From assembly GCF_032911225.1 (NCBI RefSeq), contig NZ_CP136600.1, positions 682,001 to 746,000 of the forward strand: DNA of 64,000 bases. Direction: 5' to 3'. Positions 1-64,000 of this stretch are shown piece after piece; the first letter of the stretch is position 1; each line of letters opens with the position of its first letter. The position numbers and the translations under genes were made by a program. The notes below the pieces were generated by a model. It was given only the letters and a program-made list of their open reading frames with translations. It was not told the origin of the DNA and ran no database searches. Source of the DNA: Thalassotalea fonticola (GTDB taxonomy: Bacteria; Pseudomonadota; Gammaproteobacteria; Enterobacterales; Alteromonadaceae).

Positions 1-31
1 CAATAAAGCTTTAACAACCCATCATTTACTG

Positions 32-68
32 CCAATACGTTTATCTAAAACGTATTGGTTTTTTCTTT
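32..68 (+). terminator. Rho-independent terminator of an upstream gene
   Basis: An 11-bp perfect stem (CCAATACGTTT with AAACGTATTGG) and a 5-nt loop are followed by a T-rich run. It probably ends a plus-strand gene lying before the window. Confidence 0.8.
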
Positions 69-93
69 TATCTGCAAATAAAACATATATCGA

Positions 94-123
94 TTGTCAC
101 CCTACTATTACCCTTTTTATACC
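94..123 (+). promoter_or_regulatory. Candidate sigma70 promoter for the GH3 gene
   Basis: TTGTCA at 94-99 and TATACC at 118-123 are separated by 18 nt, about 100 nt before the first GH3 codon. This is an inference from box similarity only. Confidence 0.3.
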
Positions 124-221
124 TATTCGCTCTATTCATACAGTTTTAAGGTACAACCTTTAGCATAACTATTAATTAATAGTCTACAGGCTACTTTTAT
201 CGGAGTCGAAAAGGTTTCTCT

Positions 222-2486
222 ATGAAAAAAACAATGAAAATTATCGGTTATATCCTACTAGCCTTGTTGTTATTGGCAGGTGTGATGTTATATAAAGTCT
301 ACGACTATCCTGTTCACTCAGTCGAGTTCAACAAAGCCAAGTTTTCTGCCGTTGATACGGATGAAAAAATTGACCAGTTAACTCGTAGCTTAATCGAGAA
401 AATGTCACTCGATGAAAAAATTCAACAACTATACGGTAGACCAATATCTGATGCGTTAACTTTGGTTGGTAGCAGTGCAATATTTGGCCGAACCCCACCA
501 GTATATGGCGGTGGTAACGAGCGACTGAATATTCCTCCCTTTGCCTTTTCTGATGGACCACGCGGTGTTCGAGCCAATAAGCTTAGAACAGCAGGGGATA
601 AATTAGGCGTGACCTCGTTTCCAGTTTCCATGGCGCGCGGTGCCAGCTGGGATGTTGAGTTAGAAAGTCAAATATATGATGTCATCGGCAAAGAAATGCG
701 TGCCAGCGGTATTAACTATACTGGTACGCCAACCATCAATTTATTACGCCATCCAGCCTGGGGGCGAGCACAAGAAACCTATTCCGAAGACCCATGGTTA
801 ATGGGAGAGTTTGGTCTTGCTGCGGTTAATGCATTACAACACCATAATGTGATGTCGTGTGCTAAACATTTTGCCCTAAATAGTATTGAAAATTCTCGTT
901 TTGTCGTCGATGTTGAAGTTGATGAACGCACTTTACGTGAAGTGTATTTACCGCATTTTAAAAAAGTAGTGCAACAAGGCAAGGTTGCTTCATTAATGTC
1001 TTCTTATAATAAGGTGTTGGGAGAATATGCAGGCAATAATCATTATTTACTCACTGATATTTTACGAGATGAATGGGGCTTTGAAGGCTTTGTTAGCTCG
1101 GACTGGTTTTTTGGTACTTATGACGGCATAGCAAGCATCCAAGCTGGCCTTAATGTTGAGATGCCTTATCAAAAAGTTTATCAGCCAGATACCATTAAAC
1201 AAGGGATCGAGGATGGACAAATTACTGAACCAGATATCGATGAATTGGTATTTGATACCTTAAGAACACAATTAAAGTTTGGCTTGGCTGAAGACCCAAT
1301 GCTTTACCCAGATTCTATTATCGCCACATCAAAATCAATTGAATTGGCTCGCATTGCCGCAGAAAAAAGCATGGTGCTTTTGAAAAACAGTAAAGTAAAT
1401 AATAGGCCCGTATTACCATTTGATAAATCGTCAAATAAAACCATTGCCGTTATTGGCCGTTTGGCTGATATGGAAAACTTGGGTGATACCGGTAGTAGTA
1501 AAACCACTGAACCTTATGTTGTCACACCTTATGAAGGTATTAGCGCCTACCATAAATCACTCGGCAACAAAGTGGTATTAGACAAGGCAACAGATCTAAA
1601 CGCCAGTAAAAAATTAGCCAAGCAAGCTGATCAAGTGATTGTGGTTGTTGGTTATACCCATGTTGAAGAAGGCGAATTTTTATTAGCGTCAGAAGAAGCT
1701 AATAAAGCAGCCAAACTTGGTAAACGTACCGGGCCAAAAACTGATGGCGGTGACCGTGAAAATTTAAAGCTTATCCCAGAAGATGAAGCGTTAATTCAGG
1801 CGTTAGCTAGCACTAACGAAAACCTGGTGGTGGTTTATGTTGGTGGTAGTGCTATTGACTTATCCTCTTGGGATAGCCAAGTACCGGCAATTTTGTTTTC
1901 ATGGTATAGCGGCATGGAAGGTGGAAATGCGCTAGCTAATATTCTTTATGGTGATGTGAATCCTAGTGGTAAGTTACCGTTTAGTATTGCAAAGCAAGAA
2001 AGTGATTACCCCTATTTCACGCCGTATACGGAAAAGATCACTTATGGTTATTACCACGGTTATACCTTGTTTGATAAAAAAGACATTGAACCGGCATACC
2101 CGTTTGGTTTTGGCTTAAGTTACAGCAAATATGATTACCAAGATCTAACCGTTCTTACCCCCGAGTTAACCCAAGACGATACCCTAAAAGTACAAGTGAC
2201 AGTGACGAATACTGGAGACATTGAAGGTGAAGAGGTGGTTCAGCTTTATCTTGGTTTTGATAACTCAGCCATTGACCGCCCGGTGAAGTTATTAAGAGCT
2301 TTTGACAAAGTTCATCTTAACGTTGGTGAAAGTAAAACCGTTGAGTTAGCAGTGAAAGCCAAAGACATGGCTTGGTATAACCCCGAGGCTAAAGAATGGC
2401 AGATTGAAAAAATGACTTACCAAGTTTACGTTGGTAGCTCGTCTGCGAAGCAAGATTTGCTAGTTGAAAATTATACAATTTTATAA
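222..2486 (+). CDS. GH3 family glycoside hydrolase (beta-glucosidase/xylosidase-like), membrane anchored
   Basis: 754 aa. An N-terminal hydrophobic segment (residues about 6-24) after a lysine-rich start suggests a signal anchor, so the enzyme probably works in the periplasm or on the membrane. The GH3 N-terminal barrel carries the KHF motif (215-217) and the nucleophile region GFVSSDW with Asp294. The alpha/beta C-terminal domain (about 380-640) and a fibronectin-III-like tail (about 660-754) complete the usual three-domain GH3 plan. In this family the Asp attacks the anomeric carbon of a non-reducing-end beta-glucoside or beta-xyloside. The sulfatase gene follows after 26 bp, so the two are probably co-transcribed for stepwise removal of sulfate and sugar. 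Family assignment is firm; the sugar is unknown. Confidence 0.9.
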   Translation: MKKTMKIIGYILLALLLLAGVMLYKVYDYPVHSVEFNKAKFSAVDTDEKIDQLTRSLIEKMSLDEKIQQLYGRPISDALTLVGSSAIFGRTPPVYGGGNERLNIPPFAFSDGPRGVRANKLRTAGDKLGVTSFPVSMARGASWDVELESQIYDVIGKEMRASGINYTGTPTINLLRHPAWGRAQETYSEDPWLMGEFGLAAVNALQHHNVMSCAKHFALNSIENSRFVVDVEVDERTLREVYLPHFKKVVQQGKVASLMSSYNKVLGEYAGNNHYLLTDILRDEWGFEGFVSSDWFFGTYDGIASIQAGLNVEMPYQKVYQPDTIKQGIEDGQITEPDIDELVFDTLRTQLKFGLAEDPMLYPDSIIATSKSIELARIAAEKSMVLLKNSKVNNRPVLPFDKSSNKTIAVIGRLADMENLGDTGSSKTTEPYVVTPYEGISAYHKSLGNKVVLDKATDLNASKKLAKQADQVIVVVGYTHVEEGEFLLASEEANKAAKLGKRTGPKTDGGDRENLKLIPEDEALIQALASTNENLVVVYVGGSAIDLSSWDSQVPAILFSWYSGMEGGNALANILYGDVNPSGKLPFSIAKQESDYPYFTPYTEKITYGYYHGYTLFDKKDIEPAYPFGFGLSYSKYDYQDLTVLTPELTQDDTLKVQVTVTNTGDIEGEEVVQLYLGFDNSAIDRPVKLLRAFDKVHLNVGESKTVELAVKAKDMAWYNPEAKEWQIEKMTYQVYVGSSSAKQDLLVENYTIL

Positions 2487-2512
2487 AACATGAATTATTG
2501 GGGAGAGTATAG

Positions 2513-3901
2513 ATGAAAGCTTTGTTAACGAAAAAAAATATACTATTAGCAATACTATTGCTTTTGCTATTGAAAACAGTCATCACAATATTTGTTAATA
2601 TTAATGGTCAAAATATAGATAACGAAAGAACGGATAAATATTTACAAACAGTGAGGGCAGCACAAAACGAAAATGAGCAAGAAAAATTGCCCAATATTGT
2701 TTTTATTCTTACTGATGACTTAGGTTATGGAGATTTATCGAGTTATGGCTCTACGTTAATCAACACGCCGAATATTGATGCGCTAGCTGACCAGGGGATT
2801 AAATTAACCAACTTTTATTCGCCTTCTTCACTATGTTCGCCAGCAAGAGCGGGGATACTAACGGGACGTTATCCTCAGCGTGCGCACGTACCGGCAGTAC
2901 TGTTTGATTCAGATACTGTGATAGGTACAGTCAGAAAGTACCTTGGTTATTATTCTTATGGTATGGATGGTTTATCACCTGATGAAGCGACAGTTTCTGA
3001 AGTATTGCAAGCTAAAGGTTACAGTACTGCGGTATTAGGCAAGTGGCATTTGGGCTCGAGAGCAGGGTATTTGCCTAAAGATAATGGCTTTGACTATGCA
3101 TATATTCCTGATGACACAGAAGACAAAACCACATTAACTAAAAAATTTACCAAGAAGATAGTTAACTTTATCGATGAAAATAAAGCCAATCCGTTCTTTG
3201 TTTATTACTCTCAACCTATTCCACATGAACCACTTTTTCGCGTTAAAGAGTTTGCTGATAAAACCAAGGCTGGTAAGTATGGTGAAATGGTGCAAGAGGT
3301 TGATTGGAGTATTGGCGTTATCATGAAAAAATTGGCGGAACTGGGCCTGGAAGAGAACACCTTAGTCATTTTTAGTAGCGATAATGGTCCTTATCGGTTA
3401 GGTAATTCTGGTGGAGTAAGGGGTGGTAAAGGTCAAACTACATTAGGTGGTCAACGCGTGCCATTTATTGCCTATTGGCCAGGGGTGATCCCTGCGGGGC
3501 AAGTGAGTGATGAAATGGCAATGGGCTTTGATATTTTCCCAACGGCGTTAAGCATGGCCGGCATACCTTTGCCGGATGATCGTATTATTGATGGTAAAAA
3601 TATATTGCCGCTATTAACAGGTGAAGAAAAGCAATCACCGCACGAATACCTTTATATGATCAACGACAAAACGGTAGAGTCTGTTCTTGATAAGCAAGGA
3701 AATAAATACCAAATTCGCACAAACCCACCAAACTCTAAATTTTGGTATATGAAGACCGGACCTTATTTTTTCAATGTTTATGATGACCCATCAGAGTCAT
3801 ACAGTACTCTAGAGTTAAACCTAGAAAAAGCTGATGCATATAAAAATAAAATTAATGCATTTCAAGCTGAACTAGATAACGATTTACGAGGCTGGCGATA
3901 G
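2513..3901 (+). CDS. S1 family sulfatase, membrane anchored
   Basis: 462 aa. A long N-terminal hydrophobic stretch (about 10-30) is an uncleaved anchor or signal. The metal site ILTDD (Asp68, Asp69) and the sulfatase signature SLCSPARAGILTGR (Cys108) are intact. Cys108 is the residue that must become formylglycine for activity, so the host needs a formylglycine-generating enzyme, which is not in this window. The family hydrolyses sulfate esters, here probably on a carbohydrate because the gene is in an operon with the GH3 glycosidase just upstream. The gene ends at a terminator (3919-3958), and the island begins immediately after that. The subfamily and exact sulfate position cannot be told by eye. 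Confidence 0.9.
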   Translation: MKALLTKKNILLAILLLLLLKTVITIFVNINGQNIDNERTDKYLQTVRAAQNENEQEKLPNIVFILTDDLGYGDLSSYGSTLINTPNIDALADQGIKLTNFYSPSSLCSPARAGILTGRYPQRAHVPAVLFDSDTVIGTVRKYLGYYSYGMDGLSPDEATVSEVLQAKGYSTAVLGKWHLGSRAGYLPKDNGFDYAYIPDDTEDKTTLTKKFTKKIVNFIDENKANPFFVYYSQPIPHEPLFRVKEFADKTKAGKYGEMVQEVDWSIGVIMKKLAELGLEENTLVIFSSDNGPYRLGNSGGVRGGKGQTTLGGQRVPFIAYWPGVIPAGQVSDEMAMGFDIFPTALSMAGIPLPDDRIIDGKNILPLLTGEEKQSPHEYLYMINDKTVESVLDKQGNKYQIRTNPPNSKFWYMKTGPYFFNVYDDPSESYSTLELNLEKADAYKNKINAFQAELDNDLRGWR

Positions 3902-3918
3902 GTCGAAAATTTAACCAG

Positions 3919-3958
3919 AAAAGGCTGAATGTTTTAACATCTTCAGCCTTTTAGTTTT
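3919..3958 (+). terminator. Rho-independent terminator after sulfatase
   Basis: AAAAGGCTGAA pairs with TTCAGCCTTTT around a 12-nt loop, followed by TAGTTTTTA. Its tail overlaps the first bases of the 71-bp direct repeat. Confidence 0.75.
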
Positions 3959-4025
3959 TATGATTTCAGGTCAGCTTCAGCTTGTTTTTATATGCTAAAG
4001 CTAGTCATTCTAAAATGGGAAAAAT
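3954..4025. repeat. Left copy of the ~71-bp direct repeat bounding the island
   Basis: From GTTTTTATGATTTCAGGTCA onward this stretch matches 31007-31077 in the same orientation with one substitution and one single-base insertion. The right copy ends at the start codon of the second sulfatase. In the undisturbed locus a single copy would have joined sulfatase 1 directly to sulfatase 2. Confidence 0.9.
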
Positions 4026-4678
4026 ATCGCAAATAAACATTGGCAAGAATATTCTATCTTATCCTAGTATCACTACAGTCTTTCATGGTATTTCCGGTGC
4101 GATGACTACAACTTTTAATAAGAAACTTGTAGAAGAAAAAAGTTGTTAGTGTAGAAGACAATAATGCAACAATCGATCACATAAGCCAGATCGCTAATTG
4201 CAGTAATTTAAAAGCACGTAAATTGTTAAATTTTAATCCAGTTACAGAGCCAATTAAGCCATACAAGTGTCATCTTTAGAAATCAGAGCATTCTAATCGA
4301 ATTACCGATTAAACTTCAGGCGTACCTGGCACCTTGAGCAAACCCTTTGTTGGAACTATTTAAAGCCTTACGTCGGCTTTGCCACATGAATCGTCATGTC
4401 AGAAAACTTCGCTAAGCGGAAGTTTAGAAACCAGCACTATGATTGTCAGCTATTGAATATAAAGCGGACCTAAGAGTGTAGAAAGTTTATGCTTACAACC
4501 GCCACTGAACAGGCATTATTTGAAAATGAATTTTCAGATCGCCACAGTCCGCTAACTCCTAACTTACCTTTGTAAACAGAAACTACTTCATTCAATTCTC
4601 GTAACCTGCAAGGCAAAGGCGCAATTAAGTCACCTCAAATGAGCTTCTAGGCAGCTTGTTCAGGGCATTAATTTTGAA
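4026..4678. other. Non-coding left edge of the island
   Basis: About 650 bases without a supportable gene. Short hairpins are present (AAAGCC/GGCTTT at 4362-4380; an imperfect one at 4403-4425). A 45-codon open stretch around 4140-4279 has no start signal and no recognisable family. It may be a decayed mobile-element or gene remnant, but nothing proves it. Confidence 0.5.
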
Positions 4679-4732
4679 AACCAACTTTAGTTGGTTCCCT
4701 TGTCATCCTTGATTAGGCAAGCTCTCTACAAT
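4679..4732 (+). promoter_or_regulatory. Island operator 1 with -10-like box, before the CoA ligase
   Basis: AACCAACTTTAGTTGGTT (4679-4696) is a palindrome broken only at its centre. TACAAT (4727-4732) follows exactly 30 nt later, and the same spacing is seen at the copy at 26105. It lies 180 bp before the ligase start codon. Confidence 0.7.
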
Positions 4733-4875
4733 ACAAGTTTGTTGCAGTGCGCATTCCTTTTTATGCTGCACCTTTGGCTTTCAAAAAAGCCAGTACCCAA
4801 ACCAATGTTCCTATATGCCAAAGGTTGTCGTCGACATCATTGGCTGATAATTATAAATTGCAGGAGTTTATAATA

Positions 4876-6441
4876 ATGAATTTAACACAACTTTTACATC
4901 GCAATGTACTGCTGCGTCCCGATCAGGAAGCTGTATGTTATCAAGATACATCTTTGACCTACCGCGAGTTGGAAAAGCGGGTCGCATGTTTGGCAGGCGG
5001 ACTGCTTAATATTGGTATTAAAGAAGGTGAATGCTTGCCTTTGTTGTCGATGAACTCTAGTCGCTATCTAGAATATCTTTTTGCCGTTCCTTGGGCTGGA
5101 GCTGCCTACAATCTCGTCAATGTGCGCTGGAGTGTTGCAGAAATAGCTTACTCACTAGTTGACTCCGGTGCTCGCTTTCTTGTTGTCGATGACACCTTTG
5201 CTTCAATAGTGTCAGAAATCAAACAAAAGGTACCAATGCTAGAAAGTGTGATCTATGCCGGTGATGGTGAATGTCCTGAAGGTATGCTCAGCTATGAGAA
5301 GTTACTGGCAGAGGCTGAGCCAATTGAGGACACTTACCGAAGCGGTGATGATCTTGCTGGGGTTTTTTATACCGGTGGTACTACGGGGTCGCCTAAAGGC
5401 GTTATGCTGAGCCACACGAATTTAATGACGTTCGCCTCGTCTGGTGCTCTAATGAGCGGATTGTCTGCTCAACCTCGTTGGCTAAATTGTGCTCCCCTGT
5501 TTCATATTGCAGGTCTTGGTATGCTGCTGATGTCTTTTCTTCTGGGGGGGAGCCAAATTATAGTACCTGCGTTTATTCCCGCTGATGTGATAAAAACAAT
5601 TCGTGAGCAGAGTGTAACGGATATGTTACTTGTTCCTACCATGGTGCAAATGCTGCTGGATTTCCCTGATTTTGATGTAGATGACTTTGCTAGTTTGCAA
5701 CACATTATTTACGGTGCCTCCCCCATGCCTCAAGGAACGATGAATAAAGCACTGGAACAGCTACCTGATGTTGGTTTCATTCAAGGCTATGGCATGACCG
5801 AATGTGGTTTGATCTCTATTTCACCTGCCAGCAACCATACACCTGCAGCAAATGAGTCGGGACGGATCCGCAGTGCAGGCATTCCCGGCCCTGTACAACA
5901 AGTTCGTATTGTTGATGAACAGAATGTGCCAGTACCACCGGGTACTATTGGAGAGATCACGCTTCGTGGGCCAAATATTATGCTGGGTTATTGGGGAAAA
6001 CCTGAGTTGACTCAAAAAACCGTTGTCGATGGTTGGCTGCACACTGGAGATGGTGGCTACATAGATGAGCAGGGTTATATTTTTGTGGTTGATCGAGTGA
6101 AAGATATGATTATTTCTGGGGGGGAGAATATCTACTCGTCAGAAGTGGAGACTGTCGTTTCACAGCATCCTAGTGTAGCCCAGTGTGCGGTGATTGGTAT
6201 TCCTTCTGATGAGTGGGGTGAGACGGTTCATGTTGTGATTGTAGCGCAAGCTAATGAGGAAAACCTAGATACTCTGACCATCGAACACCTGCGTGACTTT
6301 TGCAAAGAACATATCGCTGGTTACAAGTGTCCGAGATCGTTGACACTGATCGACGCTTTGCCTATTTCCGGAGCGGGAAAAATACTCAAAAATGAATTAC
6401 GTAAGCCTTATTGGCAAGGGCGTGAGGCACAGGTGTCCTAA
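4876..6441 (+). CDS. Class I adenylate-forming acyl-CoA ligase
   Basis: 521 aa from the ATG at 4876, preceded by GGAG; a longer open frame from 4747 lacks a ribosome site. The ATP-binding motif YTGGTTGSPKG (about 168-178), the GYGMTECG motif, the GWLHTGDGGYIDEQGY block and the C-terminal lysine region PISGAGKILK are all present. The enzyme should activate a carboxylic acid to its CoA thioester through an acyl-adenylate. The length and motifs fit fatty-acyl or alicyclic/aryl acid CoA ligases (AlkK-like in role). With the enoyl-CoA hydratase 100 bp downstream and operator 1 upstream it forms one transcription unit of the island. The acid substrate is unknown. Confidence 0.88.
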   Translation: MNLTQLLHRNVLLRPDQEAVCYQDTSLTYRELEKRVACLAGGLLNIGIKEGECLPLLSMNSSRYLEYLFAVPWAGAAYNLVNVRWSVAEIAYSLVDSGARFLVVDDTFASIVSEIKQKVPMLESVIYAGDGECPEGMLSYEKLLAEAEPIEDTYRSGDDLAGVFYTGGTTGSPKGVMLSHTNLMTFASSGALMSGLSAQPRWLNCAPLFHIAGLGMLLMSFLLGGSQIIVPAFIPADVIKTIREQSVTDMLLVPTMVQMLLDFPDFDVDDFASLQHIIYGASPMPQGTMNKALEQLPDVGFIQGYGMTECGLISISPASNHTPAANESGRIRSAGIPGPVQQVRIVDEQNVPVPPGTIGEITLRGPNIMLGYWGKPELTQKTVVDGWLHTGDGGYIDEQGYIFVVDRVKDMIISGGENIYSSEVETVVSQHPSVAQCAVIGIPSDEWGETVHVVIVAQANEENLDTLTIEHLRDFCKEHIAGYKCPRSLTLIDALPISGAGKILKNELRKPYWQGREAQVS

Positions 6442-6542
6442 CAGTATCCAATTAAGCCGGTAAGCAGTCTTAACTGATCTCCTGCTTAGTTGTGAAGCTA
6501 TATCTATATATGCGTAAAAGTAACTCCAAAGAGGATATGTTA

Positions 6543-7313
6543 ATGAAACAAATAACGAGTGTGGTTCGTCTTGAGCGTCAACAAGATGGTGTCGCCGTAC
6601 TGACGATGATAAAAGAGAAAACCCTTAATGCTCTTGATGAGCCGTTTTTGGTCGAATTGCTGGAAAAGCTTAAAGAGGCTGAGGCTGATGATAATATTAG
6701 AGTCGTAATTCTTACAGGAATTGGTCGCGGGTTTTGCTCTGGAGTCGATCTTACTGGCGGCTTATTGCAAGACAACGCAGAAAAACTGGATGACTGGATC
6801 AAACAATTCGGAAATCCAGTGGTTGCCTACATACGAACCATGACTACAGTGGTGATCGCTGCGGTTAATGGAGTTGCGGTAGGTGCAGGGGTTAGTCTTG
6901 CACTTGCCTGTGATATTGTCATTTCAGCAACATCAGCCCGCTATTTTCTAAGCTTTGCCAAAATCGGAATGGCTATGGACATGGGGATATCGTGGATTCT
7001 GACCCGAAGGATCGGCCCGATGCGTACCGCGGCCTTGACTATGTCTGCTGGATTTTTAGATGCCGAAGCGGCGTTGCAGTGCGGGTTGTGTTATGAGGTC
7101 GTGGATGATGCCGAACTGATGTCGCAAAGCTGCAAATTTGCCAGCCGAATTGCCAGCCAGTCCGCTCCAGCTCTACAAGCTCTGAAATCCCAGATAAACT
7201 TTGCCGATACAGCGACTCTAGCTGAGGTGTTGGGTCATGAAGCAAAGATACAGGGAAGGCTGGTGCAAACTGAGCAGGCGCAACAACTGATCAAAGAGTT
7301 TTTACCACGGTAA
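6543..7313 (+). CDS. Enoyl-CoA hydratase/isomerase family protein
   Basis: 256 aa from the ATG at 6543, which has AGAGGA at good spacing; upstream in-frame starts at 6492 and 6537 are less well placed. The crotonase fold is recognised by the RVVILTGIGRGFCSGVDL oxyanion segment near residue 55 and the NGVAVGAGVSLALACDIVI segment near residue 100. The usual hydratase glutamates are not obvious: the segment after the second oxyanion loop reads FLSFAKIGMAMDMGISW, so isomerase, hydratase or another crotonase activity is possible. It follows the CoA ligase and probably acts on its product or a beta-oxidation intermediate. Confidence 0.85.
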   Translation: MKQITSVVRLERQQDGVAVLTMIKEKTLNALDEPFLVELLEKLKEAEADDNIRVVILTGIGRGFCSGVDLTGGLLQDNAEKLDDWIKQFGNPVVAYIRTMTTVVIAAVNGVAVGAGVSLALACDIVISATSARYFLSFAKIGMAMDMGISWILTRRIGPMRTAALTMSAGFLDAEAALQCGLCYEVVDDAELMSQSCKFASRIASQSAPALQALKSQINFADTATLAEVLGHEAKIQGRLVQTEQAQQLIKEFLPR

Positions 7314-7324
7314 TTTCCCTAAGC

Positions 7325-7357
7325 AGGAAGATGGAACTGGTTCTGCTGCATCTTCCA
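7325..7357 (+). terminator. Candidate terminator after the hydratase
   Basis: GGAAGATG (7326-7333) pairs perfectly with CATCTTCC (7349-7356), 12 bp after the stop codon. The T-run after it is short, so termination may be weak. Confidence 0.4.
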
Positions 7358-7506
7358 TTTCACGGCGCGATAACTTTATTCCACAATAATTAATCCGTTT
7401 GCTATTATTCAGACATTTGAGCGCAAGCGCGTCAACCTGACAGCCTGGAATTCCTGCAAACCGTGCTTGAAACAGCCGAAATTCTGCCACTTTTATCAAT
7501 GTTCTC

Positions 7507-7636
7507 TTTTAAACCCATCGAAGAAGCGCTTGAGTAATCCCATTTCTTCGTTGCATCTATTTGTAAGGGAATAACCTTTACTGTATATATGCGCCTTGAA
7601 TTGAAATCGCTCAAGCATTCTGAAACCTGCATCTTG
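7507..7636. repeat. Intergenic repeat element, copy 1 (MITE-like)
   Basis: About 130 bp matching the reverse complement of 47951-48076 over its whole length with scattered substitutions. The ends contain inverted GCTTGAG/CTCAAGC segments, so the element can fold on itself. It lies in the 409-bp gap between the convergent hydratase and UspA genes; apart from the hairpin at 7325 nothing else was seen in that gap. Confidence 0.8.
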
Positions 7637-7722
7637 GATGCTGACGGGGATATTAGCCATTCTTCAGCAATTATCTGAAAGCACCAATGTCTTTTGCGTA
7701 GAATAACTACGCAGAGAGAACG

Positions 7723-8550
7723 TTATTCTGGAGGGAGAATTAATATGTCTGTTTGCAGGCGTGACAATACCTGCTCTGCGGTATTTCCTAGTAAAATACT
7801 TTGCAGCCCTGAGCGAGCTACGGTTCCCAATACTACCAATTTTGCTTTGATCCGTTCTGCGACTTGCGGAATGAGTAATTCGGCAGGCCCTTGGTCAACG
7901 TGGATTTGAGTGTCGGTGATATCATTATTGGTCAGCATTTTTTGACAAGCAGTTCGATATTGTCTTTCCAGTAATGAAGGAACCTGATATTTTCCCTTCG
8001 CACTTTGCATTAAAGAGGGGTAGGCAGTGACTAGATTGCATTCGCCATTGCCTACTTCGGTAAGGAAACGACCCACCTTAAGGACTCGTGTATTGAGTGC
8101 CTGGTGTTCACCGTCTGCTGGATCCGCATTAACACAGAGCAGCAGCGGGCTGCCATCTTCCCAGTGATTTTCCGAACGTACCATAAATACGGGGCAGCGG
8201 CTGCCACGTAGCAATTTCCAGTCATCGGAGAGAAAAACGTGATCAGTTAAGCTGGGTGCATGAGGTTCCTTGATTATCAAGCTAAATTCCTTGTCATGTT
8301 GGCAACGTAGAATAGCGCGGAGTAAACTGGTTTCATTGCTGATTTCAACCACAACTGATATGTCTTTCAGTGCGGCTACACTCAGCTTTTTAGCCAATGT
8401 CTGCATCAGCTGATCAGTGGCATGCTTCTTTCTAACCAATGCCGTAATAATGCTCCCTAGCCGTTCGCTGAGACGAATTGCCTTGTTGAGAGCCACCTGT
8501 TCATCTTTTTCCGGGTTAATGACAACCAGGATATGTTTATTAAACGGCAT
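7723..8550 (-). CDS. Tandem universal stress protein (UspA family)
   Basis: 275 aa from the ATG at 8550, which sits about 10 nt after AAGGA; a start at 8562 is also possible. There are two Usp domains (about 1-135 and 140-275). Each begins with a hydrophobic beta strand, HILVVINPEKD in the first. The second ends with GTVARSGLQSILLGNTAEQV, close to the ATP-binding Gly motif of nucleotide-binding Usp proteins. The start overlaps the end of the RND gene by 11 bp, so translation is coupled and it is the last gene of the DUF1302 operon. Its role there is unknown; a stress or energy-sensing function is the family inference. Confidence 0.85.
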   Translation of the reverse strand: MPFNKHILVVINPEKDEQVALNKAIRLSERLGSIITALVRKKHATDQLMQTLAKKLSVAALKDISVVVEISNETSLLRAILRCQHDKEFSLIIKEPHAPSLTDHVFLSDDWKLLRGSRCPVFMVRSENHWEDGSPLLLCVNADPADGEHQALNTRVLKVGRFLTEVGNGECNLVTAYPSLMQSAKGKYQVPSLLERQYRTACQKMLTNNDITDTQIHVDQGPAELLIPQVAERIKAKLVVLGTVARSGLQSILLGNTAEQVLSRLQTDILILPPE

Positions 8551-10999
8551 GACAATGTTCATCCTTTTGAGTGTTTTTTGTAGTAGTGATTTTAGTTACA
8601 GCAACTTTCGGTTTTAACGTATCATTAGCTTGGGCTGACTGCGGATTGCGTTTGTATAACAAGCTGGCGATCGCCGGCAGGAAAACCAGAGCGCCGATCA
8701 TGTTCCAGACAAACATAAAGGTCAGTAAGATCCCCATATCGGCCTGAAATTTTATCGGTGATAATACCCAGGTGCCTACGCCAATTCCCAGAGTTAGGCC
8801 GGTAAACGCGACTGCTTTACCGGTAGTTTTCAGAGTGTTGAAATAGGCATTTTTCAGGCTCATGCCAGCGCTCAGGTAGGTCTCAAGCTTGCTGTAAATG
8901 TAAATGCCGTAGTCCACCCCGATACCTACGCCCAGAGCAATAACTGGTAGAGTGGCTACCTTAACCCCAATTCCCAGTTGCGCCATCAATGCCTGACATA
9001 ATAGCGAGGTCAGTGCCAGCGGCAGCAAAATACAGGTAACGGTTCGGATGGAGCGGAAAGTGAGCAGACAAAGGATCCCCACCACAGCATACACCCAGAT
9101 CAGCATTTGATACTGTGCTTTTTCAATCACCACATTAGTGGCCGCTTCAATACCAGCATTACCAGCAGCCAGCTTAAATGTTAACCCTTCCACACCCTTG
9201 AAGTCATCGATAAAAGCTTCCACTTCAGCCACCACGGTTTTTAGTGTTTCCGCTTTATGATCATTGAGGTAGATAAATACCGGGGTCAGACTACAGTCTG
9301 CATTGTAGCTGCCAGGGAGGGCGGTGACCGAGGCTTGATCCAGTAAAGGTTGATTACGATTCAGTGCAAGCCACTTGATGTTTCCTTCGTTATATCCAGT
9401 CATCATTTGTTTGGTATGATTCACCAGAGAACGACCAGATTGAACTCCCGGTAATTGTTGCATCCGCCATTGCAATTGATCAATGGCATCTAATGTACGG
9501 TAGTCAGAGCATTTCTCTTTGGCAGATTGCACCATCACCACAAAGATATCGGTACTGGTGGTGTAGTTATCGGTGATAAAGGAGTTATCCATATTGTAGC
9601 GGGAGTCAGGTCGAAGCTCTGGTGCACCAGCATCTAAATCACCAATTTTTAACCCTTGGCTTTGATGTAATCCAAAAGCAGCCATCAGCAAAGCGATAAT
9701 AAGCAGAGCCCATGCTTGACGTCGCTGGGTAAAGGTGGAGAGCAACTGCCAGAACTGGTGCTTGCCATGTTCTTCTGCGTGTAGTTGTTTATTGACTGAT
9801 GCTTTACTGATACCAGCATAAGACATCAGTATCGACAACAAAAACAGGTTAGTCAAAATGATAACAGCTACCCCCATGCTAGCAGCAATCGCGAGATCCT
9901 GAATGACAGGGATCTCGATTACCATCAGGGTAGCAAAGCCGACACCATCACTCACCAAAGCTATGATGCCAGGGATATAGAGAGAACGAAAGGCTCGTCG
10001 GGCGGCAAGTTCCTTATTAGATCCTGTGGCATTTTCATGGGCTATCGCATTGATGATCTGCACACCGTGACTGATACCTATGGCGAACACAAGAAACGGT
10101 ATTAGCATAGAATAAGGATCAATGCCGTACCCTAATGTCTTTAATAAGCCAAGCTGCCAAATTACCGCTGTTACAGAGCAGAGTAATGGTACCACGGCAC
10201 TACGTAAGCAACGGGCATAGAAGTATAACATTACCAGAGTAATTATCAGTGCTACTGCAAAGAAAACAGCCACTTGGTTGGCACCATCAATTAGATCGCC
10301 CACCACCTTGGCAAAACCAGTGATATGAATTTTAATTGTCTTGTTTTGGTACTTATCTCGCACCAATGTTTCTAACTTGTTGGAGAAGGCTTGGTAATCA
10401 ATCGGCTCACCAGTTTCAGGATCCTTTCCCATCAGCGGTGCATAGACCACTGCTGACTTAAAGTTATTTGCTACTAGTGCGCCCACTTGACCCGATTTGA
10501 AAATATTAGCTCTGAGTTTTTTTAGCTCAGCAGGAGAGCCATCGTAGGTCTCTGCGATCACTGGACCACCTGCTAGTCCTTCCTCGGTCACCTCATTCCA
10601 GCGAACGGCAGAAGCCCAAATGGATTTTAACGCTGTGCGGTCAACTCCTGAGATATAGAATACCTCGTCGTGAACCTGTTTGAGTGTATCCTGAAATTCT
10701 TTAGTGAAAATATCACCTTCAGTGGTTTCTACCGAAATTCGAACGGCACTCCCTAAGCCTTTGAGATCATCTTTATGCGCCAGATAGTTGGCAATATAAG
10801 GATGGAAAGTAGGGATCATCTTTTCATAACTGGCCTCGGGGCGGATCTGATTTGCCTGATAACCAAAGAACAGCGTTAGCAGAGTAAATAATGTCAACCA
10901 TACCGGGCGATGATTAAAAAGTATTCGTTCAATGATAGGTTCGCCAATGGTCGCTGGCTTGAGGAACGTTTGCTCCAATTGGGGATTAAGACTGCTCAT
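8540..10999 (-). CDS. RND superfamily (MMPL/HpnN-like) transporter
   Basis: 819 aa with AAAGGAG before the ATG. The layout is the RND one in two halves: a TM helix near residue 35, a large periplasmic loop, five or six TM helices (about 230-410), then the same again (TM near 430, loop, TM helices about 630-790). It is shorter than HAE1-type drug pumps (about 1030 aa) and matches the lipid/hydrophobic-molecule RND branch (MMPL, HpnN, Patched-like). No periplasmic adaptor gene is nearby. The genes upstream encode YCF48-like, DUF1329 and DUF1302 proteins, a set repeatedly found in degraders of steroids, terpenoids and other hydrophobic compounds. It probably moves the substrate or a related lipid between membranes. 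Confidence 0.85.
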   Translation of the reverse strand: MSSLNPQLEQTFLKPATIGEPIIERILFNHRPVWLTLFTLLTLFFGYQANQIRPEASYEKMIPTFHPYIANYLAHKDDLKGLGSAVRISVETTEGDIFTKEFQDTLKQVHDEVFYISGVDRTALKSIWASAVRWNEVTEEGLAGGPVIAETYDGSPAELKKLRANIFKSGQVGALVANNFKSAVVYAPLMGKDPETGEPIDYQAFSNKLETLVRDKYQNKTIKIHITGFAKVVGDLIDGANQVAVFFAVALIITLVMLYFYARCLRSAVVPLLCSVTAVIWQLGLLKTLGYGIDPYSMLIPFLVFAIGISHGVQIINAIAHENATGSNKELAARRAFRSLYIPGIIALVSDGVGFATLMVIEIPVIQDLAIAASMGVAVIILTNLFLLSILMSYAGISKASVNKQLHAEEHGKHQFWQLLSTFTQRRQAWALLIIALLMAAFGLHQSQGLKIGDLDAGAPELRPDSRYNMDNSFITDNYTTSTDIFVVMVQSAKEKCSDYRTLDAIDQLQWRMQQLPGVQSGRSLVNHTKQMMTGYNEGNIKWLALNRNQPLLDQASVTALPGSYNADCSLTPVFIYLNDHKAETLKTVVAEVEAFIDDFKGVEGLTFKLAAGNAGIEAATNVVIEKAQYQMLIWVYAVVGILCLLTFRSIRTVTCILLPLALTSLLCQALMAQLGIGVKVATLPVIALGVGIGVDYGIYIYSKLETYLSAGMSLKNAYFNTLKTTGKAVAFTGLTLGIGVGTWVLSPIKFQADMGILLTFMFVWNMIGALVFLPAIASLLYKRNPQSAQANDTLKPKVAVTKITTTKNTQKDEHCHAV

Positions 11000-11011
11000 A
11001 GGCTTGCTCCT

Positions 11012-12184
11012 TTAAGGCTTAATATTTTGTGAGGAGATAGGTTGTATTCCAGCCAACCCTACTGTTAATAGATTTGTATCACTTTTGCTTATAACAGCAC
11101 TGAGTGGCAACTTATTTGGGGTCTGGCTGAGATGAGACACTTGACCTTTAGGATTGATCTGGAATGAGAAACCGCCATCTCCAACTAGTGTCACAGAGCC
11201 GTCAGGCAAACGGGTAGAGCCAAACAGGCTGGCATCGATGCCAGTGTTTATTGTCTGCCAGTGGTTACCTTGGTCATAAGAGATAAAGGCATTGCCGCGC
11301 AGGCCGTAGGCGACTAGTGCATTGTCGCCTGCACCTATTAAGCCAAAAAAAGTGCCATCATAGGGGCTGTCCAATAAAATCCAGCTCTCGCCGTTATCGT
11401 CTGAGCGAAATAAATGACCAGCTTCAGCGGCAATATACAGGCTCTTACCCACAAGGCGGATTGCGTTCAAGTGGAGTAAATCTTGATTGTCGATATGTTC
11501 GGTCCAAGGTTGCCAGCTATCGCCACCATTAGTAGTATGCAGGAACAGTCCATAGGCACCGACGATAAAGCCCTCACGGTCATTGCGAAACCATACATCC
11601 AGAAACGGTCGGCTGGCGCCTTCGATTACAAAGCTTTCAGCATCTTCAGCGTTTATGGTTAGACTCTCCAGCTGCATTTCTAGCTCGTTAAGTTGTTCTG
11701 GGTTTGCCGTTTGAATTGCGGCTTGAATTGTGACTTCGTTTTTCGCTAGCTGTGCCTGAGCACGCTCAAGCATCAGTTGGTTTGCCTGTCTACCGTCGAG
11801 CTGTTTCTGCCAGTGACTACCGCCATCTGAAGTATGCAGAACTACACCATCGTGGCCAACGGCCCAGCCATGCTTTTCATCAACAAAATAACTGGCTGTC
11901 AGTGTGACTCGAACGGGCACCGGCATCTGTTTCCAGCTGATGGCGTTGTCTTCAGATATCAGGATATGACCTCGTTCACCAACTGCAATTAATCTACTGC
12001 CAACCTGATCCAGATCCATTAAAAGACTATGTTGAGCCAAAGAACTTGTCATTGCGCTTTCTGCCAGTGCGTCATTCTTGGCTGATGCTATTGCTGAAAT
12101 AAGCCCCAGGCAGGCAACGAAAGCAGAAGCTGCGTAATGGCGGCGTGAAGTCAGTAAGGGGAGGTGTCGAAAGATACTCATCAT
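11012..12184 (-). CDS. YCF48/BNR-repeat beta-propeller-like exported protein
   Basis: 390 aa. An N-terminal hydrophobic segment with alanines (about 18-36) is a probable signal peptide. Several repeats of the type GWAVGHDGVVLHTSDGGSHW, including one with HTTNGGDSW and one with RSDDNGESW, are typical of YCF48/photosystem-stability-factor-like and BNR propellers. It ends 12 bp before the RND gene, so they are co-transcribed. In this gene neighbourhood the protein is a regular partner of the RND transporter. A scaffold or chaperone role in the periplasm is inference; no catalytic motif was seen. Confidence 0.82.
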   Translation of the reverse strand: MMSIFRHLPLLTSRRHYAASAFVACLGLISAIASAKNDALAESAMTSSLAQHSLLMDLDQVGSRLIAVGERGHILISEDNAISWKQMPVPVRVTLTASYFVDEKHGWAVGHDGVVLHTSDGGSHWQKQLDGRQANQLMLERAQAQLAKNEVTIQAAIQTANPEQLNELEMQLESLTINAEDAESFVIEGASRPFLDVWFRNDREGFIVGAYGLFLHTTNGGDSWQPWTEHIDNQDLLHLNAIRLVGKSLYIAAEAGHLFRSDDNGESWILLDSPYDGTFFGLIGAGDNALVAYGLRGNAFISYDQGNHWQTINTGIDASLFGSTRLPDGSVTLVGDGGFSFQINPKGQVSHLSQTPNKLPLSAVISKSDTNLLTVGLAGIQPISSQNIKP

Positions 12185-12320
12185 AGGTTATATTCTCATG
12201 GTCATATATAAGGGAGCGGTTGAAACTATTTTGATAACTCGAAATAAAGATTGAGTTCTCAGCAGTGTCTTAGCGTAAAGGCTTAATTGACCCCGTCCAT
12301 AGGGTCAGTTCAGTTTTAGC

Positions 12321-13691
12321 TTAACGTCGGCTCATCTTTCTTACCTGAGCTGGGGTGAAGAATTTATCACTCTCACCTTCGTAAATTTTCAAGGGTGTGC
12401 GGTCTATTACGTTCACTGTATAGGCGCCATTTTGAAGGTCGACATGGGAAAACGCTCGCATACGCGTCACTGGTACATCATAGGCGTTTAACAAATTGGC
12501 TAGGCCAACACGCCATAACTCTCCACGGCCGTCGTAGCTATCGGTAAGAACCGCTGCCCAACTATCCTCGTCGAGGTAGAAGGTTCGTTTACCGTACACG
12601 TGGCGCTTACCTTCAGCCAGAGTTGATTCAACCACCCACACTCGATGCAATTCGTAACGTGTATAGGCTGGATTTAAATGATGTGGCGCTTGAAGATCAT
12701 CAACCTTGTCATTTTTGCTTTCGAAGGCGGCAATAAGGCCGTTGTTATTGTAGGGGATATACATTTCTTTTTTACCGACCAACTTCCAGTCGTAACGCTC
12801 AGGTGAGCCGTTGTACATGAACACTTCGTCGTAGACACTTTGTCCAGCGAACTGTGCATTAGGCGTGTCATAGGCGATAGTAGGAGCTCTGCGTACTCGG
12901 CGTTGGCCAGGAATGTACTGCCAAGCCTGACGGGGAGTCTCAGATGCATTGACCGCATCACGGAACATGATCACCTCGCCTTTGCGCCTAACTGGTGTAT
13001 CGTATTGGACGAACAGTTGCATAATGTTACCGTTATAGCTACTGGCATCTTTGTCGGGGTTGAAATAGGGGTAGGTTTCCCAGACGACACCGCCACCGTT
13101 AATCTTTTCACCGTTGGGATAAACTGTGTCGCTACGAAAATCATACGAGTCACCTTGGCCTACCCAGCGCAAAAGATGGTTCCAGATCGCTTCATGTCCA
13201 TTTTGAGGAATAGGAAAGGGGTAACCGCCAAAAGCGTTAACTACACCGTTACCGCCTTCTTTCAATTCGGCATTCAGCGCATTTGTCTCAGTATTATCGT
13301 AGACCCACTTAGGAGCGGCGGCAGTACGATGAGTTGGATATACTGGCATCTTGAAGGTCTCGGGGTACTTGGCGAACAGCGCTTGCTGACCATCGCTTAG
13401 CTTATCGGCGTACTGTTGATAGTTACTGCTATTAATAGTAAACAGCGGCTTCTCATCGGCAAACGGGTCTATTCGGGTGGTTCCTTCACCTTGATATCCA
13501 GCAGGTGGTGTGGTCATGCCGCCGGTCCACTCGGGAATAGAACCGTCGGCGTTACCAGCTCGTTCGGCCCCAACCGGTGTTAGTACAGTTGCCAGCTTGG
13601 CCACTTCCTGTTCAGAAACTTTAGCCAGCACGCTTGCTGAATTGAGTGTGATTAATGCAATTGAAGCTGTAGTAAGTAAATTCTTCATCAT
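12321..13691 (-). CDS. DUF1329 family exported protein
   Basis: 456 aa with GAGGA before the start. A signal peptide (about 1-23, ending SVLA) precedes a mature protein beginning KVSEQEVAKLATVLTPVGAE, typical of DUF1329, a LolA/LolB-like beta-sheet family of the periplasm. Motifs of the family include GSIPEWTGG (residues about 50-58) and the tryptophan-rich C-terminal half. A short hairpin (AGGCCT twice, 13702-13716) lies just before its ribosome site. DUF1329 and DUF1302 proteins occur together in Pseudomonas and relatives near genes for hydrophobic-compound catabolism, and lipid-like substrate handling across the envelope is the usual inference. Confidence 0.85.
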   Translation of the reverse strand: MMKNLLTTASIALITLNSASVLAKVSEQEVAKLATVLTPVGAERAGNADGSIPEWTGGMTTPPAGYQGEGTTRIDPFADEKPLFTINSSNYQQYADKLSDGQQALFAKYPETFKMPVYPTHRTAAAPKWVYDNTETNALNAELKEGGNGVVNAFGGYPFPIPQNGHEAIWNHLLRWVGQGDSYDFRSDTVYPNGEKINGGGVVWETYPYFNPDKDASSYNGNIMQLFVQYDTPVRRKGEVIMFRDAVNASETPRQAWQYIPGQRRVRRAPTIAYDTPNAQFAGQSVYDEVFMYNGSPERYDWKLVGKKEMYIPYNNNGLIAAFESKNDKVDDLQAPHHLNPAYTRYELHRVWVVESTLAEGKRHVYGKRTFYLDEDSWAAVLTDSYDGRGELWRVGLANLLNAYDVPVTRMRAFSHVDLQNGAYTVNVIDRTPLKIYEGESDKFFTPAQVRKMSRR

Positions 13692-13739
13692 TTAGTTCCT
13701 CAGGCCTGAAAGGCCTTTTCTGTCTTACTGTTGTGTTCG

Positions 13740-15359
13740 TTAGAAACGATACTTGTAGTACACGGCAACGTAATCGCGATCTGCGTTCAAATGGCCAATT
13801 TCCAGTCTGCCTTCATCAGCTAGAATCTCATCTGGATCGGTCAGAAAGTTCACGTAGCTAACACCAAAATTGTGGTTGTTGAGGTAGCTAAAATCAGCGG
13901 TGAGTGATAGCTGCTCGACCCCTTCAGTAAAGGTAAATGCTACTGCAGAGACACCGTTAAAATCGTTGCGATAGGTACTAGTGATTGCCAAATCTAGACC
14001 GCTGACAATGCTGAAGTAATCGGCTTTCACGCTCACGGTCGCACCTGCGGCATTGCGGTCATGTTCTAACGCGCTATCGATATCATTCACGTCTACTCCT
14101 ACTGCCTGGGCAGTGAGATCAGCATCAATATCTAACACGCGGTTGTAACCGACCTCGCCAATTAAGGTGAGGGAATCTGCCAGTGCTGTGCCACTGATTA
14201 GATGGATTATAGAAATTTGCGCCTGAAGAGTTTCAGCGTCAGTGAAGTAAAAAGCACCGGGAATTTTTAACTGTACTGGCTGGCCGTCACGATAGCTGAC
14301 TTCGCCGCTAACGTTGGTATCACCAAATACGGTACCAAAACTGGCGCCGAGCAAATTGATATCTTCAAAATATTCATGGGTTAGCTGTGGCCCTAAGATC
14401 GGGGGCAACAGTTGTGGTGTAGGAATAAAATCATTGTAATTTAGGTAGTATAAGCCGAACTCGGTGTTGTTGAGCTCTGCAGCCAGATAGCGCACGGCGA
14501 TACCCCACTGTCCCTTATCGGGGGTATCTTCTACTATAGGTAAGCCGAAAATATCCAGCGTATCGCCGACAGAGCCCTGACCTAGGACGTCAACTACATT
14601 GAAATATGAGCCCGGAGCATCAACGCGGATTTCTTCCCAGCCATACTGGTAATAGGCGCCTACTGAGAAGCTATCCGTTAGATCCACCTCAGCGTAAACT
14701 TGTCCTATTGGCAAGAATATATCTTTTAACTCAACACCTGGAGCGTTGGCTTTGGTCGCATCAATCGGTCCTTGTGCAGCGGATATTCCGCCGAATACAT
14801 ACAGACTTTCGCCCCAGTTAACTACCTGATCACCCGCGCGCAGGCTCAGGCTTCTCTCACCAATATCAAAGGTGTAGTAAATGAAGGCGTCCAGCAGTTC
14901 AATATCTGAACCATGAATATCAATACCGTCTCGCTGAAACTTTTTATCACCTGCCAGACTGCTATCCTTGTAGATATCGTCGTACCAGCCACGGACACGT
15001 ACAAAGACACCACCGTCACCAAAGTTAACATCTAAGTCAGAACTAAAGCTGAATCGGTTCTGGGTCATATCACCATCGTCGAAATTCAAATTACCATCAT
15101 CGGTTAAAAAATTAGGGAGACCGCCGCCGCCTTCACTGAGAATAGTGTTATCACGCTCTTCCTGACGCCACTGGGCGTCGTAGGTCAAACTGGTATCAAG
15201 GTCAATGGTTACCCCATTTTCTAACTGCCAGCTCAAAGCATGTGCCTGATTGACCGCTAGCACCAGCAATGAGCTGGCTAGGGCGGATGGCTTTATCAGC
15301 TTGCGTAGTGTTTTCTTGTTGAAGCGTGGTTTAGTGATTGCTTCGTTGTACATTTTCAT
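13740..15359 (-). CDS. DUF1302 family outer-membrane channel-like protein
   Basis: 539 aa from the ATG at 15359 (GGAGGT 4 nt before; ATGs at 15362 and 15353 are alternatives). The open frame runs on to 15557 but that part overlaps an operator and has no ribosome site. A basic N-terminus is followed by a hydrophobic segment ending VNQAHA, a probable signal peptide, then many amphipathic strands with aromatic ends and a C-terminal aromatic residue (YYKYRF), as in outer-membrane barrels. Acidic DGDM-like segments near residues 85-95 are typical of DUF1302. It is the first gene of the five-gene minus-strand operon and a likely uptake channel for the island's substrate. Confidence 0.85.
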   Translation of the reverse strand: MKMYNEAITKPRFNKKTLRKLIKPSALASSLLVLAVNQAHALSWQLENGVTIDLDTSLTYDAQWRQEERDNTILSEGGGGLPNFLTDDGNLNFDDGDMTQNRFSFSSDLDVNFGDGGVFVRVRGWYDDIYKDSSLAGDKKFQRDGIDIHGSDIELLDAFIYYTFDIGERSLSLRAGDQVVNWGESLYVFGGISAAQGPIDATKANAPGVELKDIFLPIGQVYAEVDLTDSFSVGAYYQYGWEEIRVDAPGSYFNVVDVLGQGSVGDTLDIFGLPIVEDTPDKGQWGIAVRYLAAELNNTEFGLYYLNYNDFIPTPQLLPPILGPQLTHEYFEDINLLGASFGTVFGDTNVSGEVSYRDGQPVQLKIPGAFYFTDAETLQAQISIIHLISGTALADSLTLIGEVGYNRVLDIDADLTAQAVGVDVNDIDSALEHDRNAAGATVSVKADYFSIVSGLDLAITSTYRNDFNGVSAVAFTFTEGVEQLSLTADFSYLNNHNFGVSYVNFLTDPDEILADEGRLEIGHLNADRDYVAVYYKYRF

Positions 15360-15508
15360 CATTACCTCCGGCTTTTTTACGTTTTTATTATTTCGTTTGA
15401 TCAAACTGCGAAATTTATTTTGTGAGCTTTGTATACGGGTAATTTCCTTATCGCTTCTCAATAACTGTGCACTCCACAACCATCCTAAAAGATAAATTTG
15501 TACTGTAT

Positions 15509-15526
15509 AGCCAACCAAAGTTGGGG
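15509..15526 (-). promoter_or_regulatory. Island operator 2 (DUF1302 side)
   Basis: The core CCAACCAAAGTTGG matches the island palindrome with one centre change; the outer two bases on each side differ. It lies 150 bp before the DUF1302 start, in the divergent gap shared with the SDR operon. Confidence 0.6.
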
Positions 15527-15598
15527 AAGTAAAAAATTCTGGGTTTAGCAAATTCAAAGCCGAGTATGCGTTGCCATAAAGTTAACTGCTTTTAAATA

Positions 15599-15616
15599 AA
15601 CCAACGAAAGTTTGTT
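15599..15616 (+). promoter_or_regulatory. Island operator 3 (SDR side)
   Basis: AACCAACGAAAGTTTGTT keeps one perfect half-site and one half-site with a single change. It ends 72 bp before the SDR start codon and is identical to the copy at 19976. Confidence 0.65.
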
Positions 15617-15688
15617 GTATTGGCTGCCCCGGATTGAGCAATATGTTTAAAAACCCATAACCCAGTTAGCTAGAAGAGGAAGATTAAA

Positions 15689-16609
15689 GTGAGTGATATC
15701 CGTTTTGATGAAAAAGTCGTAATTATAACCGGTGCTGGCAATGGCTTAGGCCGCGCTTATGCGCTGGAATTTGCTAAACGCGGAGCCCGTGTAGTCGTTA
15801 ATGATCTAGGCGGTAGCGGCAGTGGTGAGGGCGCAAGCTCTTCAGCAGCAGCAAAAGTGGTTGCTGAAATCCAAGCGTTTGGCGGTGATGCAGTCGCTAA
15901 CTGTGATTCAGTGGAAGATGGCGAAAAGATAGTGCAGACCGCAATTGATAACTACGATGGTGTCGATATTGTGATCAATAATGCCGGTATTTTACGCGAT
16001 TCCAGCTTTGCTAAAATGCAGGATAAAGACTGGGAACTGATCTACAAAGTTCACGTAGACGGTGCCTGTAAAGTAACCAAAGCAGCCTGGCCATATATGT
16101 TAAAGCAAGGCTTTGGCCGCATTATATTCACCACCTCAGCAGCCGGTATTTATGGCAACTTCGGTCAAGCAAACTACAGCTCGGCTAAATCGGCATTGAT
16201 CGGACTGGGCCGTACTCTGGCAATTGAAGGCGGCCGGAAGAATATTCTTTCAAACGTGATCGCACCGATTGCCGGTTCCAGGTTGACAGAAACGATTTGG
16301 CCGGAAGAGATTTTAAAAGCGACAAGCCCGGACTTTATTGTGCCTCTGGTGGTAAAACTGTGTGCGCAAGAGAGCAGCGAAAACGGCTCTGTTATCGAGG
16401 CCGGGGCAGGCTGGTTCAGCAAGGTTCGATACCAGCGTACCCAAGGCCTAGCCCTGGGCACAGACAGTCCAATTACTGCTGAGCAGATTGCGCAACAGTG
16501 GCATAAGGTTTGTGATTTTACCGATGCGGATGTGGCTGAATCCATTGTTGATACGTTTAATGCCGTCAGTAAGTATGTTGGTATTGATCTGTTGAATGCC
16601 AAGAAATAA
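15689..16609 (+). CDS. Short-chain dehydrogenase, 3-hydroxyacyl-CoA dehydrogenase (HSD17B4/MFE-2) type
   Basis: 306 aa starting at a GTG preceded by AAGAGGAAG. The Rossmann motif TGAGNGLG (14-21) is followed by RAYALEFAKRGARVVVNDLG, the wording typical of the dehydrogenase domain of peroxisomal multifunctional enzyme type 2. The NNAG motif (97-100) and the catalytic Ser150, Tyr163 and Lys167 are present. It should oxidise a (3R)-hydroxyacyl-CoA to the 3-oxoacyl-CoA with NAD. It is first in an operon with a thiolase, two MaoC-type proteins and an acyl-CoA dehydrogenase, which together make a complete beta-oxidation cycle running through R-hydroxy intermediates. Confidence 0.9.
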   Translation: MSDIRFDEKVVIITGAGNGLGRAYALEFAKRGARVVVNDLGGSGSGEGASSSAAAKVVAEIQAFGGDAVANCDSVEDGEKIVQTAIDNYDGVDIVINNAGILRDSSFAKMQDKDWELIYKVHVDGACKVTKAAWPYMLKQGFGRIIFTTSAAGIYGNFGQANYSSAKSALIGLGRTLAIEGGRKNILSNVIAPIAGSRLTETIWPEEILKATSPDFIVPLVVKLCAQESSENGSVIEAGAGWFSKVRYQRTQGLALGTDSPITAEQIAQQWHKVCDFTDADVAESIVDTFNAVSKYVGIDLLNAKK

Positions 16610-16633
16610 ACCAATTTTTTTAGGATGTATAAA

Positions 16634-17812
16634 ATGAAAAATGTACGTATCGCTGGTGTTGGCATGATTAAGTTCACCAAACCAGGAAAACAAGAGCCTT
16701 ATCGCGTAATGGCGTCTAAAGCTATAAAACTAGCGTTAACTGATGCCGATATTAACTATGATAAAGTACAGCAGGCTTTCGCCAGCTATATTTATGGTGA
16801 CAGTACCTGTGGACAGCACGGTCTTTATGATGTTGGTAAAACAGGTATTCCATTAGTCAATGTTAATAATAACTGCTCCTCTGGTTCCACAGCACTGTTT
16901 CTAGCTCGTCAGGCAGTTGCATCAGGCGCTACTGAATGTGCTCTAGCATTTGGTTTTGAAGAGATGCAACCCGGTGCATTGGGTAGTCATTGGGAAGATC
17001 GTGAATCACCTTTTTCCAGTATGCTTGGAGCGTTAGATAAAGCAGCGCCTGAAGCACCTCAGGGACCGTTAGCGTTAAGGCTGTTCGGGCAAGCTGGTAC
17101 ACATTACATTGAAAAATACGGTGCCAATCCAAACATTTTCGGTAAAGTTTCAGTCAAAACACGAAACCATGCAGTGATGAATCCCTATTCACTTTTTGAT
17201 GCACCGTTGACTCTTGAAGAAGTCATGGGGGCTCCTGTTATCTTTGCACCATATTTAACTCGTCTTATGGCGTGTCCTCCAACATGTGGTGCAGCAGCGG
17301 TTATCGTTTGTAGTGAAGCGTTTGCTAAAAAGCATGGTATAGCCGCCTCAGTTGAGATTGTTGGTCAGTCGATGGCTACGGATTTAGCCAATACCTGGGA
17401 TAATCCTATCGACTTGATCGGTGCCAAGATGACAGCTAAGGCTGCTCAAGAAACTTACGAGCAAGCAGGTATGGGCCCAGAAGAAGCTCAGGTGGTTGAG
17501 TTGCACGACTGCTTTACTCCTAACGAAGTGATCACTTATGAAGGACTAGGTTTATGTGGCGAAGGAGAGGCTGAGAAGTTTATTAACGACGCAGATAACA
17601 CCTACGGCGGTAAGTTTGTCGTTAATCCATCGGGTGGTTTGATGTCCAAGGGACATCCAATAGGAGCTTCTGGTCTAGCACAGGCTACCGAATTGGTTTG
17701 GCATTTACGTGGCACAGCGGGTGATAGACAGGTGCCGGGTGCTCGTGTGGCATTACAGCATAACCTTGGACTGGGTGGTGCAGCAGTCGTAACCATGTAC
17801 CGCAAGGTTTGA
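16634..17812 (+). CDS. Thiolase, sterol-carrier-protein-x type (lipid-transfer-like)
   Basis: 392 aa from the ATG at 16634 (TAGGA upstream). The nucleophilic Cys81 sits in NNNCSSGSTALFLARQ, the ELHDCFTPNEVI segment is typical of SCPx thiolases, and NPSGGLMSKGHPIGASG supplies the active-site histidine region. There is no SCP2 domain at the C-terminus. The family cleaves 3-oxoacyl-CoA, often with alpha-methyl-branched or steroid side-chain substrates, which fits the island's presumed bulky substrate. Between the SDR and the MaoC gene, with a 14-bp gap to the first MaoC start. Confidence 0.9.
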   Translation: MKNVRIAGVGMIKFTKPGKQEPYRVMASKAIKLALTDADINYDKVQQAFASYIYGDSTCGQHGLYDVGKTGIPLVNVNNNCSSGSTALFLARQAVASGATECALAFGFEEMQPGALGSHWEDRESPFSSMLGALDKAAPEAPQGPLALRLFGQAGTHYIEKYGANPNIFGKVSVKTRNHAVMNPYSLFDAPLTLEEVMGAPVIFAPYLTRLMACPPTCGAAAVIVCSEAFAKKHGIAASVEIVGQSMATDLANTWDNPIDLIGAKMTAKAAQETYEQAGMGPEEAQVVELHDCFTPNEVITYEGLGLCGEGEAEKFINDADNTYGGKFVVNPSGGLMSKGHPIGASGLAQATELVWHLRGTAGDRQVPGARVALQHNLGLGGAAVVTMYRKV

Positions 17813-17826
17813 AAAAGGATTATAAG

Positions 17827-18270
17827 ATGTTAGATCGTAGCAAAATAGGTCATGAATTTGACAGCTTTAGCATAGATATAGAGCAAGGCCGGCTGAAATT
17901 TTTCGCCAAGGCCATTGGTGAAACCAACCCTGTGTATAGCGATGAATTAGCTGCTCGTGACGCAGGCTATAAAACCATTCCTGCACCGCCGACGTTTCCG
18001 ATGGTACTGGATATGGAAGGCCCGGATTTTTTGCCGGTGTTGAAATTACTGGGTATGGACATCTCTCGGATCCTACATGGCTCTCAGGAGTTTGAATACA
18101 CGGGAACGATATACGCGGGTGATACCATCACAGTGACCTCCAAACTGAAAGACGTTTTCGACAAAAAGGGCGGAGCCCTTGAGTTTGTCGTGATGGAAAA
18201 TTCTTACACAAATAAAAATGGTGAATTGGTTGCCGTGGCAGCCAACACTCTGGTCTACCGTAACCCCTGA
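17827..18270 (+). CDS. MaoC N-terminal-like (FAS1-type) dehydratase subunit
   Basis: 147 aa from the ATG at 17827 (AAAGGA upstream; the frame is open back to a TTG at 17809). The hot-dog fold N-terminal MaoC family is recognised by AIGETNPVYSDELAAR and PAPPTFPMVL. This half usually lacks the catalytic hydratase motif and pairs with a MaoC protein encoded next to it. The partner is the following gene, 17 bp downstream. Together they should hydrate a trans-2-enoyl-CoA to the R-3-hydroxyacyl-CoA used by the SDR. Confidence 0.85.
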   Translation: MLDRSKIGHEFDSFSIDIEQGRLKFFAKAIGETNPVYSDELAARDAGYKTIPAPPTFPMVLDMEGPDFLPVLKLLGMDISRILHGSQEFEYTGTIYAGDTITVTSKLKDVFDKKGGALEFVVMENSYTNKNGELVAVAANTLVYRNP

Positions 18271-18287
18271 GTTAGAGGAATATAAGA

Positions 18288-18689
18288 ATGTCTGATATTA
18301 CAGTAGGAATTGAAATTCCATCATTAAACTTACCGTCGATCTCTCGCTCCACGCTAGCACTTTATGCCGGAGCCTCTGGAGATCATAACCCAATACACAT
18401 AGATAGTGACTTTGCTAAAAAGGCGGGTATGCCGGATGTGTTCGCCCACGGCATGCTGTCGATGGCTTATCTGGGGCGCATGCTTACCGACTGGAAACCT
18501 CAGTCGCAATTACGCAAGTTCAGCAATCGCTTTGCAACAATAACCCAGTTGCAAGATGTGATCACCTGTAGTGGCAAGATAGTTGAGCTATTTGAAGAGG
18601 GTGGTGAGCAGCGTGCTCGAGTGGAAATTGTGGCTGTTAATCAAGATAACATTTGCACGCTAATAGGTGAGGCAGTTGTTGCCTTATAA
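18288..18689 (+). CDS. MaoC-like enoyl-CoA hydratase subunit
   Basis: 133 aa with AGAGGA before the ATG. The R-specific hydratase motif is clear: YAGASGDHNPIHIDSDFAKKAG, with the Asp and His of the catalytic pair, then VFAHGMLSMAYLGRMLTDW. It is the catalytic partner of the preceding FAS1-like subunit and adds water to 2-enoyl-CoA in the R configuration. Heteromeric pairs like this are known from steroid and bile-acid side-chain degradation in actinobacteria and proteobacteria, where each half is about 130-150 aa. Confidence 0.88.
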   Translation: MSDITVGIEIPSLNLPSISRSTLALYAGASGDHNPIHIDSDFAKKAGMPDVFAHGMLSMAYLGRMLTDWKPQSQLRKFSNRFATITQLQDVITCSGKIVELFEEGGEQRARVEIVAVNQDNICTLIGEAVVAL

Positions 18690-18734
18690 AGTCAATAATG
18701 TAATTAATTCACGAACTAAAATTAAGGAGCAGTA

Positions 18735-19874
18735 ATGAAACGTTATTGTTACGAGCATGAGCATTTAATGTTCCAAGAGGCGTTCAGAGCGTTTCTACAG
18801 CAAGAAGTTGTCCCTTTTCGAGATGAATGGAGAGAAGCTGGGATCGTGCCTAGAGAAGTATATTTGAAGGCAGGCGAACATGGTTTTCTGATCCCACAGG
18901 CACCAGAGTCTCTGGGAGGTATTGGCATTGATGATTTTCGTTTTCAGCAGATTGTCGCTGAAGAGATTGGTTTTTGTGGTGAAACCGGCTTTATGCCACA
19001 ACTTCACACTACTATGGTTGCCCCATATATTCTTAATCATGGTAGCAACGAGCTAAAGCAAAAGTATATCCCTAAGGCGGTTTCTGGTGAATATATCCTG
19101 GCGGTAGCAATGACCGAGCCTGACGCCGGCAGCGATTTGTCAGGTATGCGCTCCAGCGCGGTTGATATGGGGGATTATTACCTGTTGAATGGCACCAAAA
19201 CCTACATCTCCAACGGTATCTGTGGTGACATCTTTGTGGTTGCTGCGCGAACCAATCCTGAAAAGCCTCACGCTATTAGTCTGTTTGTCGTTGAAGGTGA
19301 TTGGCAAGGTTTCCGACGCGGAGTGAAGCTTAACAAAATGGGAATGAAGTCTCAGGATACCGCAGAGCTGTTTTTCGATAACATCAAAGTACCGAAAGAG
19401 AACCTGATTGGTGAAGAGGGACAAGGGTTTAAGTATTTGATGGGAGGATTAGCCAAAGAACGCTTGATCTGTGCGGCCTGGAACACGGGAACCGCAGAAT
19501 ACGCTTTTGAGCTGACCAAAGAGTTTGTTTGTGAGCGTAAAGTATTCGGCAAGTATCTCTCTGAGATGCAAAATACTCAATTTAAGATGGCCGAACTACG
19601 TGCACGGTTCGATATGGCGCAGGCCTTTGTCGATACGCTGGTTGCTAACATTAACAGGGGGGATTATGACTCTGTAGCCGCATCGAAAGCAAAATTACTG
19701 AGCAGTGAGCTATTATGTGATACCGCCGATGAGGGGGTTCAATTGCATGGTGGTGCAGGATATATGGACGAGTACCCTATCTCTCGCGTTTATACGGACT
19801 CTCGAATCACCCGAATATTTGCAGGTACATCGGAAATTATGAAGTTGATCATTGCCCGTTCTATTTTTGAGTAA
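18735..19874 (+). CDS. Acyl-CoA dehydrogenase
   Basis: 379 aa with AAGGAG before the ATG. The FAD-binding segment AMTEPDAGSDLSGMR (about 120-135), the YLLNGTKTYISNG segment and the C-terminal RIFAGTSEIMKLIIAR motif define the family. The region QLHGGAGYMDEYPISRVYTD holds the usual C-terminal FAD-contact residues. The enzyme introduces a 2,3-double bond into an acyl-CoA and passes electrons to ETF. It is the last gene of the SDR operon and is followed by a terminator. The chain-length or branched specificity cannot be assigned by eye. Confidence 0.9.
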   Translation: MKRYCYEHEHLMFQEAFRAFLQQEVVPFRDEWREAGIVPREVYLKAGEHGFLIPQAPESLGGIGIDDFRFQQIVAEEIGFCGETGFMPQLHTTMVAPYILNHGSNELKQKYIPKAVSGEYILAVAMTEPDAGSDLSGMRSSAVDMGDYYLLNGTKTYISNGICGDIFVVAARTNPEKPHAISLFVVEGDWQGFRRGVKLNKMGMKSQDTAELFFDNIKVPKENLIGEEGQGFKYLMGGLAKERLICAAWNTGTAEYAFELTKEFVCERKVFGKYLSEMQNTQFKMAELRARFDMAQAFVDTLVANINRGDYDSVAASKAKLLSSELLCDTADEGVQLHGGAGYMDEYPISRVYTDSRITRIFAGTSEIMKLIIARSIFE

Positions 19875-19902
19875 CTTATTTCATTTTCGCTTACTCATTT
19901 TG

Positions 19903-19933
19903 GGGTTGTCTTAATAGGCAGCCCATTTTTTTT
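19903..19933 (+). terminator. Terminator of the beta-oxidation operon
   Basis: GGGTTGTC pairs with GGCAGCCC (two G-T pairs) around a 6-nt loop, followed by A and eight or nine T residues. Confidence 0.75.
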
Positions 19934-19975
19934 GCCCGTAGTCAGGCCACTGAAAAATCGACACGCCCCAGTTAA

Positions 19976-19993
19976 AACCAACGAAAGTTTGTT
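19976..19993 (+). promoter_or_regulatory. Island operator 4, before the alcohol dehydrogenase
   Basis: AACCAACGAAAGTTTGTT, identical to the copy at 15599. It lies between the terminator at 19903 and the alcohol dehydrogenase. Confidence 0.65.
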
Positions 19994-20167
19994 GTTTCAT
20001 TCTTCATGGTTGGGCAACATTCCTGTTGTGGACGGTCGATACTAAGGTAGCTAACCAATGGTACAAAAGCTATTGGGAAAGTAATGACAATAGCTATTCT
20101 GACGAGATACGGCTCCTTTAATGAAAATTCAAGTCAATTTGACTTAACAACTATAGGCGTGAGAACA

Positions 20168-21289
20168 ATGACTAATGACAATATAAGACACGAAGCGACA
20201 GCCGCAATAGCTCGGGATCCTTCTGAACCCTTGACCTTTGAACAAGTCACATTGCAATCTCCCAGAGCCGATGAGGTACTGATAAAAATTGTAGCCTCAG
20301 GAATATGCCATACCGACCTGGTGTGCCTTTACCAAGAGCTACCCGTGCCGCTTCCTATGGTGCTGGGGCACGAAGGTGCAGGGATTGTTGTTGAGGCTGG
20401 AAGCGCAGTAAAAGACTTGTCTCCAGGTGATCATGTTGTGTTGTCGTTCAATTCCTGTGGAGAATGTCCTTCATGTGAACACGAACTACCTTCTTACTGC
20501 TACGATTTCATGGAAAATAATTTCAGTGGCTGTCGTGGTGATGGCACTGGCACCATGGAACAAAACGGGGAAGCAGTGAACGCAAATTTCTTCGGCCAGT
20601 CCTCTTTTGCAACAATGGCCATTGCCAATGTTCGAAATACGGTGAAGGTGAGAAAAGATTTACCACTTGAAATGCTTGCTCCATTGGGCTGTGGTGTACA
20701 GACAGGTGCAGGGACAGTCTTGAATTCGCTGTCTGTGACAGTCGCAAATTCTATGGCAATATTCGGTGGGGGGGCTGTAGGTCTAAGTGCACTGATGGCA
20801 GCCAAGTTAGTAGGAGCCGATCCCATTGTTGTGGTCGAGCCTTTGGCAGACAGAAGAGCCTTGGCGCTGGAACTTGGTGCCGACCATGTTATAGATCCTT
20901 TTGCTGTGGAAAACGTTGTCGAAGAAATTAAAAAATTAGTGGGCGGTGTCGACTTTAGTCTTGAGATGACGGGAATTCCAGCCGTCGCCAGCCAATGCGT
21001 TGCTGCTCTCAAGCCATTAGGAACCTGTGCGCTTGTTGGTGCAGCACCTGCCGATGCTGAGGTAAGCATAAATATCATGGAAATGCTTGCTACGGGAAGA
21101 AAGATCGTTGGCATAGTGGAAGGGGACGCTGAACCGAGAACGTTTATTCCTCAGCTAATCGAATATTACGATGAAGGGCGCTTTCCTTTTGATCGACTCA
21201 TTGATTTTTTCCCTTTCGAAGCACTAAACGAAGCGGTGGAAGCGCAGGGGAACGGACAGAGTATCAAGCCTGTCGTTCGAATGGGGTAA
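20168..21289 (+). CDS. Zinc-dependent alcohol dehydrogenase (MDR, aryl/allylic alcohol type)
   Basis: 373 aa from the ATG at 20168, which fits the family N-terminus; the frame is open back to 20084. Catalytic zinc ligands are Cys47 and His68-Glu69 (GHEGAGIV), and the structural zinc cysteines are Cys97, Cys100, Cys103 and Cys111. The NAD motif is FGGGAVGLSALMA, followed by VVVEPLADR with an acidic residue that favours NAD over NADP. The class resembles benzyl-alcohol and geraniol/perillyl-alcohol dehydrogenases. It probably oxidises the alcohol made by the island's hydroxylase. It is the first gene after operator 4 and may be co-transcribed with the rubredoxin fusion. Confidence 0.88.
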   Translation: MTNDNIRHEATAAIARDPSEPLTFEQVTLQSPRADEVLIKIVASGICHTDLVCLYQELPVPLPMVLGHEGAGIVVEAGSAVKDLSPGDHVVLSFNSCGECPSCEHELPSYCYDFMENNFSGCRGDGTGTMEQNGEAVNANFFGQSSFATMAIANVRNTVKVRKDLPLEMLAPLGCGVQTGAGTVLNSLSVTVANSMAIFGGGAVGLSALMAAKLVGADPIVVVEPLADRRALALELGADHVIDPFAVENVVEEIKKLVGGVDFSLEMTGIPAVASQCVAALKPLGTCALVGAAPADAEVSINIMEMLATGRKIVGIVEGDAEPRTFIPQLIEYYDEGRFPFDRLIDFFPFEALNEAVEAQGNGQSIKPVVRMG

Positions 21290-21383
21290 GCAAAAAAAGT
21301 AAATGTCTGAGAATTTAGTGTTTAAGAAACAATTGAATTATGAAAGTTATTCCAGTGAACAGCTACTGTTGTCGAGGTGAAAT

Positions 21384-22790
21384 ATGAGTTATAAAATTTT
21401 AGAATGTTTGGTCTGTGGATTCATCTATGATGAAGGCAAAGGTTTGCCCAAAGAAGGTATTCCAGCAGGAACCCGATGGCAAGATATTCCTGATGATTGG
21501 AGATGCCCCGATTGTGATGTAGGAAAGGCTGATTTTGAAATGATGGCTGTAAGCCAGATTGCTGTTGCCGTAAAAGAGAAAGTTGCTGAGGTTATTGTTG
21601 AATCAGCACCTGAGATAGCGGCTATTGCTGAAATTGACTGGGATCGCAAACCCGTTGTTATTGTTGGTACGGGATTAGCTGGATACCATTTAGCCCGTGA
21701 GTTTAGAAAACAAGACAGTGAAACCCCACTAATAATGCTGACTGCAGATGATGGACGCTTCTATTCTAAGCCTATGATCTCTACAGCTTTTGCTAAAGCT
21801 AAACAACCCGACCAACTTGCTAATTCTACGGCCGCTGATATGGCAGAGGAGTTACAGGCAGATATACGAATATTTAGTAAAGTTACCGAAATCGATCCTG
21901 AACTACAGGTTTTAAAGGTGGGTGAAGACACTATTGAGTATGGAAAATTGGTGTTAGCTTCTGGTGCCAAGTGTATTGAAGCACCACTGACGGGGGATGG
22001 CTTGAGTCGAGTTTACAGTGTTAATGATTTATTAGGTTACACCCGATTCCGTACTGCAATGGTTGGCAAGAAAAAGATATTAATTATCGGTGCTGGCTTA
22101 ATCGGTTCGGAGTATGCCAATGATATGATCCAGTCTGGTTTTATGATTGATGTTGTTGAGCCTATGCCTAACGTACTAGGGACGTTATTACCAGAGCAGG
22201 CCGCACACGCGGTTCAAGAAAGCCTTGAACAGGCAGGAGTACAATACCACTTTGGTACTGTGGTTGAGAGGGTGGATAAATCTGGCAATGGCATTAAGGC
22301 AACGTTAGCTAATGGCTCTGTTATTGAGGCAGATGCTGTGTTGTCTGCTATTGGTGTACGTCCTGATTTAACATTAGCCAGTCTAAGCAAATTGGATACC
22401 AATAGAGGCATTTTGACTGATCGCTCATTGCAAACTAGTGCTAAAAACATCTATGCGTTAGGTGATTGTGCTGAGGTCGATGGCAACTTGTTGTTTTATG
22501 TTGCTCCGTTAATGGAAAGTGCCAGAGTGTTGAGCAAAGTACTTAGTGATCAGCAAGCACAAGTACATTATGGCGTGATGCCGGTGATGGTAAAAACGAC
22601 CCTGTGTCCAGTGGTTGTATCACCGCCACCGAGGGATGCGGAAGGGGAGTGGCATGTTAACGATGACGGTTACAATGTACTTGCAAGGTATATTACATCT
22701 GAAGGAAGGTTGCTTGGCTTTGCGTTGACTGGCGATGCGACAAGAGAAAAAGATGCGTTAACTGCCAAGACACAACCATTAATGAGCTAA
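21384..22790 (+). CDS. Rubredoxin / NAD-rubredoxin reductase fusion
   Basis: 468 aa. The first 55 residues are a rubredoxin with Cys8, Cys11, Cys41 and Cys44 as iron ligands. After a linker comes an FAD-dependent reductase: VVIVGTGLAGYHLAREF (about 90-107) binds FAD, KILIIGAGLIGSEYAND (about 232-248) binds NADH, and YALGDCAEVDG closes the FAD site. In alk systems AlkG (rubredoxin) and AlkT (reductase) are separate and feed electrons to AlkB; here both are on one chain. The next gene is an AlkS-like regulator, the same neighbour pair as alkT-alkS in Pseudomonas. Likely electron donor for the di-iron enzyme at 26887. Confidence 0.9.
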   Translation: MSYKILECLVCGFIYDEGKGLPKEGIPAGTRWQDIPDDWRCPDCDVGKADFEMMAVSQIAVAVKEKVAEVIVESAPEIAAIAEIDWDRKPVVIVGTGLAGYHLAREFRKQDSETPLIMLTADDGRFYSKPMISTAFAKAKQPDQLANSTAADMAEELQADIRIFSKVTEIDPELQVLKVGEDTIEYGKLVLASGAKCIEAPLTGDGLSRVYSVNDLLGYTRFRTAMVGKKKILIIGAGLIGSEYANDMIQSGFMIDVVEPMPNVLGTLLPEQAAHAVQESLEQAGVQYHFGTVVERVDKSGNGIKATLANGSVIEADAVLSAIGVRPDLTLASLSKLDTNRGILTDRSLQTSAKNIYALGDCAEVDGNLLFYVAPLMESARVLSKVLSDQQAQVHYGVMPVMVKTTLCPVVVSPPPRDAEGEWHVNDDGYNVLARYITSEGRLLGFALTGDATREKDALTAKTQPLMS

Positions 22791-22851
22791 ATATGATCTT
22801 TTGAGTCAATACAATAATTGTTGTTTTTGCCGGTTAAAAGGAGACTTGCAA

Positions 22852-22893
22852 ATGCAACAATTTTCACTGTCTCGCGTAGATATTTGTATCTAA
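22852..22893 (+). CDS. Possible 13-codon leader peptide
   Basis: ATG at 22852 with AAAAGGAG eight bases before it opens a 13-codon frame (MQQFSLSRVDICI) that ends in TAA, between the reductase fusion and the regulator. The strong ribosome site is the only support; it may be a leader or the remnant of a gene start. Confidence 0.25.
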   Translation: MQQFSLSRVDICI

Positions 22894-23018
22894 AGTATTG
22901 ATAATGTTTAATATTATATTGTTGTTGGAGAAAGGGACATGGGTGGGTACACCTTGCGTTATCAGATATTTGTGAACTATAGTTGTAGGTAAATTTCCAT
23001 GAAGGAAAGTGATAGCCG

Positions 23019-25784
23019 ATGTTAAGTAAACCTGAAAAAGAAAAAATACAGCATCAGAGCACCGTTATTGTTGGAAAACTTCTTAAACCTAAGTTATCTG
23101 AAAATATTATTAATCGAGAGCTTGTTAAAACATTTTCCAGTAAAATTATCAAAGGGATAAGAGCAGCTTTGATTGTGGCGCCTGCGGGTTATGGCAAGTC
23201 TATATTATTAGCCCAGAGCTCAGATGTTTTAACAGATAAAGGTTATAACTGTAACTGGTTGAGTATTGACACTAAAGATAATGATCCCCTAAGATTTTTA
23301 TCTCTTTTAATCGCTTCAATAGGCGAGCAAGATTCGCTTGAACGTAACATAGCTGTGGGCTACTTTGGCGTTGAGCGTAAGACAGCGATCGATTACCTTA
23401 TCACAGATATAGCGAACTATTTGGAAGCACAGCCATGTAAGTATGCATTTTTTATTGATGACTATCACGCTATTAGTAACCCAGAAGTAGATAGTATCTT
23501 AGAAAGGTTAATTAATTATTCACCGCAGCAGACTGTATTTATTATTGCGAGTCGCAATGAACCTAAGCTGGCGCTTAATACGTTAAAAGTTCGCGAGGAG
23601 GTTCTCCGTTTTACGAGAATTGATTTGGCCTTTGCTCTGGATGAGAGCGAAAAATTTCTTAATACCTCCAAACAACTGGGGCTTGACAGTAAGCTTGTAT
23701 CAGCGCTTGCAGATCGTACAGAAGGCTGGGTTGCTGGACTACAATTAGCTTCTTTAGCATTGGCTGGAAGTAGTGATTATGAAAAATTTATTTGTGAGTT
23801 TACCGGCACTGATCGAGACGTTACTGATTATCTGGGTGAGGTAATTCTTAGCAGGCAAAATGACGAAGTTAGGCGTTTTTTACTGTGGTCATCGGTGCTC
23901 GACCGTATGAGTGCTGAGCTGGTTAATTATGTACTAAGCATAGACTCAGCCCAAGCTATGCTCGAGTATCTGGAGGATAAGAGTCTATTTATCATTCCAC
24001 TGGATAGAAACCGTATAAGGTATCGTTACCATCATCTTTTTGGTGATTTTCTCAGGAATGCTTTAAATAAAGAATACCCAAGTAAAACAGAAAAAATCTG
24101 TCATCGGGCTTGTACATGGTATGTAGAGCACGGTAATTATCAAGAGGCGATAAACTATGCTTTAATCGCCAAAGATTACAGTCAGGCTCTGGATTTGATA
24201 GCCCGTATTTCTAAAAAACTCATACTTGAATCCGGTGAAAATTGGACACTACTTAACTGGGTTCAACAGCTGCCTGATGGATATGTATTGAAGCGTCCTG
24301 AAATAGGCTTGGCTTATAGCTGGTCGCTGATCTTTAACCGGCAACCAGGCAAAGCCAGAAATCAACTTGAACAGTTGGAAGGTTACTGTCAACAACATGC
24401 AAAAACACTCTCGCCAGATTTATTGGAACACCTACGTAGTGGCATAAAAATAGATCAATTTTTGGTGGAAGCGGTTTGTGACAATACATTTCGCTGTAGT
24501 ACTCTAGTAAAAGAATGGCTGGCCGAAAATCCTAACCGAGAAGGGGAGGAGCTACTGACAGCTCTTGTGTTAGAAGGCTATACCTCATTATCAACATTTA
24601 AATTTGAGCAAGGTGAGGCTGCAGTAAATAAGGCCATATTGATAGGTAAACAATGCTCTATAGACTATCTGGAAGCTTGGGCATTAGCCGTCGCAGGCTT
24701 ATTAAAAGTACAAAAGGGTGATCTGAACGAAGCCACAAAACTTTTTATTAAGGGGTTGAAGCAAAACAACAAGTATGCCCAACAATACTCCTATATGGGT
24801 TCATTAAACGCAGTGTTGCTCGCTGAGGCTTATTACGAGAAGAATGAAATAGTTAAGGCTGAAGAACTGCTATATAACCGCTTTGAGTATATTGACAGTC
24901 AATCGGTGGTGGAAGTCTCCTATTCAGGTTATCGAGTCATGGCTAACCTGCAGCTAATTAAGTCTGGTCTTGATTCTGCTCTGGAAATTATTCGACTAGG
25001 TAAGGAATCAGCCGACCGCGCAGAACTTCCTCGACTTAAGGCTTTACTAACAGCGCAGGAAATTCACTATTTGCTTCGACACGGTAAGCGTAAAGAAGCT
25101 CAAATTATTGCTAAAGATTCTGGCTTTGATGAATCTCGGGCACCAACATTTGATGAGGATTCTCGGCAAGTCTTTCAAGAAATTCGAGAACTAGTTCGAG
25201 CAGAGCTTAATCTGCATAACAACTTGCCAAAAAAGGCTCTGGCTATTTTGAATGCACAAATTGTACAGTGTAAAGAGACCGGACGGCATCTTCGTTTAAT
25301 GGAAGGATTGTTACTACGTTGCAGGGCATTGTATGCTCTGAAGCGTACTGATGATGCCGTGGCTGATGTTTCTCAGGCTCTGTCACTTGCGGAAAAAGGC
25401 GGTTTTTACCGGCTATTCCTTGATGCTGGCGTTGAAATCCATCAATTGTTGCGACTTGTCGTTAAAGGTGATGTCAATAAACAGACAGAAAATGTAATCG
25501 TATTTTTAGGGGAAATTAATGAATTATTGCTTACTGACTCTGAAACACAAGAAAGTAAAACAAAACCCGATCAGCCTCAAGATACTTTGCTTGAACCAAT
25601 GACCAAGCGTGAAAGACAAATGTTGGATTTTATTAAAACCGGAGAAACGAATAAGGATATTGCTGACAAGTTGTTTATTTCAGAGCAAACAGTCAAATGG
25701 CACTTGCATCAACTCTATAAAAAGTTAGGGGTTAAAAATAGAACAAGTGCTATTGCCAAAGCCAGGGCTTTATTATTGATATAG
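23019..25784 (+). CDS. AlkS/MalT-like LuxR family ATP-dependent transcriptional activator
   Basis: 921 aa. A P-loop APAGYGKS (54-61) opens a STAND-type NTPase; the FFIDDYHAI segment is the Walker B region, and RNEPKLALNTLK follows. A long helical TPR-like middle region (about 350-800) is the expected effector-sensing part. The C-terminus is a LuxR helix-turn-helix (about 855-915) with TKRERQMLDFIKTGETNKDIA and EQTVKWHLHQLYKKLGVKNR. Length and plan match MalT and AlkS (about 880-900 aa). It sits directly after the rubredoxin reductase, as alkS does beside alkT. It is the only transcription factor in the island, so it is the best candidate to bind the six palindromes. Confidence 0.9.
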   Translation: MLSKPEKEKIQHQSTVIVGKLLKPKLSENIINRELVKTFSSKIIKGIRAALIVAPAGYGKSILLAQSSDVLTDKGYNCNWLSIDTKDNDPLRFLSLLIASIGEQDSLERNIAVGYFGVERKTAIDYLITDIANYLEAQPCKYAFFIDDYHAISNPEVDSILERLINYSPQQTVFIIASRNEPKLALNTLKVREEVLRFTRIDLAFALDESEKFLNTSKQLGLDSKLVSALADRTEGWVAGLQLASLALAGSSDYEKFICEFTGTDRDVTDYLGEVILSRQNDEVRRFLLWSSVLDRMSAELVNYVLSIDSAQAMLEYLEDKSLFIIPLDRNRIRYRYHHLFGDFLRNALNKEYPSKTEKICHRACTWYVEHGNYQEAINYALIAKDYSQALDLIARISKKLILESGENWTLLNWVQQLPDGYVLKRPEIGLAYSWSLIFNRQPGKARNQLEQLEGYCQQHAKTLSPDLLEHLRSGIKIDQFLVEAVCDNTFRCSTLVKEWLAENPNREGEELLTALVLEGYTSLSTFKFEQGEAAVNKAILIGKQCSIDYLEAWALAVAGLLKVQKGDLNEATKLFIKGLKQNNKYAQQYSYMGSLNAVLLAEAYYEKNEIVKAEELLYNRFEYIDSQSVVEVSYSGYRVMANLQLIKSGLDSALEIIRLGKESADRAELPRLKALLTAQEIHYLLRHGKRKEAQIIAKDSGFDESRAPTFDEDSRQVFQEIRELVRAELNLHNNLPKKALAILNAQIVQCKETGRHLRLMEGLLLRCRALYALKRTDDAVADVSQALSLAEKGGFYRLFLDAGVEIHQLLRLVVKGDVNKQTENVIVFLGEINELLLTDSETQESKTKPDQPQDTLLEPMTKRERQMLDFIKTGETNKDIADKLFISEQTVKWHLHQLYKKLGVKNRTSAIAKARALLLI

Positions 25785-25787
25785 CTG

Positions 25788-26104
25788 ATGACTTATTGAA
25801 CATGATCTCTCGAGCATCCTGAAACTCGTCTCTTGAAATTGTATTAACCAGTCCTATAAAGTGTGGATATTTCCTTCTATGGTACGTTATGTACCGCACT
25901 ATTTTCCAGCTAGTTAATCGATGTAAAGTTCTCCTTGAGTCAAGTTTGCTTTACTCACCCCAAACAAAATAATTTTTTATAGTCGCCACAGCTTCAATCG
26001 CCCGACTGTAAAACTATGTTTTTACGTCAAATATTTAAATCTAGCCAGCACTAGAACGAGAGTCAAGAAGATGTAATAAACTCGGGGAAGCACCAGATTG
26101 TGAA
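25788..26104. other. Non-coding gap after the regulator
   Basis: About 320 bases with no supportable gene, terminator or repeat. It runs up to operator 5. Confidence 0.5.
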
Positions 26105-26158
26105 TACCAACTTTCGTTGGTTTCCCTAGCATTTTTTATTCGCTAAGCTATTTATTAT
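26105..26158 (+). promoter_or_regulatory. Island operator 5 with -10-like box
   Basis: TACCAACTTTCGTTGGTT (26105-26122) matches the palindrome in inverted orientation. TATTAT (26153-26158) follows exactly 30 nt later, as at operator 1, and an AAGCT is conserved between them. Confidence 0.65.
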
Positions 26159-26187
26159 TGCAATAGTAATTGCCTGGAGAAAACATC

Positions 26188-26412
26188 ATGAATGCCTTAA
26201 TATTAAGTGTAAAACCAAACTCCGTTGACATAACTCCCCGCGTCGATAAATGCGTTACATTTTGGAACATCAGAAATGTGATCAAATCAATTATTACTTC
26301 ATTAATTGTTATTGGCTTTCTGAATACGGAAATGAATTCTTCAGATATTTACTTTACACTGGCGTCCATGCTATGGCTTTGGCAGGGCGCTATAGAGAAA
26401 ATAGAGTTTTAG
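26188..26412 (+). CDS. Small hypothetical membrane-associated protein
   Basis: 74 aa from the ATG at 26188 with TGGAGA before it; an in-frame ATG at 26170 is less likely. Two hydrophobic stretches (about 33-48 and 54-66) suggest a membrane-associated peptide. No family was recognised. It lies 66 bp after operator 5 and is the only gene that this operator could drive. An overlapping open frame in another register (26250-26438) raises the possibility that this is a frameshifted remnant of a longer gene. Confidence 0.4.
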   Translation: MNALILSVKPNSVDITPRVDKCVTFWNIRNVIKSIITSLIVIGFLNTEMNSSDIYFTLASMLWLWQGAIEKIEF

Positions 26413-26886
26413 ACTTTGATGGCTCGCTCAATGGGTGAGTACAAAGTAAAGTGAAAACTCTCTCCTGATATTAGGCAGCCGTCGTTAACCTAGCTTTATA
26501 TCGCTCTTCAAGTCAATTGACCATCCAACGGTCTTTCCTCCTCAATCTCGGTGTAAAACCTAGCAGATTTACCTTGAATTTTTATGATTTTGTTCCATTT
26601 AATTACATGCCTATGCACTTTGCTCAGCAATAAAGTTAAAAAACTGTAGGAGGCCTTACTTTTAACAAAAGCATTCCAGATCTCTTTTAAAGGTCGCGGT
26701 TAAAAAGGCTCCTACGAGTCATGATCCCAAATTAAATAACAGCTCCTGAGATATCTACATAATCATGTTATTTTATTACTACTGGGATAAAGTTACCGCC
26801 GCTGTTCACCATCCTTGGTGGTACATGCTTGCCATTGGTCTATTGGTTCATCCTACTTGTTTTACATGGAGTAGCTGCCACAACAT
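26413..26886. other. Gap between small ORF and desaturase-like gene
   Basis: About 470 bases with no supportable gene. An open frame 26765-27001 on the plus strand overlaps the end of the minus-strand enzyme gene and has no ribosome site. Confidence 0.5.
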
Positions 26887-27786
26887 CTATGAATTCGCAG
26901 TTCTACTTTCACAATTAACCGGTGTCAGCCCAAAGGGTTTCTGTATCGCAGGGTTATATGCTGCTAATTCATCGTATTTTAGGTGCCAGATTTTTATATA
27001 GTTGTAAAAAGGCGCTGTAGGATAAAGATGATGGATTAGATGATAATTTTGGTAGACAAAAAAGGGGGTTAACAACCATTCCCAGCCGCGTCTGATCGTA
27101 GAAGCCTGGTATTCGTTTTCTTCCGCGGTAATGTTACCCGGATAATGGGGAAGAAATACAAAAATTAAGGCTACCATTGCAAGCGCTACCCGTGTTGGTA
27201 AAAACCACAAAAACAGTAGCTCCATTCCAAAACCAAAATAAATTAATGTTGTAATTACTACTGCGAAAATCGCCAATGTGATTAGTAGTGACTTTGAGTG
27301 ACGTTCTTTTTGTTTACCGCCATCTCGCATAAAACAGTACAGATAATAGAGATCAAAGTTGGCCCAGCGCAAAGGTAGAGTCCACCATTGGCCATGGTGA
27401 ATAAACTGATCCGGATCCTTTTCACCACTGGTAAATCGATGGTGCTGAAAATGAGCCCAGCGGCCTATTTCAAAGGGAGCTGCAGGGATCATCAGCATCA
27501 TGGAGAAGCGGCCGAAAAAGTCATTGACGAAGTTATTGCTGGACAGTGCGCGGTGCATGGCTTCATGCATAATGGTAAACAGTAAATACAAGCCTACGCC
27601 ATTGGTTAGCGTGGCGCCCCACAGAGGCATTTTGTCACTTAATGCCATATATGAACCACCAGCCATAACTGCTAGGCCGAGCAGGAATAGTCCGAATGCT
27701 GGTAATGAAAGTGCAGGGGTCTTCTTAAGCTCAAGAAAGTATTCTTCCTTACTTGGCAGATATGAGGTTGTTTCTTTGTTAGACAT
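26887..27786 (-). CDS. Fatty-acid-desaturase superfamily di-iron membrane enzyme (candidate hydroxylase)
   Basis: 299 aa with AGGAG before the start. Histidine boxes HEAMH (74-78), HFQHH (112-116) and HLIHH (249-253), plus His214 in LPHYP, are the di-iron ligands of the membrane desaturase/hydroxylase superfamily. Four or five TM helices lie at about 28-50, 60-78, 168-188 and 190-214. At 299 aa it is shorter than AlkB (about 400 aa) and near carotenoid ketolase/hydroxylase-like members. There is no fused ferredoxin, so it needs an outside electron donor; the rubredoxin fusion in the same island is the obvious one. Third gene of the minus-strand operon led by the aldehyde dehydrogenase. Desaturase or hydroxylase activity cannot be separated by sequence alone. 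Confidence 0.85.
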   Translation of the reverse strand: MSNKETTSYLPSKEEYFLELKKTPALSLPAFGLFLLGLAVMAGGSYMALSDKMPLWGATLTNGVGLYLLFTIMHEAMHRALSSNNFVNDFFGRFSMMLMIPAAPFEIGRWAHFQHHRFTSGEKDPDQFIHHGQWWTLPLRWANFDLYYLYCFMRDGGKQKERHSKSLLITLAIFAVVITTLIYFGFGMELLFLWFLPTRVALAMVALIFVFLPHYPGNITAEENEYQASTIRRGWEWLLTPFFVYQNYHLIHHLYPTAPFYNYIKIWHLKYDELAAYNPAIQKPFGLTPVNCESRTANS

Positions 27787-27842
27787 GATTGCTTACTCCT
27801 AAATCTATATTTATTTCTGTTGGGAAAAGGGAAATGATTTAC

Positions 27843-28808
27843 TTATATCCCTGATATCCGATTCTGTGCTGTGCGGTATTCGTGTTCAAGTCGCGATACA
27901 ACGTCTTTGGCCGGTAGAAGTTCCTTGACGGCACCGATACCATGACCACAACCCCAAATATCCCGCCAAGCCTTTGCATCGTTGTTTTCAGCAGAGCCGA
28001 AGTTCATTTTTGACGGGTCACTCTCAGGCAGATTATCGGGATCCATGCCGGCCGCCTCAATGGAAGGACGCAGGTAGTTGCCGTGTACCCCGGTGAACAG
28101 ATTACTGTAAACAATATCTGAGGAAGCATGATCTATTACCGCTTGTTTATACTCGTTGCTGGCGTTCGCCTCATTGGTTGCGATAAAAGTTGACCCCATA
28201 TACGCCATATCTGCCCCCATGGCCTGCGCAGCCAGTACCGCATCGCCAGTGGCAATGGAACCTGACAATAACAGTGGCCCTTCAAACCATTCGCGGATTT
28301 CCTGGATCAGGGCGAAAGGCGACGTGGTGCCAGCATGCCCTCCTGCGCCAGCAGCTACCGCAATAAGCCCATCAACGCCTTTGGACACGGCCTTTTTTGC
28401 AAATTTATTATTGATCACATCGTGAAACACTAATCCACCGTATGAGTGAACAGCATCAATGACGGACTCTTTGCATCCCAGTGAGGTAATTACTATAGGC
28501 ACCTTATACTTAACGCAAAGAGCTAGATCGTGCTCAAGCCGTTCATTGGAGCTATGGACAATCTGATTCACGGCAAATGGTGCCGCACGTCGCTCTGGAT
28601 CTGTTGCATTGTGTTGCTCTAGTTCATCGGTGATGCGCTGCAACCAAACTTCCAGGCTCTCAGCCGGGCGTGCATTAAGTGAGGGGAAAGAGCCAACAAT
28701 ACCCATTTTGCATTGGGCGATAACAAGTTCCGGATTGGATAAAATAAACATAGGGGCAGCCACCACGGGCAAAGATATGTTGTCTGCTAATGATATTGGT
28801 AATGCCAT
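27843..28808 (-). CDS. Nitronate monooxygenase-like flavoprotein
   Basis: 321 aa with CAGGAG before the ATG. The 2-nitropropane-dioxygenase/NMO TIM barrel is shown by VVAAPMFILSNPELVIAQ near the N-terminus, the VDGLIAVAAGAGGHAGTTSP FMN-phosphate segment near residue 145-165 and GSIATGDAVLAAQAMGADMAYMGS. The His in AGGHAG is the family's conserved residue. Members of this family in terpenoid and steroid clusters often have no known nitro substrate and may act as enoyl reductases or other FMN enzymes. It lies between the aldehyde dehydrogenase and the di-iron enzyme in one operon. Confidence 0.85.
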   Translation of the reverse strand: MALPISLADNISLPVVAAPMFILSNPELVIAQCKMGIVGSFPSLNARPAESLEVWLQRITDELEQHNATDPERRAAPFAVNQIVHSSNERLEHDLALCVKYKVPIVITSLGCKESVIDAVHSYGGLVFHDVINNKFAKKAVSKGVDGLIAVAAGAGGHAGTTSPFALIQEIREWFEGPLLLSGSIATGDAVLAAQAMGADMAYMGSTFIATNEANASNEYKQAVIDHASSDIVYSNLFTGVHGNYLRPSIEAAGMDPDNLPESDPSKMNFGSAENNDAKAWRDIWGCGHGIGAVKELLPAKDVVSRLEHEYRTAQNRISGI

Positions 28809-28912
28809 ATCAAATTCTCCTGAATAAAATCTACATTTTGGCTAACAAATAGTGGCTTTAGTGACCACCATCTCTTTGTTCGTATTTATAACCTTTGCCG
28901 GTCTGGCTTATA

Positions 28913-30346
28913 TTAAGCTTCGGCAACGTTCTGCTCTAACATGCCACGCATGGCATCGTTGTATGGTGGGCGCATGAATCCGGCTACCTCCTCGCAAGGC
29001 GTCTGCGAATAAACCGCCTTTAAATGCGAGAACTCACGAAACCCATCAATACCGTGATAGCGACCCATGCCGCTAGCGCCAACACCACCGAAGGGAAGAT
29101 CATTACAGATCACTTGCACAATAACATCGTTGATAGTAATGCCACCAGATAGAAGATCGTCACGTAAGCGGGCTTTGTGGGTGTCATTTTCACCAAAATA
29201 ATAAAGCGCCAGCGGATGATCTTGGCTATTTATATACTCAATCACTTCATCTATCTGACGATAGGTTTTTAACGGCAGCAATGGCCCAAAGATCTCTTCT
29301 TGCATCACCGCGGTTTTGTTCGAAGGATTTAATAGTACCCGTGGCAAAAGTTTTCGGTTGACTGCTTCATCATAGGTTTCGTTTGCCGGGTTGAATGTTA
29401 TGACTTCAACACCCTGCGCTGCAGCATCTTCAAGGAGCAACTGTATTCTATTGAAATGATTTTGATTAACGATAGACGTGTATTCGGGGTTATTCTCTAT
29501 GGTTGGATACAATACTTTAGTTGCCTTTTCCAATTCTACAAGTAAAGGCGAAAGCATCTCTTCTGGCACAAATGCATAATCCGGGCAGACACAAACCTGC
29601 CCGGCATTAAATAGTTTTCCAGTCATTAAACGAGCAGCGACAACTTGTAAATCAGCATCTTTATCGATAATCACTGGTGATTTTCCGCCCAGCTCTAATG
29701 TTACAGGAGTTAGGTTTTGGGCCGCGGCACGCATGACATGACGACCGTTATCAGTTGATCCGGTAAACACAATGTGGTCGAAAGGAAGCTGGGTAAATTG
29801 CTCTGAAATATTATTACCTAATATGACCGTAATCTCTGTTGGATCGAAAAATTCCGCAACCATTTCACCAATTAATTGTGCGGTTTTTGGTGTCACGGAA
29901 GATGGTTTTATCATGGCTCTATTACCAGCAGCTAATACACACACCAATGGAGCCAGTACTAAGTGAACTGGAAAATTCCACGGACCGATGATGCCAACAA
30001 CACCTTTAGGCATATAACGCACCTCGGCACTGGCTCCTGCTTCAAAGGCAGGTGAGGGTGCTTGTCGCTGTTCTGGCTTCATCCATTGCGCTAAGTGAAC
30101 AAGGGCATCTTTGGCATGCTCTACTGTTGCAAAGATTTCAGTCAGTCGAGAGAGTTCGTATGGACGAGAACCAAAGTCCTCCGCGACAGCATTACAAATT
30201 TGTCGGTCGTATTTTTTGAGCATTGCTAGTAGGCGATCTAGTCGGTCAATTCGGGTTTTTAACTCGGGATAACCATCCTGTTTAAATGATTCCCGCTGGT
30301 GGTTTAGCAGCAAATTCATGCTGCTTTTGTCAACTGTTACACTCAT
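28913..30346 (-). CDS. Aldehyde dehydrogenase, coniferyl-aldehyde-dehydrogenase-like
   Basis: 477 aa from the ATG at 30346 (AGAGAG upstream; the open frame starts at 30376). The NAD-binding FTGSTDNGRHVM segment, the catalytic glutamate in VTLELGGKSP (Glu218) and the catalytic Cys252 in NAGQVCVCPDY are present. The short length and the C-terminal QVICNDLPFGGVGASGMGRYHG place it with class-3/coniferyl-aldehyde (CalB) and fatty-aldehyde dehydrogenases, which have hydrophobic substrates. It should oxidise the aldehyde from the alcohol dehydrogenase to an acid for the CoA ligase. Operator 6 lies about 100 bp upstream. Confidence 0.9.
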   Translation of the reverse strand: MSVTVDKSSMNLLLNHQRESFKQDGYPELKTRIDRLDRLLAMLKKYDRQICNAVAEDFGSRPYELSRLTEIFATVEHAKDALVHLAQWMKPEQRQAPSPAFEAGASAEVRYMPKGVVGIIGPWNFPVHLVLAPLVCVLAAGNRAMIKPSSVTPKTAQLIGEMVAEFFDPTEITVILGNNISEQFTQLPFDHIVFTGSTDNGRHVMRAAAQNLTPVTLELGGKSPVIIDKDADLQVVAARLMTGKLFNAGQVCVCPDYAFVPEEMLSPLLVELEKATKVLYPTIENNPEYTSIVNQNHFNRIQLLLEDAAAQGVEVITFNPANETYDEAVNRKLLPRVLLNPSNKTAVMQEEIFGPLLPLKTYRQIDEVIEYINSQDHPLALYYFGENDTHKARLRDDLLSGGITINDVIVQVICNDLPFGGVGASGMGRYHGIDGFREFSHLKAVYSQTPCEEVAGFMRPPYNDAMRGMLEQNVAEA

Positions 30347-30442
30347 ATCGATTTCTCTCTTTAGTATTATCATCAAAAGGATTGTCCCGATAGGACAATA
30401 AGTTCATTACGTACAATACTGCTGAATTGATAGATGAATAGA

Positions 30443-30460
30443 AACCAACGAAAGTTGGTT
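30443..30460 (-). promoter_or_regulatory. Island operator 6, before the aldehyde dehydrogenase operon
   Basis: AACCAACGAAAGTTGGTT, the most complete copy: both 7-bp half-sites are perfect around a 4-bp centre. It is 97 bp upstream of the aldehyde dehydrogenase start. Confidence 0.72.
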
Positions 30461-31006
30461 TTGTAAACCAACTCACAGGGAAGCTTTCAGCTCGTTAAGT
30501 TGGCGAATAGCAGGGCCGGACATCTTGCCGCCAGTGTTGTGATTTCTGAATCAATGGTGATGATGATGGTTATGTAAACCTAGCCCGAACTGTAACAGCC
30601 AACTAAATTCGCAAGCCAGTACTGCGTGTCAATGATGCAAAGAATTTCAATTCGCCAATATAATAAAGGGATAGGGTTTGTATGCAGAACCTTGTATTTT
30701 AACGCTTCTCGAATTGGATAAAATGGTGGCTTACTAAAATTGATCCAGCTTTTGCTTAGTTTGTGGTGGTATAGTTAATTTGGGCATCTAATTATTTTGA
30801 ATAACTATAGCAATGTCTGTTGAGGGATCATTAAACAGACTATTTTGCCAACAAATTTATAACGTACTTTAGGTCAGCAAAGTCGCATCAGCGGTCATAA
30901 CCAATGCTCGTGATTCAGTTCGTTCATATGAATAAATAACTTAAATTTAATCGGAAAAAGTATTTTAATGACAATTCCAGTTTAGTAACGACTCATTAGC
31001 CTCTTT
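30461..31006. other. Non-coding right edge of the island
   Basis: About 545 bases between operator 6 and the right direct repeat. No gene, terminator or transposon end was recognised. Confidence 0.5.
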
Positions 31007-31077
31007 GTTTTTATGATTTCAGGTCAGCTTCAGCTTGTTTTTATATGCTAAAGCTAGTCGTTCTAAAATGGAAAAAT
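31007..31077. repeat. Right copy of the ~71-bp direct repeat
   Basis: It matches 3954-4025 in the same orientation with one substitution and one indel, and it ends directly before the ATG of the second sulfatase at 31079. No clear Shine-Dalgarno sequence is visible in it. Confidence 0.9.
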
Positions 31078-31078
31078 C

Positions 31079-32464
31079 ATGAGAAAACTTTTAGTGCTTA
31101 TCACACTGTTTATGGCAGCTGCACCTATTAGCGTTTTTGCAACAGCAAGCGTAAGTAAACAACCTAATATCGTTTTTATCCTGGCCGATGATCACCGCTG
31201 GGATTATCTAAGTGTTATGGGCCATCCTTTCATTAAAACCCCTAACATAGATAGCATTGCCAAAGATGGTGTGTTATTTGAAAATGCGTTTGTCACCTCG
31301 TCTTTATGTAGCCCATCTCGGGCAAGTTTCTTAACCGGCCAATATCCACAACAACATGGCGTGCAAAATAACTTCACCGTTTGGGACAATAATAATGTGA
31401 CTTACTTTGAACCTTTAAAAGCAGCTGGTTATAACACGGCTTTTATCGGTAAATGGCATATGCCCGGAGTCTTGCCAACTCTGCGTGGTGTTGATCAATT
31501 TATCAGCTTTGAACATATGGGCGGACAAGGTGCATACACGGGTACCCCTTATATTGTTGATGGTAAAAAATTAAAACTTGACGAGTCGCCTGTACCTGGC
31601 GTTGATATCAAGGGTTATATCACCGAAGATTTAACCAATTTCTCATTAAAGTTCATTGAAAATAATCAACATAAACCGTTTGCTTTATACCTTTCTCACA
31701 AAGCCCTACATTTGCCGATGGAGCCACCCAAGCATTTAGCCGGTCATTACGATGATGAAGAAGTAAAACTGCCTAAAGAAGCCGATTCGTGGTTGGCTTT
31801 TGCTGATGGTAATTTTAAGCATTTTTTGTGGGATCCCCTTGAAGAAAAAATGAAAGATTATGCCGAAACTGCGGTAGCCATGGATCAGCAAATAGGCTTG
31901 GTCTTAGATAAGCTGGATCAGCTCGGACTTACTGATAATACAATAGTGGTTTTTGCTGGTGACAATGGCTATATGTGGGGCGAACATCGCCTAATAGATA
32001 AACGCTGGTCATATGAAGAATCGATGCGCATTCCTTTTATCATTCGCTATCCCAACGGCATCAAAAATCCAGGTCGACGTTCGCAAGAAATGCTGCTTAA
32101 TTTAGATATGGCACCGACCTTTTTAGAACTTGCCGGTATCGAAGTCCCTGAATATATGCAAGGAAAAAGCGCGGTATCGGTATTAGACGATAGCGATGAA
32201 ACGCTACGTGATGCCTGGTTATATAAATATTATGAAGACTACCCGTATCCTGTCCCTGAACAACTGGCTTACCGAACCAAGCGTTATAAGTTAATTGAGT
32301 ATAAACGTGGCAAAAAAGATGATTTGTTTGATTTACAAAATGACCCTTTAGAGCAAATTAATTTAATTGATGAACCGAACATGCAAAGCATTTATCAACA
32401 ATTAAAAGCAGGTTTAACTGAAATGGAAGCTGAGGTTAGCCAACCTGCAGCGGCAACAAAGTAG
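31079..32464 (+). CDS. S1 family sulfatase, exported
   Basis: 461 aa. A cleavable signal peptide (1-21, ending SVFA) sends it to the periplasm. The metal pair Asp37-Asp38 (LADDH) and the signature SLCSPSRASFLTGQ with Cys77, the formylglycine precursor, are intact. The DNGYMWGEHRLIDKRWSYEE segment is typical of sulfatases of the iduronate/choline-sulfatase-like part of S1, which act on sugar sulfates in marine polysaccharide loci. It is the first gene to the right of the island and begins a run of six same-strand genes. It probably followed sulfatase 1 directly before the island arrived. Confidence 0.9.
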   Translation: MRKLLVLITLFMAAAPISVFATASVSKQPNIVFILADDHRWDYLSVMGHPFIKTPNIDSIAKDGVLFENAFVTSSLCSPSRASFLTGQYPQQHGVQNNFTVWDNNNVTYFEPLKAAGYNTAFIGKWHMPGVLPTLRGVDQFISFEHMGGQGAYTGTPYIVDGKKLKLDESPVPGVDIKGYITEDLTNFSLKFIENNQHKPFALYLSHKALHLPMEPPKHLAGHYDDEEVKLPKEADSWLAFADGNFKHFLWDPLEEKMKDYAETAVAMDQQIGLVLDKLDQLGLTDNTIVVFAGDNGYMWGEHRLIDKRWSYEESMRIPFIIRYPNGIKNPGRRSQEMLLNLDMAPTFLELAGIEVPEYMQGKSAVSVLDDSDETLRDAWLYKYYEDYPYPVPEQLAYRTKRYKLIEYKRGKKDDLFDLQNDPLEQINLIDEPNMQSIYQQLKAGLTEMEAEVSQPAAATK

Positions 32465-32474
32465 GAGTATTAGC

Positions 32475-33038
32475 ATGAATTGTTTTTTAAAAAATGTTCC
32501 TGGCCATTGGCGGGTTGCCTTCGCTGTGATTGTTACCGCGATTATTATGACGGTGATTTATGATAACGGCTGGAAAATAGGGTTACCGTTAGCGTTGCGA
32601 AATTTATCTGGCCTGATTTTATTTGCTTGCATCATGTTTGGTGCGGGAGCTGCTTACGTGGGGGCACGTATTTACGGCAGTACTTATCGCCAAGCGATCA
32701 AAATTGGCTTAGTGGTACCCGTTATCTGGCATATCAAAGAAATGGTTGTTGCTATGGGGTTTTATGGCTTTAGTGCCGGACTTTATGCTGGTCTGCAAGG
32801 CCCGTACCTTTTCTATTATGGCATCATGTTTATGGTGATTGCGGTGTTTCATTTGGTGTATCACATAATACTTAAATGCCAGAAAAAACCATCCGATAAG
32901 CTGTTTAAATCTACTGCCTTGTTATTTCTCCCTATGCTTGTTTTAGGAGGACTTGAGGGAACTGTAATGGCCATCTTTGGTTTTGACTTATTTGTTTTTC
33001 AAGGTTTCCTGACCGGTTATCGCGCTTTCATCATGTAA
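32475..33038 (+). CDS. Hypothetical multi-pass membrane protein
   Basis: 187 aa, starting 10 bp after the sulfatase stop. Four to five hydrophobic segments (about 15-30, 38-60, 72-95, 110-132, 145-170) with basic loops between them. No family was recognised. Its place between a sulfatase and a GH2 gene in the same operon suggests a role in sugar or sulfate handling at the membrane, but that is guilt by association only. Confidence 0.6.
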   Translation: MNCFLKNVPGHWRVAFAVIVTAIIMTVIYDNGWKIGLPLALRNLSGLILFACIMFGAGAAYVGARIYGSTYRQAIKIGLVVPVIWHIKEMVVAMGFYGFSAGLYAGLQGPYLFYYGIMFMVIAVFHLVYHIILKCQKKPSDKLFKSTALLFLPMLVLGGLEGTVMAIFGFDLFVFQGFLTGYRAFIM

Positions 33039-33063
33039 GCCAATTCAATTGAGAACTAAGATA

Positions 33064-35487
33064 ATGAAAATATTTAAAAAAATCGCAATAACGCTCATCG
33101 TTCTGGTTATTTTGGGCTGGGTTTTTAAAACACCGTTGCTGGCATTTATAAAGCCTCATGTTAATGAGTTTATGAAAGACTTTCCCGAATCAAAGCATAA
33201 AAGTGCTGAAGTTCAGGGAAGTTACGCACAAGTCGCTTGTCAAAATAGCCATGTAGATTTTGGCGAAACCGTGCGTAAAACCCAATCGCTTGACGGTCAA
33301 TGGTTAGTCGAGCAAGGTGCACTTGATGACAATTCACCGGAAGTTTTTAATCACACCGCGCCAGTTCCGGGTTTATTAACGGAAGCAACGCCTCGTTTTA
33401 ACTTAGTCGGTATGGAAAGTGATGAACGTGAGGCCTTTTGGTACAAAAAATCGTTCGCTGCGCCAAGCGAGCCAAGTGCGCTAGCTAATCTATGTTTACA
33501 TAAAGCGAAGTACGGTACTAAAGTTTGGCTTAATGGCCAAATGCTAGGCGAACATTATGGCGCATTTAGTGTTTCAGAATACGACTTGTCGAAAGCTATT
33601 CGGTATGGCCAGAAAAATGAGTTAATCATCCGGGTTGGTGCAGAGCATAGCTCGGTGCCGGAATTCATTCCCGTAGGTGGTGATTTTGAAAAGTATGGCT
33701 GGTATCCGGGATTATGGGACAGTGTCAGTGTGGTTTATACCGGGAAATACTCTATTGTCCGCACGAAAGTTGATCCTAATATCGACCAAGGTTTGGCAAA
33801 AATCCATACCACTATACGCAATAACAGCAATACAGCAGTTGATTTAACGGTTAAACAACAGATTAATGAATGGCAAAGTGAACAGATAGCTTCAGAGCTT
33901 TTTCAACAATTGGTCACCATGGCGGCTAATGAAACGATAACTGTGACACAAGATGTTCGCTTATCAGATGTGAACTTATGGTCACCAGAGTCGCCATTTC
34001 TTTATACTGCGCATACCACTATTGAACAAGATGGCCAGGCATCTGATGACAGAGTATCGCGTTTTGGCATGAGAAAAGTTCAATGGCGCGGCGGCGATGG
34101 TATCGACAGCAAAAATAAAGGCTTTTATTTAAATAATAAAAAGTATTATTTGCGTGGTACTAATATCGCCCTACATCGCTTTTTTGAAGATCAAGATCGT
34201 AAACAACTTCCCTGGAATAAAACCTGGGTTAACAAGCTGTTAGCGGGGCAGAAAGACTTTCATTGGAATTCATTTCGTTTTCATGTCGGCCGCGCCCCTA
34301 ATTTTTGGTACGACATTGCCGATGAACTCGGTTTTATCGTTACCGATGAATATCACCTTTTTGCACCTGTAAAACTGGGCTTACCAGGTATGCCAGAATC
34401 AAACAACTGGTCATTAACAGAGCTTGAAAAAGAGTTTACTGCCTGGGTTCAGGAAAATTGGAACCATGCTTCAATTGGCTGGTGGGATGCGTCTAATGAA
34501 AACCATAACCCCATTCCTTATCAAGTCGTGCCTTTGGTCCGTCATTTAGACGATACCCGTGTATGGGAATCTGGCAGTTATCGTGCCCCTGATCGACCAA
34601 ATGATCCGTTAGAAGAACACCCGTACAAACTTAACGGCACCGGTTTTATGAACAGCAACGATAAAGAATATGGCTTAGCGGATTTAGATACATTTTCTCG
34701 TTTACCGCCAATGACCAAAGGTATCGTGTTTCGCACCTATGATGGTCCAGGGGCACGTAATCATCCATACATTAATAATGAGTATGGCTGGTTATGGTTA
34801 ACGCGTGATGGCAGCGATCCGGTAACCATAGCGGAAGATGCTTACCGATTATTAACCAAAGGCACAGAGATCACAGCTGAGCAGCGCCGTGAGATATATG
34901 CCTATGTAGTTTCAGAGTTAACCGGTTACTGGCGTGCTCGCCGGGGTTATGCAGGTATTCAACATTTTCTATATTTAGGAAAATGTGCTGACAAAGACAC
35001 CATTCCTGCGGATTGGGATATTAAAGAAGCCAGTGCAACGTGTGATAATTTTATCGACATTCCTAATTTGGTGATGGAGCCGCGCTGGGCACAGTGGGGG
35101 GCGCATGCCTTTGCACCAGTTACAGTTAACCTGGATATTTGGTCGGAAGACTTTTACCAAGCAGGCCAACAAGTTTCCGTGCCAGTAACCTTATTAAATG
35201 ATACCTACCAAAATAGTGACGTTGTGGTGAAATTAGTGACCGCTGACGCAAATGGTAAGGTGTTAACGCAAGCTACCTCGGTTAATTTAACGCTAGCTTC
35301 GCTTGCTGACGAGCAGTTAACTATTGATTTAACAATGCCAGCAAAAATACCCTTTGTTGTTTACGCCTATTTAAGTATAGAAGGGCAGGAAAGCGTTGTT
35401 ATCAGTCGCCGGAAAGTGGGTTTTGTGCATCCAGGTATTGATGTTCAATTACCTGTTGTTACTTCTTTTTTGACTAAAAATAACTAG
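33064..35487 (+). CDS. GH2 family glycoside hydrolase, membrane anchored
   Basis: 807 aa from the ATG at 33064; a TTG at 33049 is in frame. An N-terminal hydrophobic anchor (about 7-24) precedes a sugar-binding beta domain (about 70-230), an Ig-like domain (about 235-335) and the catalytic barrel (about 340-700). The acid/base glutamate sits in WWDASNENHNP (Glu479) and the nucleophile in YINNEYGWLW (Glu573), both as expected for GH2. The family covers beta-galactosidases, beta-glucuronidases, beta-mannosidases and others, so the sugar is not certain. It is flanked by sulfatases and probably takes desulfated oligosaccharides. Confidence 0.85.
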   Translation: MKIFKKIAITLIVLVILGWVFKTPLLAFIKPHVNEFMKDFPESKHKSAEVQGSYAQVACQNSHVDFGETVRKTQSLDGQWLVEQGALDDNSPEVFNHTAPVPGLLTEATPRFNLVGMESDEREAFWYKKSFAAPSEPSALANLCLHKAKYGTKVWLNGQMLGEHYGAFSVSEYDLSKAIRYGQKNELIIRVGAEHSSVPEFIPVGGDFEKYGWYPGLWDSVSVVYTGKYSIVRTKVDPNIDQGLAKIHTTIRNNSNTAVDLTVKQQINEWQSEQIASELFQQLVTMAANETITVTQDVRLSDVNLWSPESPFLYTAHTTIEQDGQASDDRVSRFGMRKVQWRGGDGIDSKNKGFYLNNKKYYLRGTNIALHRFFEDQDRKQLPWNKTWVNKLLAGQKDFHWNSFRFHVGRAPNFWYDIADELGFIVTDEYHLFAPVKLGLPGMPESNNWSLTELEKEFTAWVQENWNHASIGWWDASNENHNPIPYQVVPLVRHLDDTRVWESGSYRAPDRPNDPLEEHPYKLNGTGFMNSNDKEYGLADLDTFSRLPPMTKGIVFRTYDGPGARNHPYINNEYGWLWLTRDGSDPVTIAEDAYRLLTKGTEITAEQRREIYAYVVSELTGYWRARRGYAGIQHFLYLGKCADKDTIPADWDIKEASATCDNFIDIPNLVMEPRWAQWGAHAFAPVTVNLDIWSEDFYQAGQQVSVPVTLLNDTYQNSDVVVKLVTADANGKVLTQATSVNLTLASLADEQLTIDLTMPAKIPFVVYAYLSIEGQESVVISRRKVGFVHPGIDVQLPVVTSFLTKNN

Positions 35488-35495
35488 AGTCTACT

Positions 35496-37076
35496 ATGAA
35501 ATTTTTAACCAAAACCTTGTTGAGTATTGCCAGTTCTGTCCTTGCGTTCTCTGCGCTGGCGAGCGAGCAAACTCAGCCGAATATTTTATTCGTTTTTGCC
35601 GATGACCATGCCACTCATTCCATTAGTGCATATGGTTCAAAAATTAATAACACACCGAATATTGATAGACTGGCGAATGAAGGCATGCTATTTCGCAGCG
35701 CCTTCGCCACGAATTCGATTTGTGGACCAAGCCGGGCGGTTATTCTAACCGGTAAGCATAGCCATAAAAATGGCTTTATGAACAACGAATGGGGCGGGGA
35801 TTTTGATGGTTCACAGCAAACTTTTCCTAAACTTTTACAGCAGGCGGGTTATCAAACCTCTTTAATTGGTAAGTGGCATTTATATAGCAAGCCGACAGGG
35901 TTTGACCATTGGGAAATATTACCTGGACAAGGTCGTTATTATAACCCACGTTTTAAAAGTGAAACCGGCACGGTCGAAGTGGAAGGCTATACCACAGATG
36001 TGATCACAGACAGAGCACTGGACTGGTTAGATAAGCGCGATAAAAATAAACCGTTTATGTTGATGTACCAACATAAAGCGCCGCATCGTGAATGGGCACC
36101 AGGCCCTGATCATATCGATAAATATAAAGACATAGATATCCCTGAGCCTGCAACGCTTTTTGATGATCATCAAGACCGAGCTGCGTCACTGATCCCTGAT
36201 TTGGAAATGTCGATTGCATCACATCTCACTACGCCAGATTTGAAGTTAAGCCCTCCGGGCTATTTAAATGAAAAGCAGCTGGCAAATTGGAATAGGGCTT
36301 ATGCTGATGAAAATAAGGCTTATCGTGACAATACCCCGGAAGGGGATGCCCGCGTTAAATGGAAATATCAACGTTATATCAAAGATTATATCCGTTCGGT
36401 CGATTCCATTGATGACAACTTAGGTCGGGTATTAGCCTATTTAAAAGAAAATAACCTGGAGAAAAATACCATCGTCATTTACAGCTCAGATCAAGGCTTT
36501 TTCTTAGGTGATCATGGCTGGTTTGACAAGCGTTGGATGTATGAAGACTCAATTAACATGCCGCTCATTGTTAAATGGCCAGGCAAAATAAAACCGGGCA
36601 GTGAAAACAACGATTTGGTACAAAATTTGGATTTCGCCCAAACCTTTTTAGATATCGCCGGCGTTGAAGCGCCTGTTGATATGCAAGGGAAAAGCTTAGT
36701 GCCGCTGATGAGTGCCGACACGCAACACTCAGCTCAGTCGGAAGTCTTTAGAGATGCCATTTACTATCACTTTTATGAAAACCCTGGCTGGGCTTTCGTA
36801 CCTCGTCATTATGGTGTACGTACTGATAAATATAAATTAATTCATTTTTATCAGTTAGGCACCTGGGAGTTTTATGACTTGGCAACAGATCCTGATGAAC
36901 TGAATAACCTTATTGCGGACAGAGCACAGTCAGCAAAAATTACAAAATTGAAAAAACGTTTAGCTGGGTTACGTAAAGAGTATCAAGTACCACAACAAGA
37001 TCCCGAGCCGACGCTATTAGAGCGGTTTAAATTTTGGCTGGTCCATAAAGGCTTGTCATCACAATTAGAGCCATAA
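35496..37076 (+). CDS. S1 family sulfatase, exported
   Basis: 526 aa. The signal peptide ends near residue 23 (SALAS). Metal site FADDH (Asp36-Asp37) and the signature SICGPSRAVILTGK with Cys76 are intact. The DHGWFDKRWMYEDSINMPLIVKWPG stretch and the inserted segment between about 190 and 290 resemble S1 sulfatases of heparan/ulvan-type polysaccharide loci. It starts 8 bp after the GH2 stop, so it is in the same operon. A terminator follows at 37114. Confidence 0.9.
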   Translation: MKFLTKTLLSIASSVLAFSALASEQTQPNILFVFADDHATHSISAYGSKINNTPNIDRLANEGMLFRSAFATNSICGPSRAVILTGKHSHKNGFMNNEWGGDFDGSQQTFPKLLQQAGYQTSLIGKWHLYSKPTGFDHWEILPGQGRYYNPRFKSETGTVEVEGYTTDVITDRALDWLDKRDKNKPFMLMYQHKAPHREWAPGPDHIDKYKDIDIPEPATLFDDHQDRAASLIPDLEMSIASHLTTPDLKLSPPGYLNEKQLANWNRAYADENKAYRDNTPEGDARVKWKYQRYIKDYIRSVDSIDDNLGRVLAYLKENNLEKNTIVIYSSDQGFFLGDHGWFDKRWMYEDSINMPLIVKWPGKIKPGSENNDLVQNLDFAQTFLDIAGVEAPVDMQGKSLVPLMSADTQHSAQSEVFRDAIYYHFYENPGWAFVPRHYGVRTDKYKLIHFYQLGTWEFYDLATDPDELNNLIADRAQSAKITKLKKRLAGLRKEYQVPQQDPEPTLLERFKFWLVHKGLSSQLEP

Positions 37077-37113
37077 TCGCAACTCTACTTTAATTAGACT
37101 AACTTAAATCAAG

Positions 37114-37156
37114 AAACCTGATGTTGAATTTAACCCATTTAGCTCAGGTTTTTTTT
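37114..37156 (+). terminator. Terminator after the third sulfatase
   Basis: AAACCTGA pairs with TCAGGTTT around a 22-nt loop and runs into eight T residues. The large loop makes it less certain. The 150 bases up to the next sulfatase hold an open frame without a ribosome site. Confidence 0.6.
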
Positions 37157-37308
37157 ATGGGTAACTATTTATCGTTGAAGTGCTTAGAACATAGCCTTAC
37201 TTACATCATCGCTTTACTTAGTTGGTTTTCTTCAGGATGGTTTCAGGCTCTATTGATATTGTCATTATATCTTTTAATGGGTATCAATGTGTTTCGGAGT
37301 TTTAAACT

Positions 37309-38838
37309 GTGGTTGTTAACTACTCAATATTTCTAAAAGTATTATTAATTTTCGTCTGGCTTGGCTTGAACTCAGTGCACGCAAGCGAAATATCATCGAA
37401 AAATGCATCGCCAGCCAAACCCAATATCGTTTTAATCTTCGCCGATGATTTAGGCTACGGCGATATTAGCTCTTTTGGTGCTACCGATATTAACACCCCC
37501 AATATCGACCAAATAGGGCAGCAAGGTATTAAGTTTACTAACTTCTATTCTGCAGCCAATATTTGCACGCCTTCTCGTGCTTCCTTATTAACGGGTCGTT
37601 ATTCAGTACGTATGGGCATTAATAGGGTATTTTCTGAAACTAGCATCGATGGTATGCCACAAAGTGAAATCACTATTGCGGAAATGCTTAGACCACAAGG
37701 TTACGCAACGGGCTTAGTTGGTAAGTGGCATTTGGGCCATAACGACAGGTTTATGCCCTGGAACCAGGGCTTTGATGAATTTTATGGGGTGCCATACAGT
37801 AATGATATGGGCAGTTTTCTTTGGTATGAAAATCAAGAAATACAACACCAAGAAATTGACCAGCAATATCTAACCAAACGTTATACTGACAAAGCTATCG
37901 ATTTTATTGAGCGCCATCAACAGCAACCTTTTTTCCTCTATTTAGCTCATAACATGCCACATGTACCGCTTTATGCTTCTCCTGATTTTCAAGGTAGTAG
38001 TAATCGTGGTTTGTATGGTGATGTTGTACAAGAACTTGATTGGTCTGTTGGTGAAATTGTCAAAGCCTTAAAGACCAAAGGCTTATGGGAAAACACTTTA
38101 GTTATATTTACCAGTGATAATGGTCCCTGGTTAATGATGGGCGACAATGGCGGCTCGGCAGGTGATCTTCGAAATGGTAAAATGACCACCTTTGATGGTG
38201 GCCATCGTGTGCCTACCGTTGCTCATTGGCCACAAGGTATAAAGTCTCGCCAGTATGACGGTGTTGTATCTATGTTGGACTGGTTTCCAACCTTTGCCGA
38301 GCTTAGTGGTGCTGATTTACCTAGTGATCGGGTCATTGATGGAAATAGTATTAACTCATTACTGGCAGGTAAAGAGGTTAATAAACAAGGCTTATATGTC
38401 TATTTTGATAGTACTAATCACCATGTAGACGCCGTTAGACAAGGTAAGTGGAAGTTAAAATTGCAAAAGGGTTTAACTTTAAACCTTAACATCAAAATGT
38501 TCGCTAATATGGGCGCTTATACACATCCTCTCATGTTAATTGACTTATCAAAAGATCCGGCGGAAAGCGAGAATTTAGCAGAGCAGCACCCTGAAAAAGT
38601 AGCAGAACTAAAAGCATTGATTGCTCAGTACCAAGCAATTAAACCTGAACAACGCTGGCTGATTATGAAAGGCACACCTGATGATAAGAAGGGGTATGGC
38701 CCTTTTTATACGGTATTGGGTGTTATGTTTTTGCTCGCACTGCTTATCGCTATCGGCATGCTTTACGGTGCCTATAAATTAATTAGATATGGCTATCGTC
38801 GTATCAGTACAAAAAACAAAATTTTTCAAACTAGGTAA
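37309..38838 (+). CDS. S1 family sulfatase with C-terminal membrane helix
   Basis: 509 aa from a GTG at 37309 with GGAG nine bases before it. A signal peptide (about 8-25, ending VHA) is followed by Asp46-Asp47 and the signature NICTPSRASLLTGR with Cys86. The LGYGDISSFG start is typical of arylsulfatase-A-like S1 members. A hydrophobic helix near the C-terminus (about 465-490) followed by basic residues should anchor it in the inner membrane with its active site outside, which is unusual among the sulfatases here. It ends 6 bp before the GH3 gene. Confidence 0.88.
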   Translation: MVVNYSIFLKVLLIFVWLGLNSVHASEISSKNASPAKPNIVLIFADDLGYGDISSFGATDINTPNIDQIGQQGIKFTNFYSAANICTPSRASLLTGRYSVRMGINRVFSETSIDGMPQSEITIAEMLRPQGYATGLVGKWHLGHNDRFMPWNQGFDEFYGVPYSNDMGSFLWYENQEIQHQEIDQQYLTKRYTDKAIDFIERHQQQPFFLYLAHNMPHVPLYASPDFQGSSNRGLYGDVVQELDWSVGEIVKALKTKGLWENTLVIFTSDNGPWLMMGDNGGSAGDLRNGKMTTFDGGHRVPTVAHWPQGIKSRQYDGVVSMLDWFPTFAELSGADLPSDRVIDGNSINSLLAGKEVNKQGLYVYFDSTNHHVDAVRQGKWKLKLQKGLTLNLNIKMFANMGAYTHPLMLIDLSKDPAESENLAEQHPEKVAELKALIAQYQAIKPEQRWLIMKGTPDDKKGYGPFYTVLGVMFLLALLIAIGMLYGAYKLIRYGYRRISTKNKIFQTR

Positions 38839-38844
38839 ATTATT

Positions 38845-40830
38845 ATGAATAAATGGCTAAAATATTCGGCGATTGCCGTCGCAGTTCCAGTTTCACTGGT
38901 GGCATTAGGAGTCGCGAAAACTTACTGGCTTGACACCATTTTGGCAAAAGCCGACATTGGCCCGGAAGCGCCAACACTGAATACCAGTGGCTTTAACTAC
39001 CGTGATTTGAATAAAAATGGTGAGTTGGATGTGTATGAAGACAGCCGTCAGCCGATCTCTCGTCGTGTGGACGATCTTGTCGCTCAAATGAATATCGAAG
39101 AAAAAGCCGGCTTAATGTTTCAACCGCCAATGACCTTTGGCGACAATGCTGAAATTCTTGAAGATATGAACATGTCGATGGGCTATGGTACCTACGACAT
39201 CATTAATTCACGGTTAATTAATCATTTCAATGTTATGGGCTCTGCGCCTGTTGCGTCAATGGCTCGTTGGCACAATGATGTACAAAAGCTAGCCGAGCAA
39301 ACTCGTTTAGGCATTCCAATTACTTTTTCTACCGATCCTCGTCACAGTTTGCGCGATGGTAAAAATGCTACCTCGGTTCGAACTGAAGGGTTTTCATTAT
39401 GGCCCGAGCCGATTGGCTTTGGTGCCATCGGGGATGAAAATGTGGCGGAAGAATTTGGCCGTATTGCCAACATTGAATATCGCGCCGTCGGTATTCGTTT
39501 AGCACTGCATCCCATGGCAGATTTGGCCACCGAGCCAAGATGGGCGCGCAGCGTTGGTACTTTTGGTGAAGAAGCCGAATTATCGTCTAAATTGGTGGCC
39601 GGTTATATTAAAGGTTTCCAAGGGGCCAATATTGGCAACTCCAGTGTATTAACCATGGTCAAACATTTTCCCGGTGGTGGACCACAGGCAAATGGCCTAG
39701 ATGCCCATCAGTTTTATGGTGCCGATCAAGCCTATCCTGGTGATAACTTTGATTATCATTTAAAACCGTTTAAGGCGGCATTTGATGTAGGAGCCGCGCA
39801 AGTGATGCCATATTACGGCATCCCTAATGGCCAAACCTCAGAAGATGTAGCGATGTCATTTAACAAAGAAGTCATTACCGATATGTTACGTGGCGATTTT
39901 GGCTTTGAAGGTGTTGTTTGTACCGATTGGGGAATAATCACCGATAAAGGTGCTATGGGCTGGGTAGCAATGCGGGCTCGTGCCTGGGGCGTTGAAGGTT
40001 TATCTGAATCTGACCGCTTTAAAAAAGCACTTGATGCCGGTGTCGATCAATTTGGCGGTGAAGAATTACCAGGCTTTATTGTTGACCTGGTGGAGGACGG
40101 CGAAGTTTCTATCGGTCGTATTAATGCCTCGGTACGTCGTATATTAAAAGACAAATTCCGTTTAGGTTTGTTTGATAACCCTTATGTTGATGTTGCCCTG
40201 GCTGAAAAAATAGCCGGTACTGATGAGTTTATGAAAGCAGGCGCGTTGGCACAACGTAAGTCGCTGGTGCTGCTTAAAAATAAGCCTTTAGAAAATCAAC
40301 AACAAGAACAAGGTTACACTCTGCCGTTGGCAAAAGGTGTCAAAGTATATCTTGAGGGGGTAGATGAAAATGTTGCCAGCCGTTATGCACAAGTAGTAAC
40401 TAATTTAGCCGACGCTGATGTCGCTATACTGCGAGTGAAAGCGCCACATCGCGCGCCGAGAACTGACTTAAATATGGGCGAGAACATTATTGAAACTATC
40501 TTAAATCAGGGCGATCTTGATTTTAAAGGTGAAGAGCTGGCTCATATCAACGAGGTAATGGCGACAAAACCGACTATAGTATCGATATACCTTGAACGTC
40601 CGTCGGTTATCCCTGAAATTGCCAAACATGCAGTAGGGGTATTAGCCGAATTTGGTGCCACCGATGATGCTATTTTCGATGTATTATTTGGTGATTTTAA
40701 TCCAACGGGTAAGTTACCTTTTGAGATGCCACGTTCGATGGCTGCGGTTGAAGCACAATTTGAAGACGTACCGTTTGATTCTGTTGACCCGTTATTTTCC
40801 TTTGGTCACGGATTATCGTATCAAGAGTAG
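38845..40830 (+). CDS. GH3 family glycoside hydrolase with acidic Ca-binding-like motif
   Basis: 661 aa. An N-terminal hydrophobic segment (about 7-24) suggests a signal anchor. Residues 54-66 (DLNKNGELDVYED) look like an EF-hand/dockerin-type calcium loop. The GH3 barrel has KHFPGGG (273-279) and the nucleophile in GVVCTDWGII (Asp361). The C-terminal alpha/beta domain is present but shorter than in the first GH3, and there is no fibronectin-III tail. It is the last gene of the sulfatase operon and is closed by a terminator. It shares the family with 222-2486 but differs much in sequence, so it probably cuts another linkage. Confidence 0.88.
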   Translation: MNKWLKYSAIAVAVPVSLVALGVAKTYWLDTILAKADIGPEAPTLNTSGFNYRDLNKNGELDVYEDSRQPISRRVDDLVAQMNIEEKAGLMFQPPMTFGDNAEILEDMNMSMGYGTYDIINSRLINHFNVMGSAPVASMARWHNDVQKLAEQTRLGIPITFSTDPRHSLRDGKNATSVRTEGFSLWPEPIGFGAIGDENVAEEFGRIANIEYRAVGIRLALHPMADLATEPRWARSVGTFGEEAELSSKLVAGYIKGFQGANIGNSSVLTMVKHFPGGGPQANGLDAHQFYGADQAYPGDNFDYHLKPFKAAFDVGAAQVMPYYGIPNGQTSEDVAMSFNKEVITDMLRGDFGFEGVVCTDWGIITDKGAMGWVAMRARAWGVEGLSESDRFKKALDAGVDQFGGEELPGFIVDLVEDGEVSIGRINASVRRILKDKFRLGLFDNPYVDVALAEKIAGTDEFMKAGALAQRKSLVLLKNKPLENQQQEQGYTLPLAKGVKVYLEGVDENVASRYAQVVTNLADADVAILRVKAPHRAPRTDLNMGENIIETILNQGDLDFKGEELAHINEVMATKPTIVSIYLERPSVIPEIAKHAVGVLAEFGATDDAIFDVLFGDFNPTGKLPFEMPRSMAAVEAQFEDVPFDSVDPLFSFGHGLSYQE

Positions 40831-40867
40831 TGTTTATTATTAGAGAGTAAATCTTTTTATAAATTCC

Positions 40868-40895
40868 AAAAAGGCTTCAATAATGAAGCCTTTCT
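40868..40895 (+). terminator. Terminator of the polysaccharide operon
   Basis: AAAGGCTTCA and TGAAGCCTTT form a perfect stem with a 4-nt loop, followed by CTTG. The rest of the 309-bp gap to 41139 holds nothing else that can be supported. Confidence 0.7.
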
Positions 40896-41139
40896 TGTAC
40901 ATGGATTGTAAATACATAAGTTTTTGGCCACTGCAATAATGCAACACTCGATAACATATTCCCGTTGTAGGTTTAAAAATCCAAAGTAGTTACAAATGCT
41001 AAGTATTATTTAGTTTGTTTCACTGGCTATTTCTTTATTTAATAATATTTGAATCTCATTTATTGCTCTGCTTAGTTTTTTCATTTTTTTACACTAAGAT
41101 TAGAAGATCATTCATATATAAAATGACCGGTTTATTGCA

Positions 41140-42801
41140 ATGAAAAAGCTTTTAATCACTATATTAATTGTCATCAATATTACGTCTACTGCTCAGGGCG
41201 AACAACAAGGTAAGAACCTATTTCCCGGACAGATAGCACCTTTACTTGCCGGTATGGGAAGCCATGACTTTGCCATTTCCTCATCTGATGCGCAGGCAAA
41301 TCAATTCTTTAATCAAGCCATTGCGCTTACCTATGGTTTTAATCACTTAGAAGCTGGACGCTCATTTAAGCAAGTATCTTTAATCGATCCTAATTCAGCG
41401 ATTGCATATTGGGGGCAAGCATTGGTACTTGGTCCTAATATTAATGCTGCGATGGAGTCTTCAGCAGTGAAGCCTGCTTATGATGCAATTGTTAAAGCCA
41501 AGAGTCTTAAACAGTTTGCTTCGCAAAAAGAACAGCATTTAATTGACGCTCTTGCCACAAGGTACAGTAGCGATGAAACCCTATCTGGTAGAGCCGAACT
41601 AGACCATGCTTATGCGGTTGCTATGCAGGAGCTTGTTAAGATTTACCCTGATGATCCTAATATCAGAACAATGCTTGCCGAAGCATTAATGGTGATCCAT
41701 GCATGGGACTATTGGCATGGTGATGGCAGGCCTAAAGAATGGACACCGAAAATACTTAAAGTACTGGAAACAGGTTTAGCAAAACATCCTCGCCATACTG
41801 GTTTAATCCATTATTATATTCATGCTGTGGAAGCTTCAAAGAGCCCAGAAAGGGCACTTGCTAGTGCCGATATTCTCGTTGACTTAGTGCCCGGTGCTGG
41901 CCACCTAGTCCATATGCCATCACATATTTATATAAGAACTGGTCGTTATCAAGATGGCGTTGAGGCGAATGAGAGAGCAATTGCCGTCGATAGTGAATAC
42001 ATTGCTCAATGCCGACAGCAGGGAATATATCCAGTAGCCTACGTGCCGCATAACCGCCATTTTCTTTGGGCCATGGCGACAATGCAGGGTAATAGTGAAA
42101 AGGCTATTATGGCCGCTGAGCATATGGCCCAGCACATAGATCAAACATTAATGAGAGAAACTGGCTATGGCACCCTTCAACATTATTGGATAACGCCAAC
42201 TTATGCTTATGTTCGATTTGGCAAATGGGATAAAATTAAATCATTAGTACAGCCAAAAGCAGATCTAAAATATCCTTTAGGTGTTTGGCATTATGCCCAA
42301 GGCATTCGTTTCTTAGCTACAGGGCAATTAACCAAAGCAGAAAGTGAATTAAACAAACTTCGCAAAATAGCGAATGATGAAACACTTAAGGCCATAACTG
42401 TTTGGGAAATTAATGATGCTTTTAACGTTCTACAAATTGCAACTCTTGTTCTAGAAGGGGAGTTACTTGCTAAAGCTAATAATTATAATGACGCAATCGT
42501 TGTATTAAATAAGGCCGTAGAGCTCGAAGATAAGCTCAATTATAACGAGCCTTCAGACTGGCATTATCCCGTTCGACAAACGCTTGGCGCTATATTACTG
42601 ACAAGTGGCAACTTTGCCAATGCAGCGCGAGTTTATCAACAGGATCTGGAAACGTTTCCGGAAAATGGTTGGTCTCTATATGGTTTATATCAGTCGCTGT
42701 TAAAACAAGGCAAAAAGTCAGAAGCTGAGCAAATTAAAATCCGCTTTGAGAAATCCTGGCAATGGGCTGACATATCAATAACCAGCTCAAGGGTGCTCTA
42801 A
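41140..42801 (+). CDS. TPR-repeat exported protein
   Basis: 553 aa. A signal peptide (about 1-20, ending AQG) starts it. Helical TPR-like repeats run through most of the protein, for example around 50-80 (NQAIALTYGFNHLEAGRSF), 395-420 and 455-520. HAWDYWHGDGRPKEWTP and HMPSHIYIRTGRYQDGVEAN are conserved blocks of a widespread but uncharacterised TPR family. No enzyme motif with known function was seen. It stands alone between two gaps, so its partner is unknown. Confidence 0.75.
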   Translation: MKKLLITILIVINITSTAQGEQQGKNLFPGQIAPLLAGMGSHDFAISSSDAQANQFFNQAIALTYGFNHLEAGRSFKQVSLIDPNSAIAYWGQALVLGPNINAAMESSAVKPAYDAIVKAKSLKQFASQKEQHLIDALATRYSSDETLSGRAELDHAYAVAMQELVKIYPDDPNIRTMLAEALMVIHAWDYWHGDGRPKEWTPKILKVLETGLAKHPRHTGLIHYYIHAVEASKSPERALASADILVDLVPGAGHLVHMPSHIYIRTGRYQDGVEANERAIAVDSEYIAQCRQQGIYPVAYVPHNRHFLWAMATMQGNSEKAIMAAEHMAQHIDQTLMRETGYGTLQHYWITPTYAYVRFGKWDKIKSLVQPKADLKYPLGVWHYAQGIRFLATGQLTKAESELNKLRKIANDETLKAITVWEINDAFNVLQIATLVLEGELLAKANNYNDAIVVLNKAVELEDKLNYNEPSDWHYPVRQTLGAILLTSGNFANAARVYQQDLETFPENGWSLYGLYQSLLKQGKKSEAEQIKIRFEKSWQWADISITSSRVL

Positions 42802-42864
42802 GCAAGTTGCTAATTGGCGAAATTGACCTATAAATAAAGTATTATTTCGCTAGGAGTTACCCTT

Positions 42865-43323
42865 ATGTCTATTACAGCAATTCCTAATGGCTATCATTCT
42901 ATAACACCATATTTGATTGTTAAAGATGGTAACGCTGCAATAAAGTATTATCAAACCGCCTTTTCTGCTGAGCTGCTTTTGCTGCTCAATACGCCCGATG
43001 GTGGCGTTGCGCATGCCGAAATTAAAATTGGCGATTCTCATATTATGATGGCCGAAGAGTATATGGATTTAGGCTTTGTCAGCCCTGAAACTCTAGGAGG
43101 TGCAGGGGTCAGTTTAATGCTGTACTTAGACGATGTAGATAAGGCATTTGCTCTGGCCATTGCTTCAGGGGGAGTGGAGCTAAAAGCAGTAGCTGATCAA
43201 TTTTATGGTGACAGGGCTGGTACATTAAAGGATCCTTTTGGTCATATCTGGACATTAGGGACGCATATAGAAGATTTATCAGAGGATGAAATTAAGCAGC
43301 GGATGATGGCAGAGTTTTCTTAG
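42865..43323 (+). CDS. VOC superfamily protein (PhnB-like glyoxalase fold)
   Basis: 152 aa with TAGGAG before the ATG. The start PNGYHSITPYLIVKDGNAAIKYY and HIMMAEEY, plus DRAGTLKDPFGHIWTLGTH near the C-terminus, are typical of the PhnB-like branch of the VOC fold. Members bind a metal or small ligands, and most are uncharacterised. A function cannot be deduced; it is not in an operon with phosphonate genes. Confidence 0.85.
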   Translation: MSITAIPNGYHSITPYLIVKDGNAAIKYYQTAFSAELLLLLNTPDGGVAHAEIKIGDSHIMMAEEYMDLGFVSPETLGGAGVSLMLYLDDVDKAFALAIASGGVELKAVADQFYGDRAGTLKDPFGHIWTLGTHIEDLSEDEIKQRMMAEFS

Positions 43324-43383
43324 TTACAAGCTTTAATTAAAATAAAAGTGATAATCAAACTTTATAATGAGTAGGCAGAGGGA

Positions 43384-43806
43384 ATGGACATTGTTAGGAA
43401 TATATTAGCAGTAGTGATTGGTTTAGTGCTAGGCAGCGCCGTGAACATGGCTATTGTTGTCTATGGCCCAGAGATCATCCCTCCACCGGTTGGAGTAGAT
43501 GTCACCAATACCGAATCTATCCGCGAATCGATTCATTTATTTGAAGTTAAGCACTTTATAATGCCATTTTTAGCTCATGCAATAGGCACATTCGTTGGCG
43601 CATTGGTGGCCTATTGCATTGCGGTAAAACGTCAATTTATCGTTTCTTTTATTATAGGTTTTGTATTTTTAGCCGGTGGCATTTCAGCCTCTACTATGAT
43701 CCCGGCTCCTGTATGGTTCATTGTCGTTGATTTAACTTTCGCTTATATTCCAATGGCCTGGGGCGGAGCATACTTAGCGGCAAGAATTCGAAACGTTGAA
43801 ACGTGA
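43384..43806 (+). CDS. Small four-helix membrane protein
   Basis: 140 aa. Four hydrophobic helices are visible (about 4-25, 57-78, 85-104, 108-132). No signature of a characterised family was found. The next gene begins directly after its stop codon, so the two are co-transcribed. Confidence 0.65.
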   Translation: MDIVRNILAVVIGLVLGSAVNMAIVVYGPEIIPPPVGVDVTNTESIRESIHLFEVKHFIMPFLAHAIGTFVGALVAYCIAVKRQFIVSFIIGFVFLAGGISASTMIPAPVWFIVVDLTFAYIPMAWGGAYLAARIRNVET

Positions 43807-43815
43807 GTGTTGACT

Positions 43816-44193
43816 ATGGAAATTTCATTAAACCATACTATCGTTTATTGCCATGACATGATTGCCTCAGCAAGATTCTACGAGAAAATCTTTGGCTTTG
43901 AATTTTTAAAGGTATGGGAAAACTTTGCTGTTGTTAAAGTAAACAAAACCCTAAGCTTAGACTTTAGAGATAAAGGTACATTTACTGCTCAACATTATGC
44001 TTTTAAAGTATCAGAGCAGCAGTTTGATAAAATTCTAGCTCGAATACAACAAAACAACATTGCCTTTGGTCCAGGGCCAGAAAACACATCTGCGAATGAA
44101 ATTAATCATCATTACGAAGGACGAGGCGTTTACTTTAAAGACCCAAACCAGCATTTACTGGAAATAATTACTACTGATTATATTCTCGATTAA
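43816..44193 (+). CDS. VOC superfamily protein
   Basis: 125 aa from the ATG at 43816; a GTG at 43807 is in frame. The glyoxalase/dioxygenase fold is shown by LNHTIVYCHDMIASARFYEKIFGFE at the start and GRGVYFKDPNQHLLEIITTDY at the end, giving the His and Glu ligand positions. The substrate is unknown. Co-transcribed with the membrane protein before it. Confidence 0.82.
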   Translation: MEISLNHTIVYCHDMIASARFYEKIFGFEFLKVWENFAVVKVNKTLSLDFRDKGTFTAQHYAFKVSEQQFDKILARIQQNNIAFGPGPENTSANEINHHYEGRGVYFKDPNQHLLEIITTDYILD

Positions 44194-44300
44194 GCAATAG
44201 AATTAAATCTTTTTTCTATTTCCGAGGGCATTCCACTGACCAAAAAAAATTGTATCGGTTTATTTTTCTAAATGCTCTACAAGATAGCTATAACTATTGC

Positions 44301-44306
44301 TATAAT
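44301..44306 (+). promoter_or_regulatory. -10 box of a probable glnS promoter
   Basis: TATAAT 50 bases before glnS. No good -35 box is present at the right distance. Confidence 0.35.
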
Positions 44307-44355
44307 CCAAGGTTCATAAATTTCATATTAGCTTTAATTTTCAGAGGTTCACTAG

Positions 44356-46026
44356 ATGTCGGAAGTTGAAAACCGTCCTAGCAATTTTATTCGTAATATC
44401 ATTGACGCAGATTTAGATAGTGGTAAGCATACTGCTGTGCAAACACGTTTCCCGCCAGAGCCAAATGGTTACTTGCATATTGGTCATGCAAAATCTATTT
44501 GCCTTAACTTTGGTATTGCTCAAGATTATCAGGGTTTATGTAATTTGCGCTTTGATGATACCAATCCTGAAAAAGAAGATATTGATTATGTTAATTCAAT
44601 TCAAGAAGATGTGAAATGGTTAGGTTTTGACTGGTCGGGTGATGTTCGTTATTCATCTAACTATTTTGATCAACTATATGCTTATGCGAAAGAATTAATT
44701 GAAAAAGGTTTGGCTTTTGTTTGTTTCTTAAATGCTGAAGAAATTCGTGAATACCGCGGTCCGTTAAACGCACCAGGTACAAACAGTCCTTACCGAGATA
44801 CGTCTGTTGAAGAAAACTTAGCGTTATTCGAAAAAATGAAAAATGGCGAGTTTAAAGAAGGCGAATGTTCTTTAAGAGCAAAAATAGATATGGCTTCTAG
44901 CTTTATCTGTATGCGAGACCCGGTACTTTATCGCGTTAAGTTTGCCCATCATCATCAAACAGCTGACAAGTGGTGCATTTACCCAATGTACGATTTCACT
45001 CATTGTATTTCTGATGCAATTGAAGGTATAACTCATTCACTTTGTACTTTAGAGTTTCAAGACAATCGTCGCTTATATGATTGGGTTATTGAAAATATTT
45101 CTATCGAAATTGAACCTCATCAGTATGAGTTTTCTCGTTTGAACCTTGAGTATACGGTACTGAGTAAACGTAAGTTGAATCAACTAGTGAGTGAAAATTT
45201 AGTCAATGGTTGGGATGATCCTCGTATGCCTACCATCGCGGCTTATCGTCGTCGTGGCTATACGCCAGCATCTATGCGTGAGTTTGCTAAACGTATTGGC
45301 GTCACTAAAATGGAAAACACTGTCGAAATAAGTGTTTTAGAAGCATGTATTCGTGAAGATTTAAATGATAACGCGCCACGCGCAATGGCTGTGTTAGATC
45401 CAATTAAGTTAGTGATTGAAAATTACCCACAAGGGCAAGTAGAAGAATTAACGGTAAAGAATCACCCAAGTGATGAAGAACAAGGTACTCGAATTGTTCC
45501 ATTTAGTCGTGAACTTTACATTGAAGCGGAAGATTTCCGTGAAGAAGCCAATAAGAAATATAAACGTTTAGTACTTGATAAAGCTGTTCGTTTACGTGGT
45601 GCTTATGTTATTACTGCGGTTCGTTGTGACAAAGACGAAGCGGGTAACGTAACTACAGTTTACTGTACCTATAATGCTGATACTTTAGGTAAAAATCCTA
45701 CTGACGGAACTAAACCAAAAGGTGTTATTCATTGGGTTTCAGCTAACGAGTCTGTAGATGCGGAAATACGTTTGTATGATCGCTTGTTTACTGTGCCAAA
45801 CCCTGGTGCTGAAGAAGACTTTCATACAGTGATGAACCCGGAGTCATTGGTGACTATTAAAAATGCTAAGGTTGAGCCGTCACTGGTGAATGCTAAACCT
45901 GAACAAGCATTTCAATTTGAGCGCCAAGGGTATTTTTGTTTAGATAACAAAGATGCGACAGCTGAACATTTAGTATTTAACCGCACCGTGGGTTTACGTG
46001 ACACTTGGGCGAAGATAGCTAAGTAA
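44356..46026 (+). CDS. glnS: Glutaminyl-tRNA synthetase
   Basis: 556 aa, the normal length of bacterial GlnRS. The class I signature [15 protein letters not shown] has HIGH at 41-44, and the KMSKS-equivalent is VLSKRKL (about 268-274). GlnRS charges tRNA-Gln with glutamine; the DDTNPEKE segment is typical of the GlnRS/GluRS group. The C-terminal beta-barrel anticodon-binding domain occupies about 340-550. It stands alone and is followed by a bidirectional terminator shared with fur. Confidence 0.97.
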
Positions 46027-46047
46027 AAATATTTAATTTGTGACATA

Positions 46048-46080
46048 AAAAATGCCTGCAATTGCAGGCATTTTTGTTTT
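46048..46080. terminator. Bidirectional terminator between glnS and fur
   Basis: AAAAATGCCTGCA and its complement meet at the centre AT with runs of A before and T after, so the hairpin can stop both glnS and the convergent fur transcript. Confidence 0.85.
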
Positions 46081-46101
46081 TATACTTTAGCTACAAGAAG
46101 C

Positions 46102-46548
46102 TTAATTACTATGAGATTTTCTATACTCTTCACAAGCAATTTCATCTTCACACTCACCGTACAAATATAAGCTATGGTTGGTAAGTTTAATTTTGTTGTC
46201 TTTAGCAATATCCAATTGACGCTGCTCAATCAAATCATCTTCAAATTCAACTACTTTGCCACAATTTAAACATACCAGATGATCATGATGAGCTTTTTGA
46301 GTTAATTCAAAAACTGATTTTCCGCCTTCAAAATGATGACGAGTAACAATACCTGCATCATCAAATTGGTTTAATACCCGGTATACAGTTGCTAAACCAA
46401 TTTCTTCATTATGATCTAATAAAATTTTAAACACATCTTCAGCACTGATATGCTGATTATCTGGCTGCTGCAAGATATCTAAAATTTTAACTCGAGGCAG
46501 GGTTACCTTTAGGCCAGCTCTTTTTAATTCTTCATTTTGGTCAGGCAT
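46102..46548 (-). CDS. fur: Ferric uptake regulator
   Basis: 148 aa from the ATG at 46548, where the Fur family normally begins (MPDQNEELKRAGLKVTLPR); a start at 46581 would add 11 residues. The winged-helix domain has LATVYRVLNQFDDAGIVTRH as recognition region. The C-terminal metal and dimer domain has HHDHLVCLNCGKVVEFED with the histidines and the CxxC pair. Fur-Fe(II) represses iron-uptake genes. The 300-bp gap up to fldA holds an AT-rich stretch that could contain a Fur box, but no clear match was seen. Confidence 0.96.
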   Translation of the reverse strand: MPDQNEELKRAGLKVTLPRVKILDILQQPDNQHISAEDVFKILLDHNEEIGLATVYRVLNQFDDAGIVTRHHFEGGKSVFELTQKAHHDHLVCLNCGKVVEFEDDLIEQRQLDIAKDNKIKLTNHSLYLYGECEDEIACEEYRKSHSN

Positions 46549-46795
46549 TGATTGGTGCTTCTTTAAAACTAAGTTAAACAAATTATAGGGATTAACTTGA
46601 AAGGTTAAAAGCGCTAATTGATTATTATTTGCAATTAGCTAATAAAATTACTCAATAAGAATATTTTACCCGTTAGTATGAAATTATTCGGTCGCAATGT
46701 TTAGCAAAATAGTCGCTAGCCGATGACGCGCGAACAAGTTCACGCCAACCAGAAAGGGGGGATTGGTTGGTCTGAATTTATTCGGACGTTAGAAT

Positions 46796-46824
46796 AAAAA
46801 AAGCTCTGCGATGCAGAGCTTTTT
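46796..46824 (-). terminator. Terminator of the fldA transcript
   Basis: The stem GCTCTGC/GCAGAGC is flanked by A and T runs. On the minus strand it is followed by seven T residues, about 26 bp after the fldA stop. The rest of the fur-fldA gap holds an imperfect CCAACC/GGTTGG pair (46745-46770) with no known role. Confidence 0.8.
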
Positions 46825-46849
46825 CGATTTTGAATTGAGACGCATTTTA

Positions 46850-47377
46850 TTAGTCTAGTAATTCAGCTAAACACATTTCATCGTTTAATTGTTCAATCCA
46901 AGCATCAACACGCTGTTCGGTTAGTTCTGGTTGACGGTCTTCGTCTAATGCCAAACCAATAAAATTACTATCATCAACCAGGGCTTTAGAAGCTTCAAAT
47001 TCATAACCATCAGTTGACCAGGCTCCAACCATAATCGCGCCTTTAGCTTCACAAATGTCACGAAGAGGGCACATTGCATCAACAAAGTACTCGGCATAGT
47101 CTTCTTGATCACCAAGACCAAAAATAGCAACAAGCTTGTCGTTAAAGTCTATTTCTTCTAATTCAGGTAAGAAATCATCCCAATCACATTGGTTTTCGCC
47201 ATAGTACCAAGTTGGAATACCTAAAATGAGTAGATCAAATTCGGCGATATCTTCTTTCGTACTTTTTGCAATATCTTTAACATCAACGTTCTTTTTACCC
47301 AGTTTTTTCTGGATCATTTTGGCGACAGCTTCAGTGTTACCAGTGTCACTACCAAAAAAAAGTCCGACAGTTGCCAT
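46850..47377 (-). CDS. fldA: Flavodoxin
   Basis: 175 aa, normal for long-chain flavodoxins. The FMN phosphate loop is FFGSDTGNTEAV (7-18). The segments PTWYYGENQCDWDDF and GLGDQEDYAEYFVDAM hold the aromatic residues that stack on FMN. Flavodoxin donates electrons to biotin synthase, methionine synthase reactivation and IspG/IspH. Next to fur as in E. coli and most gammaproteobacteria, and probably iron regulated. Confidence 0.96.
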   Translation of the reverse strand: MATVGLFFGSDTGNTEAVAKMIQKKLGKKNVDVKDIAKSTKEDIAEFDLLILGIPTWYYGENQCDWDDFLPELEEIDFNDKLVAIFGLGDQEDYAEYFVDAMCPLRDICEAKGAIMVGAWSTDGYEFEASKALVDDSNFIGLALDEDRQPELTEQRVDAWIEQLNDEMCLAELLD

Positions 47378-47411
47378 GTTTGTAAACCCTTAAATTCTAT
47401 ATATTGACCAA

Positions 47412-47702
47412 TTACTTTGTTGAATTGGTATTGCTTGCTAATGCGTCAATTATCAGTGACTCAATCAGTTCACTGCGACTAACACCTTTATCTTTTGCTA
47501 ATCCATCTAGCTGTTCAAACACTTCATGGTGTAGTTTAAATTCTACCCGTTTCAAGCCTTTGTTCTTATCTCTTTTGACCTGGTTTCGTTTGTTTATTTT
47601 AACTTGAACATTTCTTGGAAAAGGATTTGTTCTAGGTCTGCCAGGGCGTTTTTCATCAACAAATAAATCGATTGTTGTTAAATCTGTTACTTCTTTTGCC
47701 AT
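47412..47702 (-). CDS. ybfE: LexA-regulated ribbon-helix-helix-like protein YbfE
   Basis: 96 aa. The sequence follows E. coli YbfE along its length: TTIDLFVDEKRPGRPRTNPF, a basic INKRNQVKRDKNKGLKRVE block, then a ribbon-helix-helix-like C-terminus with GVSRSELIESLI. In E. coli the gene is under LexA control and lies beside fldA, as here. No obvious LexA box (CTGT-N8-ACAG) was found before it, so SOS control here is not shown. DNA binding is an inference from the fold. Confidence 0.85.
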   Translation of the reverse strand: MAKEVTDLTTIDLFVDEKRPGRPRTNPFPRNVQVKINKRNQVKRDKNKGLKRVEFKLHHEVFEQLDGLAKDKGVSRSELIESLIIDALASNTNSTK

Positions 47703-47706
47703 AATT

Positions 47707-47928
47707 TTAGCCTATTCCGTTACTTTCCCAAATGATCTGGATCACACCTTTAGCGATAAATCCGGCACACCCTAAAAATAAAACCAAATATACAACCATT
47801 TTCCCTTTTTTCGGCACATCGTTTTTTTTCATTACATCATGAATTGACATACCGATGAAAAAGAATATGACGACAAAAAATAAGTTTAAACCAATTGTTT
47901 CTATAAGTTCTAAATGTTCGGAAAGCAT
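47707..47928 (-). CDS. DUF2788 small membrane protein
   Basis: 73 aa from the ATG at 47928; the open frame continues to 47982 but that part runs into the repeat element. Two TM helices (about 11-29 and 42-63) are separated by the basic loop DVMKKNDVPKKGK. It matches the DUF2788 pattern found beside ybfE/fldA in marine gammaproteobacteria. The function is unknown. It ends 4 bp before ybfE, so they share a transcript. Confidence 0.8.
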   Translation of the reverse strand: MLSEHLELIETIGLNLFFVVIFFFIGMSIHDVMKKNDVPKKGKMVVYLVLFLGCAGFIAKGVIQIIWESNGIG

Positions 47929-47950
47929 TCGATACTCGTTACTGTTCAAT

Positions 47951-48076
47951 ATGCAGGTTTCAGAGTGCTTGAGCGATGCCAATACAAGGCGCAGTTATGT
48001 AGTAATGGTTATCCCTTACAAATAGCTGCAACGAAGTAGTGGGATTGCTCAAGCACTTCTTCGATGGGTTTAAAAG
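47951..48076. repeat. Intergenic repeat element, copy 2 (MITE-like)
   Basis: The reverse-complement partner of 7507-7636, with inverted GCTTGAG/CTCAAGC segments near its ends. It lies in the 390-bp gap before DUF2788. The rest of that gap (48077-48318) has only an ACCCTAAAGGGT palindrome near 48230. Confidence 0.8.
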
Positions 48077-48318
48077 CAATTTATGCCGCGTTATTAAATT
48101 GAACAATGGAACAACCATTCTATAAATTCAATGCCTTGCCTAAATTGCTTTTAACTCCCACTGAAATCCCGTACTTTGAATAGTGACGGGTATAGACCCT
48201 AAAATTTAAGGGCGCACTATAGCATAAACCCTAAAGGGTATGCACCAAAAAAACATGGTTTTTAAGCTTGTTTTTAAACATCAATTTAAAAACAAACAAC
48301 TGATTGTATTTCAATATA

Positions 48319-49119
48319 TTAAGTGTTTAAAAAATCACTAACAATTTTATTGAACGCAACTGTTTTGTCTGCGTGTAGCCAATGACCAGCACCTTGAATG
48401 ATTTTTGCTTTTGCATTAGGAAATAATGCCGAGACTATTGATTGATGCTCACTGGTTATGTAATTTGAATTCGCTCCTTTAATGAATAAAGTAGGGCCAT
48501 TGAATTGTTGCTCTAAAGGAAAACCCTGAGCTATTGAATTGTAGTCATTGGCAATGTCAGTAATGTTGGCTCGCCAGGCGAACCCAGAATCAGTTTTTAC
48601 TAGATTTTTTAATAAAAACTGTCTTACTCCTGCTTCTTTTACATAACCGGATAATTGCTTGTCGGCATCTTGTCTATTGTTAATTTCGCTGACATTGATA
48701 CTTAATAAACCAGCAATAATTTCATTGTGATGAGGTGGGTATTCAACTGGAGCTATATCAGCCACTATTAACTTATTTATTCTTTCTGGTTTTGAAAGCG
48801 CACATTGCATGGCTATTTTACCACCCATAGAATGACCTAAAATATCACAAGATTTAATGTTCAAATAATCAAGCAATTCATATACGTCATTACTCATTTC
48901 ATCATAACTCATCGACTTATGATGAAATGAACTGCCATGATTACGTACATCAACACTAATCACTTTAAAACTATCCGCTAAAACCTTGGCAACCATATTT
49001 AAATTTTCAAGGCTACCAAACAGCCCATGAATTAACACTAATGGTTTACCTTCTCCTTTTATTACGTAGTTTAATAATGGTGATTGTGCAGGCATATTAG
49101 TTGTTTTATTTGTATTCAT
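48319..49119 (-). CDS. ybfF: Alpha/beta-hydrolase, acyl-CoA/ester hydrolase YbfF
   Basis: 266 aa. The oxyanion motif HGLFGSLENL, the nucleophile elbow GHSMGGKIAMQ and the late histidine in GAGHWLHAD form the alpha/beta-hydrolase triad. The order ybfF-seqA-pgm is a conserved gammaproteobacterial arrangement, with ybfF divergent from seqA. In E. coli YbfF has esterase activity towards palmitoyl-CoA and malonyl-CoA. Soluble; no signal peptide. Confidence 0.92.
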   Translation of the reverse strand: MNTNKTTNMPAQSPLLNYVIKGEGKPLVLIHGLFGSLENLNMVAKVLADSFKVISVDVRNHGSSFHHKSMSYDEMSNDVYELLDYLNIKSCDILGHSMGGKIAMQCALSKPERINKLIVADIAPVEYPPHHNEIIAGLLSINVSEINNRQDADKQLSGYVKEAGVRQFLLKNLVKTDSGFAWRANITDIANDYNSIAQGFPLEQQFNGPTLFIKGANSNYITSEHQSIVSALFPNAKAKIIQGAGHWLHADKTVAFNKIVSDFLNT

Positions 49120-49309
49120 AGCTGTATTTTTTCGATTTGTTACACTTATATTTACTATTTTACTGGGGTTACTTGCTGCTCTTCAATAGATTTGTTTATT
49201 AAAGTAAATATTTCTCAAAAAAATAATAAAACAATCATAAACAGGGTAGAGACTTATCAATAACATAAGTATACTTTAGCTTTCTAAAAATAAGATCATT
49301 GGAAAGTAA

Positions 49310-49921
49310 ATGAAAACCATCGATATTGATGACGAACTTTATCAATACATTGCCAGTAATACTAAATTTATTGGTGAGAGTGCCTCCGACATTTTAAGAC
49401 GTTTGTTAAGCTTTGATGAGCTGGTTGCTAATAGCAAATTAGCAATTAAAAAAGATGTTCAACCTGCTAACGATGTCAAAACAAAAAAATCAAAACCAGC
49501 AGTTGAAAATGTTAAATTAGCTGAAACAAAAACTAAATCAGTTGAAAAAACACCGGCGGCTAAACCTGAAAAAATTGCAGCAGGGCAAAACATTTTTGAC
49601 CTTATTAATAAAGAAGAGCTTGCTACTCAAAAAGGTGCAGTTGGACGATTTTTATTAATTTTAAGTAATATGCATCGTGTACATTCTCAGCAGTTTGATT
49701 CTGTTCTTGATATTCAAGGCCGAGACCGTTTGTATTTTGCTAACGCCGAACTAGATTTATTAGAAGCAGGCAGCAGCACTAAACCGAAGCAAATACCAAA
49801 TTCAGAGTTTTGGGTGATCACCAACTCAAATACCACTAGAAAGAAGCGTATGTTGACTGATGTCGCGAATGTATTAGGTTACAGTAAGACTGACGCTGAG
49901 AGAATTAGAGATTTACTCTAA
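49310..49921 (+). CDS. seqA: Negative modulator of replication initiation
   Basis: 203 aa. The N-terminal oligomerisation part MKTIDIDDELYQYIASNTKF and the C-terminal DNA-binding domain (about 95-203, with SNTTRKKRMLTDVANVLGYS) match SeqA. The linker between them (about 45-90) is long and rich in lysine and alanine. SeqA binds hemimethylated GATC pairs and sequesters oriC, so the host should have Dam methylation. Followed by pgm, as in other gammaproteobacteria. Confidence 0.95.
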   Translation: MKTIDIDDELYQYIASNTKFIGESASDILRRLLSFDELVANSKLAIKKDVQPANDVKTKKSKPAVENVKLAETKTKSVEKTPAAKPEKIAAGQNIFDLINKEELATQKGAVGRFLLILSNMHRVHSQQFDSVLDIQGRDRLYFANAELDLLEAGSSTKPKQIPNSEFWVITNSNTTRKKRMLTDVANVLGYSKTDAERIRDLL

Positions 49922-49983
49922 TTCTTTGTTTGCCAGCAACGCAAACTAGCTATTTTTCCAAGTAATTTATTGAAGGACTATTG

Positions 49984-51630
49984 ATGAGCATTCATCCTCA
50001 TGCCGGTAAACCCGCAAGACCAGAAGACCGAATTAACATTGGCCGATTAACCAGCGATTATTTTTTCCTAAAACCTGATGTAAGTGTTCCTGCACAGCAA
50101 GTCAGCTTTGGTACTTCAGGCCATCGAGGCTCAGCAGCTAAAACTAGTTTCAATGAAAATCATATATTAGCAATTACACAAGCCGTAGCTGAGTACAGAA
50201 CACAGCATCAGTTTCAGGGGCCATTATACTTAGGTAAAGATACTCACGCTTTATCAGAGCCTGCTTTTGCTAATGCAATATGTGTATTAGTCGCAAATGG
50301 CGTGCCTGTTGTTATCCAAGAAGATGAAGGCTTCACCCCAACGCCTGTGATCTCTAGATTGATTATTGCTCATAATGCTAATAACGATGGCCAAGCTGAT
50401 GGTTTAATTATTACACCATCACATAACCCTCCAAGCGATGGCGGCATTAAGTACAACCCTCCGCACGGTGGTCCGGCGGAAGGTGAAATAACTAAACTTA
50501 TTGAACAGCGTGCTAATGAAATATTAGCCAACGATTTAAGCGACGTTAAACAGGTTAGCTTATCAACTGCGATGAATTCTGAATTATTAACTAAATCAGA
50601 TTTTATCAACTTTTATGTCGATGAGCTTGCCAAAGTTATCGATATGAAGGCGATTAAAGATGCTGGCATTAAAATTGGCGTTGATCCATTAGGTGGCTCC
50701 GGTATTGATTACTGGCCAGTAATTGCGCAAAAATATGGTCTTAACATCGATGTTGTCAATCCTGTAGTAGATGCTAGTTTTGGATTTATGTCGCTTGATA
50801 AAGATGGAAAAATCCGTATGGATTGTTCTTCGCCATATGCTATGGCTGGTCTTATTGCGATGAAAGATGATTATGATGTGAGTGTTGGCAATGATCCTGA
50901 CTTTGACCGTCATGGCATAGTGACCAAGTCTGGTGGATTGATGAATCCAAATCATTACCTTGCGGTTGCTATCAACTATTTACTCACCCATCGTAATTGG
51001 CCTGAAACTGCCAAAATTGGTAAAACGCTAGTTTCAAGTTCAATAATTGACCGATTAGCCCAAAAACTTGATAGACCACTGTCAGAAACACCTGTTGGCT
51101 TTAAATGGTTTGTTGATGGATTGAAAGACGCTAGTTATGCGTTTGGCGGTGAAGAAAGTGCTGGGGCTTCATTTTTATCTTTAGATGGCAGCTGTTGGAC
51201 GACTGATAAAGACGGTTTTATTATGTGCTTACTGGCAGCAGAAATTATCGCGGTAACCGGTAAAGACCCATATCAATGGTATCAATTTTTAGCGCAAGAA
51301 TTAGGTGAACCGTATTATGGACGGGTGGAAGCAGTTGCTACAACCGAACAGAAAAAGGTTTTAACATCTTTATCTAAAGGTGATATTAGCCAAGATGCGT
51401 TAGCTGGTGAAGAAATAACTGCTGTACTTAGTCACGCACCTGGTAATGGAGCCGCAATTGGTGGGGTAAAAGTTGTTACTAATAATGGCTGGTTTGCTGC
51501 TCGTCCATCAGGCACCGAAGAAATCTATAAGATATATGCTGAGAGTTTTATCAGCAAAGATCACTTACAGACTATTATCAATGAAGCACAAGTATTAGTA
51601 AGTGCGGCGTTTAAGAATGCCGGGCTTTAA
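49984..51630 (+). CDS. pgm: Phosphoglucomutase (alpha-D-glucose phosphate-specific)
   Basis: 548 aa from the ATG at 49984 (GAAGGA upstream). The catalytic phosphoserine is Ser146 in TPSHNPPSDGGIKYN, the metal site is GNDPDFDRHG, and ARPSGTEEIYKIYAESF is the phosphate-binding end. It interconverts glucose-1-phosphate and glucose-6-phosphate for glycogen, nucleotide-sugar and galactose metabolism. It lies 62 bp after seqA and ends near a strong hairpin. Confidence 0.95.
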   Translation: MSIHPHAGKPARPEDRINIGRLTSDYFFLKPDVSVPAQQVSFGTSGHRGSAAKTSFNENHILAITQAVAEYRTQHQFQGPLYLGKDTHALSEPAFANAICVLVANGVPVVIQEDEGFTPTPVISRLIIAHNANNDGQADGLIITPSHNPPSDGGIKYNPPHGGPAEGEITKLIEQRANEILANDLSDVKQVSLSTAMNSELLTKSDFINFYVDELAKVIDMKAIKDAGIKIGVDPLGGSGIDYWPVIAQKYGLNIDVVNPVVDASFGFMSLDKDGKIRMDCSSPYAMAGLIAMKDDYDVSVGNDPDFDRHGIVTKSGGLMNPNHYLAVAINYLLTHRNWPETAKIGKTLVSSSIIDRLAQKLDRPLSETPVGFKWFVDGLKDASYAFGGEESAGASFLSLDGSCWTTDKDGFIMCLLAAEIIAVTGKDPYQWYQFLAQELGEPYYGRVEAVATTEQKKVLTSLSKGDISQDALAGEEITAVLSHAPGNGAAIGGVKVVTNNGWFAARPSGTEEIYKIYAESFISKDHLQTIINEAQVLVSAAFKNAGL

Positions 51631-51662
51631 GCCTCTTTTAACACCTTAACCAACTCTAGGAC

Positions 51663-51698
51663 ATTCTAAGTTAACTCATGAAAGAGTTAACTTAGAAT
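51663..51698 (+). other. Perfect 15-bp hairpin after pgm
   Basis: ATTCTAAGTTAACTC and its exact complement surround a 6-nt loop (ATGAAA). No T-run follows, so it is not a standard terminator; it may protect the mRNA end or bind a protein. Confidence 0.7.
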
Positions 51699-52173
51699 AA
51701 CCATAGTCCGTTCCTGCAAATCCTCGACAATTTTTCTTCGATAACGGTTTATACGATATTCTAGCAATATAGAGCCATATATTAATGCATAGCTCAATGC
51801 TCAACATTCATGTTGAAAGTTAAATTAAACTGTAAATTCTTCTATTTCAGCTGCATTAACGGTTTTACTATGTGAAATGTGTATTAGTTTAAATGACTTT
51901 CTTCTATATTTTAAGACGTTTTTATTGTAAAAAATATTAATTAATTATATGTAATAGTAAGTAAAAACAGTGAGTTATAAAATGTTATCTACTAAGAAAA
52001 CTGGTTTGGAGACTTTTAGGAGCTTTAGCATTAATACTTATGATTTTTTTTATTTCCAATACGCGATTATTGTCGTTCTTTAAGTTATAATTTTCGACCA
52101 AATTATGAATAATTATTCTCATGTTTATATTTAGTGTGGGGAATTGGAATAAATAAAAAAGGTAGTAAAAGCT
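51699..52173. other. AT-rich gap before the aminotransferase
   Basis: About 475 bases. An open frame of 30-40 codons around 51971-52090 could encode a hydrophobic peptide in one register, but it lacks a clear start. No riboswitch or TyrR-type box was recognised. Confidence 0.4.
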
Positions 52174-53361
52174 ATGTTTACACAATTAAAGCAATTACCC
52201 GCAGATCCTATATTAGGTTTGTCGGTAAAATTTAAAGCTGATAGTAATGCAAATAAAATTGATCTTGGCGCTGGTATTTATAAAGATGAAACTGGACATA
52301 CACCAGTTTTAGCCTGTGTAAAAGCTGCCGAACAATTTCGTGTTGATAAAGAACCTAGCAAGGCTTATTTAGGCTCAGCGGGCTCTGCAGTATTTAATGA
52401 AAAAATGACCGCGCTGATTTTAGGTGAGCACAAGGTTATTGCTGAAAACCGTATTCGTACTGTATCTACCCCAGGTGGCACGGGCGCGTTGCGCGTTGCC
52501 GGTGAATTTATTAAAACCTGTACCCCTGGCGCCACCATTTGGGTAAGTAACCCTACATGGGCGAATCATCAAGGTGTGTTCACTGCGGCAGGCTTGAATG
52601 TAAAAACGTACCCTTACTACGACTATGAAAATAACTGTTTAGACTTTGAAGGTATGCTTGCAGCGTTAAAGCAAGTACCTAAAGGCGATGCGGTGTTGCT
52701 GCATGCTTGTTGTCATAACCCAAGTGGTATGGATTTAAGTAAAGAGCAATGGCAGCAAGTTGCTGATGTTGCTAAACAAGTTGGTTTTATGCCGGTTGTT
52801 GATATGGCTTATCAAGGTTTTGGACAAGACTTAGATGCCGATGCTTATGGCCTTAGATTAATGGCAGATACTGTTGAACAAATGATTATCTGTAGTTCAT
52901 GTTCTAAAAACTTTGGTTTATACCGTGAACGTATTGGTGCATGCTCGGTTATAGGTCAAAGCGCTATTTCTGCCGATATTATTAGTTCAGTGCTATTGTC
53001 TGTGGTACGTGTTCTTTACTCTATGCCGCCGGCTCATGGTGCTGCTATTGTTGAAACCATTTTAAGCTCTACCGAATTAACCAACCAATGGCATGGTGAA
53101 TTAAAAGAAATGCGAGATCGTATAAACGGCATGCGTCAATTATTGGTTGATAAATTAGCGAGTAATGGCGTGACACGTGACTTTAGTTTTATCACCAGTC
53201 AAAATGGTATGTTCTCATTTTTAGGTATAGATAAAGCGCAAGTACAGCAGTTACAAGATAAATATAGCATTTATATTGTCGGCTCTAGCCGCATCAGTCT
53301 TGCCGGTATTTCATCTGATAATGTTGATTACTTAACGAAATCTATCGCGAAAATACTGTAG
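52174..53361 (+). CDS. Aromatic/aspartate aminotransferase (class I)
   Basis: 395 aa. The PLP lysine is Lys245 in SSCSKNFGLYRERIG, the motif shared by AspC and TyrB. HACCHNPSGMD carries the Asn that contacts PLP, and SRISLAGIS the substrate-carboxylate arginine. It transfers amino groups between aspartate or aromatic amino acids and 2-oxoglutarate. The gene has its own terminator at 53390 and stands close to the glutamate mutase operon on the same strand. This class is loose enough in substrate to deaminate 3-methylaspartate, but that is only a possibility. Confidence 0.92.
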   Translation: MFTQLKQLPADPILGLSVKFKADSNANKIDLGAGIYKDETGHTPVLACVKAAEQFRVDKEPSKAYLGSAGSAVFNEKMTALILGEHKVIAENRIRTVSTPGGTGALRVAGEFIKTCTPGATIWVSNPTWANHQGVFTAAGLNVKTYPYYDYENNCLDFEGMLAALKQVPKGDAVLLHACCHNPSGMDLSKEQWQQVADVAKQVGFMPVVDMAYQGFGQDLDADAYGLRLMADTVEQMIICSSCSKNFGLYRERIGACSVIGQSAISADIISSVLLSVVRVLYSMPPAHGAAIVETILSSTELTNQWHGELKEMRDRINGMRQLLVDKLASNGVTRDFSFITSQNGMFSFLGIDKAQVQQLQDKYSIYIVGSSRISLAGISSDNVDYLTKSIAKIL

Positions 53362-53389
53362 TGAGTTAAACCACAGTATTATTGAGAAG

Positions 53390-53420
53390 GCCCGCAGTTA
53401 TTGATAACTGCGGGCTTTTT
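53390..53420 (+). terminator. Terminator of the aminotransferase gene
   Basis: An 11-bp perfect GC-rich stem (GCCCGCAGTTA with TAACTGCGGGC) is followed by five T residues. Confidence 0.85.
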
Positions 53421-53424
53421 AAAT

Positions 53425-53505
53425 TCAGGGAAGAATTTACTTAGAATTACCATGGACGGTTTAAATTCTGTCATTTCAGGGAAGAAGGGATGCAAATCGC
53501 CATGG
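53425..53505. repeat. Two short direct repeats of an extragenic motif
   Basis: TTCAGGGAAGAA, then 13 or 14 varied bases, then CCATGGA, occurs twice, beginning near 53426 and 53478. It resembles short extragenic repeats of Alteromonadales; no function is known. Confidence 0.5.
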
Positions 53506-53542
53506 ATAACAGTGGTTACAAACTAACTCAATTTAAAGTGAA

Positions 53543-54022
53543 CTATACAATTTTGTTGCGAGTAACAATCACCCCATCTGTATCAGCGTAAAGATAATCA
53601 CCGTGATTAATCTCTATACCGCCAAATGAAAAACTAACCTCTCTTTCACCTGAGGTTACCGGAATATATTTGCGAGGGCAGGTACCAAGTGCGTATAAAG
53701 CAACAGGAATGTCGGTTATTTGGAATGTATCTCTGATATAGCCATTTATTAAAATACCGGCATAATTATTTTGATGAGCAAATTTCATCAGGTTTTCACC
53801 TACAACCGCATAGTAATCTTGGTCTACGTCAACGACAACAATTTTTCCGGTGCCATCTTCATCTCTGAGTAATTTAATTAAGTCTGAATTGTTTTTATCC
53901 AATTTAATGGTAACTATTTGCCCTTGGCATTTACTTGCGCCGCCATAATTATTATAGCCTGCGCCTAATACAGATACCTTATCGCTAAATTCATCACAGA
54001 TATCGGCGGTAAAAAATGTCAT
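53543..54022 (-). CDS. RraA-like protein (RraA / 4-hydroxy-4-methyl-2-oxoglutarate aldolase family)
   Basis: 159 aa, matching RraA length. The family core GYNNYGGASKCQGQIVTIK, then VVVDVDQDYYAVVGENLMKFA and GILINGYIRDT, is present. The Arg-Asp pair in GYIRD is the one used for metal and substrate by the aldolase/oxaloacetate-decarboxylase members, so the protein may be an enzyme rather than an RNase E inhibitor. It is divergent from the glutamate mutase operon with a 130-bp shared gap. Which of the two activities it has cannot be settled by sequence alone. Confidence 0.8.
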   Translation of the reverse strand: MTFFTADICDEFSDKVSVLGAGYNNYGGASKCQGQIVTIKLDKNNSDLIKLLRDEDGTGKIVVVDVDQDYYAVVGENLMKFAHQNNYAGILINGYIRDTFQITDIPVALYALGTCPRKYIPVTSGEREVSFSFGGIEINHGDYLYADTDGVIVTRNKIV

Positions 54023-54152
54023 AGATTATTCCTGTTATTTTATATAAGACAGTATTCTATCATCAAACAAGCCTTTATAGATAAACTTTGTTATCATATA
54101 TATTCTAAAAAAGTGAATAAGTATATACAACTTAAATTGGGCATAAAAATTT

Positions 54153-54578
54153 ATGAAAGTAGTAACAGGCGTAGTTGGTAACGACATTCATGTGGTCGCT
54201 AATCGATTAATTGAACTTTCCCTAAATGCGCGTGGATATGAAGTGTTTAACTTAGGAGTAAACACGTATTTAGAAGAGTTTTTTGATGCGGTGGTCGAAA
54301 CTGGCGCTGAAATTCTAATGATTTCATCTTTAAACGGTGAAGCTGAAGGCTGGAGCAGAGAAGTTAAGCTACTAAAAGCCAAATATAAACAACTGGATGA
54401 TCTGATCATGATGATTGGTGGCAATCTAGTTGTAGGCACAGGTAACGCCGAAGATATAGTGCCAAGATACAAAAATTACGGTTTTGATATCGTTTGTCAT
54501 CAGGTAGATTTAAATACCGGTTTAGACATGCTAGAAGACCTTATAAAAGACAGAGAGCTAGAAGTGAGTAATAAATAA
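54153..54578 (+). CDS. glmS: Glutamate (methylaspartate) mutase, sigma (B12-binding) subunit
   Basis: 141 aa. The Rossmann-like B12-binding fold of GlmS/MutS is clear: VVGNDIHVVANRLIELSL at the start, then ILMISSLNGEAEG, and MIGGNLVVGTG. Asp11 and His13 fit the D-x-H-x-x-G signature of base-off cobalamin binding, but the third position is Ala16 in place of Gly. The subunit holds adenosylcobalamin for the carbon-skeleton rearrangement of glutamate to (2S,3S)-3-methylaspartate. Its stop overlaps the start of the E subunit (TAATG). No cobalamin riboswitch is visible in the 130 bp before it. Confidence 0.88.
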   Translation: MKVVTGVVGNDIHVVANRLIELSLNARGYEVFNLGVNTYLEEFFDAVVETGAEILMISSLNGEAEGWSREVKLLKAKYKQLDDLIMMIGGNLVVGTGNAEDIVPRYKNYGFDIVCHQVDLNTGLDMLEDLIKDRELEVSNK

Positions 54579-55942
54579 TGAGTTTGCTGCAAGAAGAAAG
54601 AGAAATAATTCTTAGCAATGAGTATGTTGATACATTTGACTTTGCCGAAGTGGCTGAGTTTGTTAAAAATGCAAGCAAAGATCTGTTTATATCGCATCAC
54701 TTTAAAAACAAAAGTAAAATGCTTGTACAGCCCAGGGGCGGATTTCCTACCTACAAGAAACAATTTGCACTTTATGAATTTTTTGTCGATGCCAATGTTG
54801 ATGTGCTGCCTTTAACGATTGACTCAAATACAAGACTCAATGACTATGCCACTTCAAAGAAAATGCTTCGTCTGAGTGAAGAAAATGATGTTGATATGCT
54901 TAATGGTTATCCTTTGGTAAATCATGGCTATCGAACAACACGAAAAATGATCACTAATTTTAATAAACCGGTAAGTTTACGCCACGGTACACCTGATGCA
55001 AGACTCTTAATTGAAACAGCGATCGCTTCAGGAATTTTTGAAATTGAAGGCGGCCCGATCACTTACCTTTTGCCTTATTCAAAAAACTTTCCTTTAGATA
55101 AAGCATTTTTGTATTGGAAATATGTTGAGCGAGTGTGCGCTAATTACTCAAAATTAAATGAACCAATCAATAGAGAGTCTTTTGGGCCACTTACCGCAAC
55201 GTTAGTACCGCCAGCTATTACTATTGTCATACAGTTACTGGAAATGTTGCTTTCATTAGAAGAAGGAGTGAAGTCATTCTCTGTATCATTTGCTCAACAA
55301 GGCTCGATGAACCAAGATATTGTCACCGGTGCAGTGCTGAAAAAATTAGCAAAATACTACGCCGCGCAAATAAACTGTAGCGACGCCGCTATTCATTTGG
55401 TTTATCACCAATGGATGGGGGCATTTCCAATGAATAAGGACTATGCCGAACAACTAATTAATATGTCTACGGTAATCGCATCAATGGTGGGGGCTGATAA
55501 AATTATCACTAAAACCAGAGAAGAAGCCTCGGGTATTCCTACCAAAGAAGCTAATGCCAAAACTGTATCTAATACTCAATACACATTAGGCATTCTAAGC
55601 GGCTTGCCTAATGTTGTTGATGAAGAAGAAGAGGAAATGTTAACGCTGCAGGTTAAAGCTATTATGGAAGCTGTGTTTAATGATCCGGCTGATACCTTAT
55701 GGCGTAAAGTGTTTAACTCGATTAAAAACGGTATTATCGATGTGCCTTTTTCTCCGCATATTATTAATCACAATAATATGATCACCATCAGAGATGCGAA
55801 GAAAAACATCAGAATTATAAAAAGAGGCAATGTGCCCATTCCAGACAGATGTTACGCTTATGATAAAGCGCAATGTGATTTGACCAAAGATACCACCAGT
55901 ATCGTCAATGATATTATTCACGATATAGGAATTATGCAATGA
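54578..55942 (+). CDS. glmE: Glutamate (methylaspartate) mutase, epsilon (catalytic) subunit
   Basis: 454 aa, slightly shorter than the clostridial protein (483). The residues known to hold glutamate in Clostridium cochlearium GlmE (Arg66, Arg100, Arg149, Glu171, Tyr177, Tyr181, Lys326, Glu330) have counterparts here: Arg53, Arg86, Arg135, Glu157, Tyr163, Tyr167, Lys312 and Glu316. All but the first lie at a constant offset of 14. The motifs are QPRGGFPTY, LRHGTPDAR and IEGGPITYLLPYSK. The enzyme should therefore still use glutamate. Starts inside the stop of glmS and ends overlapping the start of glmL by 4 bp. Confidence 0.92.
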   Translation: MSLLQEEREIILSNEYVDTFDFAEVAEFVKNASKDLFISHHFKNKSKMLVQPRGGFPTYKKQFALYEFFVDANVDVLPLTIDSNTRLNDYATSKKMLRLSEENDVDMLNGYPLVNHGYRTTRKMITNFNKPVSLRHGTPDARLLIETAIASGIFEIEGGPITYLLPYSKNFPLDKAFLYWKYVERVCANYSKLNEPINRESFGPLTATLVPPAITIVIQLLEMLLSLEEGVKSFSVSFAQQGSMNQDIVTGAVLKKLAKYYAAQINCSDAAIHLVYHQWMGAFPMNKDYAEQLINMSTVIASMVGADKIITKTREEASGIPTKEANAKTVSNTQYTLGILSGLPNVVDEEEEEMLTLQVKAIMEAVFNDPADTLWRKVFNSIKNGIIDVPFSPHIINHNNMITIRDAKKNIRIIKRGNVPIPDRCYAYDKAQCDLTKDTTSIVNDIIHDIGIMQ

Positions 55943-57177
55943 TCTGTGAAATAAACAATGCCGAAAACAAAGACAGCAAAGAAAACAATGATAAATTGTT
56001 GATTGATGTTGGTAGTACGTACTTTAAGATCAGTACTCCGGGCAATATAGAACAACATTTTAGAGATTTTAACAAAGATATCTTAGATGATTTAATGCAT
56101 AAATGCGGTAAGACCATCGGTGGTTTTGCTAAAGATGATGTCCATATTTATTCTTCTGCGAATGGCGGGTTGACTACGCTAATTATCGGTATCACCAATA
56201 CCTTTTCATTAAAGTATGCTACCAATATCGCTTTTAACTCGGGCATAAATATTATTGATACTGTGCTCTATCAAAATATCGAAGACTATTCATTGCCAAG
56301 TGATCTTATCGATGTCGTTATTATTGTTGGCGGCATCAATTCAAATGGCAATATTTTTTCTGACAGCCTATACAACTATTTAGCTCAGTTACGCTATTCC
56401 AATATTGTTTTTGTTGGTAATGAGCTTGATGCTCCGCTAATAAAAGAGCGCATTGAAAATGTTGAAATATTACCAAATATAATTGATGACAGGCTGCATA
56501 TTGTTGAAGAGCACTTACGAGAATATTTAACCAACCTTTATCAAAAAGATATTGAAGGCAAAGAAGATATTAAGCATTTGTACGATATTACTTCAAATCA
56601 AATATTTCCAACCCCTTATATAGTGAACAAAACGTTACCGTTAATTGATGCAAAATTTTCGGTGGTAAACCCATTTATATTGCTTGATATTGGTGGGGCA
56701 ACAACTGACATTCACTTTTCAAAAGATTTAGTTGACGAAAATATAGTGACAGAAAATGAATATGACCGACTGGTATTTAAAAAGCTCGGCGTTTATAAGT
56801 CTAAACAGTCATTAATTTTTGCCGCGCAAAATAATGAATTCGTCTATGAGTTGTTGATGCACTTGAAAGTAACAGAAAATATTTTTGCAGAGCAAACTGA
56901 AAAATCTACTAAAATATTGATGCAACTGGCTATTTTTTTGGTTTTATGTAAAATTTCTCATTATAAAAAAGCCTATATCAATTTAAAGCTACTTTCGATT
57001 AACTCTATTGTTTTAACCGGTGGTATTACCAAGGTATTAACGGGCGAAGAAATCGAAGATATTATTTCGTTTTTCTATAAAAAAATCCTTAACTCAGAGC
57101 ACAACCCGGTGACTGTCCTTGATAGTAATTATGATATTTGGACGCTTGCAGAAAAAGGAAAAGAATTATGTCAATAA
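55939..57177 (+). CDS. glmL: MutL/GlmL-type reactivase of glutamate mutase
   Basis: 412 aa. The actin/Hsp70-like ATPase motifs LLIDVGSTYFKIS (20-32) and LLDIGGATTDIHFS (about 250-263) are those of MutL/GlmL, encoded between or beside mutS and mutE in clostridia. The family is thought to exchange damaged cobalamin for adenosylcobalamin with ATP. At about 410 residues it is a little shorter than clostridial MutL (about 460). Its start overlaps the stop of glmE and its end overlaps the start of the ligase, so all four genes are translationally coupled. Confidence 0.88.
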   Translation: MICEINNAENKDSKENNDKLLIDVGSTYFKISTPGNIEQHFRDFNKDILDDLMHKCGKTIGGFAKDDVHIYSSANGGLTTLIIGITNTFSLKYATNIAFNSGINIIDTVLYQNIEDYSLPSDLIDVVIIVGGINSNGNIFSDSLYNYLAQLRYSNIVFVGNELDAPLIKERIENVEILPNIIDDRLHIVEEHLREYLTNLYQKDIEGKEDIKHLYDITSNQIFPTPYIVNKTLPLIDAKFSVVNPFILLDIGGATTDIHFSKDLVDENIVTENEYDRLVFKKLGVYKSKQSLIFAAQNNEFVYELLMHLKVTENIFAEQTEKSTKILMQLAIFLVLCKISHYKKAYINLKLLSINSIVLTGGITKVLTGEEIEDIISFFYKKILNSEHNPVTVLDSNYDIWTLAEKGKELCQ

Positions 57178-58739
57178 ACTGTATAAGAACACTTCTTGAA
57201 AGTGCAGTGCAGGCGAATAGCGACAAGACTGCCATTGTAAATAACGAAACAAGTATCACCTACACTGAGTTGTTTGCCAAAGTAAACCAAGTAGCTTTTT
57301 ATTTAAAAGAGTTAGACTTGCCCAAAGATTCCCGAATTGGTATTTATTCCAACAAAGGCATAGAGCAAGTTATTGCTGTGTTAGCTATTTTGTCTACCGA
57401 CTACATATTAGTGCCACTCACTACGTTATTAAAGCCTGAGCAAGTTGAGTACATTATTAACGATTGTGATATCAAGTGTATTATCACTGATAAGCTAAAG
57501 CTTGAGAGTATTGAAGAAATTAACTTTGATGGCCAAATTATTTCTTATGAAACGGCGAGCAAAGGTATAGCGTCATTTGAAGAGATTTTTAAATACTACA
57601 ATAAACCTTATGAGTGCGACATCAGCGGTCACAGTAATGCAGTAATTACCTATTCGTTTGGCGTGTCAGGCACACCAAAAGGCATTGTTATTTCGCATCG
57701 AAATCTTATTGATTCGGCTCGTGTCGTGTCTCAGTATTTAAAACTAGCGCACGATGACGTAATTTCAGGCTTACTTATTTTTAATCTTGATTATGGCTTG
57801 AATCAAATATTTTGTACGTTATACAAAAAAGCTACATTGGCCTTACATAGGTTCATTTTGCCAGAAGATTTTTTCAACCACATTATTAACGATAAAGTGA
57901 CTGTATTACCATTAATGCCGGTCAATATTTCTCAGATGTTTGATGATGGTACTCATAGAATTCCCAGTAGCGAGCTTTTTTCTGCGGTTAAAACCATTAC
58001 CTCTTCAGGCGGTAATGTAACGGCTAAAATGGTCAAAGACTGTAAAAAAACCTTCCAACAGGCTGACTTTTACTCAATGCACGGATTAACTGAAGCATTT
58101 CGCTCAACCTATCTTGCCCCATCACAAGTACAAATTAGGCCAGATTCTATTGGTAAAGCCATACCCGATGTTGAGCTGTATGTCATTAACGAAAACGGTA
58201 AGGAATGTGAGGTTCGAGAAGTCGGTGAATTGATCCACCGAGGTGGCTATATTTATCGGGGGTTCTGGAATGCGCCAGAGCAAAATGAGCAACGATTTAA
58301 GTCAGTACAAATCTTAAAAGATGTGATTAATCTTGAAGGTCAGCTAACCGACGAGATTGTTGTGGCTACAGGCGATTATGTTTATAAAGATGAAGAAGGG
58401 TACTTTTACTTTGTTTCAAGACAGGATGACATGATCAAAACCAGAGGCTTTAGGGTTTCACCTTTTGAAATTGAATCTGTGGTCGCTAAAAATATTCCAC
58501 AAATAGATAAATGTGCTGTTTTTGGTATAGACAACGAACTTATCGAAGAAGAAATTGTAATGGTTTACTCTGCCGGTAATGAGATCACTGAAAAAGAGAT
58601 TTTGTTCGAGCTTAAAAAACACTTAGCCTCTTACATGATCCCAAGTCGAGTTGTTTATAAAAAGTCACTGCCTTTAGTACAAAGTGATAAAAATCAAGTG
58701 AATAAAGATTTACTAAAACGAGAATTGTCTGGAGGGTAG
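57168..58739 (+). CDS. Adenylate-forming acid ligase beside glutamate mutase
   Basis: 523 aa from the ATG at 57168 (AAGGA upstream; the frame is open back to 57138). The ANL superfamily is shown by the ATP motif SFGVSGTPKGIVISH (variant of TSGTTGxPKG), YSMHGLTEAF, and TGDYVYKDEEGYFYFVSRQDDMIK with RGFRVSPFEIE. The C-terminal lysine motif LVQSDKNQVNK is present in a modified form. The enzyme should adenylate a carboxylic acid and pass it to CoA or a carrier protein. Coupling to glutamate mutase suggests that the acid is 3-methylaspartate or a product of it, as with VinN in vicenistatin biosynthesis, but no carrier protein gene is in the window. Confidence 0.85.
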   Translation: MSINCIRTLLESAVQANSDKTAIVNNETSITYTELFAKVNQVAFYLKELDLPKDSRIGIYSNKGIEQVIAVLAILSTDYILVPLTTLLKPEQVEYIINDCDIKCIITDKLKLESIEEINFDGQIISYETASKGIASFEEIFKYYNKPYECDISGHSNAVITYSFGVSGTPKGIVISHRNLIDSARVVSQYLKLAHDDVISGLLIFNLDYGLNQIFCTLYKKATLALHRFILPEDFFNHIINDKVTVLPLMPVNISQMFDDGTHRIPSSELFSAVKTITSSGGNVTAKMVKDCKKTFQQADFYSMHGLTEAFRSTYLAPSQVQIRPDSIGKAIPDVELYVINENGKECEVREVGELIHRGGYIYRGFWNAPEQNEQRFKSVQILKDVINLEGQLTDEIVVATGDYVYKDEEGYFYFVSRQDDMIKTRGFRVSPFEIESVVAKNIPQIDKCAVFGIDNELIEEEIVMVYSAGNEITEKEILFELKKHLASYMIPSRVVYKKSLPLVQSDKNQVNKDLLKRELSGG

Positions 58740-58757
58740 TTTTAACTCTCATAATCA

Positions 58758-58786
58758 CCCCAACAAAAAGTTGGGGTTTATTTTTT
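58758..58786 (+). terminator. Terminator of the glutamate mutase operon
   Basis: CCCCAAC/GTTGGGG with a five-A loop, followed by TTTATTTTTT. Confidence 0.85.
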
Positions 58787-58909
58787 AGAATGAATATGCA
58801 AAACACTAGCTTGCAGCAATTGTATTAAAAATAATATTATCGTTCTGATTTTCTATTTGTTTTGATTTAACCTAGAATATAAGCACCTTTCATTAATCGA
58901 TGATTCTGT

Positions 58910-59971
58910 GTGTCTGATATTCAACAACAATTACTAACCTCTGCTGACTTTCTGGCGATTACTCGCCAATTTCCCGATGCTTTACCTGAAACCTTTACCG
59001 TACATTTAACTCACCCAACTTCCGGTTTACAAACCTTGATGAGTGTTTTAGATACCGGTGTGATAAGTTTTGAACCGGTCGATCAATTTACCGATAGTGA
59101 CATTGTATTATCCAGTGCTGTGCATGGTAATGAAACGGCGCCAATTGAAATTTGCCAACAATTAATCGCGCAAATAATTAAAGGCGAATTAGCCTTAAAG
59201 CAACGAGTTTTATTTTTATTTGGTAATCCCGCCTCTATTAATATTGGCGAGCGCTTTGTTGAAGAAAATTTAAACCGACTTTTTTCAGGCGCACATAGTG
59301 ATGGTGAAGGCTTATGCAATAAAGAACGTCATCGAGCACTAGCCCTTGAAAACTATGTTCGCGACTTTTTTGATCAGGGCGCGACAATAGCAGGGGAAAG
59401 AACTCGTTTTCATTATGATTTGCATACTGCCATACGTGGCTCAAAAAATGACAAGTTTGCTGTCTATCCGTTCTTACATGGTAAACCTAGAAATAAGCAA
59501 CAGCTGCAATTTTTGTTAAGTTGTGGCATTAACACCATTCTACTTTCTCATAGCCCAACAACAACGTTTAGTTACTTCTCTGCAAATGAATTTAATGCTC
59601 ATGCTTTTACTGTTGAATTAGGCAAGGTGATGCCGTTTGGTGAAAATAACATGGCTAATTTCAGTAACTGTAAAAATGCATTAACTTTATTATTAACTGC
59701 ACAAGACTTAGGCCTGGCAGAATTTGATGAAAGTGATTTTAATATTTATGAAATATTTAAAACAATAAATCGAGAAACTGAAGACTTTTATTTAACCTTT
59801 GCAGAGGACGCAGAGAACTTTACCGACTATCCTTTAGATCATGTATTAGCCGTAGATGGTGCTATTGAACACAAAGTAACAGTACCGGGTGAAGCGATTA
59901 TATTTCCTAATGCGCACGTTGCCATTGGGCAACGTGCGTTACTTACGGTGATACCGTGCAATATTGATTAG
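58910..59971 (+). CDS. astE: Succinylglutamate desuccinylase
   Basis: 353 aa from a GTG; the ribosome site is weak. The zinc site begins with HGNETAP (His72, Glu75), the metal-binding His in HYDLHTAIRG follows, and the catalytic glutamate is in FTVELGKVMPFG. The last step of arginine succinyltransferase catabolism: N-succinylglutamate to succinate and glutamate. The other ast genes are not in the window, so it stands apart from its pathway. Its product, glutamate, is the substrate of the mutase encoded just before it, which may be coincidence. Confidence 0.9.
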   Translation: MSDIQQQLLTSADFLAITRQFPDALPETFTVHLTHPTSGLQTLMSVLDTGVISFEPVDQFTDSDIVLSSAVHGNETAPIEICQQLIAQIIKGELALKQRVLFLFGNPASINIGERFVEENLNRLFSGAHSDGEGLCNKERHRALALENYVRDFFDQGATIAGERTRFHYDLHTAIRGSKNDKFAVYPFLHGKPRNKQQLQFLLSCGINTILLSHSPTTTFSYFSANEFNAHAFTVELGKVMPFGENNMANFSNCKNALTLLLTAQDLGLAEFDESDFNIYEIFKTINRETEDFYLTFAEDAENFTDYPLDHVLAVDGAIEHKVTVPGEAIIFPNAHVAIGQRALLTVIPCNID

Positions 59972-60155
59972 AGTGGCGGATTGGCTAATTTGATATTAAA
60001 AAGTGTAAACCTAAATTGCCACTAAAATTAACTTTTTACTGGTTAATTAATCGAAAAAATTGCATGTAAATGTTCCAAAATGTAAAGTTCTCGCGATATA
60101 TACCCAATGTCTAAAGGGCGGGTATAAGTACTTTTATAAAATAATTTTTTCATAT

Positions 60156-60201
60156 TTTAGAGCCAAATATAACAAACGTAAAAATTAGCGTTGGCTCTAA
60201 A
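60156..60201 (+). promoter_or_regulatory. Inverted repeat in the bkd leader region
   Basis: TTTAGAGCCAA (60156-60166) and TTGGCTCTAAA (60191-60201) form a perfect 11-bp inverted repeat with a 24-nt spacer, about 50 bp before bkdA1. It could be an operator or an RNA hairpin. Confidence 0.55.
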
Positions 60202-60253
60202 TTTCTTTAGGTTATTACAACAAAGCATGTAAATGCTACTAATCGAGAAGCTT

Positions 60254-61435
60254 ATGGACACTGTAAAATATCAAGAAGGTCGCGTGGTTCACCAGGTTGA
60301 AGCCATTGACGGTCATTCCGTAGAAATTCCAATCCTAAAAATATTAAAACAAGACGGTAGTGTGTATGAAAATGCAGACATGCCGGCAATTGAGCAAGAA
60401 CTTGCCACAAAAATTTATAAAACATTAGCATTTCATCGGGTATTAGACGAACGAATGACTGCATCACAGCGTCAAGGTCGCTTAAGCTTTTATATGTCAG
60501 CATTAGGCGAAGAAGCTGCCAGTGTTGGCAGTGCTGCTGGGCTAGATGATAACGATATGATCATGGCCCAATACCGTGAACAAGGTGCATTAATATTCAG
60601 GGGCTTTAGTCTTGAAAATTTCATGAATCAAATGTTCTCCAATGAAAAAGATCTAGGTAAAGGTCGCCAAATGCCAATTCATTATGGTTCGCAAGAGTTG
60701 AACTATATGACTGTTTCTTCACCGCTGGGAACACAAATTCCACAGGCTGCAGGTTATGCTTATGGACAAAAGCTTAAAGGCAACAAGCAGTGTACGATTT
60801 GCTATTTTGGTGAAGGTGCAGCCTCTGAAGGTGATTTTCATGCCGGTTTGAATATGGCTGCGGTACAAAGATCGCCGGTTATATTCTTTTGTCGCAATAA
60901 TGGTTACGCAATTTCTACACCTTCATCTGAGCAGTTTGCTGGTAACGGTATCGCCTCTCGTGGTGTTGGTTACGGCATTCGTACAATCAGAGTAGACGGT
61001 AACGATTTGTTAGCGGTATTGAAAGCTACGCAAGATGCTCGTCATTACGCAATTGAAAATAACAAACCAGTGATCATTGAAGCCATGTCGTATCGTTTAG
61101 GTGCGCATTCTACCTCGGATGATCCTAGTGGTTACAGAACCCGTGAAGAAGAAGCTAAATATGCTGATCACGATCCGATTTTACGAATGAAAAATTGGAT
61201 GCTTGCCAATAAATGGTGGGATGAGACACAAGAAGAAGAATTATTTGAAACGTACAGAAAAGACGTTTTAGCTGCGGTTAAAGTTGCCGAGGTTATTGAA
61301 AAGCCGGCGATTGAAGAGTTAATTACTGATGTTTACGATAAAGCACCAGAGCACTTAGAACAACAATTAGCTGATTTAAAAGAACACATTAAAAAGTATC
61401 CGGATGCTTACCCAGTTACTGCAGGGAGATTATAA
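60254..61435 (+). CDS. bkdA1: Branched-chain 2-oxoacid dehydrogenase E1 alpha
   Basis: 393 aa from the ATG at 60254 (frame open from 60233). The thiamine-diphosphate motif [19 protein letters not shown] to RNNGYAIST and the phosphorylation-loop-like [16 protein letters not shown] are typical of E1 alpha of branched-chain complexes. With the beta subunit it decarboxylates 2-oxo acids from valine, leucine and isoleucine and passes the acyl group to the E2 lipoyl arm. First gene of the bkd operon, 2 bp before bkdA2. Confidence 0.92.
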
Positions 61436-61437
61436 TT

Positions 61438-62415
61438 ATGGCACAAATGAATTTATTACAAGCTATTAATAATGCTTTAGAAATCGCCATGACTGAAAAT
61501 GAGTCTGCAGTGTGTTTTGGTGAAGACGTAGGCCATTTTGGTGGTGTATTTCGTGCGACCAGTAACTTACAAGAAAAATTTGGTAAAGACCGTTGTTTTA
61601 ACACGCCTTTAACTGAACAGGGCATTATGGGCTTTGCCAATGGTTTAGCAGCGCAGGGCAGTGTTCCTATTGCTGAAATTCAGTTTGCTGATTATATTTT
61701 TCCAGCGTTCGATCAAATTGTGAATGAGTCTGCTAAATTCAGATACCGCTCTGGTAATGAATTTAATGTTGGAAACCTAACAATCCGTACACCTTACGGT
61801 GGCGGTATTGCTGGCGGTCTATATCACTCGCAATCACCTGAAGCTTACTTTGCCCACACACCGGGTTTAAAAATTGTGGTTCCTCGCAACCCTTATCAAG
61901 CTAAAGGTTTATTACTTGCTGCGATTCGTGACAAAAACCCGATCATATTTTTTGAACCTAAAAAGCTTTACCGGGCGTCAGTAGGCGAAGTGCCTGAAGA
62001 AGATTATCAGTTACCACTGGGTAAAGCCGAAGTTGTAAAAAATGGCACTGATATCACGTTATTAGGCTGGGGTGCGCAGATGGAAACCATCGAAAAATCA
62101 GCTGAAATGGCTGAAAAGCAAGGCGTGTCTTGTGAAATTATTGATTTACGTTCTATATTGCCTTGGGATGTAGACACGGTTGCTGCATCGGTGCAAAAGA
62201 CCGGCAGATTACTGATCAACCATGAAGCCCCTTTAACTGGTGGTTTTGCTGGTGAAATAGCGGCCACCATTCAAGATAAGTGTTTCTTACATTTAGAGTC
62301 ACCGATTTCACGAGTATGTGGTTTAGACACACCGTTCCCGCTAGCGCATGAAAAAGAATACATGCCAGATGAATTGAAAACCTTTGAAGCCATTATGGCC
62401 TCGGTAAATTACTAG
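61438..62415 (+). CDS. bkdA2: Branched-chain 2-oxoacid dehydrogenase E1 beta
   Basis: 325 aa. The segments [36 protein letters not shown] and the pyrimidine-domain [19 protein letters not shown] are typical of E1 beta. [21 protein letters not shown] forms the C-terminal interface. It pairs with BkdA1 to form the alpha2beta2 E1 enzyme. Confidence 0.93.
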
Positions 62416-62425
62416 GATTTATGAA

Positions 62426-64000
62426 ATGAGTATTGATTTTATTTTACCTGACATTGGCGAAGGCATTGTTGAATGTGAACTGGTTGAATGGCTAGTAAAC
62501 GAAGGCGATCATATTGAAGAAGATCAGCCTGTAGCAGATGTAATGACAGATAAAGCATTAGTGCAAATACCTGCAATGTACTCTGGTGTTGTTGATAAAT
62601 TGTATTATGCAAAAGGTGATATAGCGAAAGTACACTCACCTTTATTTGCTATGACGCCTGTTGGCGCTGAAACTGAAGCAGCAGCCCCGGCAGCAGTAGC
62701 AGCACCGGTAGAGACTAGCCCAGCGAAAGCGGTTGCTGGCAGCAGTGCTATTGAAGATTTTATATTGCCTGATATCGGTGAAGGTATCGTTGAATGTGAA
62801 GTTGTTGATTGGTTAGTCGCTGAAGGCGATATGATTGAAGAAGACCAAGCCGTTGTTGATGTAATGACAGACAAAGCACTTGTGCAAATACCATCTAAAT
62901 ACGCTGGTAAAGTAGTTAAGTTGCATTATGCCAAAGGTGAAATAGCCAAAGTTCACCAACCTCTATTCGCTATTGAAGTGGAAGGTTTACAAGCCCAAGG
63001 CTCAGCACCTGTTGCTTCTGCAGAAACAACAGCTCAAACAGCTCCAACAGCAAGTGTGCAAGCCACGCCACCTGCCGTTGCAAAAACAGCTGTTGGGGTT
63101 AAATCTACAACAGGCAAAGCTATAGCAAGTCCTGCTGTGCGCCGTGTAGCCAGAGAATTAAGTGTAAACATTCATGACGTACCAGGGACTGGACCTAAAG
63201 GACGTGTGTATAAAGAAGACGTGGTTAACTTTACCCAAGCCCCACAAGCTTCATCTGTACAAGCTTCTGCTAGTGTAAATACAGAAGTTGCTGGCGGAAC
63301 CAGAGTTGAACCTATTAGGGGCATTAAGGCCGCTATGGCTAAAGCTATGGTTGCTTCTGTATCAACAATTCCTCACTTTACTTATTGTGAAGAAATTGAC
63401 ATGACTAAGCTGATTGCCTTGCGCTCTGAGTTAAAAGAAGTGTATGCCAAGCAAGACATTAAATTAACCATGATGCCATTTTTCATGAAGTCTATGTCGT
63501 TAGCAATTAAACAATTTCCATTGATGAACACTAAAGTGAATGAAGATTGTTCTGAGCTTACTTATTTTGATGATCACAATATTGGTATGGCGGTAGATTC
63601 AAAAGTTGGTTTACTAGTACCTAATGTGAAGAATGTACAAAGCTTATCAATTGTTGATGTGGCCAAAGAAATTACCCGCTTAACCAATGATGCTCGCGAT
63701 GGCAGAGTTGCCAGCAATGACCTAAAAGGTGGCACTATCAGTATTTCTAATATTGGTGCACTAGGTGGTACGGTCGCAACACCTATCATCAATAAGCCAG
63801 AAGTTGCCATTGTTGCTTTAGGTAAACTACAAACCTTACCGCGCTTTAATGATAAAGGTGAAGTTGAAGTTCGTTCAATCATGCAAGTTAGTTGGTCTGG
63901 CGATCATCGCGTAATTGATGGCGGCACCATTGCTCGTTTTAGTAACTTATGGAAGTCTTTCTTAGAAGATCCTGCCACTATGTTAATGCATATGTCTTAA
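62426..64000 (+). CDS. bkdB: Branched-chain 2-oxoacid dehydrogenase E2 (lipoamide acyltransferase), two lipoyl domains
   Basis: 524 aa, with the stop codon exactly at the end of the window. Two lipoyl domains carry the lipoyl lysines Lys43 and Lys150, each in DVMTDKALVQIP. A peripheral-subunit-binding domain (about 230-262, with SPAVRRVARELSV) and the acyltransferase domain follow. The catalytic His-Asp is in SWSGDHRVIDGG. It moves the branched acyl group to CoA. Most BCKDH E2 proteins have one lipoyl domain; two nearly identical ones is the odd point. An E3 gene was not in the window. Confidence 0.93.
   Translation: MSIDFILPDIGEGIVECELVEWLVNEGDHIEEDQPVADVMTDKALVQIPAMYSGVVDKLYYAKGDIAKVHSPLFAMTPVGAETEAAAPAAVAAPVETSPAKAVAGSSAIEDFILPDIGEGIVECEVVDWLVAEGDMIEEDQAVVDVMTDKALVQIPSKYAGKVVKLHYAKGEIAKVHQPLFAIEVEGLQAQGSAPVASAETTAQTAPTASVQATPPAVAKTAVGVKSTTGKAIASPAVRRVARELSVNIHDVPGTGPKGRVYKEDVVNFTQAPQASSVQASASVNTEVAGGTRVEPIRGIKAAMAKAMVASVSTIPHFTYCEEIDMTKLIALRSELKEVYAKQDIKLTMMPFFMKSMSLAIKQFPLMNTKVNEDCSELTYFDDHNIGMAVDSKVGLLVPNVKNVQSLSIVDVAKEITRLTNDARDGRVASNDLKGGTISISNIGALGGTVATPIINKPEVAIVALGKLQTLPRFNDKGEVEVRSIMQVSWSGDHRVIDGGTIARFSNLWKSFLEDPATMLMHMS

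Follow-up and report, generated by a model that had tools for sequence, protein, structure and literature searches.

Glutamate mutase is expected to make 3-methylaspartate, and the locus described here raises the question of what becomes of this product. We analysed a window of 64,000 nt, the whole stretch from 682,001 to 746,000 on the forward strand of contig NZ_CP136600.1 of Thalassotalea fonticola (GCF_032911225.1), in which glmS, glmE, glmL and the gene of an ANL-fold 'ligase' (LIG) form an overlapping operon, all on the plus strand. An earlier note on this DNA had described these four overlapping genes as the unit, and the coordinates confirm their order and overlaps (1 base for glmS/glmE, 4 bases for glmE/glmL, and 10 bases for glmL/LIG, with the LIG start at the ATG at 57168, giving the conserved MSIN start). 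Its limits of 54153..58739 are too narrow, as the unit also includes two genes located at 52174-54022. This unit is composed of six genes, an aminotransferase (AT) gene and a divergent RraA-like gene joining glmS, glmE, glmL and LIG (Table 1).

Table 1 Positions of the six genes and of adjoining features in the window.
Feature	Position	Strand	Basis
AT, AspC-type aminotransferase, island-specific copy; proposed 3-methylaspartate transaminase	52174..53361	+	PF00155, NF006719; aspartate aminotransferases are the best solved relatives
RraA-like protein; proposed 3-methyloxaloacetate decarboxylase	53543..54022	-	PF03737, 113.8 bits; acid-x20-Arg-Asp motif E76, R97, D98
Divergent intergenic region of 130 bases, RraA-like gene/glmS	54023..54152		Coordinates; promoters inferred here
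glmS, B12-binding subunit of glutamate mutase	54153..54578	+	NF002612, 142.7 bits; aligns with solved GlmS
glmE, catalytic subunit of glutamate mutase	54578..55942	+	PF06368, 381 bits; substrate-binding residues kept
glmL, divergent MutL/GlmL accessory (reactivation) protein	55939..57177	+	PF13941, 83.7 bits
LIG, relative of TIGR03098 and VinN with the ANL fold	57168..58739	+	PF00501, PF13193; motif counts; VinN alignment
Terminator-like hairpin 3' of LIG	58757..58777	+	8-pair stem, then T-rich tail

The promoters of the RraA-like gene and of glmS should lie in the divergent intergenic region, where a promoter scan gave no excess of promoter-like sites over shuffled sequences. Terminator-like sites barely exceed shuffles (6 versus a mean of 4.6, sd 2.1), and no riboswitch was matched by Rfam between 46000 and 62000 of the window.

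The glutamate-binding residues of GlmE are conserved, as had been claimed. In the alignment, R53, R86, R135, E157, Y163, and Y167 correspond to clostridial R66, R100, R149, E171, Y177, and Y181 (positions counted by hand), the last of which we take to be a glutamate-binding residue as well. Substrate-binding roles are described for R66, R100 and R149 (the arginine claw), E171 and Y177 in PMC9545868. Because these residues are conserved, the mutase should yield 3-methylaspartate, and it is very probable, judging from them, that GlmS and GlmE together catalyze this reaction. The AdoCbl-dependent pair, kept active by GlmL, would then convert glutamate into 3-methylaspartate. The family models describe divergent members: GlmS passes NF002612 (142.7 versus 110 bits) but not TIGR01501 (84 versus 135.8), GlmE falls below the cut-off of TIGR01503 (365.6 versus 390.1 bits), and GlmL passes the Pfam MutL model (83.7 versus 27 bits) but is far from the equivalog NF040745 (68.5 versus 475). 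The B12-binding motif of GlmS is DxHxxG; here it reads DIHVVA, with the Asp and His kept and the last Gly replaced by Ala, a change that the earlier note had not mentioned and that is found in 74/74 and 19/19 aligned rows.

The four-gene order recurs in other genomes. Among 80 related loci fetched for linkage, nearly all of which show the order S-E-L-LIG, glmS lies beside glmE in 79 and overlaps it by 16 bases in one. The glmL gene is linked in 75/75 testable loci, and LIG, the most strictly linked partner, follows the mutase in 73/73. Of the 76 testable loci, 69 have an RraA-like gene no more than 10 kb from glmE (61 adjacent and 8 further away), and six campylobacterotal loci have none in 10 kb of upstream sequence. 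AT is found in 35 of 49 gammaproteobacterial loci (31 within 4 kb and 4 further away), being missing from the other 14 and from all testable loci outside this class (19 campylobacterotal, 2 betaproteobacterial, and 1 Rhodothermales). A deeper Campylobacterota clade groups the same genes together; one of its loci has housekeeping neighbours, e.g. yidC and mnmE.

We also counted the recurrence of flanking families, most of them without annotation, around 89 loci: beyond the six genes, the largest family occurs in 11/89 and is confined to one lineage. The mutase is carried by 57 of 397 sampled Campylobacterota, so that the gene set is common. GlmE matches 2782 protein clusters at E <= 0.001, which may include more distant relatives, and the best 120 of these 2782 are all 91% identical or more. 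A plasmid location was considered and rejected, as no plasmid record matched either GlmE or LIG with an identity of at least 60%. We tentatively regard the six-gene set as a laterally transferred metabolic island, as part of the joint explanation developed below.

An ordinary methylaspartate pathway, either fermentation or the cycle, would require that the ammonia-lyase and mesaconase be encoded elsewhere. The absence of a methylaspartate ammonia-lyase, noted earlier, holds at the genome level: the best match in the T. fonticola genome is partial and scores 23.9 bits, under the cut-off of 27. An ammonia-lyase elsewhere in this genome, named in the earlier note as part of a refuting result, thus did not turn up. 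Among 55 carriers, 44, including this one, have no match over the cut-off and ten have partial matches of 28-41 bits, whereas a full-length enzyme (364 bits), as this pathway predicts, is found in one, Pseudomaricurvus alkylphenolicus. We consider this pathway very improbable.

LIG has its best NCBIfam match with TIGR03098, under the cut-off (426.6 versus 592.35 bits). The pocket of VinN comprises D230, a bulky residue at 231, S299, K330, and R331, according to PMC11253843. We observe that D230, F231, S299, and R331 of VinN align with D208, Y209, S280, and R312 of LIG, which are invariant across all LIG rows with letters there, while the fifth position, K330, is F311 in LIG, so that four of five match. 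Judging from these residues, 3-methylaspartate or a related acidic amino acid is a probable ligand of LIG. The residues of A5, A7, and A8 are kept, including those for thiolation (the A8 lysine and the pair of A8 Arg and A5 Glu), whereas those of the ATP loop and A10 vary. Every row has a replacement in part of the ATP loop, with phenylalanine at the P-loop serine/glycine position in 94/94. The A10 lysine (K517 in GrsA) serves adenylation, as stated in PMC11253843 and PMC10062202. In LIG this lysine has no single conserved position, but in most rows one is present within a stretch of three residues (position 508 in 57/75 and 0/16 rows, 509 in 0/75 and 7/16, and 510 in 24/75 and 8/16). An AlphaFold model of LIG had a mean pLDDT of 67.6 and was left out of the argument. 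The chances that ATP-dependent adenylation was lost in LIG appear evenly balanced. The mutase is almost always accompanied by LIG, which may act as a sensor, as a chaperone, or in thioester chemistry.

LIG could instead be an active adenylating enzyme whose ATP loop has been re-shaped and whose lysine has moved. It would activate the β-carboxylate of 3-methylaspartate as VinN does, with CoA, AcpP, or an amine as the acceptor, to give a new small molecule, AT and the RraA-like protein supplying or recycling intermediates. The four matched pocket residues and the strict linkage of LIG are consistent with such an enzyme, as are a lysine at 508-510 in 60/75 and 14/16 rows, the motif GKIDK in two rows of the deeper clade, and K513, kept in 70/74 and 15/16 rows. 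Nevertheless, positions 508-510 lack a lysine altogether in 17 of 91 rows, and the phenylalanine of the P-loop and F311 at the position of VinN K330 also argue against it. Furthermore, a profile search of 30 carriers gave a single PF00550 carrier domain in 7, T. fonticola included, and 2-11 in the other 23; no carrier protein recurs in the flanks of the 89 loci; and these flanks share neither an acyltransferase nor a polyketide gene, since no further gene recurs across lineages. A 91-residue gene 3' of LIG in Arcobacteraceae, considered as a carrier, was rejected, as it is cytochrome-c-like by eye (CxxCH). We regard a working ligase as rather unlikely. The pocket of LIG does resemble that of VinN, but the earlier view that the ligase fits only an antibiotic-type activation is weakened by the replaced ATP loop, the unfixed A10 lysine, and the single PF00550 domain.

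The window also contains a 2-oxoacid dehydrogenase cluster at 60233-64000, 3' of the operon.

The retention of the pocket and of A5/A7/A8 beside a varying ATP loop and A10 would also fit a LIG that is no enzyme but a mutase partner, either a sensor of 3-methylaspartate or a nucleotide, or a cobalamin/adenosyl chaperone, in a regulated catabolism of glutamate to 2-oxobutyrate or propionyl-CoA rather than isoleucine synthesis. The common S-E-L-LIG order and the dehydrogenase cluster point the same way, but dehydrogenase genes are not recurrent neighbours of other islands, ligand binding is deduced from sequence, and one deep-clade locus (L177) keeps the RraA-like gene, glmS, glmE, and glmL with no LIG after glmL. 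This role is, in our opinion, distinctly unlikely.

The RraA-like gene and AT suggest a simpler fate for 3-methylaspartate. An acid, 20 residues, and Arg-Asp form the signature of class II aldolases/oxaloacetate decarboxylases of the RraA fold. In the island proteins (159 residues in T. fonticola), the acid is Glu or Asp in 70/70 rows with letters and Arg-Asp is present in 69/69, and the motif is found in 16/16 proteins of the deeper clade. Elsewhere in the T. fonticola genome, the top-scoring RraA lacks it, having S and R-E at those positions. The motif is nevertheless not specific to the island, since it is present in the third member of the RraA family. The protein barely exceeds the cut-off of NF006875, the RNase E regulator RraA (139 versus 136 bits), and is below that of TIGR02998 (99.2 versus 241.25 bits); a role as RNase E regulator is opposed by the linkage with the mutase and by the two other RraA-family genes of the genome. 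Its closest solved sequences are named RraA/MenG, with the aldolase 3noj at E 1.5e-4. According to PMC5065237, the motifs of metal binding and catalysis are found in most RraA/HMG-aldolase homologues, which are likely to be class II pyruvate aldolases, and enzymes of this type decarboxylate oxaloacetate. The RraA-like protein, being homologous to these metal-dependent enzymes, probably acts on a 2-oxo-diacid; activity toward a 3-methyl substrate would be an extrapolation.

The T. fonticola genome has a second AT copy, 70% identical to that of the island. Island ATs form one clade in the tree (support 100/99), apart from 27 core ATs of Colwelliaceae. A changed specificity of the island AT was considered and rejected, as only five minor substitutions distinguish it from the core AT.

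The best explanation, which we hold tentatively, is a transferred island that converts glutamate via 3-methylaspartate and 3-methyloxaloacetate into 2-oxobutyrate. An AspC-type transaminase, the dedicated copy in many gammaproteobacteria and presumably a housekeeping one elsewhere, would convert 3-methylaspartate into 3-methyloxaloacetate. The equilibrium of glutamate mutase is unfavourable, and decarboxylation of 3-methyloxaloacetate by the RraA-like protein would pull it forward. The net result would be 2-oxobutyrate made from the carbon of 2-oxoglutarate without threonine, which is the listed glutamate-mutase route for isoleucine; after methylaspartate, the intermediates of that route would be those of the proposed scheme. 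The route to 2-ketobutyrate and isoleucine is named in PMC7476758, citing Abramsky 1962; the same paper describes an E. coli strain that lacks all threonine deaminases and is an isoleucine auxotroph. Our literature search found no account of this gene set and no gene set assigned to that route. It is possible, though doubtful, that the main flux goes to 2-oxobutyrate.

Several observations count against this route. LIG has no place in the scheme, AT and the RraA-like gene are each absent from part of the loci, the island AT departs from the core AT in minor ways only, and the acid-x20-RD motif occurs outside the island. In addition, the threonine-deaminase regulatory domain (Thr_dehydrat_C) is over its cut-off in 28 of 43 distinct carriers, T. 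fonticola included (32/47 entries, four genomes with equal coordinates having been entered twice), so that 2-oxobutyrate is already available in these and, as most carriers have a threonine deaminase, an isoleucine role would be redundant. The need for isoleucine was rejected as a driver on this count. The 15 carriers without the domain are campylobacterotal genomes, a Rhodothermales MAG, and one betaproteobacterial genome. As no gene beyond the six recurs across lineages, there is also no isoleucine gene as a fixed neighbour.

If the proposed route is true, genes would be at hand for a path to the precursor of isoleucine proposed six decades ago, and aerobic use of glutamate mutase would extend beyond fermentation, the haloarchaeal cycle, and antibiotics. 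LIG would then be a ligase-fold protein in which evolution may have split the two half-reactions. In the most far-reaching version, for which we see a low probability, LIG shed its ATP-adenylation half, kept its pocket and thiolation machinery, and became a near-obligate partner of the mutase. Joined by a dedicated transaminase and a decarboxylase of the RraA type, these would give the 1962 route its first gene set, one that has moved between bacterial phyla.

Compared with known systems, the island shares with GlmES and GlmL of C. cochlearium (PDB 1ccw/1cb7/6h9e) both subunits, the substrate-binding residues, and a MutL-type accessory protein. It differs in the DIHVVA motif of GlmS, in a very divergent GlmL, in the addition of LIG, the RraA-like protein, and AT, and in a genome without an ammonia-lyase over the cut-off. 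With VinN of vicenistatin biosynthesis (PDB 3wv4/3wv5/3wvn), LIG shares the equivalents of D230, the aromatic residue at 231, S299, and R331, and the alignment is ungapped around these loops. Nevertheless, F replaces K330, and LIG has no recurrent neighbour that is a carrier, PLP decarboxylase, or polyketide gene; a vicenistatin-like route is unlikely because the ATP loop is altered, there is no fixed A10 lysine, and the carrier domain is single. TIGR03098 relatives (acyl-CoA ligase, exosortase A system-associated) are 33-34% identical to LIG and have the same YGLTEAFRSTYL block. Unlike LIG, the two inspected keep YTSGSTGKPKG and PNGK. Glycosyltransferases and a gene for a carrier protein are found in their vicinity, and one of the two has a PLP decarboxylase next to it. 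The HMG/CHA aldolase/oxaloacetate decarboxylase has the acid-x20-R-D motif in common with the RraA-like protein, whose R97 and D98 fall by residue offset on R123 and D124 in the enzyme from P. putida; the second metal residue of the latter is Glu-199. Finally, the glutamate-mutase isoleucine route of 1962, as cited in PMC7476758, would share the starting steps of the island.

The glutamate mutase subunit genes glmS and glmE, the MutL/GlmL-type accessory gene glmL and the gene of the ANL-fold ligase (LIG) lie where the earlier note placed them, with overlaps of 1, 4 and 10 bases, and a terminator-like hairpin occurs 3' of the LIG gene. As also claimed there, the window's GlmE has the full complement of glutamate-binding residues of the clostridial enzyme, Y181 included; it matches its Pfam model with 381 bits and falls slightly below its own NCBIfam cut-off. 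GlmS exceeds the cut-off of one of two NCBIfam models, GlmL is a strongly diverged relative of MutL, and LIG is an ANL protein with TIGR03098 as its top NCBIfam match, below cut-off.

The four-gene order, whose recurrence the earlier note proposed to check, was seen far above chance in the best 80 of 216 loci detected. Their GlmE proteins share 81-99% identity with that of the window, and by record title they comprise 54 gammaproteobacteria, 22 Campylobacterota, 3 betaproteobacteria and 1 MAG named Rhodothermales. glmS is immediately 5' of glmE in 80/80 loci, once with a 16-base overlap; counting only loci with sufficient sequence on the relevant side, glmL is linked in 75/75 and LIG in 73/73. 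Open-reading-frame mapping over the loci shows that the unit is larger than these four genes, since two more recur, encoding an RraA-like protein and an AspC-type aminotransferase (AT). Of 76 loci, 61 carry a divergent RraA-like gene no more than 1.2 kb away, and 8 additional loci have it farther upstream on the same strand (1 truncated at the locus end); none was found in 6 campylobacterotal loci with 10 kb upstream covered, nor in the 1.3 kb covered in a seventh locus, L014. AT is found within 4 kb in 31 of 49 gammaproteobacterial loci and farther upstream in 4 others (1 truncated at the locus end), and in none of the 19 campylobacterotal, 2 betaproteobacterial and 1 Rhodothermales loci. Genes beyond the stretch from AT to LIG, most of them without annotation, do not recur across lineages.

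Coordinates of the features discussed, in the window unless another sequence is named
Feature	Sequence	Position	Strand
SeqA-like protein (by eye) and phosphoglucomutase, before the island	window	49310-51630	
AT, AspC-type aminotransferase	window	52174-53361	+
RraA-like protein	window	53543-54022	-
LIG, ANL-fold ligase	window	57168-58739	+
AstE, succinylglutamate desuccinylase (glutamate-releasing), first gene past the terminator	window	58910-59971	
2-oxoacid dehydrogenase complex genes (E1 alpha, E1 beta, E2), downstream	window	60233-64000	
Third RraA-family gene, roughly 17 kb ahead of the window	G000 (own genome), C1	664525-664998	
Short frame with both threonine-deaminase regulatory domains and an in-frame TGA	G197 (Colwellia maritima, locus L005), C1	91356-91895	
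IS110-family transposase gene	L163 (deeper-clade locus)	10864-11823	

A deeper campylobacterotal clade has a similar arrangement. GlmE was found in 57 of 397 sampled Campylobacterota, 29 of these matches being 71-75% identical to the window's, and 19 of 20 regions retrieved belong to this clade. glmS is present in 19/19, glmE in 18/19 (in L176 it is not called as a frame), glmL in 18/19 (missing in L168, where LIG is several kilobases distant), LIG in 18/19 (missing in L177) and the RraA-like gene in 16/19, being missing in L163, where the transposase gene occupies its expected position, in L168 and in L178, a short contig. In most of these regions, some on cut contigs, the RraA-like gene is divergent from the other four, which follow the order glmS-glmE-glmL-LIG.

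The distribution is patchy, with island-type GlmE in 7/196 Colwelliaceae (1 further has a distant GlmE) and GlmE in 5/369 sampled gammaproteobacteria including the own genome, 1 of the 5 distant. G194, apparently the genome of locus L003 (Thalassotalea sp. ND16A), is of the same genus as the window's. The own genome has two AspC-type aminotransferases, 70% identical to each other. A 64-row tree (34 island copies, 3 duplicates of these that came from the family search, and 27 Colwelliaceae core copies) has a branch with support 100/99 that sets every island copy apart from the core copies, although record titles place the island hosts in several orders. In the 28 loci that have the full set of six genes, pairwise identities of AT track those of the remaining island genes (correlation 0.54-0.70). 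We infer from these comparisons that the island probably moves by lateral transfer; the high identity across phyla could instead reflect strong constraint. In the window, the island appears inserted in an ordinary chromosomal stretch, because SeqA-like and phosphoglucomutase genes precede it.

An acidic residue followed after 20 positions by Arg-Asp is the spacing of the RraA-fold aldolase/decarboxylase motif. The island RraA-like proteins have E or D in 70/70 rows with letters and R-D in 69/69, and the deeper clade has both in 16/16 rows; the window's protein exceeds one RraA model's cut-off by 3 bits. The best-scoring RraA of the own genome has S and R-E at these positions. The motif alone does not distinguish the island protein, since the third RraA-family gene, of distinct sequence, has it too; what distinguishes the island protein is its linkage to the mutase.

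Together, these genes suggest a route in which the mutase would convert glutamate into 3-methylaspartate, the linked AT could transaminate this to 3-methyloxaloacetate, and the RraA-like protein, with this as its predicted substrate, could decarboxylate it to 2-oxobutyrate. One source counts at least nine routes to 2-ketobutyrate, including a glutamate mutase pathway for which Abramsky 1962 is cited (PMC7476758). According to another, the way from glutamate to isoleucine via (S)-citramalate would require an epimerase (PMC4682846), whereas the proposed route would need none. Against this route, LIG, the tightest-linked partner, has no place in the scheme, AT is absent beside many islands, and a threonine-deaminase regulatory domain is over cut-off in 28/43 distinct carriers, that is, genomes with the mutase set. 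The short frame of Colwellia maritima points either to a disrupted ilvA or to an error in the sequence. The earlier note's statement that methylaspartate ammonia-lyase is missing holds for the own genome, where none is over cut-off. Among 55 carriers, 11 have a match over cut-off, 10 of them partial (28-41 bits), and only G217 has a full-length one (364 bits). This is the genome of locus L058, Pseudomaricurvus alkylphenolicus, with the island and the ammonia-lyase match on different contigs.

Both E1 subunits encoded downstream are under the pyruvate dehydrogenase cut-offs, so the complex may be of the branched-chain type and could consume 2-oxobutyrate; its genes do not recur beside other islands.

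The earlier note compared the operon with vicenistatin biosynthesis, with LIG activating 3-methylaspartate. VinN and LIG align without gaps around both relevant pocket loops, D230, F231, S299 and R331 of VinN corresponding to D208, Y209, S280 and R312 of LIG (positions counted by hand), whereas K330 is replaced by F311. D208, Y209 and S280 are conserved in 76/76 main island and 17/17 deeper-clade rows and R312 in 75/75 and 17/17, although R312 is not specific to VinN, being common to TIGR03098 relatives. The ATP loop of LIG reads YSFG (F164 in 94/94 rows), in contrast to T-(S/G)-G in the 9 other ANL proteins examined from the own genome and 2 TIGR03098 relatives. The A10 lysine, given as K517 of GrsA in PMC11253843 and PMC10062202, occurs as G-K in all 11 of these controls, whereas its position varies in LIG: lysine is at 508 in 57/75 and 0/16 rows, at 509 in 0/75 and 7/16, at 510 in 24/75 and 8/16, at any of these in 60/75 and 14/16, and at none in 17/91. 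Two deeper-clade rows, L167 and L169, have a normal-looking GKIDK. The thiolation lysine (K434 of GrsA, K424 of LIG) is conserved in 74/74 and 17/17 rows, R429 (GrsA R439) in 76/76 and 17/17, and E309 (GrsA E327) in 75/75 and 17/17. From these alignments, chances seem evenly balanced that the first half-reaction is under relaxed or lost selection, with the substrate site and second-half machinery retained; the differences may instead be alignment shifts, or the re-shaped ATP loop may still function. The LIG structure model is of too low quality to inform these readings.

The own genome has a single PF00550 match, in a frame of 93 residues interpreted as the fatty-acid carrier, and exactly one match occurs in 7/30 carriers searched; among carrier proteins detectable by this Pfam model, none dedicated to LIG was seen in the own genome. 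TIGR03098 ligases of Aureimonas (L134) and Sinorhizobium (L135) have a carrier-protein gene and glycosyltransferases nearby, joined in Aureimonas by a PLP decarboxylase. Neither displayed stretch has an annotated exosortase; this setting is possibly one of aminoacyl decoration of a polysaccharide.

The antibiotic-like activation is weakened but may still hold: the VinN-like pocket stands at 4 of 5 positions, and the replacement of the K330 equivalent, the altered ATP loop, the unfixed A10 lysine and the lack of a visible dedicated carrier speak against it. The gene set is a variant of known parts newly combined, plus one truly odd protein.
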